Source: Tetradesmus obliquus
Lineage: Eukaryota; Chlorophyta; Chlorophyceae; Sphaeropleales; Scenedesmaceae
Direction of reading: 5' to 3'
DNA: 64,000 bases
Assembly (NCBI GenBank): GCA_030272155.1
Contig: CP126193.1
Coordinates: forward strand, 2,480,001-2,544,000
Shown: positions 1 through 64,000 of the stretch, piece after piece
How the letters are laid out: the number at the start of each line of letters is the position of its first letter
How positions within the stretch are numbered: the stretch's first letter is position 1
Notes under the pieces: model-generated
What the model was told of the DNA's origin: nothing
Databases searched by the model: none
The model's input: the letters and a program-made list of their open reading frames with translations, nothing else
Made by a program: the position numbers and the translations under genes

Positions 1-1273
1 GTAGCCTCTTGACTCCTTTTAAACAAACTACGCAGCGCCGGTGTATCGCCCTAGCCAGCAGACAGTCAGATCGCAGCCTCAGCGAACACGACGGGGGGCT
101 GCTGCGCAAGGCCGTGCTTGCAACAGCTGTGTGTTGCGTGTTTGCGAGTAATGTAGGAGCTGCTCGGGCAGATAGCCAGAACTGGGTGCCTAGGAGGCAC
201 CACAGGCACATAGGCGAGCGCTTCACTGACACTTGGGCAGACAGCATCGTAGAGGTACGTGTAAGGGTCAACAAGGTCATTTTCAACTCTGTACCTTCCT
301 TTAAAAGCAGTGCCGGAGCTTGCACTGCTAGCTGACAGGCGTATCTTGCTGCTGGACATTCATGCTGTTCAGCAAGAGCAGCAGCAGGCTCTGCAATGCC
401 ATGGTCAGCTGTGTAAGCAGTCCAGCAGCAATGCTGGCTTGTCAGTGTTGTTTTCGTTTGCTTTTGCAGATTGAGCAGGTCACTTCCTCGCGGGTCAGGG
501 ATCTGGAAAAGCAGCTAGAGCAGGAGCGCAAGCGTGCAGACGTGAGCACCGCGTTTGCAGCAGCGTTGAGGCAGTTGCATGTACCGCTTTCACAGCTTCG
601 TGTGCATTGCTACAGCCATCATATCCGCATGTTTATGCGCTGCTCTGGCCATTTGCTGGTGGCCAGGCTGCATGAGTAGCAACAAAACCAGCACACGCGG
701 CGTTGTGGTGGCACAGGTTGCGGTGCAAGTGTATTTGCTCGCAACAGCCCGACTCCCATAAACTGCTACAGCAATCTGTCGTCGCTGACTGATGTTCGTC
801 GCTACCTGTGCATGTGTGTCTGCTGTGCAGTCAGAAGCCAGCAAGCGGCGAGAGGCTGAGCAGAAGTTCAAGCTGCTCAGTTTGCAGCAGGTGCGATGCT
901 GCTGCAGCAGCAGCAGCAGCAGCAGCGGTAGCACAGCGATAGCGCAGCATGCGTCGCGTTGCAATGGCGGTGCACGCCGTCAAACTAGTTGCAGCAGCAG
1001 CGCATTGCTCAACGCATGTACTGCAAGTAACCTGCAGGCCGCAGCTGTGCGCAGCAAGCATTACAGCTGTGATTTGCTGTACTTATGCCATCACACGCAG
1101 CTCCGTTATGCTAGCCAGCTCCGGATGCAAACATATGCTGCCCCAGCAAAGCAGTTGCCGCGCTGCTGCTGCTGCTTCAGCCAGCCACTCTTCCTCTTGT
1201 TCTGTCTGACCCTTGATCACTCTCCTTCACCCCTGCTGCGCTTGTCTGTGCTGCTTATCTGCTTCCACAATCA

Positions 1274-1310
<37 letters not shown>

Positions 1311-3987
1311 CAGAAGTCAGCGCGGCCTGCAGACGATGACACGTGGCTCAGCATCAAGGTGGCTGGCGCAGACGTGACAGGGCCCCTGGCCTTTGCGCTG
1401 CTGTTTGGCGGCATCTACGCAGCCTGGAGCAGCAGCAATGAAGCCAAGGCGCGGCAGCAGCAGGGCAGATGGGTGTATGACCGCGGCCTGGGAGGCAAGA
1501 AGGTGAAGAGAGTCTGCTGCAGCTGCTGTATTTAAGTACTTGCAAGCTGCAGATGGCCATCATCAGCTGCGGGCATGCCAAGCAACAGCATGGCAGCATG
1601 CAGTGCTGAATTGCTTAGTTGCTTACATGCTTAGGTGCTTGGTGCCTGGTTCACTTGGTGCCCGTGTATGCTTGCTGCTGGTGTGTGCATGCAAGTCAAC
1701 ACGTTCTCTGAGTTGTACGCCCGCTGCTGCGTGCGCGTGTTGTGCTTGGTGCAGGTGTGGGTGCCGTACAAGACAGGCGCAGCAGCAGGCAGCAGCGACC
1801 TGCCGGAGCAGCTGTCTGATGCCGCCTTTGAGGAGCTCACCAGCAAGGCAGCAGGCCTGGCAGCAGAGCAGCGACGGAAGGAGCAGCCCTACCAGCCACC
1901 CAGCTGGTGAGCTTGCTGCTGCTGCTGCTGCTGTACTCTGCAACAAGTTGTCGGCGAGGAGTGTGGGCTGAAGCAACACATTGCTCCTAATGAAGCAAAC
2001 GGCATGTGCATTGTGTCTGTAGCCGAGCAAATGGCGGGTGTCCTGCGCTGCAGCTGCCTGTGATGCACGCTCTGAACACTTGTTGTGCCACTGCGCAGGC
2101 TGGCCTGCAGTCATGCGTGGCTTTGTGTCCAGCAATCAGCTATGCATGCAGCATTCTGTTCTGCTGGATGGCTCAGCGACGCTATATGCCCATGCCTCAC
2201 ACGCTGCGCTGCTGCTGCTGCTGCTGCTGCTGCTGTGTGCCAGGTGGCAGGCGCCCATGAGCTTTGCAGCAGACGACGCCACGCGTGCAGCAGCGCAGAT
2301 GCAAGCTAGCGCGCTGCTGGCGCGCATAGAGCAGGCAAAGAACAGGGGCGAGGATTACAAGATCAGCGACATTGCGCTGCTGCGCCGTATCTGCCAGGCT
2401 GGCGGCGGCGTGACAGTGGACACGCGCACCGTGGGCGGGCGGGACGCCATTTATAAGGGAGCAGTGGAAGCAGCGATGCGCAGGTGGGTTGTTGCTTGGC
2501 TGCTGTGGAAACGCGTGACTGGGGCTGGTGCAGCACAGTGCAGCGTAGACAACCGACTGGAGTTAGTGGTAGGGATGTTTTGAGCTAGTGCGCGAGTGTT
2601 GTTCTCTGCTGGTCGACAGGCTGATTGCACAGCTTGATTGTTGCACGTGAACAGGTACTTGCTGTGTAGCGTGTTGCAATCCTGCCTCGCCTCTCGTCTA
2701 AGCATTCCTTTATGCATGTTCCCAATACAACACCTCTGTGATGTTGCAGGTGCCTGGAGCCGATCAGTGTGGACGAGGCCGACCTGGCTGAGGAGGCCTC
2801 GCTGCAGTTTCCCCACAACATGTCAATACTCAACACGGCTGCCTTTCTCAGCGCATGATCTATCACACAACCACGTCATCTAATGCACAACCCCGTATCA
2901 TGCACGTCTTCGCAGGTGCCTGGAGCCCAGCAGTGTGGACGAGGCCGACCTGGCTGAGGAGGCCCCGCTGGCTTTCACATTTTACATATCCCGACAGTCT
3001 GCCTTTGTCAGTGCAGCGACAACATAACCATCCTTATTCTGCACGTCTTCGCAGGTGCCTGGAGCCCAGCAGTGTGGACGAGGCCGACCTGGCTGAGGAG
3101 GCGCCGCTGGCGTTGCACTTCCATCATCCGAATGTGTCTGCCACATCAGCATCATAAGTATCTTTCTCCTTCTGCGTGCAGGTGCCTGGAGCCGAGCAGT
3201 GTGGATGAGGCCGATCTGGCCGATGTGAGCCCGCTGGCGTTTGTGGCGGGCGTGGCGCAGGACGTGCAGATCCCCGACGAGCGCGCCGTGAGCCTGGCCG
3301 CAAACTGGGTGGCGGGCGCGTGCAGGGCGCGCGTGGTGGAGGTGCGCTGCACATTGTGTATGTTGTGGCGCTGCGTTGAGATGGATGTGTCTGACGGTGC
3401 TTCAAGGCTTCATGGCAGCCAGCAGGGGGCAGTGCTGTGCGTGCGCTGCCATGGTGCATGCTTGATTGTGCTGCGACTTGCTACACGCACACGCATGATG
3501 CAGCTGCCTGAGCTGTGGTCTGGCGGGAGGGATGCCTGCGGTGTCTGGCAAGAGGCTGCGGCAATTGTCAGCATGGTGCTGGTTGCTTTCAATTTGCCAG
3601 CGAGCCAGTTCTGTGTTGCTGTTGTACCCTTGGTGGGCAGCACTCTGCAATCACTTGTCACTATCTGCCTGCGCTGCCATGCACTGCTGTGCAACTGCTT
3701 GCTGCTGCTGCCCTGCAATACATTGCCTTCGCTGCTCCTACCAGGCCTACACCGCTGCCAAGAAGGGCGACGACGTGCTGTGCGCGACAGCCCTAGCGCA
3801 GCTGTCAAGCCTGCTGCAGGGCATGCCAGTGTTAGAGGCAGGCAGCAGCCAGGTGGGCCTCATCTCAGATGAACTGAAGGGCTGGGCTGATGGCGAGACG
3901 CTGCAGCGGCTGTACGGCCTGGCGATGCAGCTGGTGGAGCCGCAGCAGCAGCAGCTGGTGAGCAGCATGCTGGGCATGCGCAGCTAG
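1..3987 (+). CDS. Chloroplast-targeted membrane protein of unknown function, left copy (5' end outside window)
   Basis: Exons 1-254 (partial), 470-541, 831-890, 1311-1502, 1755-1906, 2244-2483, 3182-3341 and 3745-3987 join with consistent phase at GT-AG introns. I do not recognise the family. From the complete copy at 34251 the protein is 481 residues. It has a basic, Ser/Thr-rich leader followed by a hydrophobic stretch ending in an A-x-A-like site (GAARAD), as in bipartite plastid/thylakoid leaders; then a charged heptad-like helix (RVRDLEKQLEQERKRAD, then SEASKRREAEQKFK), a short membrane segment (GPLAFALLFGGIYAAW), the motif DRGLGGKKVWVPY and a soluble helical C-terminal half. Thylakoid or envelope location is inferred from the leader. 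The gene converges on the ZIP gene. Exon 7 is preceded by three echo copies of its own start. Confidence 0.75.
2750..3181 (+). repeat. Three tandem echoes of the acceptor side of exon 7
   Basis: Starts at 2750, 2916 and 3055 repeat the start of the real exon at 3182 (tgcctggagcc, encoding CLEP-SVDEADLAE) together with the upstream pyrimidine tract and cag acceptor. Each copy keeps about 60 exon-like bases and then runs into non-coding sequence without a clear donor. Periods are 166, 139 and 127 bases. The echoes are in frame with the upstream exon, so use of their acceptors would add a few codons before a stop. Confidence 0.9.
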
Positions 3988-4165
3988 CGGGGGTGTTTGT
4001 TTGTGAGCGGAGCTGTGGCAGCAGCTGTGGCAGCAGCAGCTGGTGAGCAGCATCCTGGCAAGTACAGCAGCCCTAATTGTTTGTTGCAAGCTGTTCAGCA
4101 GCTGTGGCAGCAACTGCGACAGCAGCAGCTGGGCATGCGCAACTAGCGGGGTGTTTGTTTGGGAA
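3950..4165 (+). repeat. Degenerate tandem echoes of the 3' end of the first gene
   Basis: The last codons, the stop and the following bases (cagctggtgagcagcat...ctgggcatgcgcagctagcgg) recur in decayed form at about 4030-4065 and 4120-4165. The second echo repeats the stop and the downstream ggtgtttgttt. This is the same kind of local duplication as the intron echoes, here at a gene end. Confidence 0.7.
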
Positions 4166-5598
4166 CAGAGCTGTGGCAGCAGCTGCGGCTGCAGCAGCAG
4201 CAGCAGCGCCGCAGCAGCCATGGCAGCAGCTGCGGCTGCAGTTGTGATTGGTCAGCAGCAAGCTGGGCATACGCAGCTGGCGGAGCTGTTTGGCAGCTGC
4301 AGCTGTGGTTTTTGCATAGGCCCTAAGCTGCTGTGGATGACTGGTCGGTGCGTAACGCTGCAGCTGTTCTTGTATAGGCGGCATGCTGAAGCAGCTCTAG
4401 CAGTGTGCTGTGTACCCGTGTGCACAGCAGCAACAGCTGTGCAGTGCTCCTGGTGATGCTGCTTCCTGCTTGCAATGTTTGCAGACAGCTATGTAAATCA
4501 ACTGGCTACAAAGTAGATGTGGTGATTGGTTTTCAACCATGAGTATGAGTTTGAGCAACAGTAACTGAAGAATGAATGGGAGAGCTTAGCGGGAAGGAAC
4601 TCTCATTCCCCGGGTTTCTATTGGGCTAGATTACTACTTGCTTGGTGGGCGTTACACAGCAGCATGGTCTACTGTTGCGCCTTGTCTGACAGAGCACGCA
4701 CCTCAAGAGCTTACACAGACAGTAGCCGATGCGGAGTTGCCATGCAGTACACAGGCAACCCTGCCTGTTTGGGGAGCCAATGACAGGCTTATCAGGGCAT
4801 AAGTACACTTGAAGTTGGGACGCCATTAGCCCAGCCCTTGTCAGCTGTGCTAGATCATGCAAAATTCACAGCGCACAGATGCACAATTCAAGTAGACCGT
4901 ATACTGAGGCAACGCTGTCAGGACAAACAGCTGGCCACTGCATTTGAGTGTGTCAGGAACTGCCGACTGTCAGGATTTGCCTTGCGGCAAAATGAAGTGC
5001 TGAAGCCTGTGGTCTTGTCGAGCCGTCAAACCCTAGTCAAACCCTGGTCAAATTCTACAATTGTCAAGTAATACACTTGGCTTGTCACGCGCTGTTGAGT
5101 CGTGAGCCATCAGGCTCCTCTATTGATAACAATCTCTACTCCAAATGGCTGCAGAAACTGCAATACTTGCTAGTAGCAGCCAGGTGACTGTTTGCGAGTA
5201 GGCACTGTGTGTAAAACACATGCACCAACAAGCATCCAGACAACCAAGCGACACCACCCCTGTCCCCTGGTCAAACAATCACAACGTGCTGGTTGCTAGG
5301 CACAACAACCAATGAGCCCGCCGCAGCACTGCTGGCAGCAGCACGTTGCTGCTGCCGCTTGCTGCCGCTGCTCCCACCATGCCCTGCACACCGGCTGCTG
5401 CGTCTAACCCCCAAAGCCAACCAGCCCCTCATGCTGCCGCTGCAGCAACACACCCGCTGGCATGGAAACGCACCAATCGGCCAGCACTTTATCACTGACT
5501 GAATACCTGCGGCTGTGAATCAACACACGCACACATATCATGCACCAACAAACACTAGCTGCAGCCATGGCTTGAGTACATCAAATCCATCACCAAAC
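3988..5598. other. Convergent intergenic region
   Basis: This is the 3' flank between the first gene (+) and the ZIP gene (-). It holds the tail echoes, CAG-rich sequence to about 4450 and then ordinary AT-richer sequence. I see no coding exon in 4500-5598. An imperfect hairpin (gaatgggagag...ctctcattc) lies near 4571-4607. Confidence 0.6.
4492..4496 (+). terminator. Candidate TGTAA poly(A) signal of the first gene
   Basis: First TGTAA after the stop at 3987, about 505 bases downstream. TGTAA is the usual poly(A) signal in chlorophycean algae. The long 3' UTR makes this tentative. Confidence 0.4.
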
Positions 5599-5768
5599 TC
5601 AAGCCCAGATGCCAAGCGCGCACATTGCGCCAGCACCCAGCACCACTGCCAGGTACATGCAGAAGCGCAGGCCGGGCCGCACGGTGAGGTCTCCCTTGCT
5701 GAACTCCTCTGCCAGCAGCTGGTTGAGGCCGATGTACAGCAGCATGCCGCCTGCAGAAACAGAGACAT

Positions 5769-5809
<41 letters not shown>

Positions 5810-6220
5810 GCCCGTGTCAGATAATGAGCGATGAGCTGGAAGAGGCCGATGTACAGCAGCATGCCGCCTGCAGAAGAAACAACATAACAGCAGCAGCAGC
5901 AACGGCAGCGGCAGCAGCGGCAGCAGCAGCAGCACACGTTACATGGTCGACTAATGACGAGAGGTGTGGTGCCTTGTCCATTGTCCTTGCTGCTGACCCT
6001 CAGCGGTACTGCCAGCTGTGCATTGCCCCTGGACAGCAGCGGCACTGCCAGCAGTGAGCTGGCTCGACAGCTGCCAACATGCATATCGGGTGGTCCGACA
6101 TTCCGCCTTGCAAAGCAACGATACACACCTGACACGCCGTTGAGGCCGCCCTGCACGGCGCGGTTGGTGAGGCTGGTGGCGTCGTAGGTTGAGGCGATGG
6201 TGATGCCGATGGCAATGCCT

Positions 6221-6253
<33 letters not shown>

Positions 6254-7971
6254 CAGTTATAGCAGCAGCAGTATGCAGACGCTGTGCCAGCGCGTTGTGA
6301 GGGGAAGTGAAAGGGACAGATGGTGATGCCAATTGCAATGCCTGCAGAGGCGCATCATTAGTGACCGAAAGTGAGGGGATGTGGAAGGAAGAGATGGTGG
6401 CCCGGCTGAGTGTGGCCGGGGGTGGCGCCAATGCGTGTGCAGCCTCAGCAATAGGGGCGGTGTGCTTGGCTGCAGCTGCGTCTAACGGCTTGCTGCTACA
6501 CCTGCCTGAACAGCACACGAACAAAGCAATCTCCACCCAGCCATGCAACTGCTGCGAGTGCTGCGCTGTGCTGCTGTTGCCCCAGGCACCCACCTGCAGG
6601 CGTTGTCACGCTGTACACAAACAGCATCAGCACCTTCTTGAGGGTCGAGAAGCTGGTCAGGGCCAGCACAGAGCCCAGAGCCAAACCCTCCAGGCCCTGA
6701 TGGATTGCCAGTGCCGTAATCAGTGTCAGCACCAGCTGCTTGTCCCCCGTTATAACCCCCACGCCGATGCCGATAATAACACTGTGGAAGATGCAGCCGA
6801 GCTCCATCGTGACAGCAGTGACACCCTGCCTGATCGTCTTCATCTTCGTTGCTGCTTCTGACACATTCTCTGAGGAGCTGCTGTGAATGCGGTGGCAGTG
6901 GAAATCGGCTCCCTTTTTAGGGGTCGAGTTTGAGTGATGCTCTGTGCTTGTGACAGCGCAGGTACTGGAGTCCTTATCCTCCTCCTCCTGCTCTTGAAGC
7001 TCGTTCCTGTATGACTCGGGGGCCAGTATGCCTGCAAGAGTGCTGTCAAGGATGACCAGCAGCAGGATGCCCGCCAGGATGGCGCAGCCGCCGACAGGCA
7101 CTGGGAACTTCAGCGGCAGCCCATCAAGCTGCTCCAGCGCCTGCGGGCAGCACAACAGCACAGGACCCAGGTTAAGAACTAATTCAACATGTGAACATGT
7201 GAAGTGCGCAGGTTGGAGAATGGCTGCGGTATGCCATCACGTGCCTTGCTGTTTTGTACCGGGAAATGGCTGGTTCAATAGGTGGCTGCAAACAGCGGTT
7301 GCACGCAAAACAGGTTGAGCCTTGCAGTGTGGTGCTGCTTCCTGCCATGTGCTCAAAAGCTGCCGAGTGCGCTGCTGGACACTAAAGCAGCAGCGTACAG
7401 CAGCATGCTGGCGCGGCAGGAAGTCTGTCCCACCTCAGGCACGATGTGCACCAGCGCCAGCGCTGTGATGACACCTCCGCTGAATGCGCGCAGCAGCCGC
7501 GGCACCACTGTGTTGGTGCTCCTGAACCAAAGGGTGATCAAGCTGCACATGGAAGCTGCAAAGATGACAAACAGCCCAGCCACCCTGCAGCATGACAGCA
7601 CACAAGTGCAGACGGCAGTGTCTCAGCTGTCTGCTGATGTGGTCTTGATGGTGACACGCATTCCGTCAGCTGTACCATTCTGCACAGACCTAGGTCTAAT
7701 GTGAGTATGGCGAAGGAGCTCTGTCAGCAATGCTGATGCCCTGCCAGTGTTGTAGGTGCCTTACTGCCAGTGCAGCAGGCAGGCCGCTGCTCCTGCTGCT
7801 GCTGCTCTTCTGCACTGCCTGCAGCTGGGTTGCATGCTCAAGCTGGTATCCATACATAGCGAGTGGCTGTTACCTGAGCTCCCAGCCGGCTGACATCAGC
7901 GGATGTCCCCCAGCATTCGCGCCCTCCTGCTGGTGCGCATGGACGTGCTCGAGTCCAAGGAGCAGCCGCAT
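5599..7971 (-). CDS. ZIP-family metal transporter, left copy
   Basis: Exons in coding order 7874-7971, 7434-7584, 6594-7140, 6129-6218 and 5599-5750 give 345 residues in a closed frame. ZIP proteins move Zn/Fe-type divalent metals into the cytosol. Eight membrane segments are visible. TM2 has HIVPE. TM4 has HSVIIGIGVGV and TM5 has HQGLEGLALG, the paired metal-site helices of the family. TM6 has TTPAGGIAIGITIAST, and the C-terminus is hydrophobic (ALGIWA). The TM3-TM4 loop is His-containing (EHHSN, FHCHRIH), the usual cytosolic metal-sensing loop. The start is the ATG at 7971, followed by a 33-residue N-terminus with HVHAHQ. The metal is not predictable from sequence. Exons 4 and 5 each have an acceptor-side echo. 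Confidence 0.9.
5766..5890 (-). repeat. CAG run and echo of ZIP exon 5 start
   Basis: Between a pure CAG run (about 5770-5808) and a second CAG-rich tract (from about 5889) lies a copy of the exon 5 acceptor plus about 45 coding bases (GGMLLYIGL, then diverging). It sits upstream of the real exon 5 in the sense direction. Confidence 0.85.
6219..6350 (-). repeat. CAG run and echo of ZIP exon 4 start
   Basis: A CAG run at 6221-6250 abuts the acceptor of exon 4. At about 6319-6350 the acceptor and the first about 27 coding bases (GIAIGITI) are repeated. Confidence 0.8.
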
Positions 7972-8621
7972 CTTGACTCCTCCGCCAGATTAATTTGAGG
8001 AAGTTTAATTTTGGCAACACTTCACAACAAATACAGCAAATGTCGTGCCTAGGTGCAGTGCTTGCTGTGTACTGGCGTCCGCGCGTTTCGAGTTACACCA
8101 GCGGCAGCGACAGCTGGAGTCGTCGAATATGATACTTTAACTACTATGAGTGTGGTAGAAGACGGCTGCTGTCAGCTACAAAGCCCCCAAAGTGTTCGGG
8201 GCAGTGATTACCGCACTTTCGAAAAGTAACCCCCAGTGACCGATGGCGCACCCTGCAACAGTAGCAGTACTCTCAAACGCGTTTACATGAAGTTTCAGGT
8301 ATGATTAAAGGACGGAGCCGTTAATACAGGCATTGACGTGCACCGGTCTCGCTTGAAAGGACACGCCCTGCTCAAGGCAACAACTGCAGTAAGAGCCGGT
8401 ATAAAAGAATAGCAGGCGACACGCATTGCAGTAGCCGGTCAAAATGATCGAATGCACAGTTACAGCTCACCAAACTAGGCGATCCAAGCCTGAGCACGTG
8501 GCATGGCACGTGTCACCCAGCTGTGCCAAGCACTGCAGCAGGCAGCCACAGCATGCACACAACACACTGACGCTCCTGCGTCCCTGCAACCCAAAAGAGC
8601 ACACACAAACACAGAAACCGC
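7972..8621. other. Spacer: ZIP 5' flank and HARS 3' UTR
   Basis: This 650-base spacer separates the ZIP start from the HARS stop, both on the minus strand. No exon is visible. A minus-strand TGTAA at 8460-8464 probably ends HARS. The remaining about 490 bases should hold the ZIP promoter. Confidence 0.55.
8460..8464 (-). terminator. Candidate TGTAA poly(A) signal of HARS (left copy)
   Basis: TTACA on the plus strand, 158 bases past the HARS stop codon. The same site occurs in the right copy at 42783-42787. Confidence 0.5.
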
Positions 8622-11600
8622 TCATGCTAGCTGGTCCACGGGCACCTCTGTCTGCTCACGTGAAGCCAGATCCTTCACAGCCACAGCACCCCGCTCCCAC
8701 TCCCCGCCGCCAACAAGCAGCAGCCGTGCAGCGCCGCTGCGCTCAGCATGCTTGAAGGCCCACTTCATCTTCTTGGCTTCCAAAATAACATCCACGCGGC
8801 GGCCGGCGGCACGCAGGCGGGCTGCGATGCCGCAGGCTGCGGGCCGCAAGCTCTCGTCCATCACCATGATGACGTCATCCACCTGCAGCAGCACAGCCAG
8901 TGATTGTGCAATTACTCGCTCCAGTAATTGTGCATTCACTCCTGAATATTGTATAAATTCGTCCTTTGACAGTCAGCCGCCGCCGTCAGTAGCAGCAGCA
9001 ACTCAACAGGGACACTCACTCATGTCAACGCATGAAATGCAATTGCTGCAGTGCAAACTACCATCAATCCAATGCCAACTATTCATACCACAAGCAGCAC
9101 TTGCAGCATCATGGTGACAGCAGAAAGCACACCAACAGCACCAGCAACGCCACTTAATAGGAAAAAACATGTACCTACCTGCTGAGTCAGCGCTGGCAGC
9201 TGAGGCTTATCCTTCCGCAGCTCCACAAATACAGCATCACCAACGCCATATAAACCATTTGAAACACAATCAGCACTGGCAGCATGACAGCAGAAAGCAC
9301 ACCAACAGCACCAGCAACACCTCGTTCTGGCACCCACCTGCTGAGTCAGCGCTGGCAGCAGCTGCTTGTCCTTCAGCAGCTCCACAATGACTGCATCACC
9401 AAAGCCAAAGCCAGCACAGGGCACGTCCTCGCCGCCGAATGTGCCCAGCAACTTGTCATAACGGCCGCCGCCGCAGATGGCACGCAGCTGCCCTGCCCGG
9501 TCAAAGCCCTCAAAGACAACCCCTGCAGGTGGTTTCAATGAACAAAGGTGCACCTTCAGAATGTGCATCGGTCACTTAGGGGCTGCTGACAGCAAGGGTT
9601 TTGTTGACTGCTGCACTCTTGGTGGTTTGACTGCTGCACTTCGAGGTGGAAGTGAAGCAGGTTGGTGCACAACGGGATGGTGCGGTGAAGTAATGATGGA
9701 TGTGTGCATTTAGATGTCCAGGGGTGAATGACTCAGGGTTGCGCGGGGTGGGTCAACCGCGAGTAAGTGAGCCCGGGCGGCTGCTGCCGCTGCTGGGCGG
9801 TGCCTTGTCCGCTGCCAGGCCCCACGGGGCAAGGGGCTGGAGCAAGGAAGCACCGCGCTGTGTATGCAAAGCATTAGGCCGTATGCTCCAAGCAACGTGG
9901 ACGACTCAGCCACCCGTACCCACCCACCACCGTCACAACCACCTGCAACCATTCATAACAAAACATGACAACATTCATAACAACAAATTACCAAAAACAG
10001 CGCACCTGTGTAGTAGGCCAGGCCGCGCACAACACCAGCATCAGACACCAGCCACTCCTGGAAGCCATACCCAACAACCATGTGTAAGTTTGCACGCATG
10101 AGGCTGCCCAGCAACCACGCTGCCGCTTCCCAACCACCACGCACACAACCCGACCGCTGCCGCTTCCCAGCCACCACTGTCGCAGCACCTGCAACTGTTC
10201 ATAAAAATAACATAACAACAAATCAAAACAAACAGCGCACCTGTGTAGTAGGCCAGGCCGCGCACCACACTAGCATCAAACACCAGCCACTCCTGGAAGC
10301 CATATCCGGCAGCCAGGGCCCACAGCTGCCGCAGGTCGCCCAGTGCGTCGTGGCCAGCAGGGCCTAGCAGCTCCCCTAGCTGGTCCAGGCTGCGGCACGA
10401 CAGCGCCGACAGAATGCCTGCAGTGCACAGAGCATTGCAATAGTTTAATTTCATTAGTCGAGTTTGTTGTTATTAGTTGATACAGGCAGTTGAAGAGGGG
10501 TCCCTACTTTCGGCAGGGCAGCAATGCTGGGCACAAGCACGGCGAGCATCAGAGCGCACAAGCAAGCACACAGAGCAGGAAATGCATAACAACACACCGT
10601 TCGTAACACCTGCCGGCACGGCCGCGCCGCATGCTCACCCTCTGTTGCGTCTGCGCTGACCCCTAGTGCCGCCAGCTCCGCTTCCACCTTGTCACGCGGC
10701 AGCTTCTCAAGCTTGTCCACAATCACACACACCTGCAGGCACGCGCACGCAGCGACAGTGTTCACAGTGAGCACAGTGTGCATAAAGGAGGCCTGTTACA
10801 CTGTGTACGTGGGCGATGGATAGGGTGCAGGAGTTGCTTAGTTCAGGATAAGAGGCCCTGGCTTGTAGGTGCTTGCACCTCCACAACCGCGCCACGCACA
10901 GCTCTCCACCAACACAGTTGACTTTGCCCGATCGCTTACGTGCAACATGCCATCTCTTTGTCAACAAGCTGCGCCTGAGCAGCCGCCGCAGCGCCGCACC
11001 TGTGCAAAGTTCTCGGGCGGCACGCTGTATCGCTCCAGCACCGCCGCCAGCACCTTGCGGCTGGACACCTTGATGCCCACGTCAGCAGCGCTGATGCCCA
11101 CACGGCTGAAGAAGGTGGTGATGGCTGCCAGCAGCTCGGCTTCAGCCTCCACACCTGCCGCAGGTCAAGAAATAACAACATAACACAATGACAACAGGTT
11201 ATGTGCCACGTGGCTGAAGAAGGTGGTGATGGCTGTCAGCAGCGCAGCCTCAGCCTCCACGCCTGCGACAACAAGCAGTACATGGCACAACATGATGTGA
11301 CAATGTAGCCTAAACCTACTTGCTGAGTAAATGAGAAATCACATGTCGGCTGCCAGCAGCTCGGCTTCAGCCTTCACATCTGCGGCAGGCCATGAAATAA
11401 CAACATAACACAACGACAATAGGTTATGTGCCCGCGCGGCTGAAGAAGGTGGTGATGGCTGCCAGCAGCTCAGCCTCAGCCTCCACACCTGCGGCAGGTC
11501 ATGAAATAACAACATAACAAAACAGAGATACGACATTACAGAACAGAGATACGTTATGTGCCCGACAGCCGAAGAAGGTCGTGATGGCAGCCAGCAGCTC

Positions 11601-11891
11601 AGCCTCAGCCTCCAAACCTGCAGCAAAGCCAACACGAAGCAGGGCATGAAAGCCCACAGCGTACAACATAATGCAGAGGTGTAGTGACCATGTCGATCCA
11701 TGTAGGGTACCAGCAGCTCAGCCTCACAATCCACACCGCAAGGAACGTAGGACACATGCGCATGCATTGCGCAACATGCTGCGCTGCGCTGCGTGCCCAC
11801 CTGGCACGCCCACGATGTCCATGTTCCACTGGTAGTGCTCCCGCCGCCTGCCGCGCGTCATGCGCTCGTAGCGCCAGCACTGGCGGCAGCA

Positions 11892-11923
<32 letters not shown>

Positions 11924-13229
11924 CAACACGCAGTCATTCTAATGTTCTGTAAAATCGTGTTGACGGAGAATGCAGCGCAAAGCATGAGCAGCGATGTCCT
12001 GGCATATGCTGCTGCTGTTGCCTTGCCCGAACCTAAGCGACACGTGCTGTTGCTGCCGTTGCACAGTCAGTATGACGATTTGCCTGTAGCATACTTGTCA
12101 CAGCTGTCCAGCCTGCAGCAGCGGCAGCTGCAGTGATGTCCTCGATCCTGCTGTTGTTCCTGTCCTTGCTGCTGCTGCTGCTGCCTGCTCACCTGCCCCA
12201 CTATCCACCACTTTGCAGGCAGTGCCAGGCCCTTGCCCTTGCCCAGCACCAGCCGGGCCAGGCTGGGCGTGATCTCAGGGCGCAGCGCGACACGCCGCCC
12301 ACCCTTGTCCTGCAAGCCAGCAGCAGCAGCAGCAGCAGCAGGACGTGCAGTAGGTTGATGTGCAGCAGCACGCGCAGAGCCACATGTGGTCAAAGGAATG
12401 CATGGCTGTTGCTGGGTGCTGATGCCAATGCCATGCAAGTGCAGTATACATTCAGCAGCTGGAGCACACTGAGGTTGTGCTGTTTGAGCAGATCTGACCA
12501 AGACTGTACGACACTGCTGCAAAGTTCACAGCAGCTTTCACACCTGGAAGTTGTACAGCTGGTCGGTGATCTCCTCTCCCGCTTTCCTGACAAAGAGCTC
12601 CTCGCTTTCTAGCACAGGCACGTCAAACTGCTCAAAGCCAAAGAGCTGCGCAACTGCTGCCCACTCGCCAAACAGCCAGTTGCGCAGGCGCATGTCTTCA
12701 GGGTAGAAGTCACGTGTGCCTGCAGGGCAAGGGGTTGAGCAGAAGTGCAGAACAGGCAGGGCCGTCAGTTGCAGCAGGGTATGCATTCAAAGAGCGTCAT
12801 AGAACCTGGCATGAGTGGGTTTCAGCCAACACAGAGCAGCTAGGGGGCTGAAAGCATGACAAATTCAACATACGCAGCCTTTCAAACGCCGCCACCAATT
12901 GGCATCATTCAGCTGATGCAGCGCATAGTGTACTGCAGGGTAGCCGCTTTGGCACTGATACGGACAGATGATCGCAACGCCTGCTTCCTGTCCATGCAGC
13001 TGCTGAATGGTAGATGTCACAAGAGCAGCCATGTCCGCCACTGCAGCTCTGCAGGCAGGTGCAAGCTAAGGCCTAGCACAGCTAGCTTGCTGCACATTCT
13101 TTTTCTTAGGACCATGGCCAGGCTTGTGTGCCAGTGGCCTGACCAGCACACACCACCAGCCATTTGGTCAATGGGCCATTGGCTGACTGGTTTCTGCTGC
13201 TTACCTCGTGGGGGGCTTGTGTCCACCAT
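8622..13229 (-). CDS. HARS: Histidyl-tRNA synthetase, left copy, 5'-truncated at the duplication edge
   Basis: Exons in coding order 13205-13229 (remnant of exon 2), 12544-12719, 12193-12309, 11801-11879, 11000-11154, 10639-10732, 10241-10417, 9338-9522 and 8622-8882. The enzyme charges tRNA-His. Visible family marks: [13 protein letters not shown] at the start of the catalytic core, [12 protein letters not shown], motif 2 ([19 protein letters not shown]), the histidine-binding RGLAYYTG, motif 3 ([10 protein letters not shown]) and a C-terminal anticodon-binding domain. The break at 13247 falls inside exon 2, removing exon 1, the targeting leader and the original promoter. In the remaining frame the first Met (13229, MVDTSPPRG) would give a leaderless 422-residue enzyme with the core intact; an in-frame stop lies just upstream. 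Whether it is expressed cannot be told. Confidence 0.85.
9179..9250 (-). repeat. Donor-side echo of HARS exon 9
   Basis: About 69 bases repeat the end of exon 9 with a good donor (CAG|GTAGGT). The echo encodes [23 protein letters not shown] against [23 protein letters not shown] in the exon, with no frameshift. The following intron bases (tgctggtgctgttggtgtgc) are repeated too. Period 159 bases. Confidence 0.9.
9712..9861 (-). ncRNA. Intronic H/ACA-type snoRNA, left HARS copy (H box altered)
   Basis: This 148-base unit lies in intron 8 of HARS, sense to the host, and matches the unit in NOC2 intron 3 while the flanking intron sequences do not match. It folds as two hairpins with a hinge. Hairpin 1 has the closing stem GCGGTGC/GCACCGC and an upper stem CCAG-CCCC/GGGG-CTGG. 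Hairpin 2 has ACTC..GGTTG/CAACC..GAGT. The ACA box is three bases from the 3' end. In this copy the hinge reads CCAGCA, so the H-box consensus ANANNA is broken at its first A (base 9796). Confidence 0.7.
10006..10085 (-). repeat. Donor-side echo of HARS exon 8
   Basis: Encodes [23 protein letters not shown], followed by the same donor context (CAG|GTGCG) and intron bases as the real exon end at 10241. Period 235 bases. It keeps frame and carries the histidine-binding motif RGLAYYTG. Confidence 0.9.
11155..11745 (-). repeat. Five acceptor-side echoes of HARS exon 6
   Basis: The start of exon 6 ([18 protein letters not shown] on the minus strand) and its cag acceptor recur with boundaries near 11263, 11380, 11489, 11618 and 11738. 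Periods are about 108-129 bases. The farthest copies are the most decayed. All lie in intron 5 upstream of the functional exon. Confidence 0.9.
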
Positions 13230-13246
13230 CTCTTTGCTGCTTGTGC

Positions 13247-14692
13247 ATGCTTGCCCGCCTCAGGTACAGTGTGACAGTGCGGATTCTCAACAAAATTGTG
13301 CAGGCCACACCCGCATGTATCTATGTGAAGCAGCAGCAGCGCTGTCAATGTTCCCCGCAGCAGCTGCTGGGCAAAGTTATGTATGCTCTACTGGCTGGTT
13401 GTTATTGTGACCTTGCGGGTGTGAGTTGCTGGGAGGACTGGCATCGATGCCGGTGTTGTGATTGCTGTTGTGCTGGCCTTTTCTGCATCATAGCAAGTTG
13501 CGCTGCATGCGGAGGCACCAGGCATCAGCTGCCTCAAAGTGAATTGTACGTACAACATGTTGGGTCAGTTGGCATGAGTTGATCTTGCAATTGCCGTGCA
13601 AGAACTGCAGTAACACGCTCAAGCACTTGGCGCTGAGGCATGCTCAACATTGGACTTCCTGATTGTGCAAACATCTGCATATGGCATCACAGCACGTGGC
13701 TACATCCCAGCTGTCACGTGTGAGCTAGACCTGGTAGGCACCTCCTGCTTGTGTCCATCCATGCAGCGCCGTGTGACCTTCCACATGTGGCTTTGACAAG
13801 CGTGCACATAGGGGGCCATTGCATGCTGCAGCCTCAACCTTATTAAACTTGAGTGTGATGATGGATTGGTGCTATGGTGGCTGCTCTGCGCAACAGCGGC
13901 ATTCTCTCTGCTGTTCGCATGCGCAGGTGTGCCACTGGCAGTGCGAAGAACAGGCTGTGTCTTGTACATTGCACGCGTGTACACGCTGCAAAATCCATGC
14001 GACTCTGTCTGCTGGTGATTTAACATCATGATGGCACTTTACTAGAGTGCAGGTCTGGGGCCGTTGCAGCCTTAAGTGCCAGGAGCCTCAGCTCAGTTTG
14101 ACAACTTGACCGCAATCAAGCTTGGTAATCCTCCGACTGATGTTTGAGGTCACCTCACGCGGTGGCATGCCATGACTGCATCAAGCGATGGCTGCACATC
14201 ATCATTCGTTCGTTACACCACTGCTGCAATCACCAGGGATCACGCCCACACTCAATGCTGCTTATGGCACAGCGCAGTGCAAAGCACTAGTAGATCCAGT
14301 GTTTGCCACACCGCGGGTCAACTTGGAGATGGCTTGCTGCTGACATAAGATGCAGAGAACCAGCCAGCTTTAAGCATCCACCATGGTCACCAGGCAACCC
14401 AGCAGCTGCTGCTGCGCTGACAGTCCGACTACTAACATTCAATCAGGCTACGCCCACTTGCGAGATGCATGCATTGCGTGCCGTGCCAGCAGCACACCGA
14501 CTGCGTCTGCAAAAAGACAGCAACACAGCACGCCGACAGCCTCACCATCAACTGCTGCATCAGTGACCTGAGCAGCCTAGCGCTGACCGCACAAGCTTCA
14601 CGACACCCGCGCCTGTCATCGTTAACCACTGCAACATCAACTTTCTTCACCTGCTTCCAGCAGGAAACAAAGCACCATCCTCGCCATCCAGC
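13247..14692. other. Unique spacer after the duplication breakpoint
   Basis: I see no exon with family similarity on either strand. It probably contains the PDI 3' UTR (minus-strand TGTAA at 14213-14217) and whatever lay at the breakpoint. Any promoter for the truncated HARS copy would have to lie here. Confidence 0.5.
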
Positions 14693-17002
14693 TCACAGCT
14701 CCTCATCGTCCTCATCGGCGTCGCTCTTGGCAGCAGCAGCAGCCTCAGGCTTCTCAGTGAAGGCAGACAGCACGCTGACCTTGGCGGCGAAGCTGTCCAC
14801 CTTGCCGGCCGCCACGCTGCCGGAGTCGATCATGCGCTGCAGGCGGCCCTGCTCCTTCTCAAAGTACTCCACGCCCTGCAGCAGCAGCAGCAGAAGGAAG
14901 CACAACGTTGAGATCTTGTGGAGCAGTCGGAAAGCACACTGTTTACATGCAGCACACGGCCCTGGCCCTCCTCCTCATATATACTCTGCGTCCTGCAGCG
15001 GCAGCATAGGCATGCTGCCGCTGCAGGGCAGCATAGGCATCAAACTGATGATCAACCTGACATACCTCCTCAACCACCCGTGTAAAACCCTCACACCACT
15101 CCATGCATGCCTCCTGCACAGCATCCCATGCCCGCCATCCACCCCACCCAACCACACCCACTCACCCTGGCCAGCGCCTTCTCAATCGCCTCCACGTACA
15201 GCTTGGCGTTTGCGGCCTGCTCCTTGTCCACCTTGGCAGCAGCAGCCTTCACGTCAGCCGCCACCTTGTCCTTGTCAGCACCCTCAGCCACAAAGGCCTG
15301 TGCCAGCTTGTCCAGGGCCTCCACGCGTGCAAAGCCCTTGTCAGCATCAAGCTTCTCCTTGATGAACTCCAGGAAGGCATCCAGGCTGCGGCCCTTGTTG
15401 TAGCTGTGAAACGTTAAGCAAAAGTAACAGACAGATATAACAAAACATGAGAACGATTGTGACAAGATGACACGGAGCAATAGATGAGACGAGCACTGCA
15501 GCGCACAAGAACTGGTGTGTGTCACGCTGCCCCTGTGATACTAACTGCGCTGTCCAGCATGACCAACAGCGCACTGGCTGTGGGACATCACTCGAGTGGT
15601 CAAAGCAGTGTACCATGTGGTGCAGTGCTTCGAACAGTCAGTGATGCGCCACAGCTAGTGCACGGTTAGCCAATCTGGGAATCCCTTGTGCTGCACAGTG
15701 ATGTCCCCTGCTGTGTGCTGTTTATGAGATGTCATGGTGAGGTCAATGATGAGAAAAATTAGATGCACTGACACGCTGATTGACATGTGATTAAGCTGTA
15801 CGCAACCACTGCTCTGGTTTGCTGCGCAACAGGTTAACGGCCCAATCAACAAGCGCCGCGCGCTGCCACTCACGCCTCGGCTGCGTCGGTGGTGACTGGC
15901 TTGCCGCGACTGAACCACTTGATGGTGGGGAAGCCAGACACGCCAAAGCGCTCGCCCAGGCTGCGGTGGCTGTCAGCATTCACCTGCGCGGCAGCAGCAG
16001 AGCAGCGAACACCACAGCAGCAGCAGCAGCAATGCAGCAGCAACATCAGCAAGGGTGCACAGGAAGCGGGTCGGCTCCTGCAAGCATGGGTAAGCAGCGC
16101 ATCGCGCTTGATCCTCTTGCATAGCTTGTACATAGCTACGTGCCGCCTGATCAGTGCCGGATACATATAAAGTCACACGCCAAGCACACCAAGGCTCTCG
16201 CCACAAACCTTGGCGATGACCACGCGGTTCTTGAGGCTGGGGTCCTTGGCGATGGCCTCGCCCAGCTTCTTGTACTCGGGCACCAGGTGCTTGCAGTGGC
16301 CGCACCTGACCAGCAGCAGCAGGCGCAGCAGCAGACACAGCAGTCGCAGGCGCAGCAGCACCAGGCGCAGCGGGAGCAGCAGCAGACTACTGTAAGCATA
16401 TGCATATGCATATGCATATGCATATGCTGTACCATATGGTACAGCCTACAGGATGGTGATTGGCTGGAGGTCTGTTTACGAGCATGTTCACAAGATCACA
16501 GGGTGGGAGCTGAGGATGGTCATGAATCAGGGCAGCTGACTCACATGGCGTGCAACTGCTGTGGCGGTTGGCAGATCGCAGCAGCAGGGCAGCACATGCT
16601 GCGCTGGTGAGGGAGCTAGCAGCATGCCAGCGCTTACCAGGGAGCGTAGAACTCCACCAGAGCGTGCTTTGCGCCATTCACAAACTTGTCGAAGTTGTCG
16701 GGGGCTGCAGGGGAAGACAGCAAGAAGCAGCAGGTTCATAAGCCTCATCGCTGCAGGATCAGCTCTCAAGCAGCGCCAAAGTCTTCCGGCATATACCACT
16801 ATTATGATGCGTCGCCTGCCACTCAAAGGCAAACAGCGATGACTGCCCGCTGCATTGCTGTCCTGCCTCCCGATGCTTCCACCCGCGACCAAGGCCAAGA
16901 CTCACTCAGGTCCTGCACGCCAGGTAGGCTCTCGGTGGGATCACCGCTAGCAGAGACCACTGCAACCAGCGCAGCAAGCGCTGCGACGACCAGGAGCTTC
17001 AT
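14693..17002 (-). CDS. Protein disulfide isomerase, single thioredoxin domain plus helical D-type tail
   Basis: Exons in coding order 16906-17002, 16638-16704, 16209-16305, 15874-15983, 15166-15403 and 14693-14875 give 263 residues. The enzyme forms and shuffles disulfides in the ER lumen. The signal peptide is MKLLVVAALAALVAVVSA. Then come DLTPDNFDKFV, the active site EFYAPWCGHCKHL (CGHC split by an intron inside the Trp codon) and the cis-Pro region GVSGFPTIKWF. A helical region resembling the ERp29/ERp38 C-terminal domain follows (YNKGRSLDAFLEFI onward). The acidic tail ends DADEDDEEL, so the retrieval signal would be a non-canonical DEEL rather than KDEL/HDEL. Start chosen for the signal peptide. 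Downstream of the EXS gene on the same strand. Confidence 0.92.
16396..16444. repeat. GCATAT microsatellite next to an 18-base perfect palindrome
   Basis: Five units of gcatat run directly into ctgtaccatatggtacag (16427-16444), a perfect palindrome. It sits in PDI intron 2 and is the only AT-rich palindromic repeat I noticed among the CAG-type repeats. Confidence 0.95.
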
Positions 17003-17642
17003 GGCTGGTTCTTGGGTGTGCACAGGAGACAGTGCCTGTGCCTTAAAATGGGAGCTTGCTACGCTACGACAGTGCCGATGTGAAACGACAATGTAGCTGG
17101 CCCTGGCTGAGGGGCGATCATACAAGCAGGTGCAACATGTGTTCGTGAGGCCGGGGCTCAGGCTCCAGGTGTCACACTCGTCCGGCCAAAAATGCAAATT
17201 CAAGACTAAATGCGTCTAGTTTGCGCTAAGCTTTGTTCATAGTCGTGTCTGCACATGGTAGCGAAAGGCCGTACAAAGCTTCCATGTGTTCGGCCGGTGA
17301 ATCTCGCCATGGCATGCGCCTCCGATTTCGCCTAAGCTATAGACTTACACAATCGTCCTGACACTGTGTTGGGCAGCAGGTACTGCCGCACAAACGTTGC
17401 TGCAGCCGTTGACACATGGGCCAGCTGCTGCAGCACCCCGAGCACATGGCCTGGTCATATGGCAGACGCATGCACAGCATCACTGGTAAGCAACCAATAA
17501 ATTAAACTGTCAGGTACAAGGCGTGTGTGAAATCCCCATTGACATGCAGCAACGGTTACACAGGTGTACTGTCCTGGACACCGCAGTACCGCTAGTGACG
17601 CCATGGTGACGTGGGTCTACAGCACCATCATCCCTTCAACCA
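17003..17642. other. Spacer: PDI promoter side and EXS-gene 3' UTR
   Basis: No exon visible. A minus-strand TGTAA at 17556-17560 lies 83 bases beyond the EXS stop and is a good poly(A) candidate. The rest should carry the PDI promoter. Confidence 0.55.
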
Positions 17643-20600
17643 TCATGCCTTCAGCAATGGCACAGCTACTGCTGCGCCCTCCTGCAAGCTGTTAGCATGC
17701 GCATGCACGTGGCCCCTGAGCAGCCCATGCAGGTGCATCTTCACATCAGCCCGGTCGCCGCCAAATGCCACACCATCAGACGACGCTCCCCTGCTAGCAC
17801 CATGACCAGCAGCAACAGCAGCAGCATGCTGCGCAGCGCCATTAGCCAACACCATCACATCGCCGCTTTTACTTGTGACCAGCCCATCCTCCAGTTGGCT
17901 TGTCAGCAGCCCCAGCTTGCGCGTCTCGCTCTCCACGCGCACAAACACCCACTGCCAGCGCCGCAGCACCTCCAGCAGCGCCACGGCCAGCAGCACCTCG
18001 TTGTGTGCCTCCAGGTCACCCAGCAGCCTAGCGGGCAGAGAAAATATGACGCCAGGAGCAGGAGCAGCAGCAGCAGCAGCAGCAGCACGGCAGCAGTCAG
18101 TTAGTGCTCAGCCAGCAGCAACACATGCATGAAGCAGGACGTGCCTCATGCTAAAAGAGCCCTGCTGGCAGCTGTTGACAGAGGAATTGCATTTTGCATG
18201 TAAGCTGTTGCTTGCGCAGAGCAACCCGAGGTGCACAGCTGAAAATCCGGTGCAGCACCTGACACACAGTGATCCACTCTGCTAGCGTGACAGTGCAGGC
18301 TAGCCTGCTGCTGCACAAGGCTGTCCACAAGCAGCCAGCTGTGTCTTGCCAGCAAGATGAGCAGCCAGGCTAGCCAGCACTGTGGCTGACTAGCTCAAAA
18401 CCACACTAGCAGCGCACTGCCTGTTCTGGCCCTGGCAGCAGCAAGTCATTCGCACCTGTGGGCCCAGGTGAAGCGCAGCAGCAGGTTGGACAGCAGCAGC
18501 CAGGCATACCAGCCGCTGCTGTAGGTGTGGCTGCCCTTCAGCGCCGGCAGCCGCAGCGGTCCAAACTTGCGGCCACCTGCAGCAGCAGGGCAGCAGCAGC
18601 AGCGTGAAGCAAGTCATGCTGTGCTGGTGCCACCCAGCAGTTGTGCTAGCTGCTCCTGGCAGGGATGCAGGAGTGTTGCCATGCACAGCAGCGGCAGGTA
18701 GACGCAGGTGTGATGTCAGCGCTGGTGCAGGTGCAATTGCCGCACCACCGCCGCACGCTGGCACCTGCTCCGCGCGAAGTGGCTTCGCTGCAGCAGATAC
18801 CAATCATAATCCTTGCGCACTGCACAGCCGCAAATCAAACTGCAGCTGCCTCCTGCACGCTCACACGCATCTCACACACGACGTGGGCGCGCTCTGCCCT
18901 GTCAAAACATACATTACCAGCTGCCTTAACCCATTCCTGCTCAGCGCTCATTGTACTGCATGATCAATGGCATGTCCAAGTCCTGCTCCACGTGCTAATA
19001 CTGCGTCCACATACACATCCACATCCACATACGCATACGCATACACAACTTAGTCCTGCTCAGCGCTCACCGTACTGCATGACCCAGGGCATGTCCCAGT
19101 CCTGCTCCACGTCCCAGTAGAAGGAGTAGCATGAGTTGAGCAGCATGGTGACCACCCACAGCCGCTTCCACGCAAACAGCTGCCTGCACACAGCCCAACA
19201 CAGGAGCAAGGAATCAGCAAGCAATCAGCAATGTGCCAGCAGCAACGCCAGGTGGCTGGCGGGTCCACGCAAACAGCTGCCTGCGCGCAGCCCAACACAG
19301 GAGCAAACAATCAGCGGTGTGCCAGCAGCAACGGCGGGTGGCTGGCGGGTGGCTGGCGGGTCCATGCAAACAGCTGCCTGCGCGCAGCCCAACATTGTGT
19401 TAACACAGGATCAGGCAGACAGCAATGTGCCAAGAGCAACTGCAGCTGGCTGGTGGACTGCTGCAGCATCCGCTGCTGGTGGTGCCTTGGCTGCTGTGAG
19501 CGGCTGTGATGTGGCGACTGCTGCCACTGCGAAGCATGCACCCCAGAATGCACAGCAGAGAAAGGAGGGCTCAACACTGCCACTCCGCTGGCAACTTTTC
19601 ACAGCCGGCTAGTACGCTGGCTGCTTTGAGGCTGATGTGTCTCCCCACACTGCAGATGCTGTGTGCTGCTGCGCACTGCCGCACTGTAGCATGACACCAT
19701 GCAAGTGATGATATACACTGCTGCCAACTGCCGCTGTTGCTCACTTGTGCACATGGTGCTCATGCTCAAATGCTGTGAGGATCAGCGCCGGCAGCGACGA
19801 GGCGTACTTGAGCGCATTGAACAGCTGGCTGCGCGGCCCGCCTGCCCTCCACACCGAAATGCACTGCAGCATTCGGATGGCAAAGGGCAGCACTAGCGCT
19901 GCCAGCGATCCTAGCGTGAGGTAGCCGCATGACGACGCTGCTGTTGCTGAGTAGGGGTGCAAGGGGTGGGCCAGGGGACCTGCAGGCAAGAGCGGCAGAA
20001 GCAGCAGCGGTTTTGGTGGACGATGTCCAGACGGAATCAGATGTAGATCCATTCACGTCTGCTGGCGGTCGGCAACACGTAGCAAGTTCTGAGACAACGG
20101 CTGATGGAAAGTACTATCTTTGCAAAGCGCTGTTGCAGGTGTGTCCTGCCTGCTGATTGCTTGACGGTTGGGCCATAGCCTGCATGCTCACTCACCGTGC
20201 AGCATCAAGCAGACACTTCTTGTCACGTCGCTGCTGCTCTTTGCCAGTGATGTGAGCATATCTGCCAACAGGAAGTCTGCCCAGCCCACTGGCTGCAGCG
20301 GAACCAGCACCTTCAACGCTGTGCGTGCAAAGAACATCCGGGACTGCTTCCGCATCACGTTGGCTGGAAGCAGCAGCACAAAAGCTAGGCTGAGGTACAG
20401 CAGCGGGGGCACCAGCAGCGGCGCCAGCGGCGGTTGGCTTGCAGGAACGCCTGGTGCTGCCGCTGCAGCTGCACACAGCGTTGAGCACAAAGCCAGCCCT
20501 CCAAATACGAGCCATGTGAGCACCATGCATGCGCTGTAGATGTCTTTGGATGGAGCCAGCCATCTCCGCTCTGATTCTGGGAAACAAGCCTCAAAAGCAA

Positions 20601-20808
20601 TTTGCCGCTGCTCAAAGTGTGCTACTGCTTGTGCCCACAGCCACAGCATCAGTAGCGGAGGCCCCAGCGGTTGGAAGTACGTCCATAGCAGCTGCACGTG
20701 ACGCTTATCCAACGCCTTGGAGTGCTGCAGGATGAGCACTACGCACAGGGAGGTCCATGCTGCTGTGATAAGGAGCTGCACCTTGTGCCTGCAGGACTGT
20801 CTCTGCAT
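17643..20808 (-). CDS. EXS-domain (ERD1/XPR1/SYG1 family) membrane protein without SPX domain
   Basis: Exons in coding order 20196-20808, 19745-19910, 19071-19183, 18456-18576 and 17643-18027 give 465 residues with closed phase. EXS proteins act in phosphate export or Golgi phosphate recycling and protein retention. Visible marks: several membrane spans in the first exon, LPFAIRMLQCISVWRAG, then WKRLWVVTMLLNSCYSFYWDVEQDW (the EXS core), FGPLRLPALKGSHTYSSGWYAW, and EAHNEVLLAVALLEVLRRWQWVFVRVESE near the end. The first ATG at 20808 leaves no room for an SPX domain, as in yeast Erd1-like and some plant proteins. A splice acceptor just after that ATG means another 5' exon cannot be excluded. Divergent from the GT77-like gene. 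Confidence 0.88.
18935..18990 (-). repeat. Decayed donor-side echo of EXS-gene exon 3
   Basis: The segment cctgctcagcgctcattgta and what follows repeats the end of exon 3 and its donor region at 19055-19125 with several substitutions. Period about 120 bases. Confidence 0.75.
19160..19405 (-). repeat. Two acceptor-side echoes of EXS-gene exon 3
   Basis: The string cgcaaacagctgcctg plus the following intron bases (cagcccaacacaggagc) occurs at the real acceptor (near 19171) and again near 19268 and 19367. Unit about 97-100 bases. The intervening ggtggctggcgg is itself repeated. Confidence 0.9.
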
Positions 20809-21381
20809 GTGCTGCTGTTGGCGATCTAGCAGCTGAAGTACGCAGTTGAAGACATTCGTAAAAGTGTGTGTGAGCTACGTGCGTGCAGCAATCGTCAACA
20901 GTGGCTAGCAATAGCTTTCTTGGTGTGTTCGCAGCATGCGGGTCCCACGTAAATGCGACGGCACGCCTGTCTCATAGGCAGCTGATACAAAAATCATATT
21001 GTGGGCGCAACTTTGTCAGCTTGTGAGTGACTGAGCAGCCTTGCGACCTGCTGAAATGCGTTCCGGCACGCCATCACCAAACCCTTGCGCCGTGCAGCGC
21101 AGTGAAGTACGCACCACTGGTGCCGTTGTGCAAAAGGAACGCTAAACGCGTCAGCATCAGCCATGTGCTGACCTTTTGCTGACAATCCAAGCCCCAACCG
21201 AAAGTCAACCGACCACAAATGATGGGAGAAGCATGAACCGCACAACAACCTCTGTTTTTGAACACCTCACGCTACTACATGATACTGTTCCAAGTCAAGC
21301 ACCACCTGGCATGATTGACCAGCGGCAGCAGCAGCAGCAGCAGCAGCAGCACCGCAACTAGAGTGACATCAGAAAATCAGC
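20809..21381. promoter_or_regulatory. Divergent promoter region between EXS and GT77-like genes
   Basis: 573 bases separate the two start codons on opposite strands, so both promoters must lie here. I see no convincing TATA box. A CAG run occurs at about 21325-21350, just upstream of the GT77-like start. Confidence 0.5.
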
Positions 21382-24300
21382 ATGCAGCTGCTGCTCAAGT
21401 TGTTGCTGGCTGTAGCGTGCTGCATTCTGCTGTGCGCACCAGCAGCCAACATGCAGGGTGGCGCGCAGCATGTGCCTTGCCAGCCACAGTCCAGTGGAGC
21501 AGGTAAGGGCTTCATGTGATTTTTGCACTTCATGACCGCGTGATGCACTTGCTGGTCGCTGGCTGGCGGCGATCTATCATTTTAACGGCATACATTCTCA
21601 CTCGATAAGTGCAGCGTGTCTGCCGTGTCTCCTGGAATCAATCAAAGCAACTGACCCCTCGTGCTTGTCATGCAGGTTGCAGGCGCACACTGAGCAGCAC
21701 TGACAGCATTGCAGAGCCAATGCAGCAGCAGCAGCAGCAGCAACATCATCATTACAAGCGCCACGTGCGGCCAAGCCTGCTCAGCAGACTGCTCAACTAC
21801 TCTGCAGCTCACATAGCAGCAGGGCAGCCAGCCACGCCGCCAGCCACGCCCACACTCACCACACTGACTGGCGCCTCTGCACAGGCAGTACAACTGAAAG
21901 CTGCAGCAGTACAGGCGGCAGCTGCAGGCCCTGCAGCCACCAGTGCAGCTGCTCAATACTACAGCACAGCAGCAGCAGCAGCACAGCAGGCAGCATCTTC
22001 AGCCAACGCTGCAGCTGCGATGCATGTGTACAGCTCTGACTTGGGTGGATCTTCAAATACACCCAGTGAAGGCTGTGGGATGCTGACAGTTGAGAAGCTC
22101 GCAGCAGCTGCTTCGAACTTCACAGTGATGCTCATGGTCACTGATGCCAGCACAGCGCACGATCTGCTGCACCACTGGCTAGGCAATGTGCAGGCAGCAG
22201 GTATTGATTACTACCTCATCGCAGCAGCGGATGATGCTACCAGTCAGCTGCTGGTGGAGCGGGGGCTGCAGGACAGGTGGGACTGAAGACTATTACAGTC
22301 ACAGTTGTGCTGCTGCAGCAGCTGCTGCTGCTGCTGCTATTTGTGTGAATGCTGATTAAACTGCGGCGGCAACCAAGGTGCACACGTGCTGGCAGGAGTG
22401 ACACTGTCACATACTGGTGTGCTTCAGAAGTTGTGTGCTGGCGCTGCGCTGCTGCGATGCGTGCTGCTGTTTGAGCTGTTGCTGTTATGTGGCTGCCAAC
22501 CGCATGGCGCAGTGTGTAAGCTGGTGCTGGCTTGAGTGACATCGTGGCGGCTGCTGCTTGCTGTGTGCCTGCAGGTGTTACCGCCTAGCTGGCACCAGCC
22601 AGCACACTGAGAGCACGGGTGAGGTGCAGCAGACTGTACACAGCATCATTCTGGCCAGTTAATGCCCTTGTCACATCTGCTTCGAGTTGACGCACCTGTC
22701 ACATCTTTGAGTGACAAGTTACTTTAAGGGTGCCGCTTGCGCTGCATGCGGAGTACTCTGTGCTGAGGGACAGGTGGTCTTGAACACAGTGCCTGTGGGC
22801 GTTGCTCCATGGTACTTGCAACAGCATTGCCATAGGTGCCCTCCTGCAGAAGCAAACACCATTCTGCATTGCAGCCGGCCGCAGCACCCATCTCACATAA
22901 CCTATACAGCAACACGCCTGACATTTACGTGTGTGCGGCTGCCCGCGCCTGTGCCTGCTGTTGCTTGCTGCTGCTGTCTGCTGCAGGCTATGTGTGGGCT
23001 TCAGAGCCCTGGAAAGACGCCACCTGGCGCAAGGTGCCTGCAGTGCAGCAGCTGCTGGCGCTGGGTTACAATGTGCTGCTGTCAGACATAGACGTGATGT
23101 GGCTGGCTGACCCGCTGCCATACCTGACTGCTGTGACTCGTGAGGTGGGTGTGGTTTGTTGAACGCCGCACTCAAATGCACCGCTTACACTGTTATTGCA
23201 GGCTGCTGCATGCTGGTCTGGGGTCTGGACCTTTGTAACAGTGCTGCTGCTGCTGCTGCTGCTACCAGGGTGATGCGCTACGATACGTCACTGTGTGACT
23301 TGCCAAGTCATCCAATGGATCATTGTGTGGCATGAATTCAACAATACTGATGCAAATTCCTCTGTCAACAATAACATTTTGATGTTTGCTGCAGGCTGAC
23401 TTCCTGATCAGCTTGGATGGCCACCACACTGACAAGGCGCCAGGCGATGAGGGGCTGGAGGCCTTCCAGGCGCACCGCATGATGAACACGGGGGTGTACT
23501 ACGCACGCGCACGCATACAGGGTAAGGCACACCATGCCAACATAACCGCAGTTGCTCCGATTCTTGCCTACACATGGTGGTAGCAGTGCGTCATGATTAA
23601 CACGGGAGTCTCCTATGCATGCGCAAGGATACGGGGTCGGTCACACCAGGCCAACATCACAGCAGGCTCTCTGAACTTGGCTCATACGTGGTGGTAGGAC
23701 TGCGTCTTGTCAAGCCGTTGTCCCTGTCTGTGTCGTGAGACAGTTGAACCCTGCTGCTGCTGCTGCAGTGCTGGACATGTACCGTGAGTGGCTGTCCTAC
23801 AGGCGCGCCAACCATGACCAGGACGGCTTCAAGCTGATGGTGGCAGCAGGGGGCCCCGCTGAGAAGGTGCCCGGGCAGCCGCAGCTGGGCAGGCTGCTTG
23901 GAGGCAGGCTGGTGCTGGGCCACCTGCCGCTGTCAAGGTGGGAAGCAGCAGCAGCAGCTCTTGACAACACAGTGCCAGACAACTGCTGGTGGTGGCTGCC
24001 AGCTGAACTGTGGGTGCAAGACCCTGTTGTAGCAGCGCTGTGCGTGTTGCAGGCGCACACGTATCCCTTGCAGTTGCACCTTCGGCATCGGTGGGTGTTT
24101 TGATTCGTTCTTATAAATCGTGGGATACCCACTGCTGCCGCTCCGCATTGCGACTGCCCGCCTGCCTGCCTGCCGCACAGTTTCATGCACAGCTACACCT
24201 ACAGCGTCATGCAGCTGCACAAGCTCTCCAAAACCCCACCCTTCGAGGTCCACATGGTCTTCGGCTACGGCCACGCTGCCTCAAAGCTGTACAAGCTAAG

Positions 24301-24442
24301 AGATGCAGGCCTGGGGCATGACCCCTTAGATGGCGAGTATTACAACCCGCCAGGTGGCATGTTGAGTTTTGATCTGGTGCCGCCGCGGGTGCCGCCGGGC
24401 TTCAGCGGCTGGGCGGTGGAGGACCTGAGCTATACAGAGGTG

Positions 24443-24481
<39 letters not shown>

Positions 24482-25884
24482 GGTTGACAGGGAGGCTGCT
24501 GCTGCTGCAGGCATACGTTGTGTTGCACCACGACAGGCCAAGTCGACTTTGAATCTGTCCAATGCTGGCAGAACACCAACCAGCAGGCTATCAGCTAGCT
24601 TGCAGCAACAGTGTGTACTAGCCAGCCAGCCGCTTGAATGCTGCAAGGCTCTGCCATCTAGTGTATGCATCACACTGCCACACTCATCACCCCCACTGCT
24701 GTCACTGCTGCTGCTACTGCTGTTTGCAGGACGACATGGAGGTGGCGCACAACCGCGCAATCGACCATCAGCTGCAGCAGCTGTACCACGCCCTGGGCTT
24801 AGCGCTGGCCCTCAACCGCACGCTGCTCATGCCTGCCATGGCCTGCCTGTGTGTGCGGGGCTGGTTCCCGAATGAGGCCTGCAGGCTGCCAGGGGACAGC
24901 CGCAGCAGCCTGCCTTTCCGCTGCACAGGAGACCAGGTGGGAAGGGTGGGAGGAGGATGGGAGGTGGTTGGCAGCACAGGCAGAGGATTGCTGCAGATGC
25001 TGCTTGCTAGTTGAGATAATTGTGTACAAGCAGCAGCGGCGCAGGCAAGATGCACCGATTGCACTTACGGCGCACATGCAGCACGTACACACAGCATACC
25101 TGTTGCCCTGCCAATCCCAAACATGCTGCTGTTCTGCGAGGTAGAGTTGGGAATTTGCCATGCCAGTGCTGCATGAGTGCCGCATTGTGCTTGTGTTCCG
25201 CAACACGTCTTTGCAATAGCCGTTGCACAAAACTCCTTCCCATCTGGCCGCCTGCAGGTGTTTAACATTGAGGCGCTCATGCACCCCAACATCTCAGTGG
25301 CTGGCAGCGTGCTGCGCGTGCGGCCCCCGGGCTTTGCAGCAGACATCAGGCTGCCTCCCAGCCTGCAGCAGCAGCAGCAGCAAGGCCGGCTCACAGTCAC
25401 GCCTGGACTGCCAGCATGCAAGGCAGTTGTGCGCAATGTAATCTGGCAACAGCGCAGGCTGGCACAATTTGAGCAGCTGCAGGTGCATCACCCATTTGAG
25501 ATGACTGCAGCAGCAGCAGCAAGTACGCCAGCATGTGTAGAAGAGCAGCAGCTTCCAGAAGGTGGGAAGCAGCTAGTGATACCGATGGGCCACCCTGCAG
25601 AAACTGTTGCGAAGCTGCTGGGCAACTACTCGTCAGTTGCGTGGCTGCACTTGACGAATGTCACTGCTGCTTTCAATGGGTTCAAAGCAGCTGAGAGTCA
25701 GCAGGCGTTTGAGGGTTTGCTGCGCACGCTCGTGGCGGAGTGGTGCTGCCGCAGCAGCAAGCGGCAGATGCTGTTGGGGGTGCCGAATGGTCACCTGCAT
25801 CAGCTGAGGCCGTGGGGTTCACCGCAGCGGTTTTGTGCGAAGCGGCTGGATGTTGTGGACAAGGTGTACTCGTATTTCTGCTGA
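21382..25884 (+). CDS. GT77-like nucleotide-diphospho-sugar transferase (arabinosyltransferase type)
   Basis: Exons 21382-21502, 21676-22276, 22575-22618, 22987-23144, 23395-23521, 23769-23937, 24181-24439, 24730-24936 and 25258-25884 give 770 residues. The family (XEG113/RRA relatives) adds arabinose or related sugars to hydroxyproline-rich glycoproteins in the Golgi, relevant to algal cell walls. The N-terminus (LLLKLLLAVACCILLC) is a signal anchor. The Ala/Gln-rich stem ends near residue 150. The catalytic part includes YNVLLSDIDVMWLADPL with the DxD-type metal site, GHHTDKAPGDEGLEAF, MMNTGVYYARA and NHDQDGFKLMV. A C-terminal section (VHMVFGYGHAASKLYKLRDAG, NRTLLMPAMACLC) fits XEG113-like proteins. 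Substrate is inferred from family. TGTAA at 25952. Exon 5 has a donor-side echo. Confidence 0.88.
23585..23705 (+). repeat. Donor-side echo of GT77-like exon 5
   Basis: The stretch from gcgtcatgattaacacggga to cgtggtggtaggactgcgtc repeats the end of exon 5 (MMNTGVYYARARIQ) plus about 65 bases of the following intron, including the cacacatggtggtag tail. Period about 115 bases, with about 20 percent divergence. Confidence 0.85.
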
Positions 25885-26670
25885 TGATGCAGACAGCGCT
25901 GTGGTGGCGGTAGTGTGATGCTGAATGTTGGCTGCCAGTCAACAGACATTGTGTAACAGGACGTTGCTATGGCTGAGACAGTAACATGACTACGATGATA
26001 CGTTTTGAATATAAGTGTTGTCGATGCATGACTGCATGTGCCGTGTCGAATGCTGCTCTATGCAAATTGGTGCATCATGAAGTTCAAGGAGCAAGCCAGC
26101 AGAACGTTATGACCCTCCTTCATCACCTAGACATTTCGATGTCGGTTTTAAGCTGCAAGAACATGCCATGCATCGCTGTATGCAAGCCAGGCTGTAGCAG
26201 CTGCAGCAGCGTGTCACAGCATGTAGCAGCACGTCTGGCATGCCTCGCTTGAATGCATCATCAAGCATACGTTCGCCTGCAATTTGAATGCGAATGCTCT
26301 ATGTGCAGCAGTGAACTTGGCCCTTCGAGGTGTGAGCATCGTCTGCTCTCCGGCCCAGAAAGCGGTACACAACATCACAGAACAAGATCTCAGACATGAA
26401 TAAACTGTTTATCATCGTAAAGTAGCCAGCTATTGGTTTCGGCACGTGAGATGCCGATCAGTGGAACCTGTGCGTGTTACAAAGCAGAATGTGCTGCTTC
26501 CGGAGATCCGTTCTTGTCCTTGCCACAAACCTCTGACGTCAAGCCGCCTGTGGCACAGCACAGCACACACGTACTCTGTATACCGACAACAAACTCCACT
26601 TTGTTACTTGAAACCGTCAGCGGTATTAGCAGCCGTCCCGGGAACCTCCTACCAAACACGACCGCTGACC
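25885..26670. other. Spacer between GT77-like gene and repeat-precursor gene
   Basis: Holds the GT77-like 3' UTR (TGTAA at 25952-25956) and the promoter and 5' UTR of the next plus-strand gene. No exon visible. Confidence 0.55.
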
Positions 26671-28407
26671 ATGGCGAGGACAGCACTGATCGTCCTGGTG
26701 GCGCTGGTAAGTAGTCTATAGCTCTCCTTAGAGGCATTTTCATGGCGTTTGCTGCAAGCAGCACAGCATGGTCACCACTTGTCACTTTCCCACCACTCGA
26801 CAAGTGTGGGCTAGAAGCTGCCAGACCACACGTTCTGCAAGCATCTGCCTTTTAGCACAGCGAAGCCGCGCTGCCTAGTTATCCAAAGCGTGGAGGTTAT
26901 TCATATCAAGCCCCACCACCTGCCAACAGCTCGGCCTCCTTTTTGACACGTCTCAAATCTGCCATGCAGCTGGCATGTGCGGCACTGGCCACTTGCGCTG
27001 CTGAGCAGCAGCAGCCTACTCAGGCCAAGACAGGTGCTTCCCTTGCACACCCAATGCCAGCTCAGCCACTTGACAGCACAGTCAGGGATAGCGAGGACAA
27101 CTTGGTGAAAAGGTGGGGCTTGCCGCAAGCAGAGCGGCGCGGCGCGGCGCGCGCTTGCCAAGTGTGACGTGCACAGTGCAGCTGCTGAAGCAACAGCTGA
27201 TAGCATAGCAACGCTACACTGGCTTGGATTACACCGTCTGCAATAAATTGTTGCAGCATCAACGTCAGCATCTGTCACTGCTGCTAACTGCTGCTTCCCT
27301 TCCGGAGTGCTACGTGGCTTGTGCACAGCATGTCTTGTCATAACGTGTCATTGGTGCACTGCAGAGGTCTGTGGCTTCTGCCAAGATCACCAGCAGCTGC
27401 CACATCAAGCGCACAATCCCTTGGCGGGTTGTATTTGTCCTTATCTCTGCTGCTTTACTCGATCGCAGGGTCGAGAAGCCATTCTTTCCGGGTGGCAGGC
27501 GCATTCTGACGGAGCCAGATGCATTTGGGGCTGCAGGTGAGCAGCTGCAGCACCACACAGCACCCTGATTAGTGCAGCAGCCCTGCAGCCCACACTCTCA
27601 ATGCACAGAAGGCGCAGCCAGTGGCGATGTAGCAGCAGCAGCAGCAGTCAACGCAGCAGTCGCCGTACCCCTGCAATATGCAAACAATCATCAGCCAGGC
27701 AGCGCCATGGGCTTGCTGCATTGCATACCATCATGATGTCTGCTGAGCTGGCATCAACCAAGACCAAGCATGAACTCACTGTTTTTGTTCCTCAAAACTC
27801 CACGCTGCCCCGCGCAGACGACGCCCTGGAAGCCTCCCACGTGCGCAGCCTGGCTCAGGTGACAAAGCCAGGCAAGCCAAAGGAAGCAAAGGTTTCCGAT
27901 GCTGCATCTATTTCTTTCAAGCGCCTGGAGAAAGGCTATGCTGTACAGAGCCAGGGCCGCAAGCTGGCTCAGGTCACCAAGCCAGGCAAGCCAAAGGAAG
28001 CAAAGGTTGCTGATGCTGCGTCGATCTCTTTCAAGCGCCTGGAGAAAGGCTATGCTGTACAGAGCCAGGGCCGCAAGCTGGCTCAGGTCACCAAGCCAGG
28101 CAAGCCAAAGGAAGCAAAGGTTGCTGATGCTGCATCTATTTCTTTCAAGCGCCTGGAGAAAGGCTATGCTGTTCAGAGCCAGGGCCGCAAGCTGGCTCAG
28201 GTCACCAAGCCAGGCAAGCCAAAGGAAGCAAAGGTTGCTGATGCCGCGTCAATCTCTTTCAAGCGCCTGGAGAAGGGCTATGTTGTGCAGAGCCAGGGCC
28301 GCAAGCTGGCACAGACCAAGCCAGGCAAGCCAAAAGAGGCTAAGGTGTCTGATGCTGCATCCATCTCCTTCAAGCGCTTGGAGAAGGGCTATGCTGTGCG
28401 CCCCTAG
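26671..28407 (+). CDS. Secreted tandem-repeat protein with prohormone-like layout
   Basis: Exons 26671-26706, 26970-27112, 27469-27536 and 27818-28407 give 278 residues with closed phase. An alternative exon 27365-27536 also keeps phase but loses most of the signal peptide. The first two exons form a signal peptide (MARTALIVLVALLACAALATCAA). After a spacer comes NLVKR-VEKPFFPGGRR, a peptide bounded by KR and G-RR. Exon 4 encodes five tandem repeats. The standard 38-residue unit is LAQVTKPGKPKEAKVADAA followed by SISFKR-LEKGYAVQSQGRK. Each unit has an internal KR and ends in G-R-K, the amidation plus dibasic-cleavage signal of peptide prohormones; the last ends GYAVRP-stop. I recognise no domain. 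A prepropeptide is my inference. A basic secreted matrix protein is the alternative. Confidence 0.8.
27848..28403 (+). repeat. Five-unit, 114-base in-frame coding repeat
   Basis: Unit starts are near 27847, 27964, 28078, 28192 and 28306. The units are almost identical, with variants Ser/Ala after KV, Ala/Val in GYAV, and one unit lacking a Val codon (LAQ-TKPG). The near-identity of the DNA implies recent expansion or conversion. Confidence 0.97.
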
Positions 28408-29550
28408 GAGATATCAAGGTGGGTGGTGTGCTGAGCCGTCAGCAGGCGCCTGCCTGTCACACATGTGTTGGTGCAGCATGCGTAGTGTGTGTCTGCAGAT
28501 GAGTACAGTCCAGCTGCAACCGAAAGTAACCGGTCAATAAACACGATGCAATATGACAGACTTGCACGGGCAGTTCCAAGCCCATCGGACAGATAGAGAC
28601 TGGCAGCAACCTTTCAACAGTGTCATGTGTACAGGATCGGGTAGGTGAGCTATGTCTGAAGTGGTGCCACTTGTGGAGATGAATCATAATGTTGGATGCT
28701 GCGTGACCTTGCGGATCACAAGTAGTTTGATTCCATCTCTCATTGCTGCATGTTCTGCTGTTTGTATTGCAGGTCAGACTGTCAACACCCCATTTGAAGC
28801 CTGCAAGCGCTGGACACCGCATGAAGGCCGCAGCAGCACAAATGCAACCCCCGCGTGTTTATGCCCAAACACAACCCCCTGGTACGCCACGTGACGTGAT
28901 CCCTCTCCTCAGCATAAACTTTGATGTACATGGCGCGACCTTTCTGTTGCAGCACCCAGAGCCGATACGGTGCACTCCAGGTATCACACTTCTGAGTGCT
29001 TCGCTGCAGCCAGGTACCTGGCATCAGCAGAGGTCTGCTTTCTCAGCCCTGCATGCATTGCTTGATGCATTGGTCAGATGTGTCCTGAGCCCCCTCCTTC
29101 ACTGGTATGGCGAGTGAGCAATCAGTAGTCGTGTGTAGAAGTGGTATTGTGTGACAGTATAATAGCAAAGTTTGTGGCATCTACTGTTGCAGCATGCTGC
29201 ATTTTAGCCGGAAGTTGATGTGCCGCGTACCTCCCATATGCCACATAGTCTTGAGCAGTGCTCGAGGCTGACTCTGTGTGCAGCATCTCAACTCGGCAGG
29301 CTCTGGTGGTGAGCATTATTGTGTGCAGTTTGTGAATCCGATCATTAGCACAACCAATCACTAGCATTGTGTGTATGTGTGTGCATGTGCACCCTGCCAA
29401 CTGCAGCATGCAGTGGCACATTGTGATGGCACAGTGTGCTGTATTCCATGGCTGTTGAGTTCAACCATTCTATGGAGGAAGCAGCAGTTGTAGGTGTCAC
29501 CAGCACCGGCTGCTTAGCTGATACAGGTAGTACTATTGGTGTTATTATCA

Positions 29551-29715
29551 GGATGTGTAGGTGTGCAGTGTTGGGGACAGTGCTGGCGTCATGTGCTGCG
29601 CATAAGCAGTGCTGCCACGCAACACTATCAGTGCTCGTATCAGGCTGTGTAGCTGTTCAGTTGCAGGGGCGGTGCTGGCATCTTGTGCTGCACATAAGCA
29701 GTGCTATCACACCGT
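29551..29715 (+). repeat. Tandem pair of about 91 bases
   Basis: The sequence gtgtaggtgtgcag...cataagcagtgct is followed 91 bases later by gtgtagctgttcag...cataagcagtgct with moderate divergence. Confidence 0.8.
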
Positions 29716-29716
29716 A

Positions 29717-29905
29717 ATTATGGTGCCTACATGGTGTAGGGCCCTTACATCCCTCCGGGAGCTGGGATTTGCAGGGCGTTGTGATCTGATCAGATTGCCC
29801 GTCGATTGATTTGAGCAGCAGTTGCGATGGTTGCAGCAGCTGAATGGGATAGCGGTCAGCCAGCTCTCCTGGCTGGATGTGCACGGCTCTGGACTGCCTG
29901 GCGGG
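29717..29905 (+). pseudogene. Possible leucine-rich-repeat relic
   Basis: One frame reads CRALTSLRELGFAGRCDLIRLPVD and stops. Shortly after, another reads WLQQLNGIAVSQLSWLDVHGSGL. Both resemble LxxLxxLxL repeats, with breaks between them. No longer ORF or splice pattern supports a live gene, and chance similarity is possible. Confidence 0.25.
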
Positions 29906-30527
29906 CTTGCACAGCGTCTTTGCTGGTGGGACTCGTGGGCACATGGTGTGTGTATTGGCAGTGTATACGAAGTAGGTGTACGTGCTGCTTTGCATTGCGT
30001 TGGTGGTGCAGTGGTAGTAATCTAGTACTAATACGCCATGCATGGGCAGTGCTTCCATGTACTACTTGATGACTGAATGGAATGCTAAGCCCTGACGGGT
30101 GGCTCCTGCCAGCCTGGCATCACAACACTTGATTGTGCATGACCAGCGTCCTTCGGGATCCTGGCTTTGTCTAGAATTCGTCATATTATTTGAGGTGTGC
30201 ATCTGCCAGCCTGGACAGTGTCCCTGTTCACGTGGCTTGGTTGCTGGAGGAACTGTAGCCGGGCCCCTGCGGCAATGCCGCAGGTTGAATTGGTAACATC
30301 GTGATGACAATGGTAATGGTAATGAATGTGTCAGTTACCAGTTGAAACAAGTTGTGTTTCAAGCCAAAGCCTACTGCGCCAAGCATCTGCCATGTTGAAC
30401 AGGGAAGATTGAAGACATGCTTTAGGCCCCTGCCTGTGCAAGGTGTACATGAAACCACCTGAATGCCAACAGAACCTCAAAATTCATACCAAGCACTTAA
30501 ACCATGAAACTCTGCAAGACTGCAGCC

Positions 30528-31086
30528 TCACAGAGTCATGTCAGTCATGACCTGCAGCTCAGCTACCGCCTGCTGCAGCTGCTGCGTCATGCTGCTGCTG
30601 CCAGTGGCTGGAGCCTGCCAGGTTGAGCCATCCGGCAGCTGCACAGACGCCACTGGCTGTATGCCCCGCACACTGCAAGCAAGCAGGACCATGCAAGGCA
30701 GGCAGTGGAGCAGGCATCAGATGAGCAAGCCAGCCCGGCTAGCAGCAACATTGCATAAATTCGTCTTGACAGGTGTAACATGTGCGGTTCTTGTCTAAAA
30801 GTGCATAGCTTACTCTACATGTATATCTAGATGTAAATTTAGACACCGCAAACCCACCAGTTGGTCAGGAAGGCCTCCCGCCACGCATGCCGCTGCTCCG
30901 GCCGCGCAGGCTGCTGCAGCACCCTCAGCTGCAGCTGCTGGCACGCCTGCAGCACGCGGGCCTGGCTGATGCCCGGCAGCGCAGCGTGCGCAGGCCCAGC
31001 TGTCAGCAGCACCAACCCTGCGGCGCTGCTGCTGCTGCTGCTGCTTGTAGCTGTGGTTTGACTCTCAAATTGCGCTCCTGCTACCT

Positions 31087-31120
<34 letters not shown>

Positions 31121-32793
31121 ATGACCGGGCCGCTGCATCAGTGCTGCCTCATCTGCGATCACAAAGAAGTTTGAGACCAGCCCCTCAAGCAGCGCGCCGC
31201 TGCTGTCTGACAGCAGCACCTCATCCGCGCCTGCCTGCTGCTTCAGCTGCTCCAGCGGCTGCCGCTGCAGTGCCCAGCCGCAGTGCTTGGCCTGCGCCAA
31301 CTCCCTGGGGCCGCCCGCAACCAGCAGCTGAGGCAGGTAGGCGGCGCATCGGCAGGCAGGGAGCACAGGCAACGCAGGCAGTGCAGGCAGTCAGCACAGG
31401 CAGCACAGGCAGCACAGGCAGTGTGGCGGCAGCACTGTGTGTGGGTTGATGAGCACATGGCAGCATTGCTTGAAGGTGCGCAGTTGTGCATTCACCATGC
31501 CTAAAACTGTCATTCTACATGGTCAAGGCTGCTGGTGGTGGGAAGCGCCTGCGCTGGCTCCCTGGGGCCGCCTGCCACCAGCAGCTGGTGCCTGCAGGAG
31601 ACAGTGAAGCAGGCCGCGCAAGGCAGGCGATCCAGGCCATGTGTTCAACCTGTTGTGGCTCATTCAAGATGGTGCCAGGACCCACATGTAACTATCCTCT
31701 CTCAATCCAGGCCGGCAGTGGAGGCAGGCAGGTGTGGACAGCAATTGTTGCCATTTCAAGAGAGGATGTGTGGCACTTGCAAGCAATGGAAAGCGTTGAT
31801 GGTGGTAAAAGGTGCCGGACAGGAAATACAGCTGGTGCTTGGCTGGTGCCCCATTTACTGGTGGTAAAAAGTGCCGGAGGGAGTGAGCACACACCACCAG
31901 TGAGATGCATGCATGCATGTGATGAGTAACAGCATTGCGTCACATGCTCTGTGCATGTAACCAAAATTCAGGCACTCCCTGTTGATCTGCAACCTTCAGG
32001 ACTGGCATGAAGTGCACAAGGCTTTTGCAAACAGCACTTCACGTTTGGTTGGGCCGTGTTGGTGCAGCGTTGCATGCCCACCTTTGCTGGGCTTGGTGCT
32101 GCTGCAGATGGCACCTGCTTCGCCCACACCAGCACAGACAGTGGCGGGCACCCTGCACAGCATGCAGCAAGTGATAATGGATGCATCAGACCACTTGCAG
32201 GACAGTTGCCACCGCCACACCGCATTGCAGCTAAACATCCGACATTCGCGTGTGCAGTGAGCTGCTGTGCGCGCACGCCCAATGTGCTTTCAGTGATTCA
32301 GTCCCTGCTCTTACAGACAAGCAGCTGTGTCACAGCAGGCTGTAGCAGCTGCAGCTGTGTGGCAGCAGGCTGCAGCAGCTGCAGCTGTGTGGCAGCTGGC
32401 TGTAGCGGCTGCAGCTGCAATGGTCTGTGGCTACAGCACGACATGCAAGGGTAGCGCCCAGCTCACCAGGCTGGCTTTCACTGCTGTCATGTTGTGGATC
32501 TGTGACCAGCACAGTCACCATGGCCTGCATCTGCTGCATTACAAGGGCAGCACAGCTGGAGTTCAGCACCTGGCCGACAACGGACTGTGTGCCTAGCTTC
32601 AGCAGACATGCATTCGACTGTCAGCTGCAGGGCTGTAAGCAATGCCCAGGCACAGATTGGCAGCTGCTGTTTTGCGGCTGCCATTGCACGCTACAGCCAA
32701 TCCGGCAAGTTGCAATCCGAGACCGGCTGTTCTTCAAGCATGTCATTGCAGACATACTGCTTCACCCAGCAGAGCTTCCCCAGGACGTACCTC

Positions 32794-32847
<54 letters not shown>

Positions 32848-33993
32848 TGCAGATGTCAGCATCTGTAGGGCTTGCGCCACCTGAGGCCGGACGGCTGCAT
32901 CCAGCGCTGCCGTTGCTGCTGCTGTACCTTGCTGCAACCGGAAAAGAAAACCCGTGCGATCAGCAGGCACACATGTCAAAAGCTGTTGCACCATGTGGGC
33001 ATAGCAAGCTCAGTGCTGAGTGCCGCACTGTGGTCTGAATGTGCACAAGTTACAGCAACACTGCACTTGCTGAGGTGCCACAGCATAACCGGACGCAGAA
33101 CTGACAGGAGTCCAGCAGCCACCTGGCTGCTGCTGCCTGGGTTGCTGCTGTGACTTGCACGGGGCTGGCATGCATGCACTGTAGCCTAGTGTCTGCTGAC
33201 ATCAAACACTGACATATCATATTACCCTGGCGCTCGCAGAAGCGTACCAGCAGTGTTGAAGTTAGCCTGCTTTGTTCAGCGCACCTGCTCCTCTAGCCAG
33301 GCCAGAAACTTAGCATACGTGGGTGGCCGCTGCTGCCCAAGCAGGTGTGCATTCCTGCAAGCAGAGGCACAGCAAGCAGCAGCAGAAGCCGTGCGCCGGG
33401 AAAACTTGCAGAGAGGGACGGTCGGCAGGGGTACTAGCTTGACAAAGTCACATCACCCATGCATGTGGCAGACGTCTCTGCTTGGCGACAGTAACATCAT
33501 GATGCCTGCTGCATGCCTGCCATTGCAAGATATCAAGCACGAGTATTTACTGACTTTGCCAAGCCTGCAGGATCATTGCCTACCCCACCAGCCTGAGTGC
33601 TGAGCAACTGCGCTGTGTGGTGTGTTCTCAAGATCACCTGATCAGCCGCTGCAGGTGCAGCTGCCAATCCACCACCAGGCAGCCCTGCCTGGCTAAGGCA
33701 GTGGTGTATGACCACTGCCGATGCTGCGTGAGCAGCGTCTGAGGCGACGCAGGCGCAGGCACTGCTACACCGTCATGCACAAGCACAGGATCGCCTGCTG
33801 CCGCTGCTGTAGCTGCTGCTGTGTGCATGCACCATGTATGGCGTAAAGGGTGCTTGGAGCTTGCAGCTTGTGAGAAGTTGTGTACAGCATGTGCAGCTGG
33901 GCTGCGCAGGCCGCGTTGTCTGCTGCTATTGCAGGGCTTCAGCATGTGAGCTTGTGTGTTGAGTGACATGCCAGAGGGACCCAAGTAATGCAC
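30528..33993 (-). CDS. Class IV PLP aminotransferase, aminodeoxychorismate-lyase-like
   Basis: Exons in coding order 33638-33993, 33285-33354, 32791-32931, 32467-32524, a tentative 38-base exon at 32115-32152, 30858-31327 and 30528-30672; total 425 residues with that exon. Fold-type IV PLP enzymes include branched-chain and D-amino-acid aminotransferases and ADC lyase (folate synthesis). Marks: SYTTALARQGCLVVDWQLHLQRL near the N-terminus, PPTYAKFLAWLEEQ, VTVLVTD, LAQAKHCGWALQRQPLE, the signature DEVLLSDSSGALLEGLVSNFF, the LPGISQARVLQAC region, and FLTNCVRGIQPVASVQLPDG at the end. The N-terminus before the core looks like an organelle leader; Met at 33993, 33969 or 33945 could start it. A 17-residue polyglutamine tract lies in exon 3. 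Ala/Ser runs interrupt the core. Exact reaction uncertain. Confidence 0.82.
31376..31431 (+). repeat. GCAGGCA minisatellite in an aminotransferase intron
   Basis: Short imperfect units of acaggcagc/gcaggcagt repeat from about 31360 to 31431, immediately upstream (sense) of the acceptor at 31328. Confidence 0.8.
31540..31620 (-). repeat. Acceptor-side echo of the penultimate aminotransferase exon
   Basis: ctccctggggccgcctgcca and the following ccagcagctg repeat the start of the exon whose acceptor is at 31328 (real copy near 31302-31330). Period about 257 bases. Confidence 0.75.
32794..32844 (-). repeat. In-frame CAG run encoding 17 glutamines
   Basis: Sixteen CAG codons followed by CAA, then GAG and a GTACGT donor. 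It ends exon 3 of the class IV aminotransferase gene, right at the splice site. Confidence 0.95.
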
Positions 33994-34250
33994 TGCAGCT
34001 GCTGAATGCGCAGTTTGTGTGCTTGAGGCGTGTTATGTAGGCTGATAAGCTCATCACAAGGAGCAAAGGCCAAGTACAGGATGGATGTCAGAAGAAGTTG
34101 AGCAGACACAACATGGCTGGCAGACTGCCAGGTGGCAGTGTGAGGGGCGTTTGCGAGGGAGGCTGCTCTGTTTCACTCAGTGAAAGGCAGGTGTTTTGGT
34201 TGCGACAGATACACACGTTGATGAGCGCACTTCTGCCGTAGTTCGCAACC
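33994..34250. promoter_or_regulatory. Divergent promoter between aminotransferase gene and right copy of the unknown chloroplast protein
   Basis: 257 bases separate the two proposed start codons. It lies immediately left of the 13.2-kb segment visible in both copies, so the left copy's equivalent is outside the window. Confidence 0.5.
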
Positions 34251-35596
34251 ATGCTGCACAGAGGAGCTGTACCCAGCACAGTACAGCGGCACACATGCAG
34301 CACTAGCTGTCCACAACAGCAGGGTAGCCTCTTGACTCCTTTTAAACAAACTACGCAGCGCCGGTGTATCGCCCTAGCCAGCAGACAGTCAGATCGCAGC
34401 CTCAGCGAACACGACGGGGGGCTGCTGCGCAAGGCCGTGCTTGCAACAGCTGTGTGTTGCGTGTTTGCGAGTAATGTAGGAGCTGCTCGGGCAGATAGCC
34501 AGAACTGGGTGCCTAGGAGGCACCACAGGCACATAGGCGAGCGCTTCACTGACACTTGGGCAGACAGCATCGTAGAGGTACGTGTAAGGGTCAACAAGGT
34601 CATTTTCAACTCTGTACCTTCCTTTAAAAGCAGTGCCGGAGCTTGCACTGCTAGCTGACAGGCGTATCTTGCTGCTGGACATTCATGCTGTTCAGCAAGA
34701 GCAGCAGCAGGCTCTGCAATGCCATGGTCAGCTGTGTAAGCAGTCCAGCAGCAATGCTGGCTTGTCAGTGTTGTTTTCGTTTGCTTTTGCAGATTGAGCA
34801 GGTCACTTCCTCGCGGGTCAGGGATCTGGAAAAGCAGCTAGAGCAGGAGCGCAAGCGTGCAGACGTGAGCACCGCGTTTGCAGCAGCGTTGAGGCAGTTG
34901 CATGTACCGCTTTCACAGCTTCGTGTGCATTGCTACAGCCATCATATCCGCATGTTTATGCGCTGCTCTGGCCATTTGCTGGTGGCCAGGCTGCATGAGT
35001 AGCAACAAAACCAGCACACGCGGCGTTGTGGTGGCACAGGTTGCGGTGCAAGTGTATTTGCTCGCAACAGCCCGACTCCCATAAACTGCTACAGCAATCT
35101 GTCGTCGCTGACTGATGTTCGTCGCTACCTGTGCATGTGTGTCTGCTGTGCAGTCAGAAGCCAGCAAGCGGCGAGAGGCTGAGCAGAAGTTCAAGCTGCT
35201 CAGTTTGCAGCAGGTGCGATGCTGCTGCAGCAGCAGCAGCAGCAGCAGCGGTAGCACAGCGATAGCGCAGCATGCGTCGCGTTGCAATGGCGGTGCACGC
35301 CGTCAAACTAGTTGCAGCAGCAGCGCATTGCTCAACGCATGTACTGCAAGTAACCTGCAGGCCGCAGCTGTGCGCAGCAAGCATTACAGCTGTGATTTGC
35401 TGTACTTATGCCATCACACGCAGCTCCGTTATGCTAGCCAGCTCCGGATGCAAACATATGCTGCCCCAGCAAAGCAGTTGCCGCGCTGCTGCTGCTGCTT
35501 CAGCCAGCCACTCTTCCTCTTGTTCTGTCTGACCCTTGATCACTCTCCTTCACCCCTGCTGCGCTTGTCTGTGCTGCTTATCTGCTTCCACAATCA

Positions 35597-35633
<37 letters not shown>

Positions 35634-38310
35634 CAGAAGTCAGCGCGGCCTGCAGACGATGACACGTGGCTCAGCATCAAGGTGGCTGGCGCAGACGTGA
35701 CAGGGCCCCTGGCCTTTGCGCTGCTGTTTGGCGGCATCTACGCAGCCTGGAGCAGCAGCAATGAAGCCAAGGCGCGGCAGCAGCAGGGCAGATGGGTGTA
35801 TGACCGCGGCCTGGGAGGCAAGAAGGTGAAGAGAGTCTGCTGCAGCTGCTGTATTTAAGTACTTGCAAGCTGCAGATGGCCATCATCAGCTGCGGGCATG
35901 CCAAGCAACAGCATGGCAGCATGCAGTGCTGAATTGCTTAGTTGCTTACATGCTTAGGTGCTTGGTGCCTGGTTCACTTGGTGCCCGTGTATGCTTGCTG
36001 CTGGTGTGTGCATGCAAGTCAACACGTTCTCTGAGTTGTACGCCCGCTGCTGCGTGCGCGTGTTGTGCTTGGTGCAGGTGTGGGTGCCGTACAAGACAGG
36101 CGCAGCAGCAGGCAGCAGCGACCTGCCGGAGCAGCTGTCTGATGCCGCCTTTGAGGAGCTCACCAGCAAGGCAGCAGGCCTGGCAGCAGAGCAGCGACGG
36201 AAGGAGCAGCCCTACCAGCCACCCAGCTGGTGAGCTTGCTGCTGCTGCTGCTGCTGTACTCTGCAACAAGTTGTCGGCGAGGAGTGTGGGCTGAAGCAAC
36301 ACATTGCTCCTAATGAAGCAAACGGCATGTGCATTGTGTCTGTAGCCGAGCAAATGGCGGGTGTCCTGCGCTGCAGCTGCCTGTGATGCACGCTCTGAAC
36401 ACTTGTTGTGCCACTGCGCAGGCTGGCCTGCAGTCATGCGTGGCTTTGTGTCCAGCAATCAGCTATGCATGCAGCATTCTGTTCTGCTGGATGGCTCAGC
36501 GACGCTATATGCCCATGCCTCACACGCTGCGCTGCTGCTGCTGCTGCTGCTGCTGCTGTGTGCCAGGTGGCAGGCGCCCATGAGCTTTGCAGCAGACGAC
36601 GCCACGCGTGCAGCAGCGCAGATGCAAGCTAGCGCGCTGCTGGCGCGCATAGAGCAGGCAAAGAACAGGGGCGAGGATTACAAGATCAGCGACATTGCGC
36701 TGCTGCGCCGTATCTGCCAGGCTGGCGGCGGCGTGACAGTGGACACGCGCACCGTGGGCGGGCGGGACGCCATTTATAAGGGAGCAGTGGAAGCAGCGAT
36801 GCGCAGGTGGGTTGTTGCTTGGCTGCTGTGGAAACGCGTGACTGGGGCTGGTGCAGCACAGTGCAGCGTAGACAACCGACTGGAGTTAGTGGTAGGGATG
36901 TTTTGAGCTAGTGCGCGAGTGTTGTTCTCTGCTGGTCGACAGGCTGATTGCACAGCTTGATTGTTGCACGTGAACAGGTACTTGCTGTGTAGCGTGTTGC
37001 AATCCTGCCTCGCCTCTCGTCTAAGCATTCCTTTATGCATGTTCCCAATACAACACCTCTGTGATGTTGCAGGTGCCTGGAGCCGATCAGTGTGGACGAG
37101 GCCGACCTGGCTGAGGAGGCCTCGCTGCAGTTTCCCCACAACATGTCAATACTCAACACGGCTGCCTTTCTCAGCGCATGATCTATCACACAACCACGTC
37201 ATCTAATGCACAACCCCGTATCATGCACGTCTTCGCAGGTGCCTGGAGCCCAGCAGTGTGGACGAGGCCGACCTGGCTGAGGAGGCCCCGCTGGCTTTCA
37301 CATTTTACATATCCCGACAGTCTGCCTTTGTCAGTGCAGCGACAACATAACCATCCTTATTCTGCACGTCTTCGCAGGTGCCTGGAGCCCAGCAGTGTGG
37401 ACGAGGCCGACCTGGCTGAGGAGGCGCCGCTGGCGTTGCACTTCCATCATCCGAATGTGTCTGCCACATCAGCATCATAAGTATCTTTCTCCTTCTGCGT
37501 GCAGGTGCCTGGAGCCGAGCAGTGTGGATGAGGCCGATCTGGCCGATGTGAGCCCGCTGGCGTTTGTGGCGGGCGTGGCGCAGGACGTGCAGATCCCCGA
37601 CGAGCGCGCCGTGAGCCTGGCCGCAAACTGGGTGGCGGGCGCGTGCAGGGCGCGCGTGGTGGAGGTGCGCTGCACATTGTGTATGTTGTGGCGCTGCGTT
37701 GAGATGGATGTGTCTGACGGTGCTTCAAGGCTTCATGGCAGCCAGCAGGGGGCAGTGCTGTGCGTGCGCTGCCATGGTGCATGCTTGATTGTGCTGCGAC
37801 TTGCTACACGCACACGCATGATGCAGCTGCCTGAGCTGTGGTCTGGCGGGAGGGATGCCTGCGGTGTCTGGCAAGAGGCTGCGGCAATTGTCAGCATGGT
37901 GCTGGTTGCTTTCAATTTGCCAGCGAGCCAGTTCTGTGTTGCTGTTGTACCCTTGGTGGGCAGCACTCTGCAATCACTTGTCACTATCTGCCTGCGCTGC
38001 CATGCACTGCTGTGCAACTGCTTGCTGCTGCTGCCCTGCAATACATTGCCTTCGCTGCTCCTACCAGGCCTACACCGCTGCCAAGAAGGGCGACGACGTG
38101 CTGTGCGCGACAGCCCTAGCGCAGCTGTCAAGCCTGCTGCAGGGCATGCCAGTGTTAGAGGCAGGCAGCAGCCAGGTGGGCCTCATCTCAGATGAACTGA
38201 AGGGCTGGGCTGATGGCGAGACGCTGCAGCGGCTGTACGGCCTGGCGATGCAGCTGGTGGAGCCGCAGCAGCAGCAGCTGGTGAGCAGCATGCTGGGCAT
38301 GCGCAGCTAG
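34251..38310 (+). CDS. Chloroplast-targeted membrane protein of unknown function, right copy (complete)
   Basis: Exons 34251-34577, 34793-34864, 35154-35213, 35634-35825, 36078-36229, 36567-36806, 37505-37664 and 38068-38310 give 481 residues. Start ATG at 34251 opens MLHRGAVPSTVQRHTCS, a basic Ser/Thr-rich leader. The hydrophobic segment AVLATAVCCVFASNVGAARA (about residues 63-82) suggests a second targeting step or an anchor. The membrane segment in exon 4 sits near residue 180, followed by DRGLGGKKVWVPYKTG. C-terminal exons carry SVDEADLADVSPLAFVAG, IPDERAVSLAANWVAG and a Leu-rich helical end (MQLVEPQQQQLVSSMLGM). The sequence from 34324 on equals the left copy. The first 73 bases of exon 1 lie outside the visible duplication. 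Function unknown. Confidence 0.8.
37073..37504 (+). repeat. Exon 7 echoes, right copy
   Basis: Same three echoes as at 2750-3181, with starts at 37073, 37239 and 37378 and the functional exon at 37505. No base difference from the left copy was seen. Confidence 0.9.
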
Positions 38311-39921
38311 CGGGGGTGTTTGTTTGTGAGCGGAGCTGTGGCAGCAGCTGTGGCAGCAGCAGCTGGTGAGCAGCATCCTGGCAAGTACAGCAGCCCTAAT
38401 TGTTTGTTGCAAGCTGTTCAGCAGCTGTGGCAGCAACTGCGACAGCAGCAGCTGGGCATGCGCAACTAGCGGGGTGTTTGTTTGGGAACAGAGCTGTGGC
38501 AGCAGCTGCGGCTGCAGCAGCAGCAGCAGCGCCGCAGCAGCCATGGCAGCAGCTGCGGCTGCAGTTGTGATTGGTCAGCAGCAAGCTGGGCATACGCAGC
38601 TGGCGGAGCTGTTTGGCAGCTGCAGCTGTGGTTTTTGCATAGGCCCTAAGCTGCTGTGGATGACTGGTCGGTGCGTAACGCTGCAGCTGTTCTTGTATAG
38701 GCGGCATGCTGAAGCAGCTCTAGCAGTGTGCTGTGTACCCGTGTGCACAGCAGCAACAGCTGTGCAGTGCTCCTGGTGATGCTGCTTCCTGCTTGCAATG
38801 TTTGCAGACAGCTATGTAAATCAACTGGCTACAAAGTAGATGTGGTGATTGGTTTTCAACCATGAGTATGAGTTTGAGCAACAGTAACTGAAGAATGAAT
38901 GGGAGAGCTTAGCGGGAAGGAACTCTCATTCCCCGGGTTTCTATTGGGCTAGATTACTACTTGCTTGGTGGGCGTTACACAGCAGCATGGTCTACTGTTG
39001 CGCCTTGTCTGACAGAGCACGCACCTCAAGAGCTTACACAGACAGTAGCCGATGCGGAGTTGCCATGCAGTACACAGGCAACCCTGCCTGTTTGGGGAGC
39101 CAATGACAGGCTTATCAGGGCATAAGTACACTTGAAGTTGGGACGCCATTAGCCCAGCCCTTGTCAGCTGTGCTAGATCATGCAAAATTCACAGCGCACA
39201 GATGCACAATTCAAGTAGACCGTATACTGAGGCAACGCTGTCAGGACAAACAGCTGGCCACTGCATTTGAGTGTGTCAGGAACTGCCGACTGTCAGGATT
39301 TGCCTTGCGGCAAAATGAAGTGCTGAAGCCTGTGGTCTTGTCGAGCCGTCAAACCCTAGTCAAACCCTGGTCAAATTCTACAATTGTCAAGTAATACACT
39401 TGGCTTGTCACGCGCTGTTGAGTCGTGAGCCATCAGGCTCCTCTATTGATAACAATCTCTACTCCAAATGGCTGCAGAAACTGCAATACTTGCTAGTAGC
39501 AGCCAGGTGACTGTTTGCGAGTAGGCACTGTGTGTAAAACACATGCACCAACAAGCATCCAGACAACCAAGCGACACCACCCCTGTCCCCTGGTCAAACA
39601 ATCACAACGTGCTGGTTGCTAGGCACAACAACCAATGAGCCCGCCGCAGCACTGCTGGCAGCAGCACGTTGCTGCTGCCGCTTGCTGCCGCTGCTCCCAC
39701 CATGCCCTGCACACCGGCTGCTGCGTCTAACCCCCAAAGCCAACCAGCCCCTCATGCTGCCGCTGCAGCAACACACCCGCTGGCATGGAAACGCACCAAT
39801 CGGCCAGCACTTTATCACTGACTGAATACCTGCGGCTGTGAATCAACACACGCACACATATCATGCACCAACAAACACTAGCTGCAGCCATGGCTTGAGT
39901 ACATCAAATCCATCACCAAAC
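38311..39921. other. Convergent intergenic region, right copy
   Basis: Identical to 3988-5598. Contains the tail echoes (about 38353-38488) and TGTAA at 38815-38819. No exon seen. Confidence 0.6.
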
Positions 39922-40091
39922 TCAAGCCCAGATGCCAAGCGCGCACATTGCGCCAGCACCCAGCACCACTGCCAGGTACATGCAGAAGCGCAGGCCGGGC
40001 CGCACGGTGAGGTCTCCCTTGCTGAACTCCTCTGCCAGCAGCTGGTTGAGGCCGATGTACAGCAGCATGCCGCCTGCAGAAACAGAGACAT

Positions 40092-40132
<41 letters not shown>

Positions 40133-40543
40133 GCCCGTGTCAGATAATGAGCGATGAGCTGGAAGAGGCCGATGTACAGCAGCATGCCGCCTGCAGAAGA
40201 AACAACATAACAGCAGCAGCAGCAACGGCAGCGGCAGCAGCGGCAGCAGCAGCAGCACACGTTACATGGTCGACTAATGACGAGAGGTGTGGTGCCTTGT
40301 CCATTGTCCTTGCTGCTGACCCTCAGCGGTACTGCCAGCTGTGCATTGCCCCTGGACAGCAGCGGCACTGCCAGCAGTGAGCTGGCTCGACAGCTGCCAA
40401 CATGCATATCGGGTGGTCCGACATTCCGCCTTGCAAAGCAACGATACACACCTGACACGCCGTTGAGGCCGCCCTGCACGGCGCGGTTGGTGAGGCTGGT
40501 GGCGTCGTAGGTTGAGGCGATGGTGATGCCGATGGCAATGCCT

Positions 40544-40576
<33 letters not shown>

Positions 40577-42294
40577 CAGTTATAGCAGCAGCAGTATGCA
40601 GACGCTGTGCCAGCGCGTTGTGAGGGGAAGTGAAAGGGACAGATGGTGATGCCAATTGCAATGCCTGCAGAGGCGCATCATTAGTGACCGAAAGTGAGGG
40701 GATGTGGAAGGAAGAGATGGTGGCCCGGCTGAGTGTGGCCGGGGGTGGCGCCAATGCGTGTGCAGCCTCAGCAATAGGGGCGGTGTGCTTGGCTGCAGCT
40801 GCGTCTAACGGCTTGCTGCTACACCTGCCTGAACAGCACACGAACAAAGCAATCTCCACCCAGCCATGCAACTGCTGCGAGTGCTGCGCTGTGCTGCTGT
40901 TGCCCCAGGCACCCACCTGCAGGCGTTGTCACGCTGTACACAAACAGCATCAGCACCTTCTTGAGGGTCGAGAAGCTGGTCAGGGCCAGCACAGAGCCCA
41001 GAGCCAAACCCTCCAGGCCCTGATGGATTGCCAGTGCCGTAATCAGTGTCAGCACCAGCTGCTTGTCCCCCGTTATAACCCCCACGCCGATGCCGATAAT
41101 AACACTGTGGAAGATGCAGCCGAGCTCCATCGTGACAGCAGTGACACCCTGCCTGATCGTCTTCATCTTCGTTGCTGCTTCTGACACATTCTCTGAGGAG
41201 CTGCTGTGAATGCGGTGGCAGTGGAAATCGGCTCCCTTTTTAGGGGTCGAGTTTGAGTGATGCTCTGTGCTTGTGACAGCGCAGGTACTGGAGTCCTTAT
41301 CCTCCTCCTCCTGCTCTTGAAGCTCGTTCCTGTATGACTCGGGGGCCAGTATGCCTGCAAGAGTGCTGTCAAGGATGACCAGCAGCAGGATGCCCGCCAG
41401 GATGGCGCAGCCGCCGACAGGCACTGGGAACTTCAGCGGCAGCCCATCAAGCTGCTCCAGCGCCTGCGGGCAGCACAACAGCACAGGACCCAGGTTAAGA
41501 ACTAATTCAACATGTGAACATGTGAAGTGCGCAGGTTGGAGAATGGCTGCGGTATGCCATCACGTGCCTTGCTGTTTTGTACCGGGAAATGGCTGGTTCA
41601 ATAGGTGGCTGCAAACAGCGGTTGCACGCAAAACAGGTTGAGCCTTGCAGTGTGGTGCTGCTTCCTGCCATGTGCTCAAAAGCTGCCGAGTGCGCTGCTG
41701 GACACTAAAGCAGCAGCGTACAGCAGCATGCTGGCGCGGCAGGAAGTCTGTCCCACCTCAGGCACGATGTGCACCAGCGCCAGCGCTGTGATGACACCTC
41801 CGCTGAATGCGCGCAGCAGCCGCGGCACCACTGTGTTGGTGCTCCTGAACCAAAGGGTGATCAAGCTGCACATGGAAGCTGCAAAGATGACAAACAGCCC
41901 AGCCACCCTGCAGCATGACAGCACACAAGTGCAGACGGCAGTGTCTCAGCTGTCTGCTGATGTGGTCTTGATGGTGACACGCATTCCGTCAGCTGTACCA
42001 TTCTGCACAGACCTAGGTCTAATGTGAGTATGGCGAAGGAGCTCTGTCAGCAATGCTGATGCCCTGCCAGTGTTGTAGGTGCCTTACTGCCAGTGCAGCA
42101 GGCAGGCCGCTGCTCCTGCTGCTGCTGCTCTTCTGCACTGCCTGCAGCTGGGTTGCATGCTCAAGCTGGTATCCATACATAGCGAGTGGCTGTTACCTGA
42201 GCTCCCAGCCGGCTGACATCAGCGGATGTCCCCCAGCATTCGCGCCCTCCTGCTGGTGCGCATGGACGTGCTCGAGTCCAAGGAGCAGCCGCAT
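39922..42294 (-). CDS. ZIP-family metal transporter, right copy
   Basis: Exons in coding order 42197-42294, 41757-41907, 40917-41463, 40452-40541 and 39922-40073; 345 residues. The translations of all five exons equal the left copy, including the TM4 HSVIIG, TM5 HQGLEG and TM6 TTPAGG signatures and the His-containing loop. If both copies are real, transporter dosage is doubled. The exon 5 and exon 4 echoes recur at about 40150-40213 and 40642-40673. Confidence 0.9.
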
Positions 42295-42944
42295 CTTGAC
42301 TCCTCCGCCAGATTAATTTGAGGAAGTTTAATTTTGGCAACACTTCACAACAAATACAGCAAATGTCGTGCCTAGGTGCAGTGCTTGCTGTGTACTGGCG
42401 TCCGCGCGTTTCGAGTTACACCAGCGGCAGCGACAGCTGGAGTCGTCGAATATGATACTTTAACTACTATGAGTGTGGTAGAAGACGGCTGCTGTCAGCT
42501 ACAAAGCCCCCAAAGTGTTCGGGGCAGTGATTACCGCACTTTCGAAAAGTAACCCCCAGTGACCGATGGCGCACCCTGCAACAGTAGCAGTACTCTCAAA
42601 CGCGTTTACATGAAGTTTCAGGTATGATTAAAGGACGGAGCCGTTAATACAGGCATTGACGTGCACCGGTCTCGCTTGAAAGGACACGCCCTGCTCAAGG
42701 CAACAACTGCAGTAAGAGCCGGTATAAAAGAATAGCAGGCGACACGCATTGCAGTAGCCGGTCAAAATGATCGAATGCACAGTTACAGCTCACCAAACTA
42801 GGCGATCCAAGCCTGAGCACGTGGCATGGCACGTGTCACCCAGCTGTGCCAAGCACTGCAGCAGGCAGCCACAGCATGCACACAACACACTGACGCTCCT
42901 GCGTCCCTGCAACCCAAAAGAGCACACACAAACACAGAAACCGC
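42295..42944. other. Spacer: ZIP 5' flank and HARS 3' UTR, right copy
   Basis: Identical to 7972-8621, with the minus-strand TGTAA at 42783-42787. No exon seen. Confidence 0.55.
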
Positions 42945-45900
42945 TCATGCTAGCTGGTCCACGGGCACCTCTGTCTGCTCACGTGAAGCCAGATCCTTCA
43001 CAGCCACAGCACCCCGCTCCCACTCCCCGCCGCCAACAAGCAGCAGCCGTGCAGCGCCGCTGCGCTCAGCATGCTTGAAGGCCCACTTCATCTTCTTGGC
43101 TTCCAAAATAACATCCACGCGGCGGCCGGCGGCACGCAGGCGGGCTGCGATGCCGCAGGCTGCGGGCCGCAAGCTCTCGTCCATCACCATGATGACGTCA
43201 TCCACCTGCAGCAGCACAGCCAGTGATTGTGCAATTACTCGCTCCAGTAATTGTGCATTCACTCCTGAATATTGTATAAATTCGTCCTTTGACAGTCAGC
43301 CGCCGCCGTCAGTAGCAGCAGCAACTCAACAGGGACACTCACTCATGTCAACGCATGAAATGCAATTGCTGCAGTGCAAACTACCATCAATCCAATGCCA
43401 ACTATTCATACCACAAGCAGCACTTGCAGCATCATGGTGACAGCAGAAAGCACACCAACAGCACCAGCAACGCCACTTAATAGGAAAAAACATGTACCTA
43501 CCTGCTGAGTCAGCGCTGGCAGCTGAGGCTTATCCTTCCGCAGCTCCACAAATACAGCATCACCAACGCCATATAAACCATTTGAAACACAATCAGCACT
43601 GGCAGCATGACAGCAGAAAGCACACCAACAGCACCAGCAACACCTCGTTCTGGCACCCACCTGCTGAGTCAGCGCTGGCAGCAGCTGCTTGTCCTTCAGC
43701 AGCTCCACAATGACTGCATCACCAAAGCCAAAGCCAGCACAGGGCACGTCCTCGCCGCCGAATGTGCCCAGCAACTTGTCATAACGGCCGCCGCCGCAGA
43801 TGGCACGCAGCTGCCCTGCCCGGTCAAAGCCCTCAAAGACAACCCCTGCAGGTGGTTTCAATGAACAAAGGTGCACCTTCAGAATGTGCATCGGTCACTT
43901 AGGGGCTGCTGACAGCAAGGGTTTTGTTGACTGCTGCACTCTTGGTGGTTTGACTGCTGCACTTCGAGGTGGAAGTGAAGCAGGTTGGTGCACAACGGGA
44001 TGGTGCGGTGAAGTAATGATGGATGTGTGCATTTAGATGTCCAGGGGTGAATGACTCAGGGTTGCGCGGGGTGGGTCAACCGCGAGTAAGTGAGCCCGGG
44101 CGGCTGCTGCCGCTGCTGTGCGGTGCCTTGTCCGCTGCCAGGCCCCACGGGGCAAGGGGCTGGAGCAAGGAAGCACCGCGCTGTGTATGCAAAGCATTAG
44201 GCCGTATGCTCCAAGCAACGTGGACGACTCAGCCACCCGTACCCACCCACCACCGTCACAACCACCTGCAACCATTCATAACAAAACATGACAACATTCA
44301 TAACAACAAATTACCAAAAACAGCGCACCTGTGTAGTAGGCCAGGCCGCGCACAACACCAGCATCAGACACCAGCCACTCCTGGAAGCCATACCCAACAA
44401 CCATGTGTAAGTTTGCACGCATGAGGCTGCCCAGCAACCACGCTGCCGCTTCCCAACCACCACGCACACAACCCGACCGCTGCCGCTTCCCAGCCACCAC
44501 TGTCGCAGCACCTGCAACTGTTCATAAAAATAACATAACAACAAATCAAAACAAACAGCGCACCTGTGTAGTAGGCCAGGCCGCGCACCACACTAGCATC
44601 AAACACCAGCCACTCCTGGAAGCCATATCCGGCAGCCAGGGCCCACAGCTGCCGCAGGTCGCCCAGTGCGTCGTGGCCAGCAGGGCCTAGCAGCTCCCCT
44701 AGCTGGTCCAGGCTGCGGCACGACAGCGCCGACAGAATGCCTGCAGTGCACAGAGCATTGCAATAGTTTAATTTCATTAGTCGAGTTTGTTGTTATTAGT
44801 TGATACAGGCAGTTGAAGAGGGGTCCCTACTTTCGGCAGGGCAGCAATGCTGGGCACAAGCACGGCGAGCATCAGAGCGCACAAGCAAGCACACAGAGCA
44901 GGAAATGCATAACAACACACCGTTCGTAACACCTGCCGGCACGGCCGCGCCGCATGCTCACCCTCTGTTGCGTCTGCGCTGACCCCTAGTGCCGCCAGCT
45001 CCGCTTCCACCTTGTCACGCGGCAGCTTCTCAAGCTTGTCCACAATCACACACACCTGCAGGCACGCGCACGCAGCGACAGTGTTCACAGTGAGCACAGT
45101 GTGCATAAAGGAGGCCTGTTACACTGTGTACGTGGGCGATGGATAGGGTGCAGGAGTTGCTTAGTTCAGGATAAGAGGCCCTGGCTTGTAGGTGCTTGCA
45201 CCTCCACAACCGCGCCACGCACAGCTCTCCACCAACACAGTTGACTTTGCCCGATCGCTTACGTGCAACATGCCATCTCTTTGTCAACAAGCTGCGCCTG
45301 AGCAGCCGCCGCAGCGCCGCACCTGTGCAAAGTTCTCGGGCGGCACGCTGTATCGCTCCAGCACCGCCGCCAGCACCTTGCGGCTGGACACCTTGATGCC
45401 CACGTCAGCAGCGCTGATGCCCACACGGCTGAAGAAGGTGGTGATGGCTGCCAGCAGCTCGGCTTCAGCCTCCACACCTGCCGCAGGTCAAGAAATAACA
45501 ACATAACACAATGACAACAGGTTATGTGCCACGTGGCTGAAGAAGGTGGTGATGGCTGTCAGCAGCGCAGCCTCAGCCTCCACGCCTGCGACAACAAGCA
45601 GTACATGGCACAACATGATGTGACAATGTAGCCTAAACCTACTTGCTGAGTAAATGAGAAATCACATGTCGGCTGCCAGCAGCTCGGCTTCAGCCTTCAC
45701 ATCTGCGGCAGGCCATGAAATAACAACATAACACAACGACAATAGGTTATGTGCCCGCGCGGCTGAAGAAGGTGGTGATGGCTGCCAGCAGCTCAGCCTC
45801 AGCCTCCACACCTGCGGCAGGTCATGAAATAACAACATAACAAAACAGAGATACGACATTACAGAACAGAGATACGTTATGTGCCCGACAGCCGAAGAAG

Positions 45901-46214
45901 GTCGTGATGGCAGCCAGCAGCTCAGCCTCAGCCTCCAAACCTGCAGCAAAGCCAACACGAAGCAGGGCATGAAAGCCCACAGCGTACAACATAATGCAGA
46001 GGTGTAGTGACCATGTCGATCCATGTAGGGTACCAGCAGCTCAGCCTCACAATCCACACCGCAAGGAACGTAGGACACATGCGCATGCATTGCGCAACAT
46101 GCTGCGCTGCGCTGCGTGCCCACCTGGCACGCCCACGATGTCCATGTTCCACTGGTAGTGCTCCCGCCGCCTGCCGCGCGTCATGCGCTCGTAGCGCCAG
46201 CACTGGCGGCAGCA

Positions 46215-46246
<32 letters not shown>

Positions 46247-48043
46247 CAACACGCAGTCATTCTAATGTTCTGTAAAATCGTGTTGACGGAGAATGCAGCG
46301 CAAAGCATGAGCAGCGATGTCCTGGCATATGCTGCTGCTGTTGCCTTGCCCGAACCTAAGCGACACGTGCTGTTGCTGCCGTTGCACAGTCAGTATGACG
46401 ATTTGCCTGTAGCATACTTGTCACAGCTGTCCAGCCTGCAGCAGCGGCAGCTGCAGTGATGTCCTCGATCCTGCTGTTGTTCCTGTCCTTGCTGCTGCTG
46501 CTGCTGCCTGCTCACCTGCCCCACTATCCACCACTTTGCAGGCAGTGCCAGGCCCTTGCCCTTGCCCAGCACCAGCCGGGCCAGGCTGGGCGTGATCTCA
46601 GGGCGCAGCGCGACACGCCGCCCACCCTTGTCCTGCAAGCCAGCAGCAGCAGCAGCAGCAGCAGGACGTGCAGTAGGTTGATGTGCAGCAGCACGCGCAG
46701 AGCCACATGTGGTCAAAGGAATGCATGGCTGTTGCTGGGTGCTGATGCCAATGCCATGCAAGTGCAGTATACATTCAGCAGCTGGAGCACACTGAGGTTG
46801 TGCTGTTTGAGCAGATCTGACCAAGACTGTACGACACTGCTGCAAAGTTCACAGCAGCTTTCACACCTGGAAGTTGTACAGCTGGTCGGTGATCTCCTCT
46901 CCCGCTTTCCTGACAAAGAGCTCCTCGCTTTCTAGCACAGGCACGTCAAACTGCTCAAAGCCAAAGAGCTGCGCAACTGCTGCCCACTCGCCAAACAGCC
47001 AGTTGCGCAGGCGCATGTCTTCAGGGTAGAAGTCACGTGTGCCTGCAGGGCAAGGGGTTGAGCAGAAGTGCAGAACAGGCAGGGCCGTCAGTTGCAGCAG
47101 GGTATGCATTCAAAGAGCGTCATAGAACCTGGCATGAGTGGGTTTCAGCCAACACAGAGCAGCTAGGGGGCTGAAAGCATGACAAATTCAACATACGCAG
47201 CCTTTCAAACGCCGCCACCAATTGGCATCATTCAGCTGATGCAGCGCATAGTGTACTGCAGGGTAGCCGCTTTGGCACTGATACGGACAGATGATCGCAA
47301 CGCCTGCTTCCTGTCCATGCAGCTGCTGAATGGTAGATGTCACAAGAGCAGCCATGTCCGCCACTGCAGCTCTGCAGGCAGGTGCAAGCTAAGGCCTAGC
47401 ACAGCTAGCTTGCTGCACATTCTTTTTCTTAGGACCATGGCCAGGCTTGTGTGCCAGTGGCCTGACCAGCACACACCACCAGCCATTTGGTCAATGGGCC
47501 ATTGGCTGACTGGTTTCTGCTGCTTACCTCGTGGGGGGCTTGTGTCCACCATCTCTTTGCTGCTTGTGCGTGGCCCTGCTGCCCCGACCTTGCGCTGCTG
47601 TGCTTGCTGCTGTGTGCCAGTGCCATCCGGGCTGCTACTCTGCTGTTGCTGCTGTACTGCTGCTGCTGTTGCCTCTTGGTCAGCCTACACAGCAACACGT
47701 TAGTTAGATGTGATGCAATATTTCTTGTTGAAGGAACGCAACCATCTGGGACCACCAGCTGGCGCAAATTTCAGAGTTATTGGTGTGCTGAACAACAGCA
47801 GCAAGCATATGGCCTCAATACCAGCAGCAATTTGCATGCTACCGTCACAGCCAGTATGCGTAAATGCGGACATTGAGGTTAAGCAGTGCTTCAAGCCATG
47901 TATTCGCGCACCTGTGACACTGCAGAAGTAATTGCCCGGTGCAACCTGACTGGTCTACTGCTTTGTGATAGCCTGGCCACCAGCTGCGTGGAGCTGCGCA
48001 GCCCGGCCAGAGAAGCTGGCGAGCGCGTCAGCTGCCCCAACAT
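42945..48043 (-). CDS. HARS: Histidyl-tRNA synthetase with organelle-targeting leader, right copy (complete)
   Basis: Ten exons in coding order: 47912-48043, 47528-47684, 46867-47042, 46516-46632, 46124-46202, 45323-45477, 44962-45055, 44564-44740, 43661-43845 and 42945-43205; 510 residues, frame closed. Exon 1 encodes a 44-residue Arg/Ser-rich, acid-free leader ([20 protein letters not shown] and on), typical of mitochondrial or plastid import. Exon 2 is Gln/Ala-rich linker ending [13 protein letters not shown]. The class II core follows (motifs 2 and 3: RRREHYQWN and [18 protein letters not shown] for histidine) with the anticodon-binding domain from [11 protein letters not shown] to VPVDQLA. 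The internal Met at 47552, just before the core, could give a cytosolic form. Divergent from NOC2. Intron 8 carries the snoRNA. Confidence 0.95.
43502..43573 (-). repeat. HARS exon 9 donor-side echo, right copy
   Basis: Same as 9179-9250. Confidence 0.9.
44035..44184 (-). ncRNA. Intronic H/ACA-type snoRNA, right HARS copy (canonical H box)
   Basis: Sense to HARS in intron 8. The hinge reads ACAGCA (ANANNA consensus) because base 44119 is T on the plus strand. The 14 bases from the hairpin 1 upper stem to the H box (ggacaaggcaccgc) match the usual pocket-to-box spacing. The ACA box is followed by three bases. It differs from the NOC2 copy at a single position, at the foot of the hairpin 1 pocket. 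Target not predicted. Confidence 0.75.
44329..44408 (-). repeat. HARS exon 8 donor-side echo, right copy
   Basis: Same as 10006-10085. Confidence 0.9.
45478..46068 (-). repeat. HARS exon 6 acceptor-side echoes, right copy
   Basis: Same five-echo array as 11155-11745. Confidence 0.9.
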
Positions 48044-48490
48044 GTTGCCAAGAACTTGTCAGGAACCGCCAAGGCCGGGATCGTTCGATACACACCCGAC
48101 AAGTGACCCAGCAAGTGCCACAGCAGTACGTTCGCGGCCAACTTAAGTTGGTGTTAGCAGCTAAGAGACCAAATACATTTCCTTCAATCTGCTGTTATCT
48201 GAGAACGACGATATCCTGGCTGCTCATGCGCGCTCAAGTGCAGGTGTTAGTGACGGGCCACGAGCTAGGCATCCCCTCAAGGCTTTCGGCAGGCTGTATA
48301 GTATTTTCATGGATATCTGTAGGTTTTTATGTACGCGATTTGTGTTGCTGAACTGTTTGCCGCCGGTACAGTGACAAAGTTGTCAGCTGGGCCTCCCTCA
48401 GCACTCAGTACTCGTTCGTGGTGGCGAAGTTTGCGATAGTAGGTAAAACTATACTTGCAGCCGCCTGTAAGCATACCGGGCAGCAGCAGG

Positions 48491-48523
<33 letters not shown>

Positions 48524-48530
48524 CGACAGC
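48044..48530. promoter_or_regulatory. Divergent promoter shared by HARS and NOC2
   Basis: 487 bases separate the opposed start codons of two translation/ribosome genes. A CAG run (about 48492-48520) sits in the NOC2 5' UTR. The left HARS copy lacks this region. Confidence 0.6.
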
Positions 48531-49243
48531 ATGAGTAAAATCAGTAAAGCCACCAAGAAGTTCGCCCAAAAGAAACAAAAGGGGCAGGCGCAGTTTAAGA
48601 AGAAGCATCATCATGGCAGCAAGCCGTCACCTGGTGAGTAGGCCGCACCAGCATCAGGCCTGGGCGGCAATTGAGCTGCTGGGCTCAGTTTGGCTGCCTG
48701 CAGCCAACCAGGGTGCAGCATGTCTGCGTGGCCGCCTACAGTCCACGTTGAACTGGATGTGGTTTACTAGTGCAGCCTTGATACATGTACAATCGCAGAT
48801 TGGGCAGAGTCTGAGTTTGCCAGCATTCTCATGTCAGGCTGTCAGGGTGCACAGCCGCACACTGCATGTTGCAGCATCTTCTGGTATGTGCCTCCAACGA
48901 AGCTCAACCAACCAAGCACAATCTACGGCACCAATACATCTGCATTGATCTGCTTGCTCTCAGGCACAGCACCCGTTGATTGCAAGCTCCTCGTATCACA
49001 CCCTTGCCTGGCCTGTGGTGTTTGCTCTCTTCTCCCTACTTCCCTCCCTACTTCCCTTAGAGGAATATTACTTGACATATGCCCACTGGCCGTACACGTC
49101 TTTGTATCTGTCTTACAGGAGGCAAGAAGCCATCAGCAGCAGCAGCAGCGGGCGGCAAGCCCCAGCAGCCGCAGCAGAAGCAGGCTCCTGCAAAGAAGCG
49201 GCTGGAAGAAATGGACCTGGATGAGTTTCTGGACGGTGGCTTC

Positions 49244-49281
<38 letters not shown>

Positions 49282-49417
49282 AGGGCTCAGCTCAGACGAT
49301 GAAGGCAGCGGGCAGCAGCAGCTGAGCGCGTCAGATGACGAGGATGTAACAGGCTCCGATGACGTTAGTGACGAGGACGACTCAGAGCTGCTGGGTTCAG
49401 GGTCTGAGGACGGCGAC

Positions 49418-49455
<38 letters not shown>

Positions 49456-52400
49456 CAGTGATGATGAGGAGGACGGTAGTGGCAGCGAAGATGACGACGC
49501 AGCAGCAGCAGCAGCAGCAGCTGGTGATGGCGGCCAGGCTGCTGCTGTTGCTGCTGACAATGTGAAGCTGCAGGGTGCTGTGTCGCGCCACAAGCAGCAG
49601 CTGGAGGCGCTGCGGGAGCGGGACCCTGAGTTCTACGCATACCTGCAGGTGGGGCGAGGCTTGTTTTGCAGGCGCACATGTATGGTACACGGCTTCAGCT
49701 GTACACTATGTAGATGAACGGATTAGAGTGGCATGATGCTGGGTTTGACAGGTGGGGCACTTGCCTGTGGTATGGCTGCTTGCTTCATACCTTGTTTGGG
49801 TGCTGGCTTGCAGGCGCCACTGGAGTGGCTTCCAGCAGCAGGCTCATCGTCCTAAGTCTGCTTTGGTGCCTTGTTCTGTTGCTGGTTTTGCCATTGACGT
49901 GCGGCTGCTGCTGCGCCTGTGCTGCTGTGCCCGCCTGCATTGTGTCTTTGTTGTGCTGTGGCTGTGCAGCAAACTGATGCCGAGCTGCTTGGCTTTGGTG
50001 AGGATGATGAGTCAGACTTGGAAGATGAAAGTGAAGACGAAGACGACGATGAAGCACCAGCAGCAGCAGCAGGCAAGGCCGGCAAACCTGCAAAGGCAGC
50101 AGCAGCAGCAGGCAAGGATGCGAAGGCTGGTAAGGCGGATAAGAAGGCAGCAGCAGCAGCAGCAGCGGCAGCAAATGAGGCAGAGGAAGCAGATGAGAGT
50201 GAGGAGCCGCACAGTGAGGAGGAGGAGGAGGGGGGCGCAGGCAAGCAGGGCATGCATGTGACCAGCAGCATGGTGGATGGCTGGTGCAAAGCGGCTCTGG
50301 AGAAGGCATCCATGGGTGCAATGATGCAGCTGATCAAGGCCTACAGGTGGGGCTGCATATTTGTTTCCTGTTTTATCAGTGCATAGAAGGGGTTTAGCTG
50401 TCTAGTGCTCTGTACTTGCTGGCATGGACAGCAGGCATGTGTCGTGTTTTGTACAGCGGTTTCCTGTGCGTGTGCATGTGTAGTGTGCATTCGGCAGGCC
50501 AACAGCGCGGTGCTTCCTTGCTCCAGCCCCTTGCCCCGTGGGGCCTGGCAGCGGACAAAGCACCGCACAGCAGCGGCAGCAGCCGCCCGGGCTCACTTAC
50601 TCGCGGTTGACCCACCCCGCGCAACCCTGAGTCATTCACCCCTGGACATGACACCAGCTGTCACAGCGCTTGTTTTATTGCAGCTGTCTTTGCAAAAGAA
50701 CATGAAAAGAAATGGGCAAGCCAACACACGCCGTGTTACTCCCACCAGCCTTTGGCTGTTATTGTGGCGGTACAGTTCCTGCACGCCATCCTTGTTTCCT
50801 CTGCCGGCAGTTCCCTGCAATCGCCTCCAACTGCATCCCTGTCTCTCCACAAATTAACTGGCAAAACACAACCCATCAATGCTGCACCCGCACCGCCACC
50901 TCACTTTGCAGGGTCGCCTGCCACTACGGCGACACTGAGCAGCAGCTCAGCAGCAGCCTCACCATCAGCAGCGGCGCCGTCTTCAACCGAGTGATGCTCT
51001 TCATGCTAAAGGAGGCAGACGGCATCTTCAGGCGCATGCTGGGCCTGCCGCAAGATGCTTCCAGCGCTGCTGCTGCTGCTGCTGGCGGGAGCGGCGCTGC
51101 TGCTGCAGGCAAGCCGGGCGTGCTGCTTGCGGAGGCGGTGCCCAAGGCGCCACGCTGGAGAAAGGTGCGTTGTTTTTTTGTTTCAGGCCGGTGTAGTTGC
51201 TGCTGTGGAGTGGGTCTGTGCGGCATCCTGCAAGACCTGACGTCATGATACACCAGCGGTTGTTCCAGTCAGCAAGGTGGTTACAGTTGGTGCTGCGCGG
51301 ATCTCTGCTTGCCTGCTGCAGACTTTGCAGCTCGCTCCAGTCTCCGTTGATACATGCATCAAGCATCCGTTGCAGAGACATGTGGCATACATCAGCATGC
51401 TAATATTCTCTCAATCCTGCTGCTGCTGCTGCTGCTGCTGCTGTTGTCCCTGCCTCCCAGGTGGAGCCGCTGGTCAAGTCCTACCTGGGCAACAGCCTGC
51501 ACCTGCTGGCGTCCATGACGCAGCCGGAGATGTCCGCATACGCGCTGCGCCGGCTGCGGCCCTCTGCCGCCTTCTTCGGGCCGTACCCGCGGCTGACCAA
51601 GAAGCTGCTGAAGCTGGGCCTGGAGCTGTTTGGCAGCGGGGAGAAGGAGAACGCGCCACGGCTGCAGGTGGGTTGAACCGGTAGAGCTTCGGTAAGTGTG
51701 AGTGCTGCGGGGTCACGAACGCGACACAGTCCACGAGTCGTTGTTGTGTCTTGGTGCAGCGGCGTTATGGTGCCTTCAAGCTGCTGGGGACTGCAGGTGT
51801 CTGGCGGGGCAAGTTTAGGGCGAGCGCAGCCTGTGCAGGCTCATTGCAACAAATGCGCTTCCCTACCCATGGATCCCAGCCAAACCCAGCACTCGACAAG
51901 CTCACTACTCTCGCTGCTGGCTAGCTACTCAACTGCGCTGCCTCTCTCCCTGCACCAGCCGCTGCTGCAACCTCCTGCACCGCTGTTGAAACACACCCTG
52001 CAGGCGCTGCTGCTGGTGCGCCAGATGGGTCTGGTGCTGCCGCCGCCGGCGCTGCAGACGGTGCTGCGCGGCGCGTACCGCGCGTACGCCGCCAACGCCA
52101 AGTTTGTGTCACCCGCCACGCTGCCCGCGCTGGCCTTCATGGCGGCTGGCGTGGTGGAGCTCAGCAGCCTGGACCTTGCTGTGACCTACCAGGTGAGAGG
52201 TTGAGCAAATGTTGTGCCACCTGCCTTATAGCTTTGCAACCCGTCGGTTGGGTCCTCTTCTGAAGAGCTATGGCTAGCGGTCACCTACCGGTTGTGGCGT
52301 TGTTGTTTTTTTGGGGGGGGGGGGGGCATCATGTTTCATGTTACGTGACACATGCCGCGCTGGCTTTCATGGCGGCGGGCGTGGTGGAGCTGAGCAGCCT

Positions 52401-55400
52401 GGACCTGGCGGTGACCTACCAGGTGCGGAGGTTTTAGGGATCGTTAGGGGTGGTTTAGCGATGTTGTATGTGTTTTGGCATATTAGGCACTGTGATGGCG
52501 CGGCTGGTGTGGTGGAGCTGAGCAGCCTGGACCTGGCGGTCACCTACCAGGTGCGGCGGTTTTATAGATGGCAGGGATGGTTTTAGGGATGTTGTTTGTG
52601 TTTTAGCAGACGAGGCACTGTAATGGCGCGGCCGGCGTGGTGGAACTGAGCAGCCTGGACCTGGCGGTAACCTACCAGGTGCGCCGGCGTAACGGCTGTT
52701 GCGGATTTTTTTCCGAACTGTGGGCTGTTGTTACAGGAAGTCGCTGTGTGCTTTGTGGCAGTGGGGCAAAGTGGCACCTTGGCAGTCGGGCAGAGGTCCT
52801 ACACATTGAGTGTTGTGGGCTGCAACGTAGCAGTGTACCACATCAGGGTTAACTGAGCTGTGGTTAAGCTGTGCGAGCGAAGGTGTCGCCTTCTGACTCT
52901 CTTGCATTGCTGCGGCTGCTGCTGTCTGTCTCCCTTAGGTGGGCTTTGTGGCCATCCGTGAGCTGGCGGTGCTGCTGCGCAACGCGCTGTCAGCCAAGAC
53001 GCAGGACGCACACAAGGAGGTCTACTGCTGGCAGGTGGGCGGCAGGGGCACCCACCTACACGCACATACACATGCACTGTGCCAACCGTGTGCATGGACT
53101 GCTGTTGTGAATCTCATGCTTCACATCCCTTGCATCTCATGTCACTATTCTCACACATTTCATGCGTCCCTCACTCATCTTGCAGACGCTCAACTGCCTG
53201 GAGCTGTGGGTGAAGGTGCTGGCTGCTGCAGCGCCCCAGGGCACGCTGTCACCACTGGTGTACCCTCTCACGCAGCTGCTGCTGGGTGCTGCGCGCCTGG
53301 TGCCCACGCCGCGCTACTTCCCCATCAGGCTGAGGCTCATCCGGGTACTCAACAGGCTGGGCCAGGTGGGGCTTGCTGCACAGCACAGGGTTTGATTTGG
53401 TCATAGAGTTGCAGCATGCTGCCAGCCTTATGCGTGTTTTGCAGCGCAGTGGATGGGTTGGCTGCAGGTAAGTCTGTGAGTTGCTTGCGTGCTGTCCTGT
53501 TTGGGTTGCGTGAAGGTGGGTGCAGTGTAGCCTTGGGTATGGTGCCTTCTCAATTTTGTGCACTCAACAGGCTGGGTCAGGTGGGCGGCGCTGCAGAGCC
53601 CAGCTCCTGCTTAGCGCCAGAATTGTTATGTGTTATAACATGTAAAGTAACAACCAGCGCAGATCTGCAGGTTCATACATGTGGTAGGCTACTTGCAAGC
53701 CATTTGTACGACTGCATTTCGTCCTGTGTGGGCAGTGGCAAAGGCGGGTGCCATATGCAGCTCCACATGCTGTGTCTGGGACCAACTGCGCTGCAACGTG
53801 CTGCTGCTGCTGCTGCTGCTGCATGCAGGCCACCGGCGTGTACATCCCCGTGAGCCCGCTGCTGCTGGAGATGCTGCAGTGGAGCGAGCTGCGCCGCACG
53901 CCCACCGGCGGCGCTGCTGCTGCGCCCGACATGCTGCTGCTGCTGCGGCTGAGCAAGACGCAGCTCAAGATGGCCTCACTGCAGGAGGAGGTGGTCAGCC
54001 AGGTGGGTGGGGCACGTGCCTTGAAGAACTTCACACAGTGCAATTGTTGTCTATGCCATGAAATGTCAGGGAAAGGTGTGCTTCGTGCAGTTTCACAGCT
54101 CACAGGGCAGGTCTGGATTTCGCTGGCAGGTTTCCGGCAGCGCGCCACACACAGACTGTGCCGGTCGCTGCGCAGCAGCGCTGTGCTGTGCTCGTGCTCT
54201 TCTGTGCGGCAACGTGCTGTCTGGCTGTGCTGCAAACAGCCATACAAACATTGTGTACTTTGCATGCCCACTGCACTACTATGCACGTTTCCAACATGTC
54301 AACGAGTGCATATTGATCGTAACCCTCCACTCCTTTCCTCTCTCGGCATTTGGCAGGTGCTGGAGCTGTTGGCCGACCACCTGCGCCAGTGGGCCACCCA
54401 CATCGCCTTCTCCAGTGTCTTGTGTAACGCCTTCATTTCCTTCTCGCCTGCATCCTGCCAGGTGCTGGAGCTGCTGGCCGATCACCTGCGCCAGTGGGCC
54501 ACACACATCGCCTTCCCCGAGGCAGCCCACCTGCCCTGCGTGGCGCTGCGCGGCTTTGCCAAAGGCTGCGCGGTAGAGCGGTTTAGGAGGAGTGCCAAGC
54601 AGCTAGTGGACGCGCTGGAGCGCAACATCGTGTATGTTGGCGGGGCGAGGGACAGCGTGGCGTTTGCGCCGCAGGACCTGGCGGCTGCGGGGCGCTTCAT
54701 GTCTGAGGACAGGGACAAGGCAAAGGTGATTGATGGGCTCACGTGTGTTTGTCGGATGATGATGTATATCATAGGAGATTCTGGTAGATGCGGTGGGTGT
54801 TGAGTTGAGTTTAGGGCAGTTGTGCTGACGTGTCTTTGTGCGGGGTTTGTGGTCGGACTGTGCATGCTTGGGTGCCTCCTGCTGCTTGCGCAATGCATGC
54901 ACACCCGACTGGCGCCGCTGGGGCATTGCTAGTGCGCAATGTTTCCTGGGCGCTGTACCCTTGATGACGTGCTGAACCTGCTCTGCCTGCTGCTGCTGCT
55001 GTTCATGTGTGCGCTGCTGCAGTCGCCGCTGGTGTCGTTTGCCGGGCAGCTGCTGCAGAAGGCTGCTGCGCGCATGGCGATGCGCAGCAGCAGCACCAGC
55101 GAGCTGAAGCTGGGCGGCGAGGCCGGCAGCAAGCGCAAGCGCAAGCAGCAGCAGGAGGAGGAGGACGACGATGATGATGAGGAGGACGATTACGAGGAGG
55201 AAGACGGTGGGTGGCCATGCTGTTGCTGTGTTTATGATTTGTGTCGCTATGCATTACTTTGTGGTTATGTCCTGTTTGGAGAGGGTGAAGTGCATGTTGC
55301 ACAAGGAGCGCGTGCTGCTGATCCTGGTGCTCTTACAGCAGTGGCATGTATCTTGCTCACCTTCATCTTCCTCCTGTATGCCTCTGCCTTTTCCGTTTGA

Positions 55401-55979
55401 TCGATCGCTGCTGCAGGCGGCCTTGGTAAGCTGGTGGCTGCTGGTGACGCATCAGATGATGATGCGGACGATGAAGTGCTTGCAGGAGCAGCCAAGCGCA
55501 TGATGCGGCAGAAGGAGAAGCGGCTGAAGCGTGCAGGAGCGGCAGCAGCAGCAGCAGGCGGCAGCGATGGTGAGGGTGATGATGAGGGTGCAGCTGAGGA
55601 TCAGCTGCAGGAGTATCAGCTGTCAGATGATGACGAAGACAGTGACGAGGCAGCAGCAGCAGCAGCAGCAGGCGGTGATGACAGCGACAGCGGCAGCGAA
55701 GGTGCCGAGGGTGGGTCTGAAAGTGACAGTGAGGAGGATGAGGGTGCTGGGGGAGGCAGCAGAGGCGGCGGCGGCGGCCGGGGCCAGCAGCAGCGCGGCA
55801 GGGGCAGGGGCAGAGGGCAGCACGCGGGTAGGGGCGGCCGGCATGGTGGCGGCAGCGGGGGTGGCCGTGGTGGTGGCGGCCGTGGCTTTAAGCATGGGGA
55901 TGGGAAGCAGCAGCAGCACAGCGGCGGCGTGCGGAAGAAGCATGGCGGCGGTCGCGGAGGCAAGCCGCAGAGGCGGTAG
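48531..55979 (+). CDS. NOC2: Nucleolar complex protein 2 homologue with Gly-Arg-rich tail
   Basis: Twelve exons: 48531-48633, 49119-49648, 49970-50346, 50912-51164, 51461-51667, 52004-52192, 52939-53034, 53186-53365, 53829-54002, 54462-54725, 55023-55206 and 55417-55979; 1039 residues. Noc2 pairs with Noc1 and Noc3 in pre-60S ribosome maturation and export. Marks: N-terminal SKATKKFAQKKQKG, acidic Asp/Glu/Ala blocks, and conserved core motifs such as KAYRVACHYGD, AVFNRVMLFMLKEADG, NAKFVSPATLPALAFM, VGFVAIRELAVLLRNAL and YIPVSPLLLEML. The acidic C-terminus leads into KRMMRQKEKRLKRAG and then an RGG-like stretch (GRGRGRGQHAGRGG, GGRGGGGRGF) ending KPQRR. Such a GAR-like tail is common in nucleolar proteins but not what I expect of NOC2. 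Introns carry a snoRNA and several exon echoes. Confidence 0.94.
50502..50652 (+). ncRNA. Intronic H/ACA-type snoRNA in NOC2 intron 3
   Basis: A 148-base unit (50502-50649) equals the HARS intron element except for one G-to-A change in hairpin 1, while flanking sequence is unrelated. Hairpin 1 spans about 50507-50566, H box ACAGCA 50567-50572, hairpin 2 to about 50645, ACA at 50646-50648 followed by three bases. Sense to NOC2, in line with snoRNAs commonly residing in ribosome-biogenesis genes. An alternative is a small mobile element without RNA function. Confidence 0.75.
52313..52326 (+). repeat. G14 tract preceded by T7
   Basis: A run of seven T then fourteen G inside NOC2 intron 6, at the left edge of the first exon 6 echo. 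Possible slippage site or G-quadruplex former. Confidence 0.95.
52350..52690 (+). repeat. Three donor-side echoes of NOC2 exon 6
   Basis: The end of exon 6 (GVVELSSLDLAVTYQ plus GT donor, real end 52192) recurs with donors after 52422, 52550 and 52678. The last two are exactly 128 bases apart. The coding-like part is nearly perfect in all three, and the following intron bases (gtgcggaggttttagg type) are also repeated. Confidence 0.95.
53550..53615 (+). repeat. Donor-side echo of NOC2 exon 8
   Basis: cactcaacaggctgggtcag followed by gtgggcgg repeats the end of exon 8 (LNRLGQ, end 53365). Period 215 bases. Confidence 0.85.
54340..54415 (+). repeat. Acceptor-side echo of NOC2 exon 10
   Basis: From 54357, about 55 bases (VLELLADHLRQWATHIAF) repeat the start of the real exon at 54462 with its cag acceptor. 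Period 105 bases. Confidence 0.92.
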
Positions 55980-55995
55980 TAGCTACTCGTAGCAG

Positions 55996-56150
55996 CTTAA
56001 GCTGTGGCCAGGGCGAGATTGGCTGTACAAGTACATGGGCGCACTGTCAGGGCTGGTTGCCTGTCCCGTTGGGAGCAGTAACGTCGAATTGCAGACAACC
56101 CAAAGGTGTTGTTGCAGCCGCATCGCCTCCTGCACATGCAACTTTTGCAA
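55996..56150 (+). repeat. NOC2 3' UTR segment with a diverged copy at 59060-59215
   Basis: ggctgtacaagtacatgggc...ctggttgcctgtcccgttgg is matched by ggctgtacaagcacatgggt...ctggttgctggtcctgttgg in the C2-domain gene's intron, and similarity continues through gtgttgttgcagccgcat / gtgttgttgcaactgcat. Confidence 0.8.
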
Positions 56151-58251
56151 CTCTCAATATCATGCCAAGATGCTGCCCCAGCAGCGCCCTTCGACTTCGT
56201 ACCTGCAATTCTTTATAACAAGCTGAGTTTCCTGCCTGGCAGGCACTGCGTACTCAGAATGCAGGTGAACTACCTGCTACAGTTTCAGATAATGATGGTC
56301 CATTTCACATGCAATGCAGTGTCATGGCTGTCATGGCACATGTTGAGCGCAGGTCATACTTGAACAAGTTGCAGGAGCAGGAGCAGGAGCAGCATGCACA
56401 ACTGCGGTTCAACAGCCATGGTGGCCTTTGGGGGGACCACTTCTAGACATGTGAGTGACGCAATATGCCGCATCGTGCTACTGCAATGCGTGCTTCCTGC
56501 AAATCTTTATACACATGTGATGCAGTGTCATGGCGGTATGCCTGTTCTTCCGAACATGGCAAGCTTGCATGCAAATGTGCGCCTCGCCATGGGCCAGTGC
56601 TGCACGAGTGCCACTCCGACGCCCTGCACACAAGCTGATGCGATGTGCACATGATGATTGTTTCAGATGCGAAGAGGGTGTGGTGAGCAGACACAGTATG
56701 CATGAGCCGCCGTTGAAGTTCCGAGCTCCGAGCCTGATGCTACATTCGTTGTTGATGGTTAGGCCCGCAATCTGTGGCAACCACAACATACATAATGCAA
56801 TGTCATTCAATACTTTTGGGTTTGTTAATAATAATAATTGAGCACGACAGTGCGTTGTCAGCTTGTCAAGCGCTGGCGAGAAAGTGAAGCTTTGCCCGCC
56901 AATATAGCGAGCCTGCTTGAAGGGAGCATTGAAGCCAACAACACACAAAATGAGAAGCATGTGCCTCAGATGACCAGCAGCATGCATAAGCGTCAAACAG
57001 GACCTGCTGTGAGCAGCTACGTCTCCCTCAGCTTGCACTGCCACTGGACAGCTGGCAGCTGCACGCGCTGCTCCAGGTTGATGGTAGAAGAGGGGTTACA
57101 CGGTGTGCCTTGTGCCTCCAGGTTGATGGGAGAGAGAGGCCTGTTACAGGGGTGGGCAAGCTATCGCCCAGAACGAGTCACTTGCCCCTCTTTCAGCTCA
57201 CATATATGATGGGAGAGGTCTGCGATGGTTAAGAGAGAGAGGGGTTACACTGGTGTACTCACGCGGCATACGCCACCACTAACACCTGAAAGGATTTGAA
57301 GCTGCAATTAGCTCAGCTCGGGCTGTCACTCAAATGAGGTTCAACCCCATGAAAACCTCTGTGTGTGAGATCAACTTTGGTCATGCAAGCATAACCGTCT
57401 CTCCCATCACACGCAATTCTCGTGCAATCAAAAAGTTTTGGTGTCCGAACATGAATGCACTTTTCTAAACAGTGTCAGTGACAGCACACTATACATATTG
57501 CAGTACAGTACGGCAGGCTGAACTCAAGCCGCTGATTTGATTAGGCAAATCATGGCAAGGCAGCATTCTGAAGGCAGGCTGTCTGTTGAGGGTCAGTCAT
57601 GGCTGCATGTTGCAGCAGACATGTAAGGATCCTACAACACCTGCCAAATGTGATAAGTATAGGAGGAGATAGAGCATGTATAGACATGCATATGCACAGG
57701 TCTCATCTGCGGATCACACGTAAGCCATTGCCACGTAACACAGTGTGCCAAGGAATAAACGGCTGTCGTGTGAGCAGGTGGTTTTTGTAACGACTAGGTA
57801 CCCTAGCTGTAGCAGCAAAATCAGCAAGTACATCCCAAAAACTGCCAACTGCCGCTCGTACTGCTACTTGCTCCACAAGCACAGGCACGTTTAGTCTGTG
57901 GGACACTGCCCATGCCACCCGGCGACCATGCTCAAATGCATGTATAGCTGCTATACAGACCATGTCCCATATCAGTCGGTGTACATCATGGTGAGGGGTA
58001 CATGCCAACCACAGTGCTCTACATGGCAGACTTTCACCTGCTGCCAACATATGGCAAGCCCTAAGTTGACTTGTCTGTGATGGTGTGCCTTGTGTGGAAG
58101 GCATTTGGACTATGTTTATATACAGTACTCGTATCAAGTGTGCATCCAAGCGCTTCGAGGGCACACTCGGTAAGAGTTCTGTATGTCAACAAAGTGTAAA
58201 CCACCTGAGGTCAGGGGCTCAAACCCAGGATGGCACTCTTACGGTCCGCCA

Positions 58252-58525
58252 GTGTGTGGGTCCTGTAATGGAAGGTGCGTTGCCTCGCTCACAGGTCCAC
58301 TGGCCTGAGGCAGCGCACCAGGTTGTGTTGTGGTGTGTAGTCTTGTGTGGGTCCTTTACTAGAAGGTGAGTTGCCTCGCTCACAGGTCCACTTGGCCTGA
58401 GGCAGCGCACCATGTTTTGTGGTGTTGGGTTGCCTTTGTGTGGATCCTTCACTAAAAGGTGCGTTGCCTCGTACACCGGTCCATCACCTGAGGCAGCGCA
58501 CCACGTTTTGTTGTGTGTTGTTCCT
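58252..58525 (+). repeat. Three-unit tandem array, 91-93 bases
   Basis: Units contain gttgcctcgctcacaggtcc and cctgaggcagcgcacca, with starts at 58279, 58370 and 58463. The array ends directly before the acceptor of the exon at 58531. Confidence 0.9.
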
Positions 58526-58530
58526 CACAG

Positions 58531-61500
58531 CACCCGACTCATCGCAGTCAGCGCAGCCAGGCATCAACCAGATAGTGCCGGCAGCTGACGCAAGCTGCGC
58601 CCACAGGCAGGTGAGCTGTGCGCTGGGTGGGGTTGGCAGTGAGACTGCCCACACTGTTGTGCAGTGCGTGGCGCCCCGCGGGCCATGCACAGGATGCTGA
58701 CGCTACGCAGGGCCTGACCGCGGCACACAGCGCCTGCCGCAACGCGTGTACAGCCGCTATCCGCGGTGATGGCGGAGACAAGCGGCCAAAGGTGCTGCAG
58801 GTGGGGTGCAGGCCCGTTGCAGCAGCTCGACTCGCAGGACTGCACGCGTGGTATATCAACAGCAGCATCACTGCATGTGCTTGCTGCAGCTAGCTGCCGG
58901 CCATGACAGGTGGGTGCCTCTGTTATCCACGCAAGCTGCAGCCTGGACAGCAGCTGGATGATGTACACCATCACATGTGCTTTTCACACCCTGCTTAACA
59001 GCCCATCTATGCAGCAGCTGCCAGCGGTAGCAGTTGGTACTGTTACAGGTACCACCTCAGGCTGTAGCCAGGTTGGGAACTGGCTGTACAAGCACATGGG
59101 TGCACTATCAGGCCTGGTTGCTGGTCCTGTTGGGGAGCAGTAAGCGGGTTTGAAAAGAATCTAAACGTGTTGTTGCAACTGCATTGCATGCCCCTCCTGC
59201 GCATGCGGCAGTTGTGTGCACTGACGAAGCCCCTGCAGTGTACTCCTGTGACAGTCCTATCTTGCCAGAACCCTTGTAACCGTCATGTAAGGCAGCATGC
59301 TCACCACTGGGTGTGACAAACACCCACATGTGTTCAAGACCTCAGTGACTATCAAGACGTCTGCAGCCGGGAGTCTTCCGCAAACGACCTTGGTCTGACC
59401 CAAGTGTACTGGGTCCAAGTGTACTGGGTCCAATGCCGACATGCGAGACACTCAACAGCCACCGCAGCTAGAGATTCATCGCGACAGGTGGAAAAGCTGA
59501 TCATGCAGCATTCTGATATTGCGTATCTTCACGAGATGCAGTGATGGGTACCTCTCTTCTCATTCGGGTGGGCTCCTGCATGCATTCGTATGCATGCCAT
59601 GCAAAGCCCTCATTGAAATGCTTCAGCAACGATCACAAATAACGATTACGGCCCTGCCACGGTGTTTGCGCTATCGGTGCCAGAGAGCAGCAGGGCAAGC
59701 AGCAGCAAGTGCAGTTCACAGCAGAAGCCATACTGACAAGATGCAGAACTGCTGCTTCATGCTATGAATGTTGCGCTCAGAACCTAATTGCACATGTTGC
59801 GTATCCCTGAGCATCCCTGGCTGCCGTTGAGTGCATGCTGCTCTCACATTGAGCTTCTTCCATCCCTCTCTCACGCAGCAGCGTCAATATGCGTGGCTTG
59901 CCCAGCTGACATCTTATGTGAACCGGCTGTATTTCTCCTTGTTTGACTTGCTGCAAGGTGCTGCACGTGTCCGGCATCTGCACCACAGATGCTGATGCCG
60001 GCGACGTGTACTGCGTTCTATCCACTGGCGCCTGCCGCTTCACCACACGCAACCTGTGTGGCAAGCGCACCAGCTCCAGTACTGGCGCAACCAGCACTGC
60101 CAGCACTACCAGCGGCAGCAGCAGCACAAGCAGCAGCCAGGAGGCATTCCTGCTAAGTCCCAGGGACCTCAAGGTCGCCTCAACACGTGTCCTGCAAGCA
60201 GCTGCAGGCAGTACAACCGCACCTGCCACCCCCACAGCAGCACACACAGACAGCAGCGCCAGCCACAGCAGCCCTGTGCTGTCGGTTGAGATCTACGCCA
60301 GCAAGCGCTGGGGCTCAGATGCTGTCACTGCCTCTGGAGAGCTGCTGCTGGGCCCTCTCCTGCAGCAGTTGCAGCCAGATGGAGCTCCTCAGCAAGCAAA
60401 AGTCATGCTGCACAAGCCAAACGCCAAGACAGCAGCAGCAGCTAAAGCAGCAAGGTCAGCTAGCACTGCATCAGCTGCAGCAGGCGCAGCAGCAGCAGCA
60501 GCAGCGGTGGTTAGCACCAGCCCTGGCATTGAGTCTGGCTGGGTGCTGGGTGTGGAAAGTCAGGTGATGGTGCTGGAGCTGGCAGCAGTGTCGCTGCCGC
60601 AAGTGCCGATGCACCTGCTTGGTGAGTTTGAGAGTGCTTGGTGGTTGATTGTGTGCTGCCACTGGTGCCACGACACGGCTGCAGGCTGCAGCGCTACCGC
60701 ATGCTGCTGCTGTTGCCTGAAGTACAGCTGGATAGGCGCATTATGCTTATATGCTGTCTTTTGGTAAGTTACTGCACAACAGACATGTGCATGCCGTGCT
60801 CTGCGTCAGATATTTTCACTTTGCTTGTGCGCATCTCAGAGCAACTCAGCTGCACGGTCACTGCCTTGCTGCAGGTCCTGTGGGCAGTGGGCGGTCAGAG
60901 GTGCCGCCCGTGCACAGCTGCAACGTAGCCTGGCTCAATCGCTGCCCTGTGCTGCACACAACTGGCGGCCACCTGTACCAGACACCCTCAGTGCAGCTGG
61001 TCAAAGTAACGTTACATCGAGCACAGGGCCTGCAGAACTTGCATGTTGACCCAGTGGCTGCAGCTGCAGCAGCAGCGGCAATCAACCGCTTGGCGGCAAC
61101 TGGTGACAGCCCGATTCGCTCCAGGGCAGCGGAGCGGGCGCGGCAAGCTGCTACTGCGGCAACATCACTGCTGGGTGGGACATGCGGAAGCACCTTGTGT
61201 GGTAGTGTTTGCAGCAGTATGACCTGGCTTGCTGTCATGTGTTCTTGAAACAAGTGAAGCTTGATTGCCGTTGATATCTGTTCCAAACAAGGAACGGCAG
61301 CAGTGTACTGTGTTAAAGCAGTTTGAGCATGTTGCATGTGGTTGTTGCTTTGCTGTTCCCGCCCTGAACACTCCGCCTTGACATACAACTGCGTGGCTTG
61401 ACTAAGCTTTGCTGTGTATGTTTGTGGCGCTGCTGCAGAGAGCAGCAAGGTGGGCAAGAGCCTGCTGAACAAGACTGGCTCATGGTTCGGCCGCAGCAAG

Positions 61501-61882
61501 CAGCCTGCAGTAGCATCGCTGGCGTCTGTCACAGCAGCAGCAGCCGGCAGCGCCCAGGCGAGCGGCTCTGTCGCTCCTGCAGGACAGCAGGCAGCAGCTG
61601 CTGATGAGAGCAAAGCAGCTGGCAGCACGCAGCAGCAGAGCCGACTGGCAAATGCCAGTGTAGCAGCAGGCAGCTCATCGGGTGCGTCGCTATTGAGAGC
61701 TGCCTCACCAGCCGCAGGGGCACCTGCTGCTGCAGGGTCTGCTGCAGCATCACCCATTGCAGCAGCAGGCGGCCGCAGCAGCCCACTGCCATGCCCAGGC
61801 AGCCTTGCAGGACAAGCAGTAGCAGTAGCAGCAGATGAGGATGGGGTGCTGCTGGACTCACCACGCAGCACAGCAGCAGCCG

Positions 61883-61929
<47 letters not shown>

Positions 61930-64000
61930 GTTGCGGCCAGCGCAGCAGAGGACGAGTTTGATGACGATGAGATGGATGATGCGAGCTTGTTCAGCAGCAG
62001 CGTGGCTGCGACAGGGCCTGGCGGTGACAGCAGCAGCTGCGAAGACCCAGTGAGCCGGCTGAAGCAGGCGCTGCAGCACACGCGTACTGATAGCGTGGAT
62101 GCGGAGGCTGTCATGGCGGCATTGGAGGAGAACGGCTTCCATGCAACTGACGCGCCAGGTGGGCCCCGTCACATGTAACAGTAATGCCTGATTCTTGCAC
62201 CTTGATGGTGCCTGTGTCGCCGTAAGCAGCAGCAGCAGCAAGGGGACTGGGTGGGCCCTTGCAGGCAAGAGCGACGGCAGCAGCTTCTGTGATGCCTGGC
62301 ACCCTCATCTGCTTGCCTGTTATGCACGAATAAGACGTCGTTTGCCGAAAAGTTGTCGAACTGCACTCTTTGCACACGCTTGCACCTGACCGTACATCCT
62401 GCAGCTTTTTTGTTTTGACGATTTTGCCCCTGCAGGCGGCGCATCTGTGTATGCCAAGCTGACGCTGGATGGCGACAGCCACACCAGTTGCATGGTGTAC
62501 TGAAGTGCCCTGTCTGGCCCATCACCCTACACCGGCAAACATGCATTGCTGCTTGCAGCGCGTTTGTGTACGCCAAGCTGACCCTGGATGGTGATGCCTT
62601 TTGGTGTGCTGTTTGTCCCCTGTGCACTCAGTCACCCTGCACCCGCATAAATGACCCTGCAGGCGGCGCGTCTGTGTATGCCAAGCTGACCCTGGATGGC
62701 GACAGCCACACTAGCCGGGTAGTATACTGAACAACCCTATCTGCCCCCACCTTACACCCCCATCCATGCCTGTGTCCTTGCAGGCGGCGCGTTTGTGTAC
62801 GCCAAGCTGACGCTGGGTGGCGACAGCCACACCAGCCGCGTGGTGTGCTGAATAACCCTTTCTGCCCCCATCACTTCACACGCCCTTCCATGCATGTGTC
62901 CTTGCAGGCGGCGCGTTTGTGTATGCCAAGCTGACCCTTGATGGAGACAGCAACACCAGCTGGGTAGTATACTGAAACCCTGTCTGCCCCCATAACTTTA
63001 CACCCTCGTCCATGCCTGTGTCCCTGCAGGTGGCGCGTTTGTGTACGCCAAGCTGACGCTGGATGGCGACAGCCACACCAGCCGCGTGGTGGAGCTGGGC
63101 CAGGCAGGGGAGGCCGTGTGGGAGCAGAGCTTCTGGCTGGCTGCTGCAAGGCCTGCAGCGCCAGGCACCACACTGGAGGTGGAGCTGCTGGCCAGCAAGG
63201 ATGACAAGTGAGGCCATCTTTGCGATTCTTTTGTATTTTACAAAAAGCCGCATGCAGCAGGACTCCAGTCAAGTAGTCCCCAAAGGCTTGACAGATGTGG
63301 CAGCTTCTGGTGCTTTTATGCAGTGGGACTCTGGGCTTGTGGCAAGCTGCAACGCTGCAAGCGCCTTGCAGTTTACTGCTGTTGGCGCTGCAACTCACAG
63401 CAGGTCACATGAGGAGCAATACGCACATCTGCAGTCGTGCATTTGATGTTGAGCAAGGCAGCTGGGTTTGCACCCACTGACTCTACCAGCAACGCATCAT
63501 GACTTCAACACGCATCGTGCTTGTTGTTCTGCTACCCTGCAGGACACGCGGCAAGCCAGTCGCACACGTCAAAGCACCCCTGCACCAGCTGCTGCAGCAA
63601 GCACATCACGCCGACAGCAGCAGCAGCAGCAGCAGCGTGCCTTGGTTCAAAGCCAGGCACGTGATGCAGGCGCGCTTCTCAGACCACTTGCATGGTAAGC
63701 ACCGCCCTGGGTGCCGCGCCTGATCATGTGCATGACAAGAATGTAACAATGGGCAGAGTAGAATTTGCCAGAGCAAGCTAGTGCTGCTGGTAAGTAAGTA
63801 ATCGAATTCGAGGCTCCTTGATTGATTGGTGGCCCAGCAGCTGACTGATCTATGTGCCTGCTGCTGCTGCTGCCGCCGCTTGCAGGTACGCTGTCGTTCA
63901 CTGTGGAGGCAGCAGACTGGGACAGCCGCGCTGCGCTTGCAGGGCTGTCGCGCACTCTGCCGGAGCCCGAGCCAGCGTACAGCAGCAGCCAGTCTGGTGC
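58531..64000 (+). CDS. C2-domain protein, both ends outside the model (runs off window)
   Basis: Exons 58531-58610, 58711-58800, 59958-60621, 60875-61174, 61439-62158, 63030-63207, 63543-63694 and 63886 to beyond 64000 join in phase. C2 domains bind membranes, often with calcium. The clearest one is GGAFVYAKLTLDGDSHTSRVV, then EAVWEQSFWLAA, then LEVELLASKDDKTRGKPVAHV, and then TLSFTVEAADWDSRAA. An earlier part (VLHVSGICTTDADAGDVYCV) may be another divergent C2 strand set. The middle holds long Ala/Ser/Gln runs, a 17-Ala stretch and an acidic patch (EDEFDDDEMDDAS). The start was not found and the C-terminus is outside the window. Role unknown; synaptotagmin-like or GAP-type architectures are possible. 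Confidence 0.75.
59060..59215 (+). repeat. Diverged copy of the NOC2 3' UTR segment
   Basis: Partner of 55996-56150, located in the intron 58801-59957 of the C2-domain gene. Confidence 0.8.
62420..63029 (+). repeat. Five acceptor-side echoes of the C2 exon
   Basis: Echo starts at 62436, 62559, 62663, 62784 and 62908 precede the functional exon at 63030. Spacings are 123, 104, 121, 124 and 122 bases. Each copies the tgcag acceptor and about 70 coding bases (GGAFVYAKLTLDGDSHTS), followed by a stop where the real exon continues. They are the best-preserved echoes in the window. Confidence 0.97.

Follow-up and report, generated by a model that had tools for sequence, protein, structure and literature searches.

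The gene at positions 26671-28407 on the plus strand of the window (the whole stretch of 64,000 nucleotides of Tetradesmus obliquus DNA that was analysed) encodes a repeat protein that we tentatively assign, with a probability of about 0.4, to a family of secreted, basic precursors built of repeats and specific to its lineage, which would be cut near R-x-L or dibasic junctions into peptides of the cell wall or extracellular matrix. This reading is favoured over that of an uncut structural protein and over that of an amidated prohormone, the latter having been proposed in the earlier note on this DNA. Since related genes keep the part of the repeat taken for a spacer and not the part taken for a hormone, a wall or matrix precursor appears at least as likely as a peptide hormone. 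The observations concerned are the gene structure, the repeats, their low dN/dS, a set of weak dispersed relatives, a core shared with these relatives, a tail that is not shared and the R-x-L motif.

Gene structure and constraint in the repeat array

The four exons are joined through GT-AG introns with the reading frame preserved and encode 278 amino acids, as the earlier note had described. Exon 1 (26671..26706) carries the start codon and the first half of a signal-peptide-like stretch (MARTALIVLVAL), and exon 2 (26970..27112) the remainder of this stretch, an acidic N-terminal region and NLVK(R). Exon 3 (27469..27536) encodes VEKPFFPGGRRILTEPDAFGA(A), which includes GGRR (27491-27502) and the R-x-L motif RIL (27500-27508), so that NLVKR-VEKPFFPG-GRR is indeed present upstream of the array. 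Exon 4 (27818..28407) encodes DDALEASHVRS, then the array of five units and the stop codon. The claimed signal peptide stands as a prediction by eye, with the relatives on contigs C1 and C9 starting alike. Residues 24-93 are acidic (pI 5.16), and the protein past residue 23 has a pI of 10.16.

The array (27850-28404; TRF period 114, 4.8 copies, score 900) contains five near-identical units, of which four have the 38 residues previously given for all of them and the last has 33, with one V fewer and an AVRP end. Unit 1 (27850..27963) has KR at 27919-27924 and GRK at 27955-27963, and the same two sites are present in units 2 (27964..28077), 3 (28078..28191) and 4 (28192..28305), the last of which carries the variant LEKGYVVQSQ. 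Unit 5 (28306..28407, including the stop codon) has the KR without GRK and ends in LEKGYAVRP. The internal KR in 5/5 units, the G-RK in 4/5 and the peptide copies (LEKGYAVQSQ three times, LEKGYVVQSQ once) are thus as claimed.

With regard to database homologues, the matches listed among about 5.8 billion proteins comprise at least one T. obliquus protein and two metagenome fragments, the protein searches having yielded at least one match (E up to 0.1), three (E up to 10) and at least one (E up to 10); with such matches the family looks lineage-specific. The best match listed is A0A383V5T5, a separately predicted T. obliquus protein of 192 amino acids and three units, whose joins between exons 2, 3 and 4 match those of the focal gene. 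Its start lies inside focal intron 1, and exon 1 is therefore backed not by this protein but by the paralog on C1, which has the same 36-base first exon. Apart from the start and the number of units, three residue differences were seen by eye, which turn the first KR into TR and EKPFFPG into EKAFFTG. One partial metagenome protein has two units and keeps KR and GRK; the other covers a portion of exon 2 and keeps KR. A0A383V5T5 presumably comes from T. obliquus strain UTEX 393. The paper on the UTEX 393 genome names no protein (PMC5255914). No description of the protein was found among the papers listed for peptide signalling in algae, the genomes of T. obliquus, KEPs and silaffins. None of 25 pattern matches in viral contigs was confirmed. 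The scan of the focal protein against Pfam gave no match over the cut-off, and matches below it to eight families (E≤1, best 6.9e-6) were set aside, as they look compositional.

The repeats go far past what chance would give, and their units differ little at the protein level. Between units, dN is 0-0.078 and dS 0.16-1.01, and the unit looks to be held by purifying selection, with the qualification that recent copying between units would lower dN and dS too. The residue changes are one S/A in the 25-residue first half and one A/V in the second; unit 5 also has a V deleted and its end altered. The putative spacer of 25 residues is as constrained between units as the putative peptide. Furthermore, the number of dibasic sites is not beyond chance and matches the composition, as a unit has two against a mean of 1.94 in shuffled units. 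A G-basic-basic motif arises in 15.7% of shuffled units (p 0.157), in 4.6% of shuffled N-terminal regions (p 0.046) and in both together in 0.7% of shuffles (p 0.007), and a stretch of 4-20 residues flanked by basic pairs and ending in G-basic-basic in 6.8%. Counting the five units as independent support for the processing sites was rejected, because the units are copies and amount to one observation.

These figures count in favour of a structural protein of the wall or matrix that stays uncut and in which the basic pairs would be part of a Lys/Arg-rich repeat, a reading that we consider possible but rather unlikely. It would explain a dibasic number equal to the compositional expectation and a constraint that is even over the whole unit. 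It would also fit the variation in unit number (five in the window, three in A0A383V5T5, two in the metagenome fragment), for which short-read collapse could also account by lowering the counts. Against it, the junctions carry R-x-L or a dibasic, and the acidic stretch at the N-terminus, with GGRRIL after it, has the look of a pro-part. Structural support is also lacking, as AlphaFold models of the five-unit array made without an alignment disagree (best mean pLDDT 68.6, others 51.8-32.7, pTM 0.47) and Foldseek returned no PDB match at E≤0.001 for them, with 10 matches at E≤10.

Genomic copies and dispersed relatives

In its own genome (104.66 Mb, 17 contigs) the gene is present five times, all on contig 3 and within 226 kb. 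The four exons are exact across the five copies, including the 36-base exon 1, which is identical in 5/5. In copy 2, intron 1 carries an insertion of 39 bases, placed after the base that corresponds to window position 26765, and the first 16 of these repeat the 16 downstream of the insertion. The copies lie in matching stretches of 13.5-65.7 kb with 99.98-100% identity (C3:2305894-2531711), and the window itself contains a segmental repeat (1-13246 and 34324-47569). The five copies may stem from recent amplification or from an artefact of the assembly. Among ten neighbouring ORFs that were scanned, three matched, namely two pieces of a ZIP transporter (one below the cut-off) and Noc2, with no peptide-processing enzyme among them. 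The ZIP zinc transporter pieces (PF02535) lie at 39925-41559 on the minus strand, with a duplicate at 5602-7236, inside the amplified block, and the Noc2-family gene (PF03715) at 53688-54800 on the plus strand. Other tandem arrays in the window are found at 52372-52683 (128-base units), 58272-58516 (91-base) and 62658-63087 (122-base).

A family search of this one genome, with the junction and two units as query, gave 26 matches, of which 20 were the five known copies and six were new: C1:4410419 (E 0.0026), C6:3713153 (E 0.0115) and, on C9, four sites whose E-values (0.097-0.105) are weak by themselves. An extra match was seen at C11:1358717 (E 0.142). A profile search of the 264-kb region and of the other loci that were read found no further member with a convincing score. 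The C1 paralog has 104 amino acids and a single C-terminal unit, ...ARKLQQNKPNKPASAKSGDSTNLYFKRLEKSFSRQP. The C9 paralog has a 30-base exon 1 and starts with MAKNALICVL|AALLVSECLA (the exon join and exon 2 were read by eye), and each of its units, VKPDKPSEKKVADAASIAFGRLGLRHLLAARPFSSVQTS, is encoded on a 117-base exon or on exons of 30 and 87 bases. At C9:1524001-1529500 each unit corresponds to an exon and the introns are repeated alongside, in genomic repeats of 324 bases. The C6 relative, an open frame of which the repeat part was read, has five units of the form QPAKPAAPKQ.ASLGDTAAAEFARL.GRRL.

Alignment scores of these units against the focal ones lie 6.2-17.5 standard deviations above shuffles, values that are overstated since the relatives were picked by search. 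The signal-peptide-like first exon of C1 and C9, the repeat form of C9 and C6 and the invariant columns K, P, P, D, F, R and L in an alignment of eight rows add support to their kinship. The parts of the unit fare differently across the family: in the core, the spacer of the prohormone reading, identity to the focal protein is 11/22 for C1, 16/22 for C9 and 10/22 for C6, while in the tail that would hold the hormone it is 3/8, 0/10 and 0/5. With 10-16 of 22 residues identical in the spacer, this comparison speaks against the claim of an amidated peptide as the conserved product. The FKRL shared by the focal protein and C1, both with FKRLEK, corresponds to FGRL in C9 and FARL in C6; overall, KR occurs in two of the four members (focal, C1), G-basic-basic in two (focal, C6) and neither in C9. 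The earlier note had named homologues that keep the repeats and lose the KR/G-RK sites as evidence against a prohormone. C9 is such a homologue, and C1, with KR and without G-RK, and C6, with G-RR and without KR, are each half of one.

R-x-L is found in all four members (RIL, RSL, RKL; RLL, RKL; RHL; RRL, RQL, member by member), which is suggestive only, as the share of shuffles with at least one R-x-L runs from 11% (focal unit) to 52% (C1). The first focal junction, HVRSLAQ, with HVRS upstream of unit 1, keeps R-x-L-A-Q as R-S-L and has no dibasic. The kept element of the junctions may thus be an L after a basic residue and not the basic pair, which is suggestive and not proof.

Under the favoured reading of a secreted wall or matrix precursor, the signal peptide would direct the protein into the secretory pathway and the acidic N-terminal region would serve as a pro-part. 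The basic array would then be cleaved near the unit junctions, at the R-x-L present in the four members examined and sometimes at a dibasic too. Cleavage would release cationic blocks, the working module being the core common to the family, which in the focal protein reads KPxKP...K.xDAAS..FxRL, and fragments beginning or ending at R-x-L would contain KPGKPKEAKVADAASISF. Such blocks would most likely work outside the cell, as peptides of the wall or matrix with an affinity for polyanions or mineral. Several points count against this reading. R-x-L is short and often arises by chance, the E-values on C9 are weak, and C6 lacks KXXK. Furthermore, the FKRLEK kept in C1 favours KR there.

Amidation machinery and the prohormone reading

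In the prohormone reading, a subtilisin-like convertase would cut at KR, RK and RR, a carboxypeptidase would remove the basic residues and PAM would form the amide at Gly, to give four LEKGYA/VVQSQ-amides and VEKPFFPG-amide as signals. The calculated [M+H]+ values are 1121.595 for LEKGYAVQSQ-amide, 1149.626 for LEKGYVVQSQ-amide and 919.504 for VEKPFFPG-amide. An amidating enzyme is there: a bifunctional PAM on C4, at about 3.114-3.118 Mb, in open pieces joined by hand, matches PAM chains in the PDB with a best E of 5.3e-50, across both the PHM and the PAL part. It keeps the motifs HH, QVHY, HTH, EMC and MPH, which have catalytic roles, with copper-site motifs among those seen in the gene. PF03712 also has matches on C15, C11, C16 and C1, and PF01082 on C11 and C1. 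At exon level the genome has six matches to M14 carboxypeptidases, a family-level assignment, and 80 to S8 peptidases. Given PAM and M14, amidation is possible in T. obliquus. A kexin-type P domain (P_proprotein, PF01483) gave no match in an exon-by-exon genome search, which a domain split by introns could escape. An S8 gene (C3:2576184-2577203), some 68 kb after the last copy, was considered as a linked convertase; as S8 matches are so many, linkage is not claimed. Of its 146 PDB matches, the best 60 are chains of subtilisin type, and neither furin nor kexin is named among these 60. In Chlamydomonas, amidated peptides, one of them chemotactic, are known (PMC6919629), and VLE1 is described as cleaving proGATI (PMC10886904), so that cutting would be conceivable even if a P domain is missing. 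The amidation motif alone says little, as G(K/R)(K/R) is given for 331 of 771 Chlamydomonas proteins with a signal peptide (PMC6919629, PMC6313938).

We regard this reading as unlikely, a little more so than the uncut protein, and what survives of it is the layout and the machinery. A basic-flanked repeated peptide with Gly before the basic pair is found as KR-(10 aa)-G-RK in 4/5 units and as KR-VEKPFFPG-GRR, in a number not above composition. G-RR is present in 5/5 C6 units read, C1 keeps FKRLEK, the two-unit metagenome fragment keeps both sites, and the monobasic FGR of C9, with a last unit ending in Gly, could be amidated. On the other side, conservation within the family is lowest in the hormone segment: where a prohormone would conserve peptide and sites and leave spacers free, the reverse is seen in C1, C9 and C6. 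C9 lacks both KR and G-basic-basic, A0A383V5T5 has lost the first KR and altered the peptide, units 1 and 5 have no dibasic at one end, the site counts equal the compositional expectation, and the exon-by-exon search found no P-domain convertase.

Known precursors and significance

The amidated prepropeptides of Chlamydomonas (proGATI, Cre03.g204500, and others) resemble the focal protein in their basic pairs, potential amidation sites and a genomic PAM. By its description, proGATI is set apart by a -GRRR end amidated at the C-terminus and by large domains, where the focal protein has an array of short units. Fungal KEPs, such as the alpha-factor and ustiloxin precursors, resemble it in layout, with a signal peptide, near-identical repeats and a KR per unit. 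They are defined by a signal peptide, internal repeats and KR/RR sites that give at least four fragments, at least three of them alike (PMC6339444). The focal protein has seven KR/RR sites and a signal-peptide-like start, both by eye, and the repeats; unlike KEPs, it comes from a genome in which no kexin P domain was found exon by exon and from a family with KR in only two of four members.

Silaffins carry KXXK pairs. The diatom silaffin Sil1p is described as combining a signal peptide and an acidic region with basic repeats, its mature peptides lacking the RRIL/RRNL ends, and RXL is its proposed endopeptidase site (PMC4557024); a second source also mentions RXL and reports KXXK in related diatom proteins (PMC5501833). 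The focal protein shares a signal-peptide-like start, the acidic region, basic Lys-rich repeats, RRIL and R-x-L with Sil1p, which is a diatom protein of a sequence that differs by eye. The repeats of Siliplant1 (Slp1) of grasses contain a P,K,E-rich block, and P,K,E-rich and RXL domains are said to be needed in silicification proteins, RXL being a feature of these (PMC7709012). In the focal protein, KPGKPKEAK is likewise a P,K,E-rich block and contains two KXXK. Slp1 differs in an H,D-rich domain that was not seen by eye in the focal protein. The likeness is compositional only (signal peptide by eye, acidic part, P/K/E-rich basic repeats, RXL), and neither silaffin nor Slp1 was among the listed database matches or over the Pfam cut-off. 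The focal layout resembles silaffin and Siliplant1 precursors in design, and a relation by descent is not visible in this comparison. Slp1 homologs are reported as not found in Chlorophyta (PMC7709012), which also counts against a matrix reading. It is improbable, in our estimate, that the family consists of independently evolved green-algal wall precursors of silaffin or Siliplant type with units freed at R-x-L, some of which would be PAM-amidated since cutting at G-R-x-L would by coincidence expose Gly at the C-terminus. A precursor of cationic antimicrobial or allelopathic peptides, suggested by its basic, Lys-rich units, signal-peptide-like start, multiple units and multiple copies, is less probable still, as no known antimicrobial family matched over the Pfam cut-off.

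T. obliquus is an alga studied for biofuels, and the family looks specific to its lineage. Basic repeats of this kind are easily taken for hormone arrays unless paralogs are consulted. If its products are amidated, a multi-copy precursor would extend green-algal peptide signalling past Chlamydomonas. Pediastrum and Hydrodictyon belong to the Sphaeropleales, as does Tetradesmus. If the family is silaffin-like, it would bear on the origin of wall peptides and perhaps of silica deposition in some green algae, and PAM-amidated wall precursors, if true, would join amidation with the building of wall or mineral.
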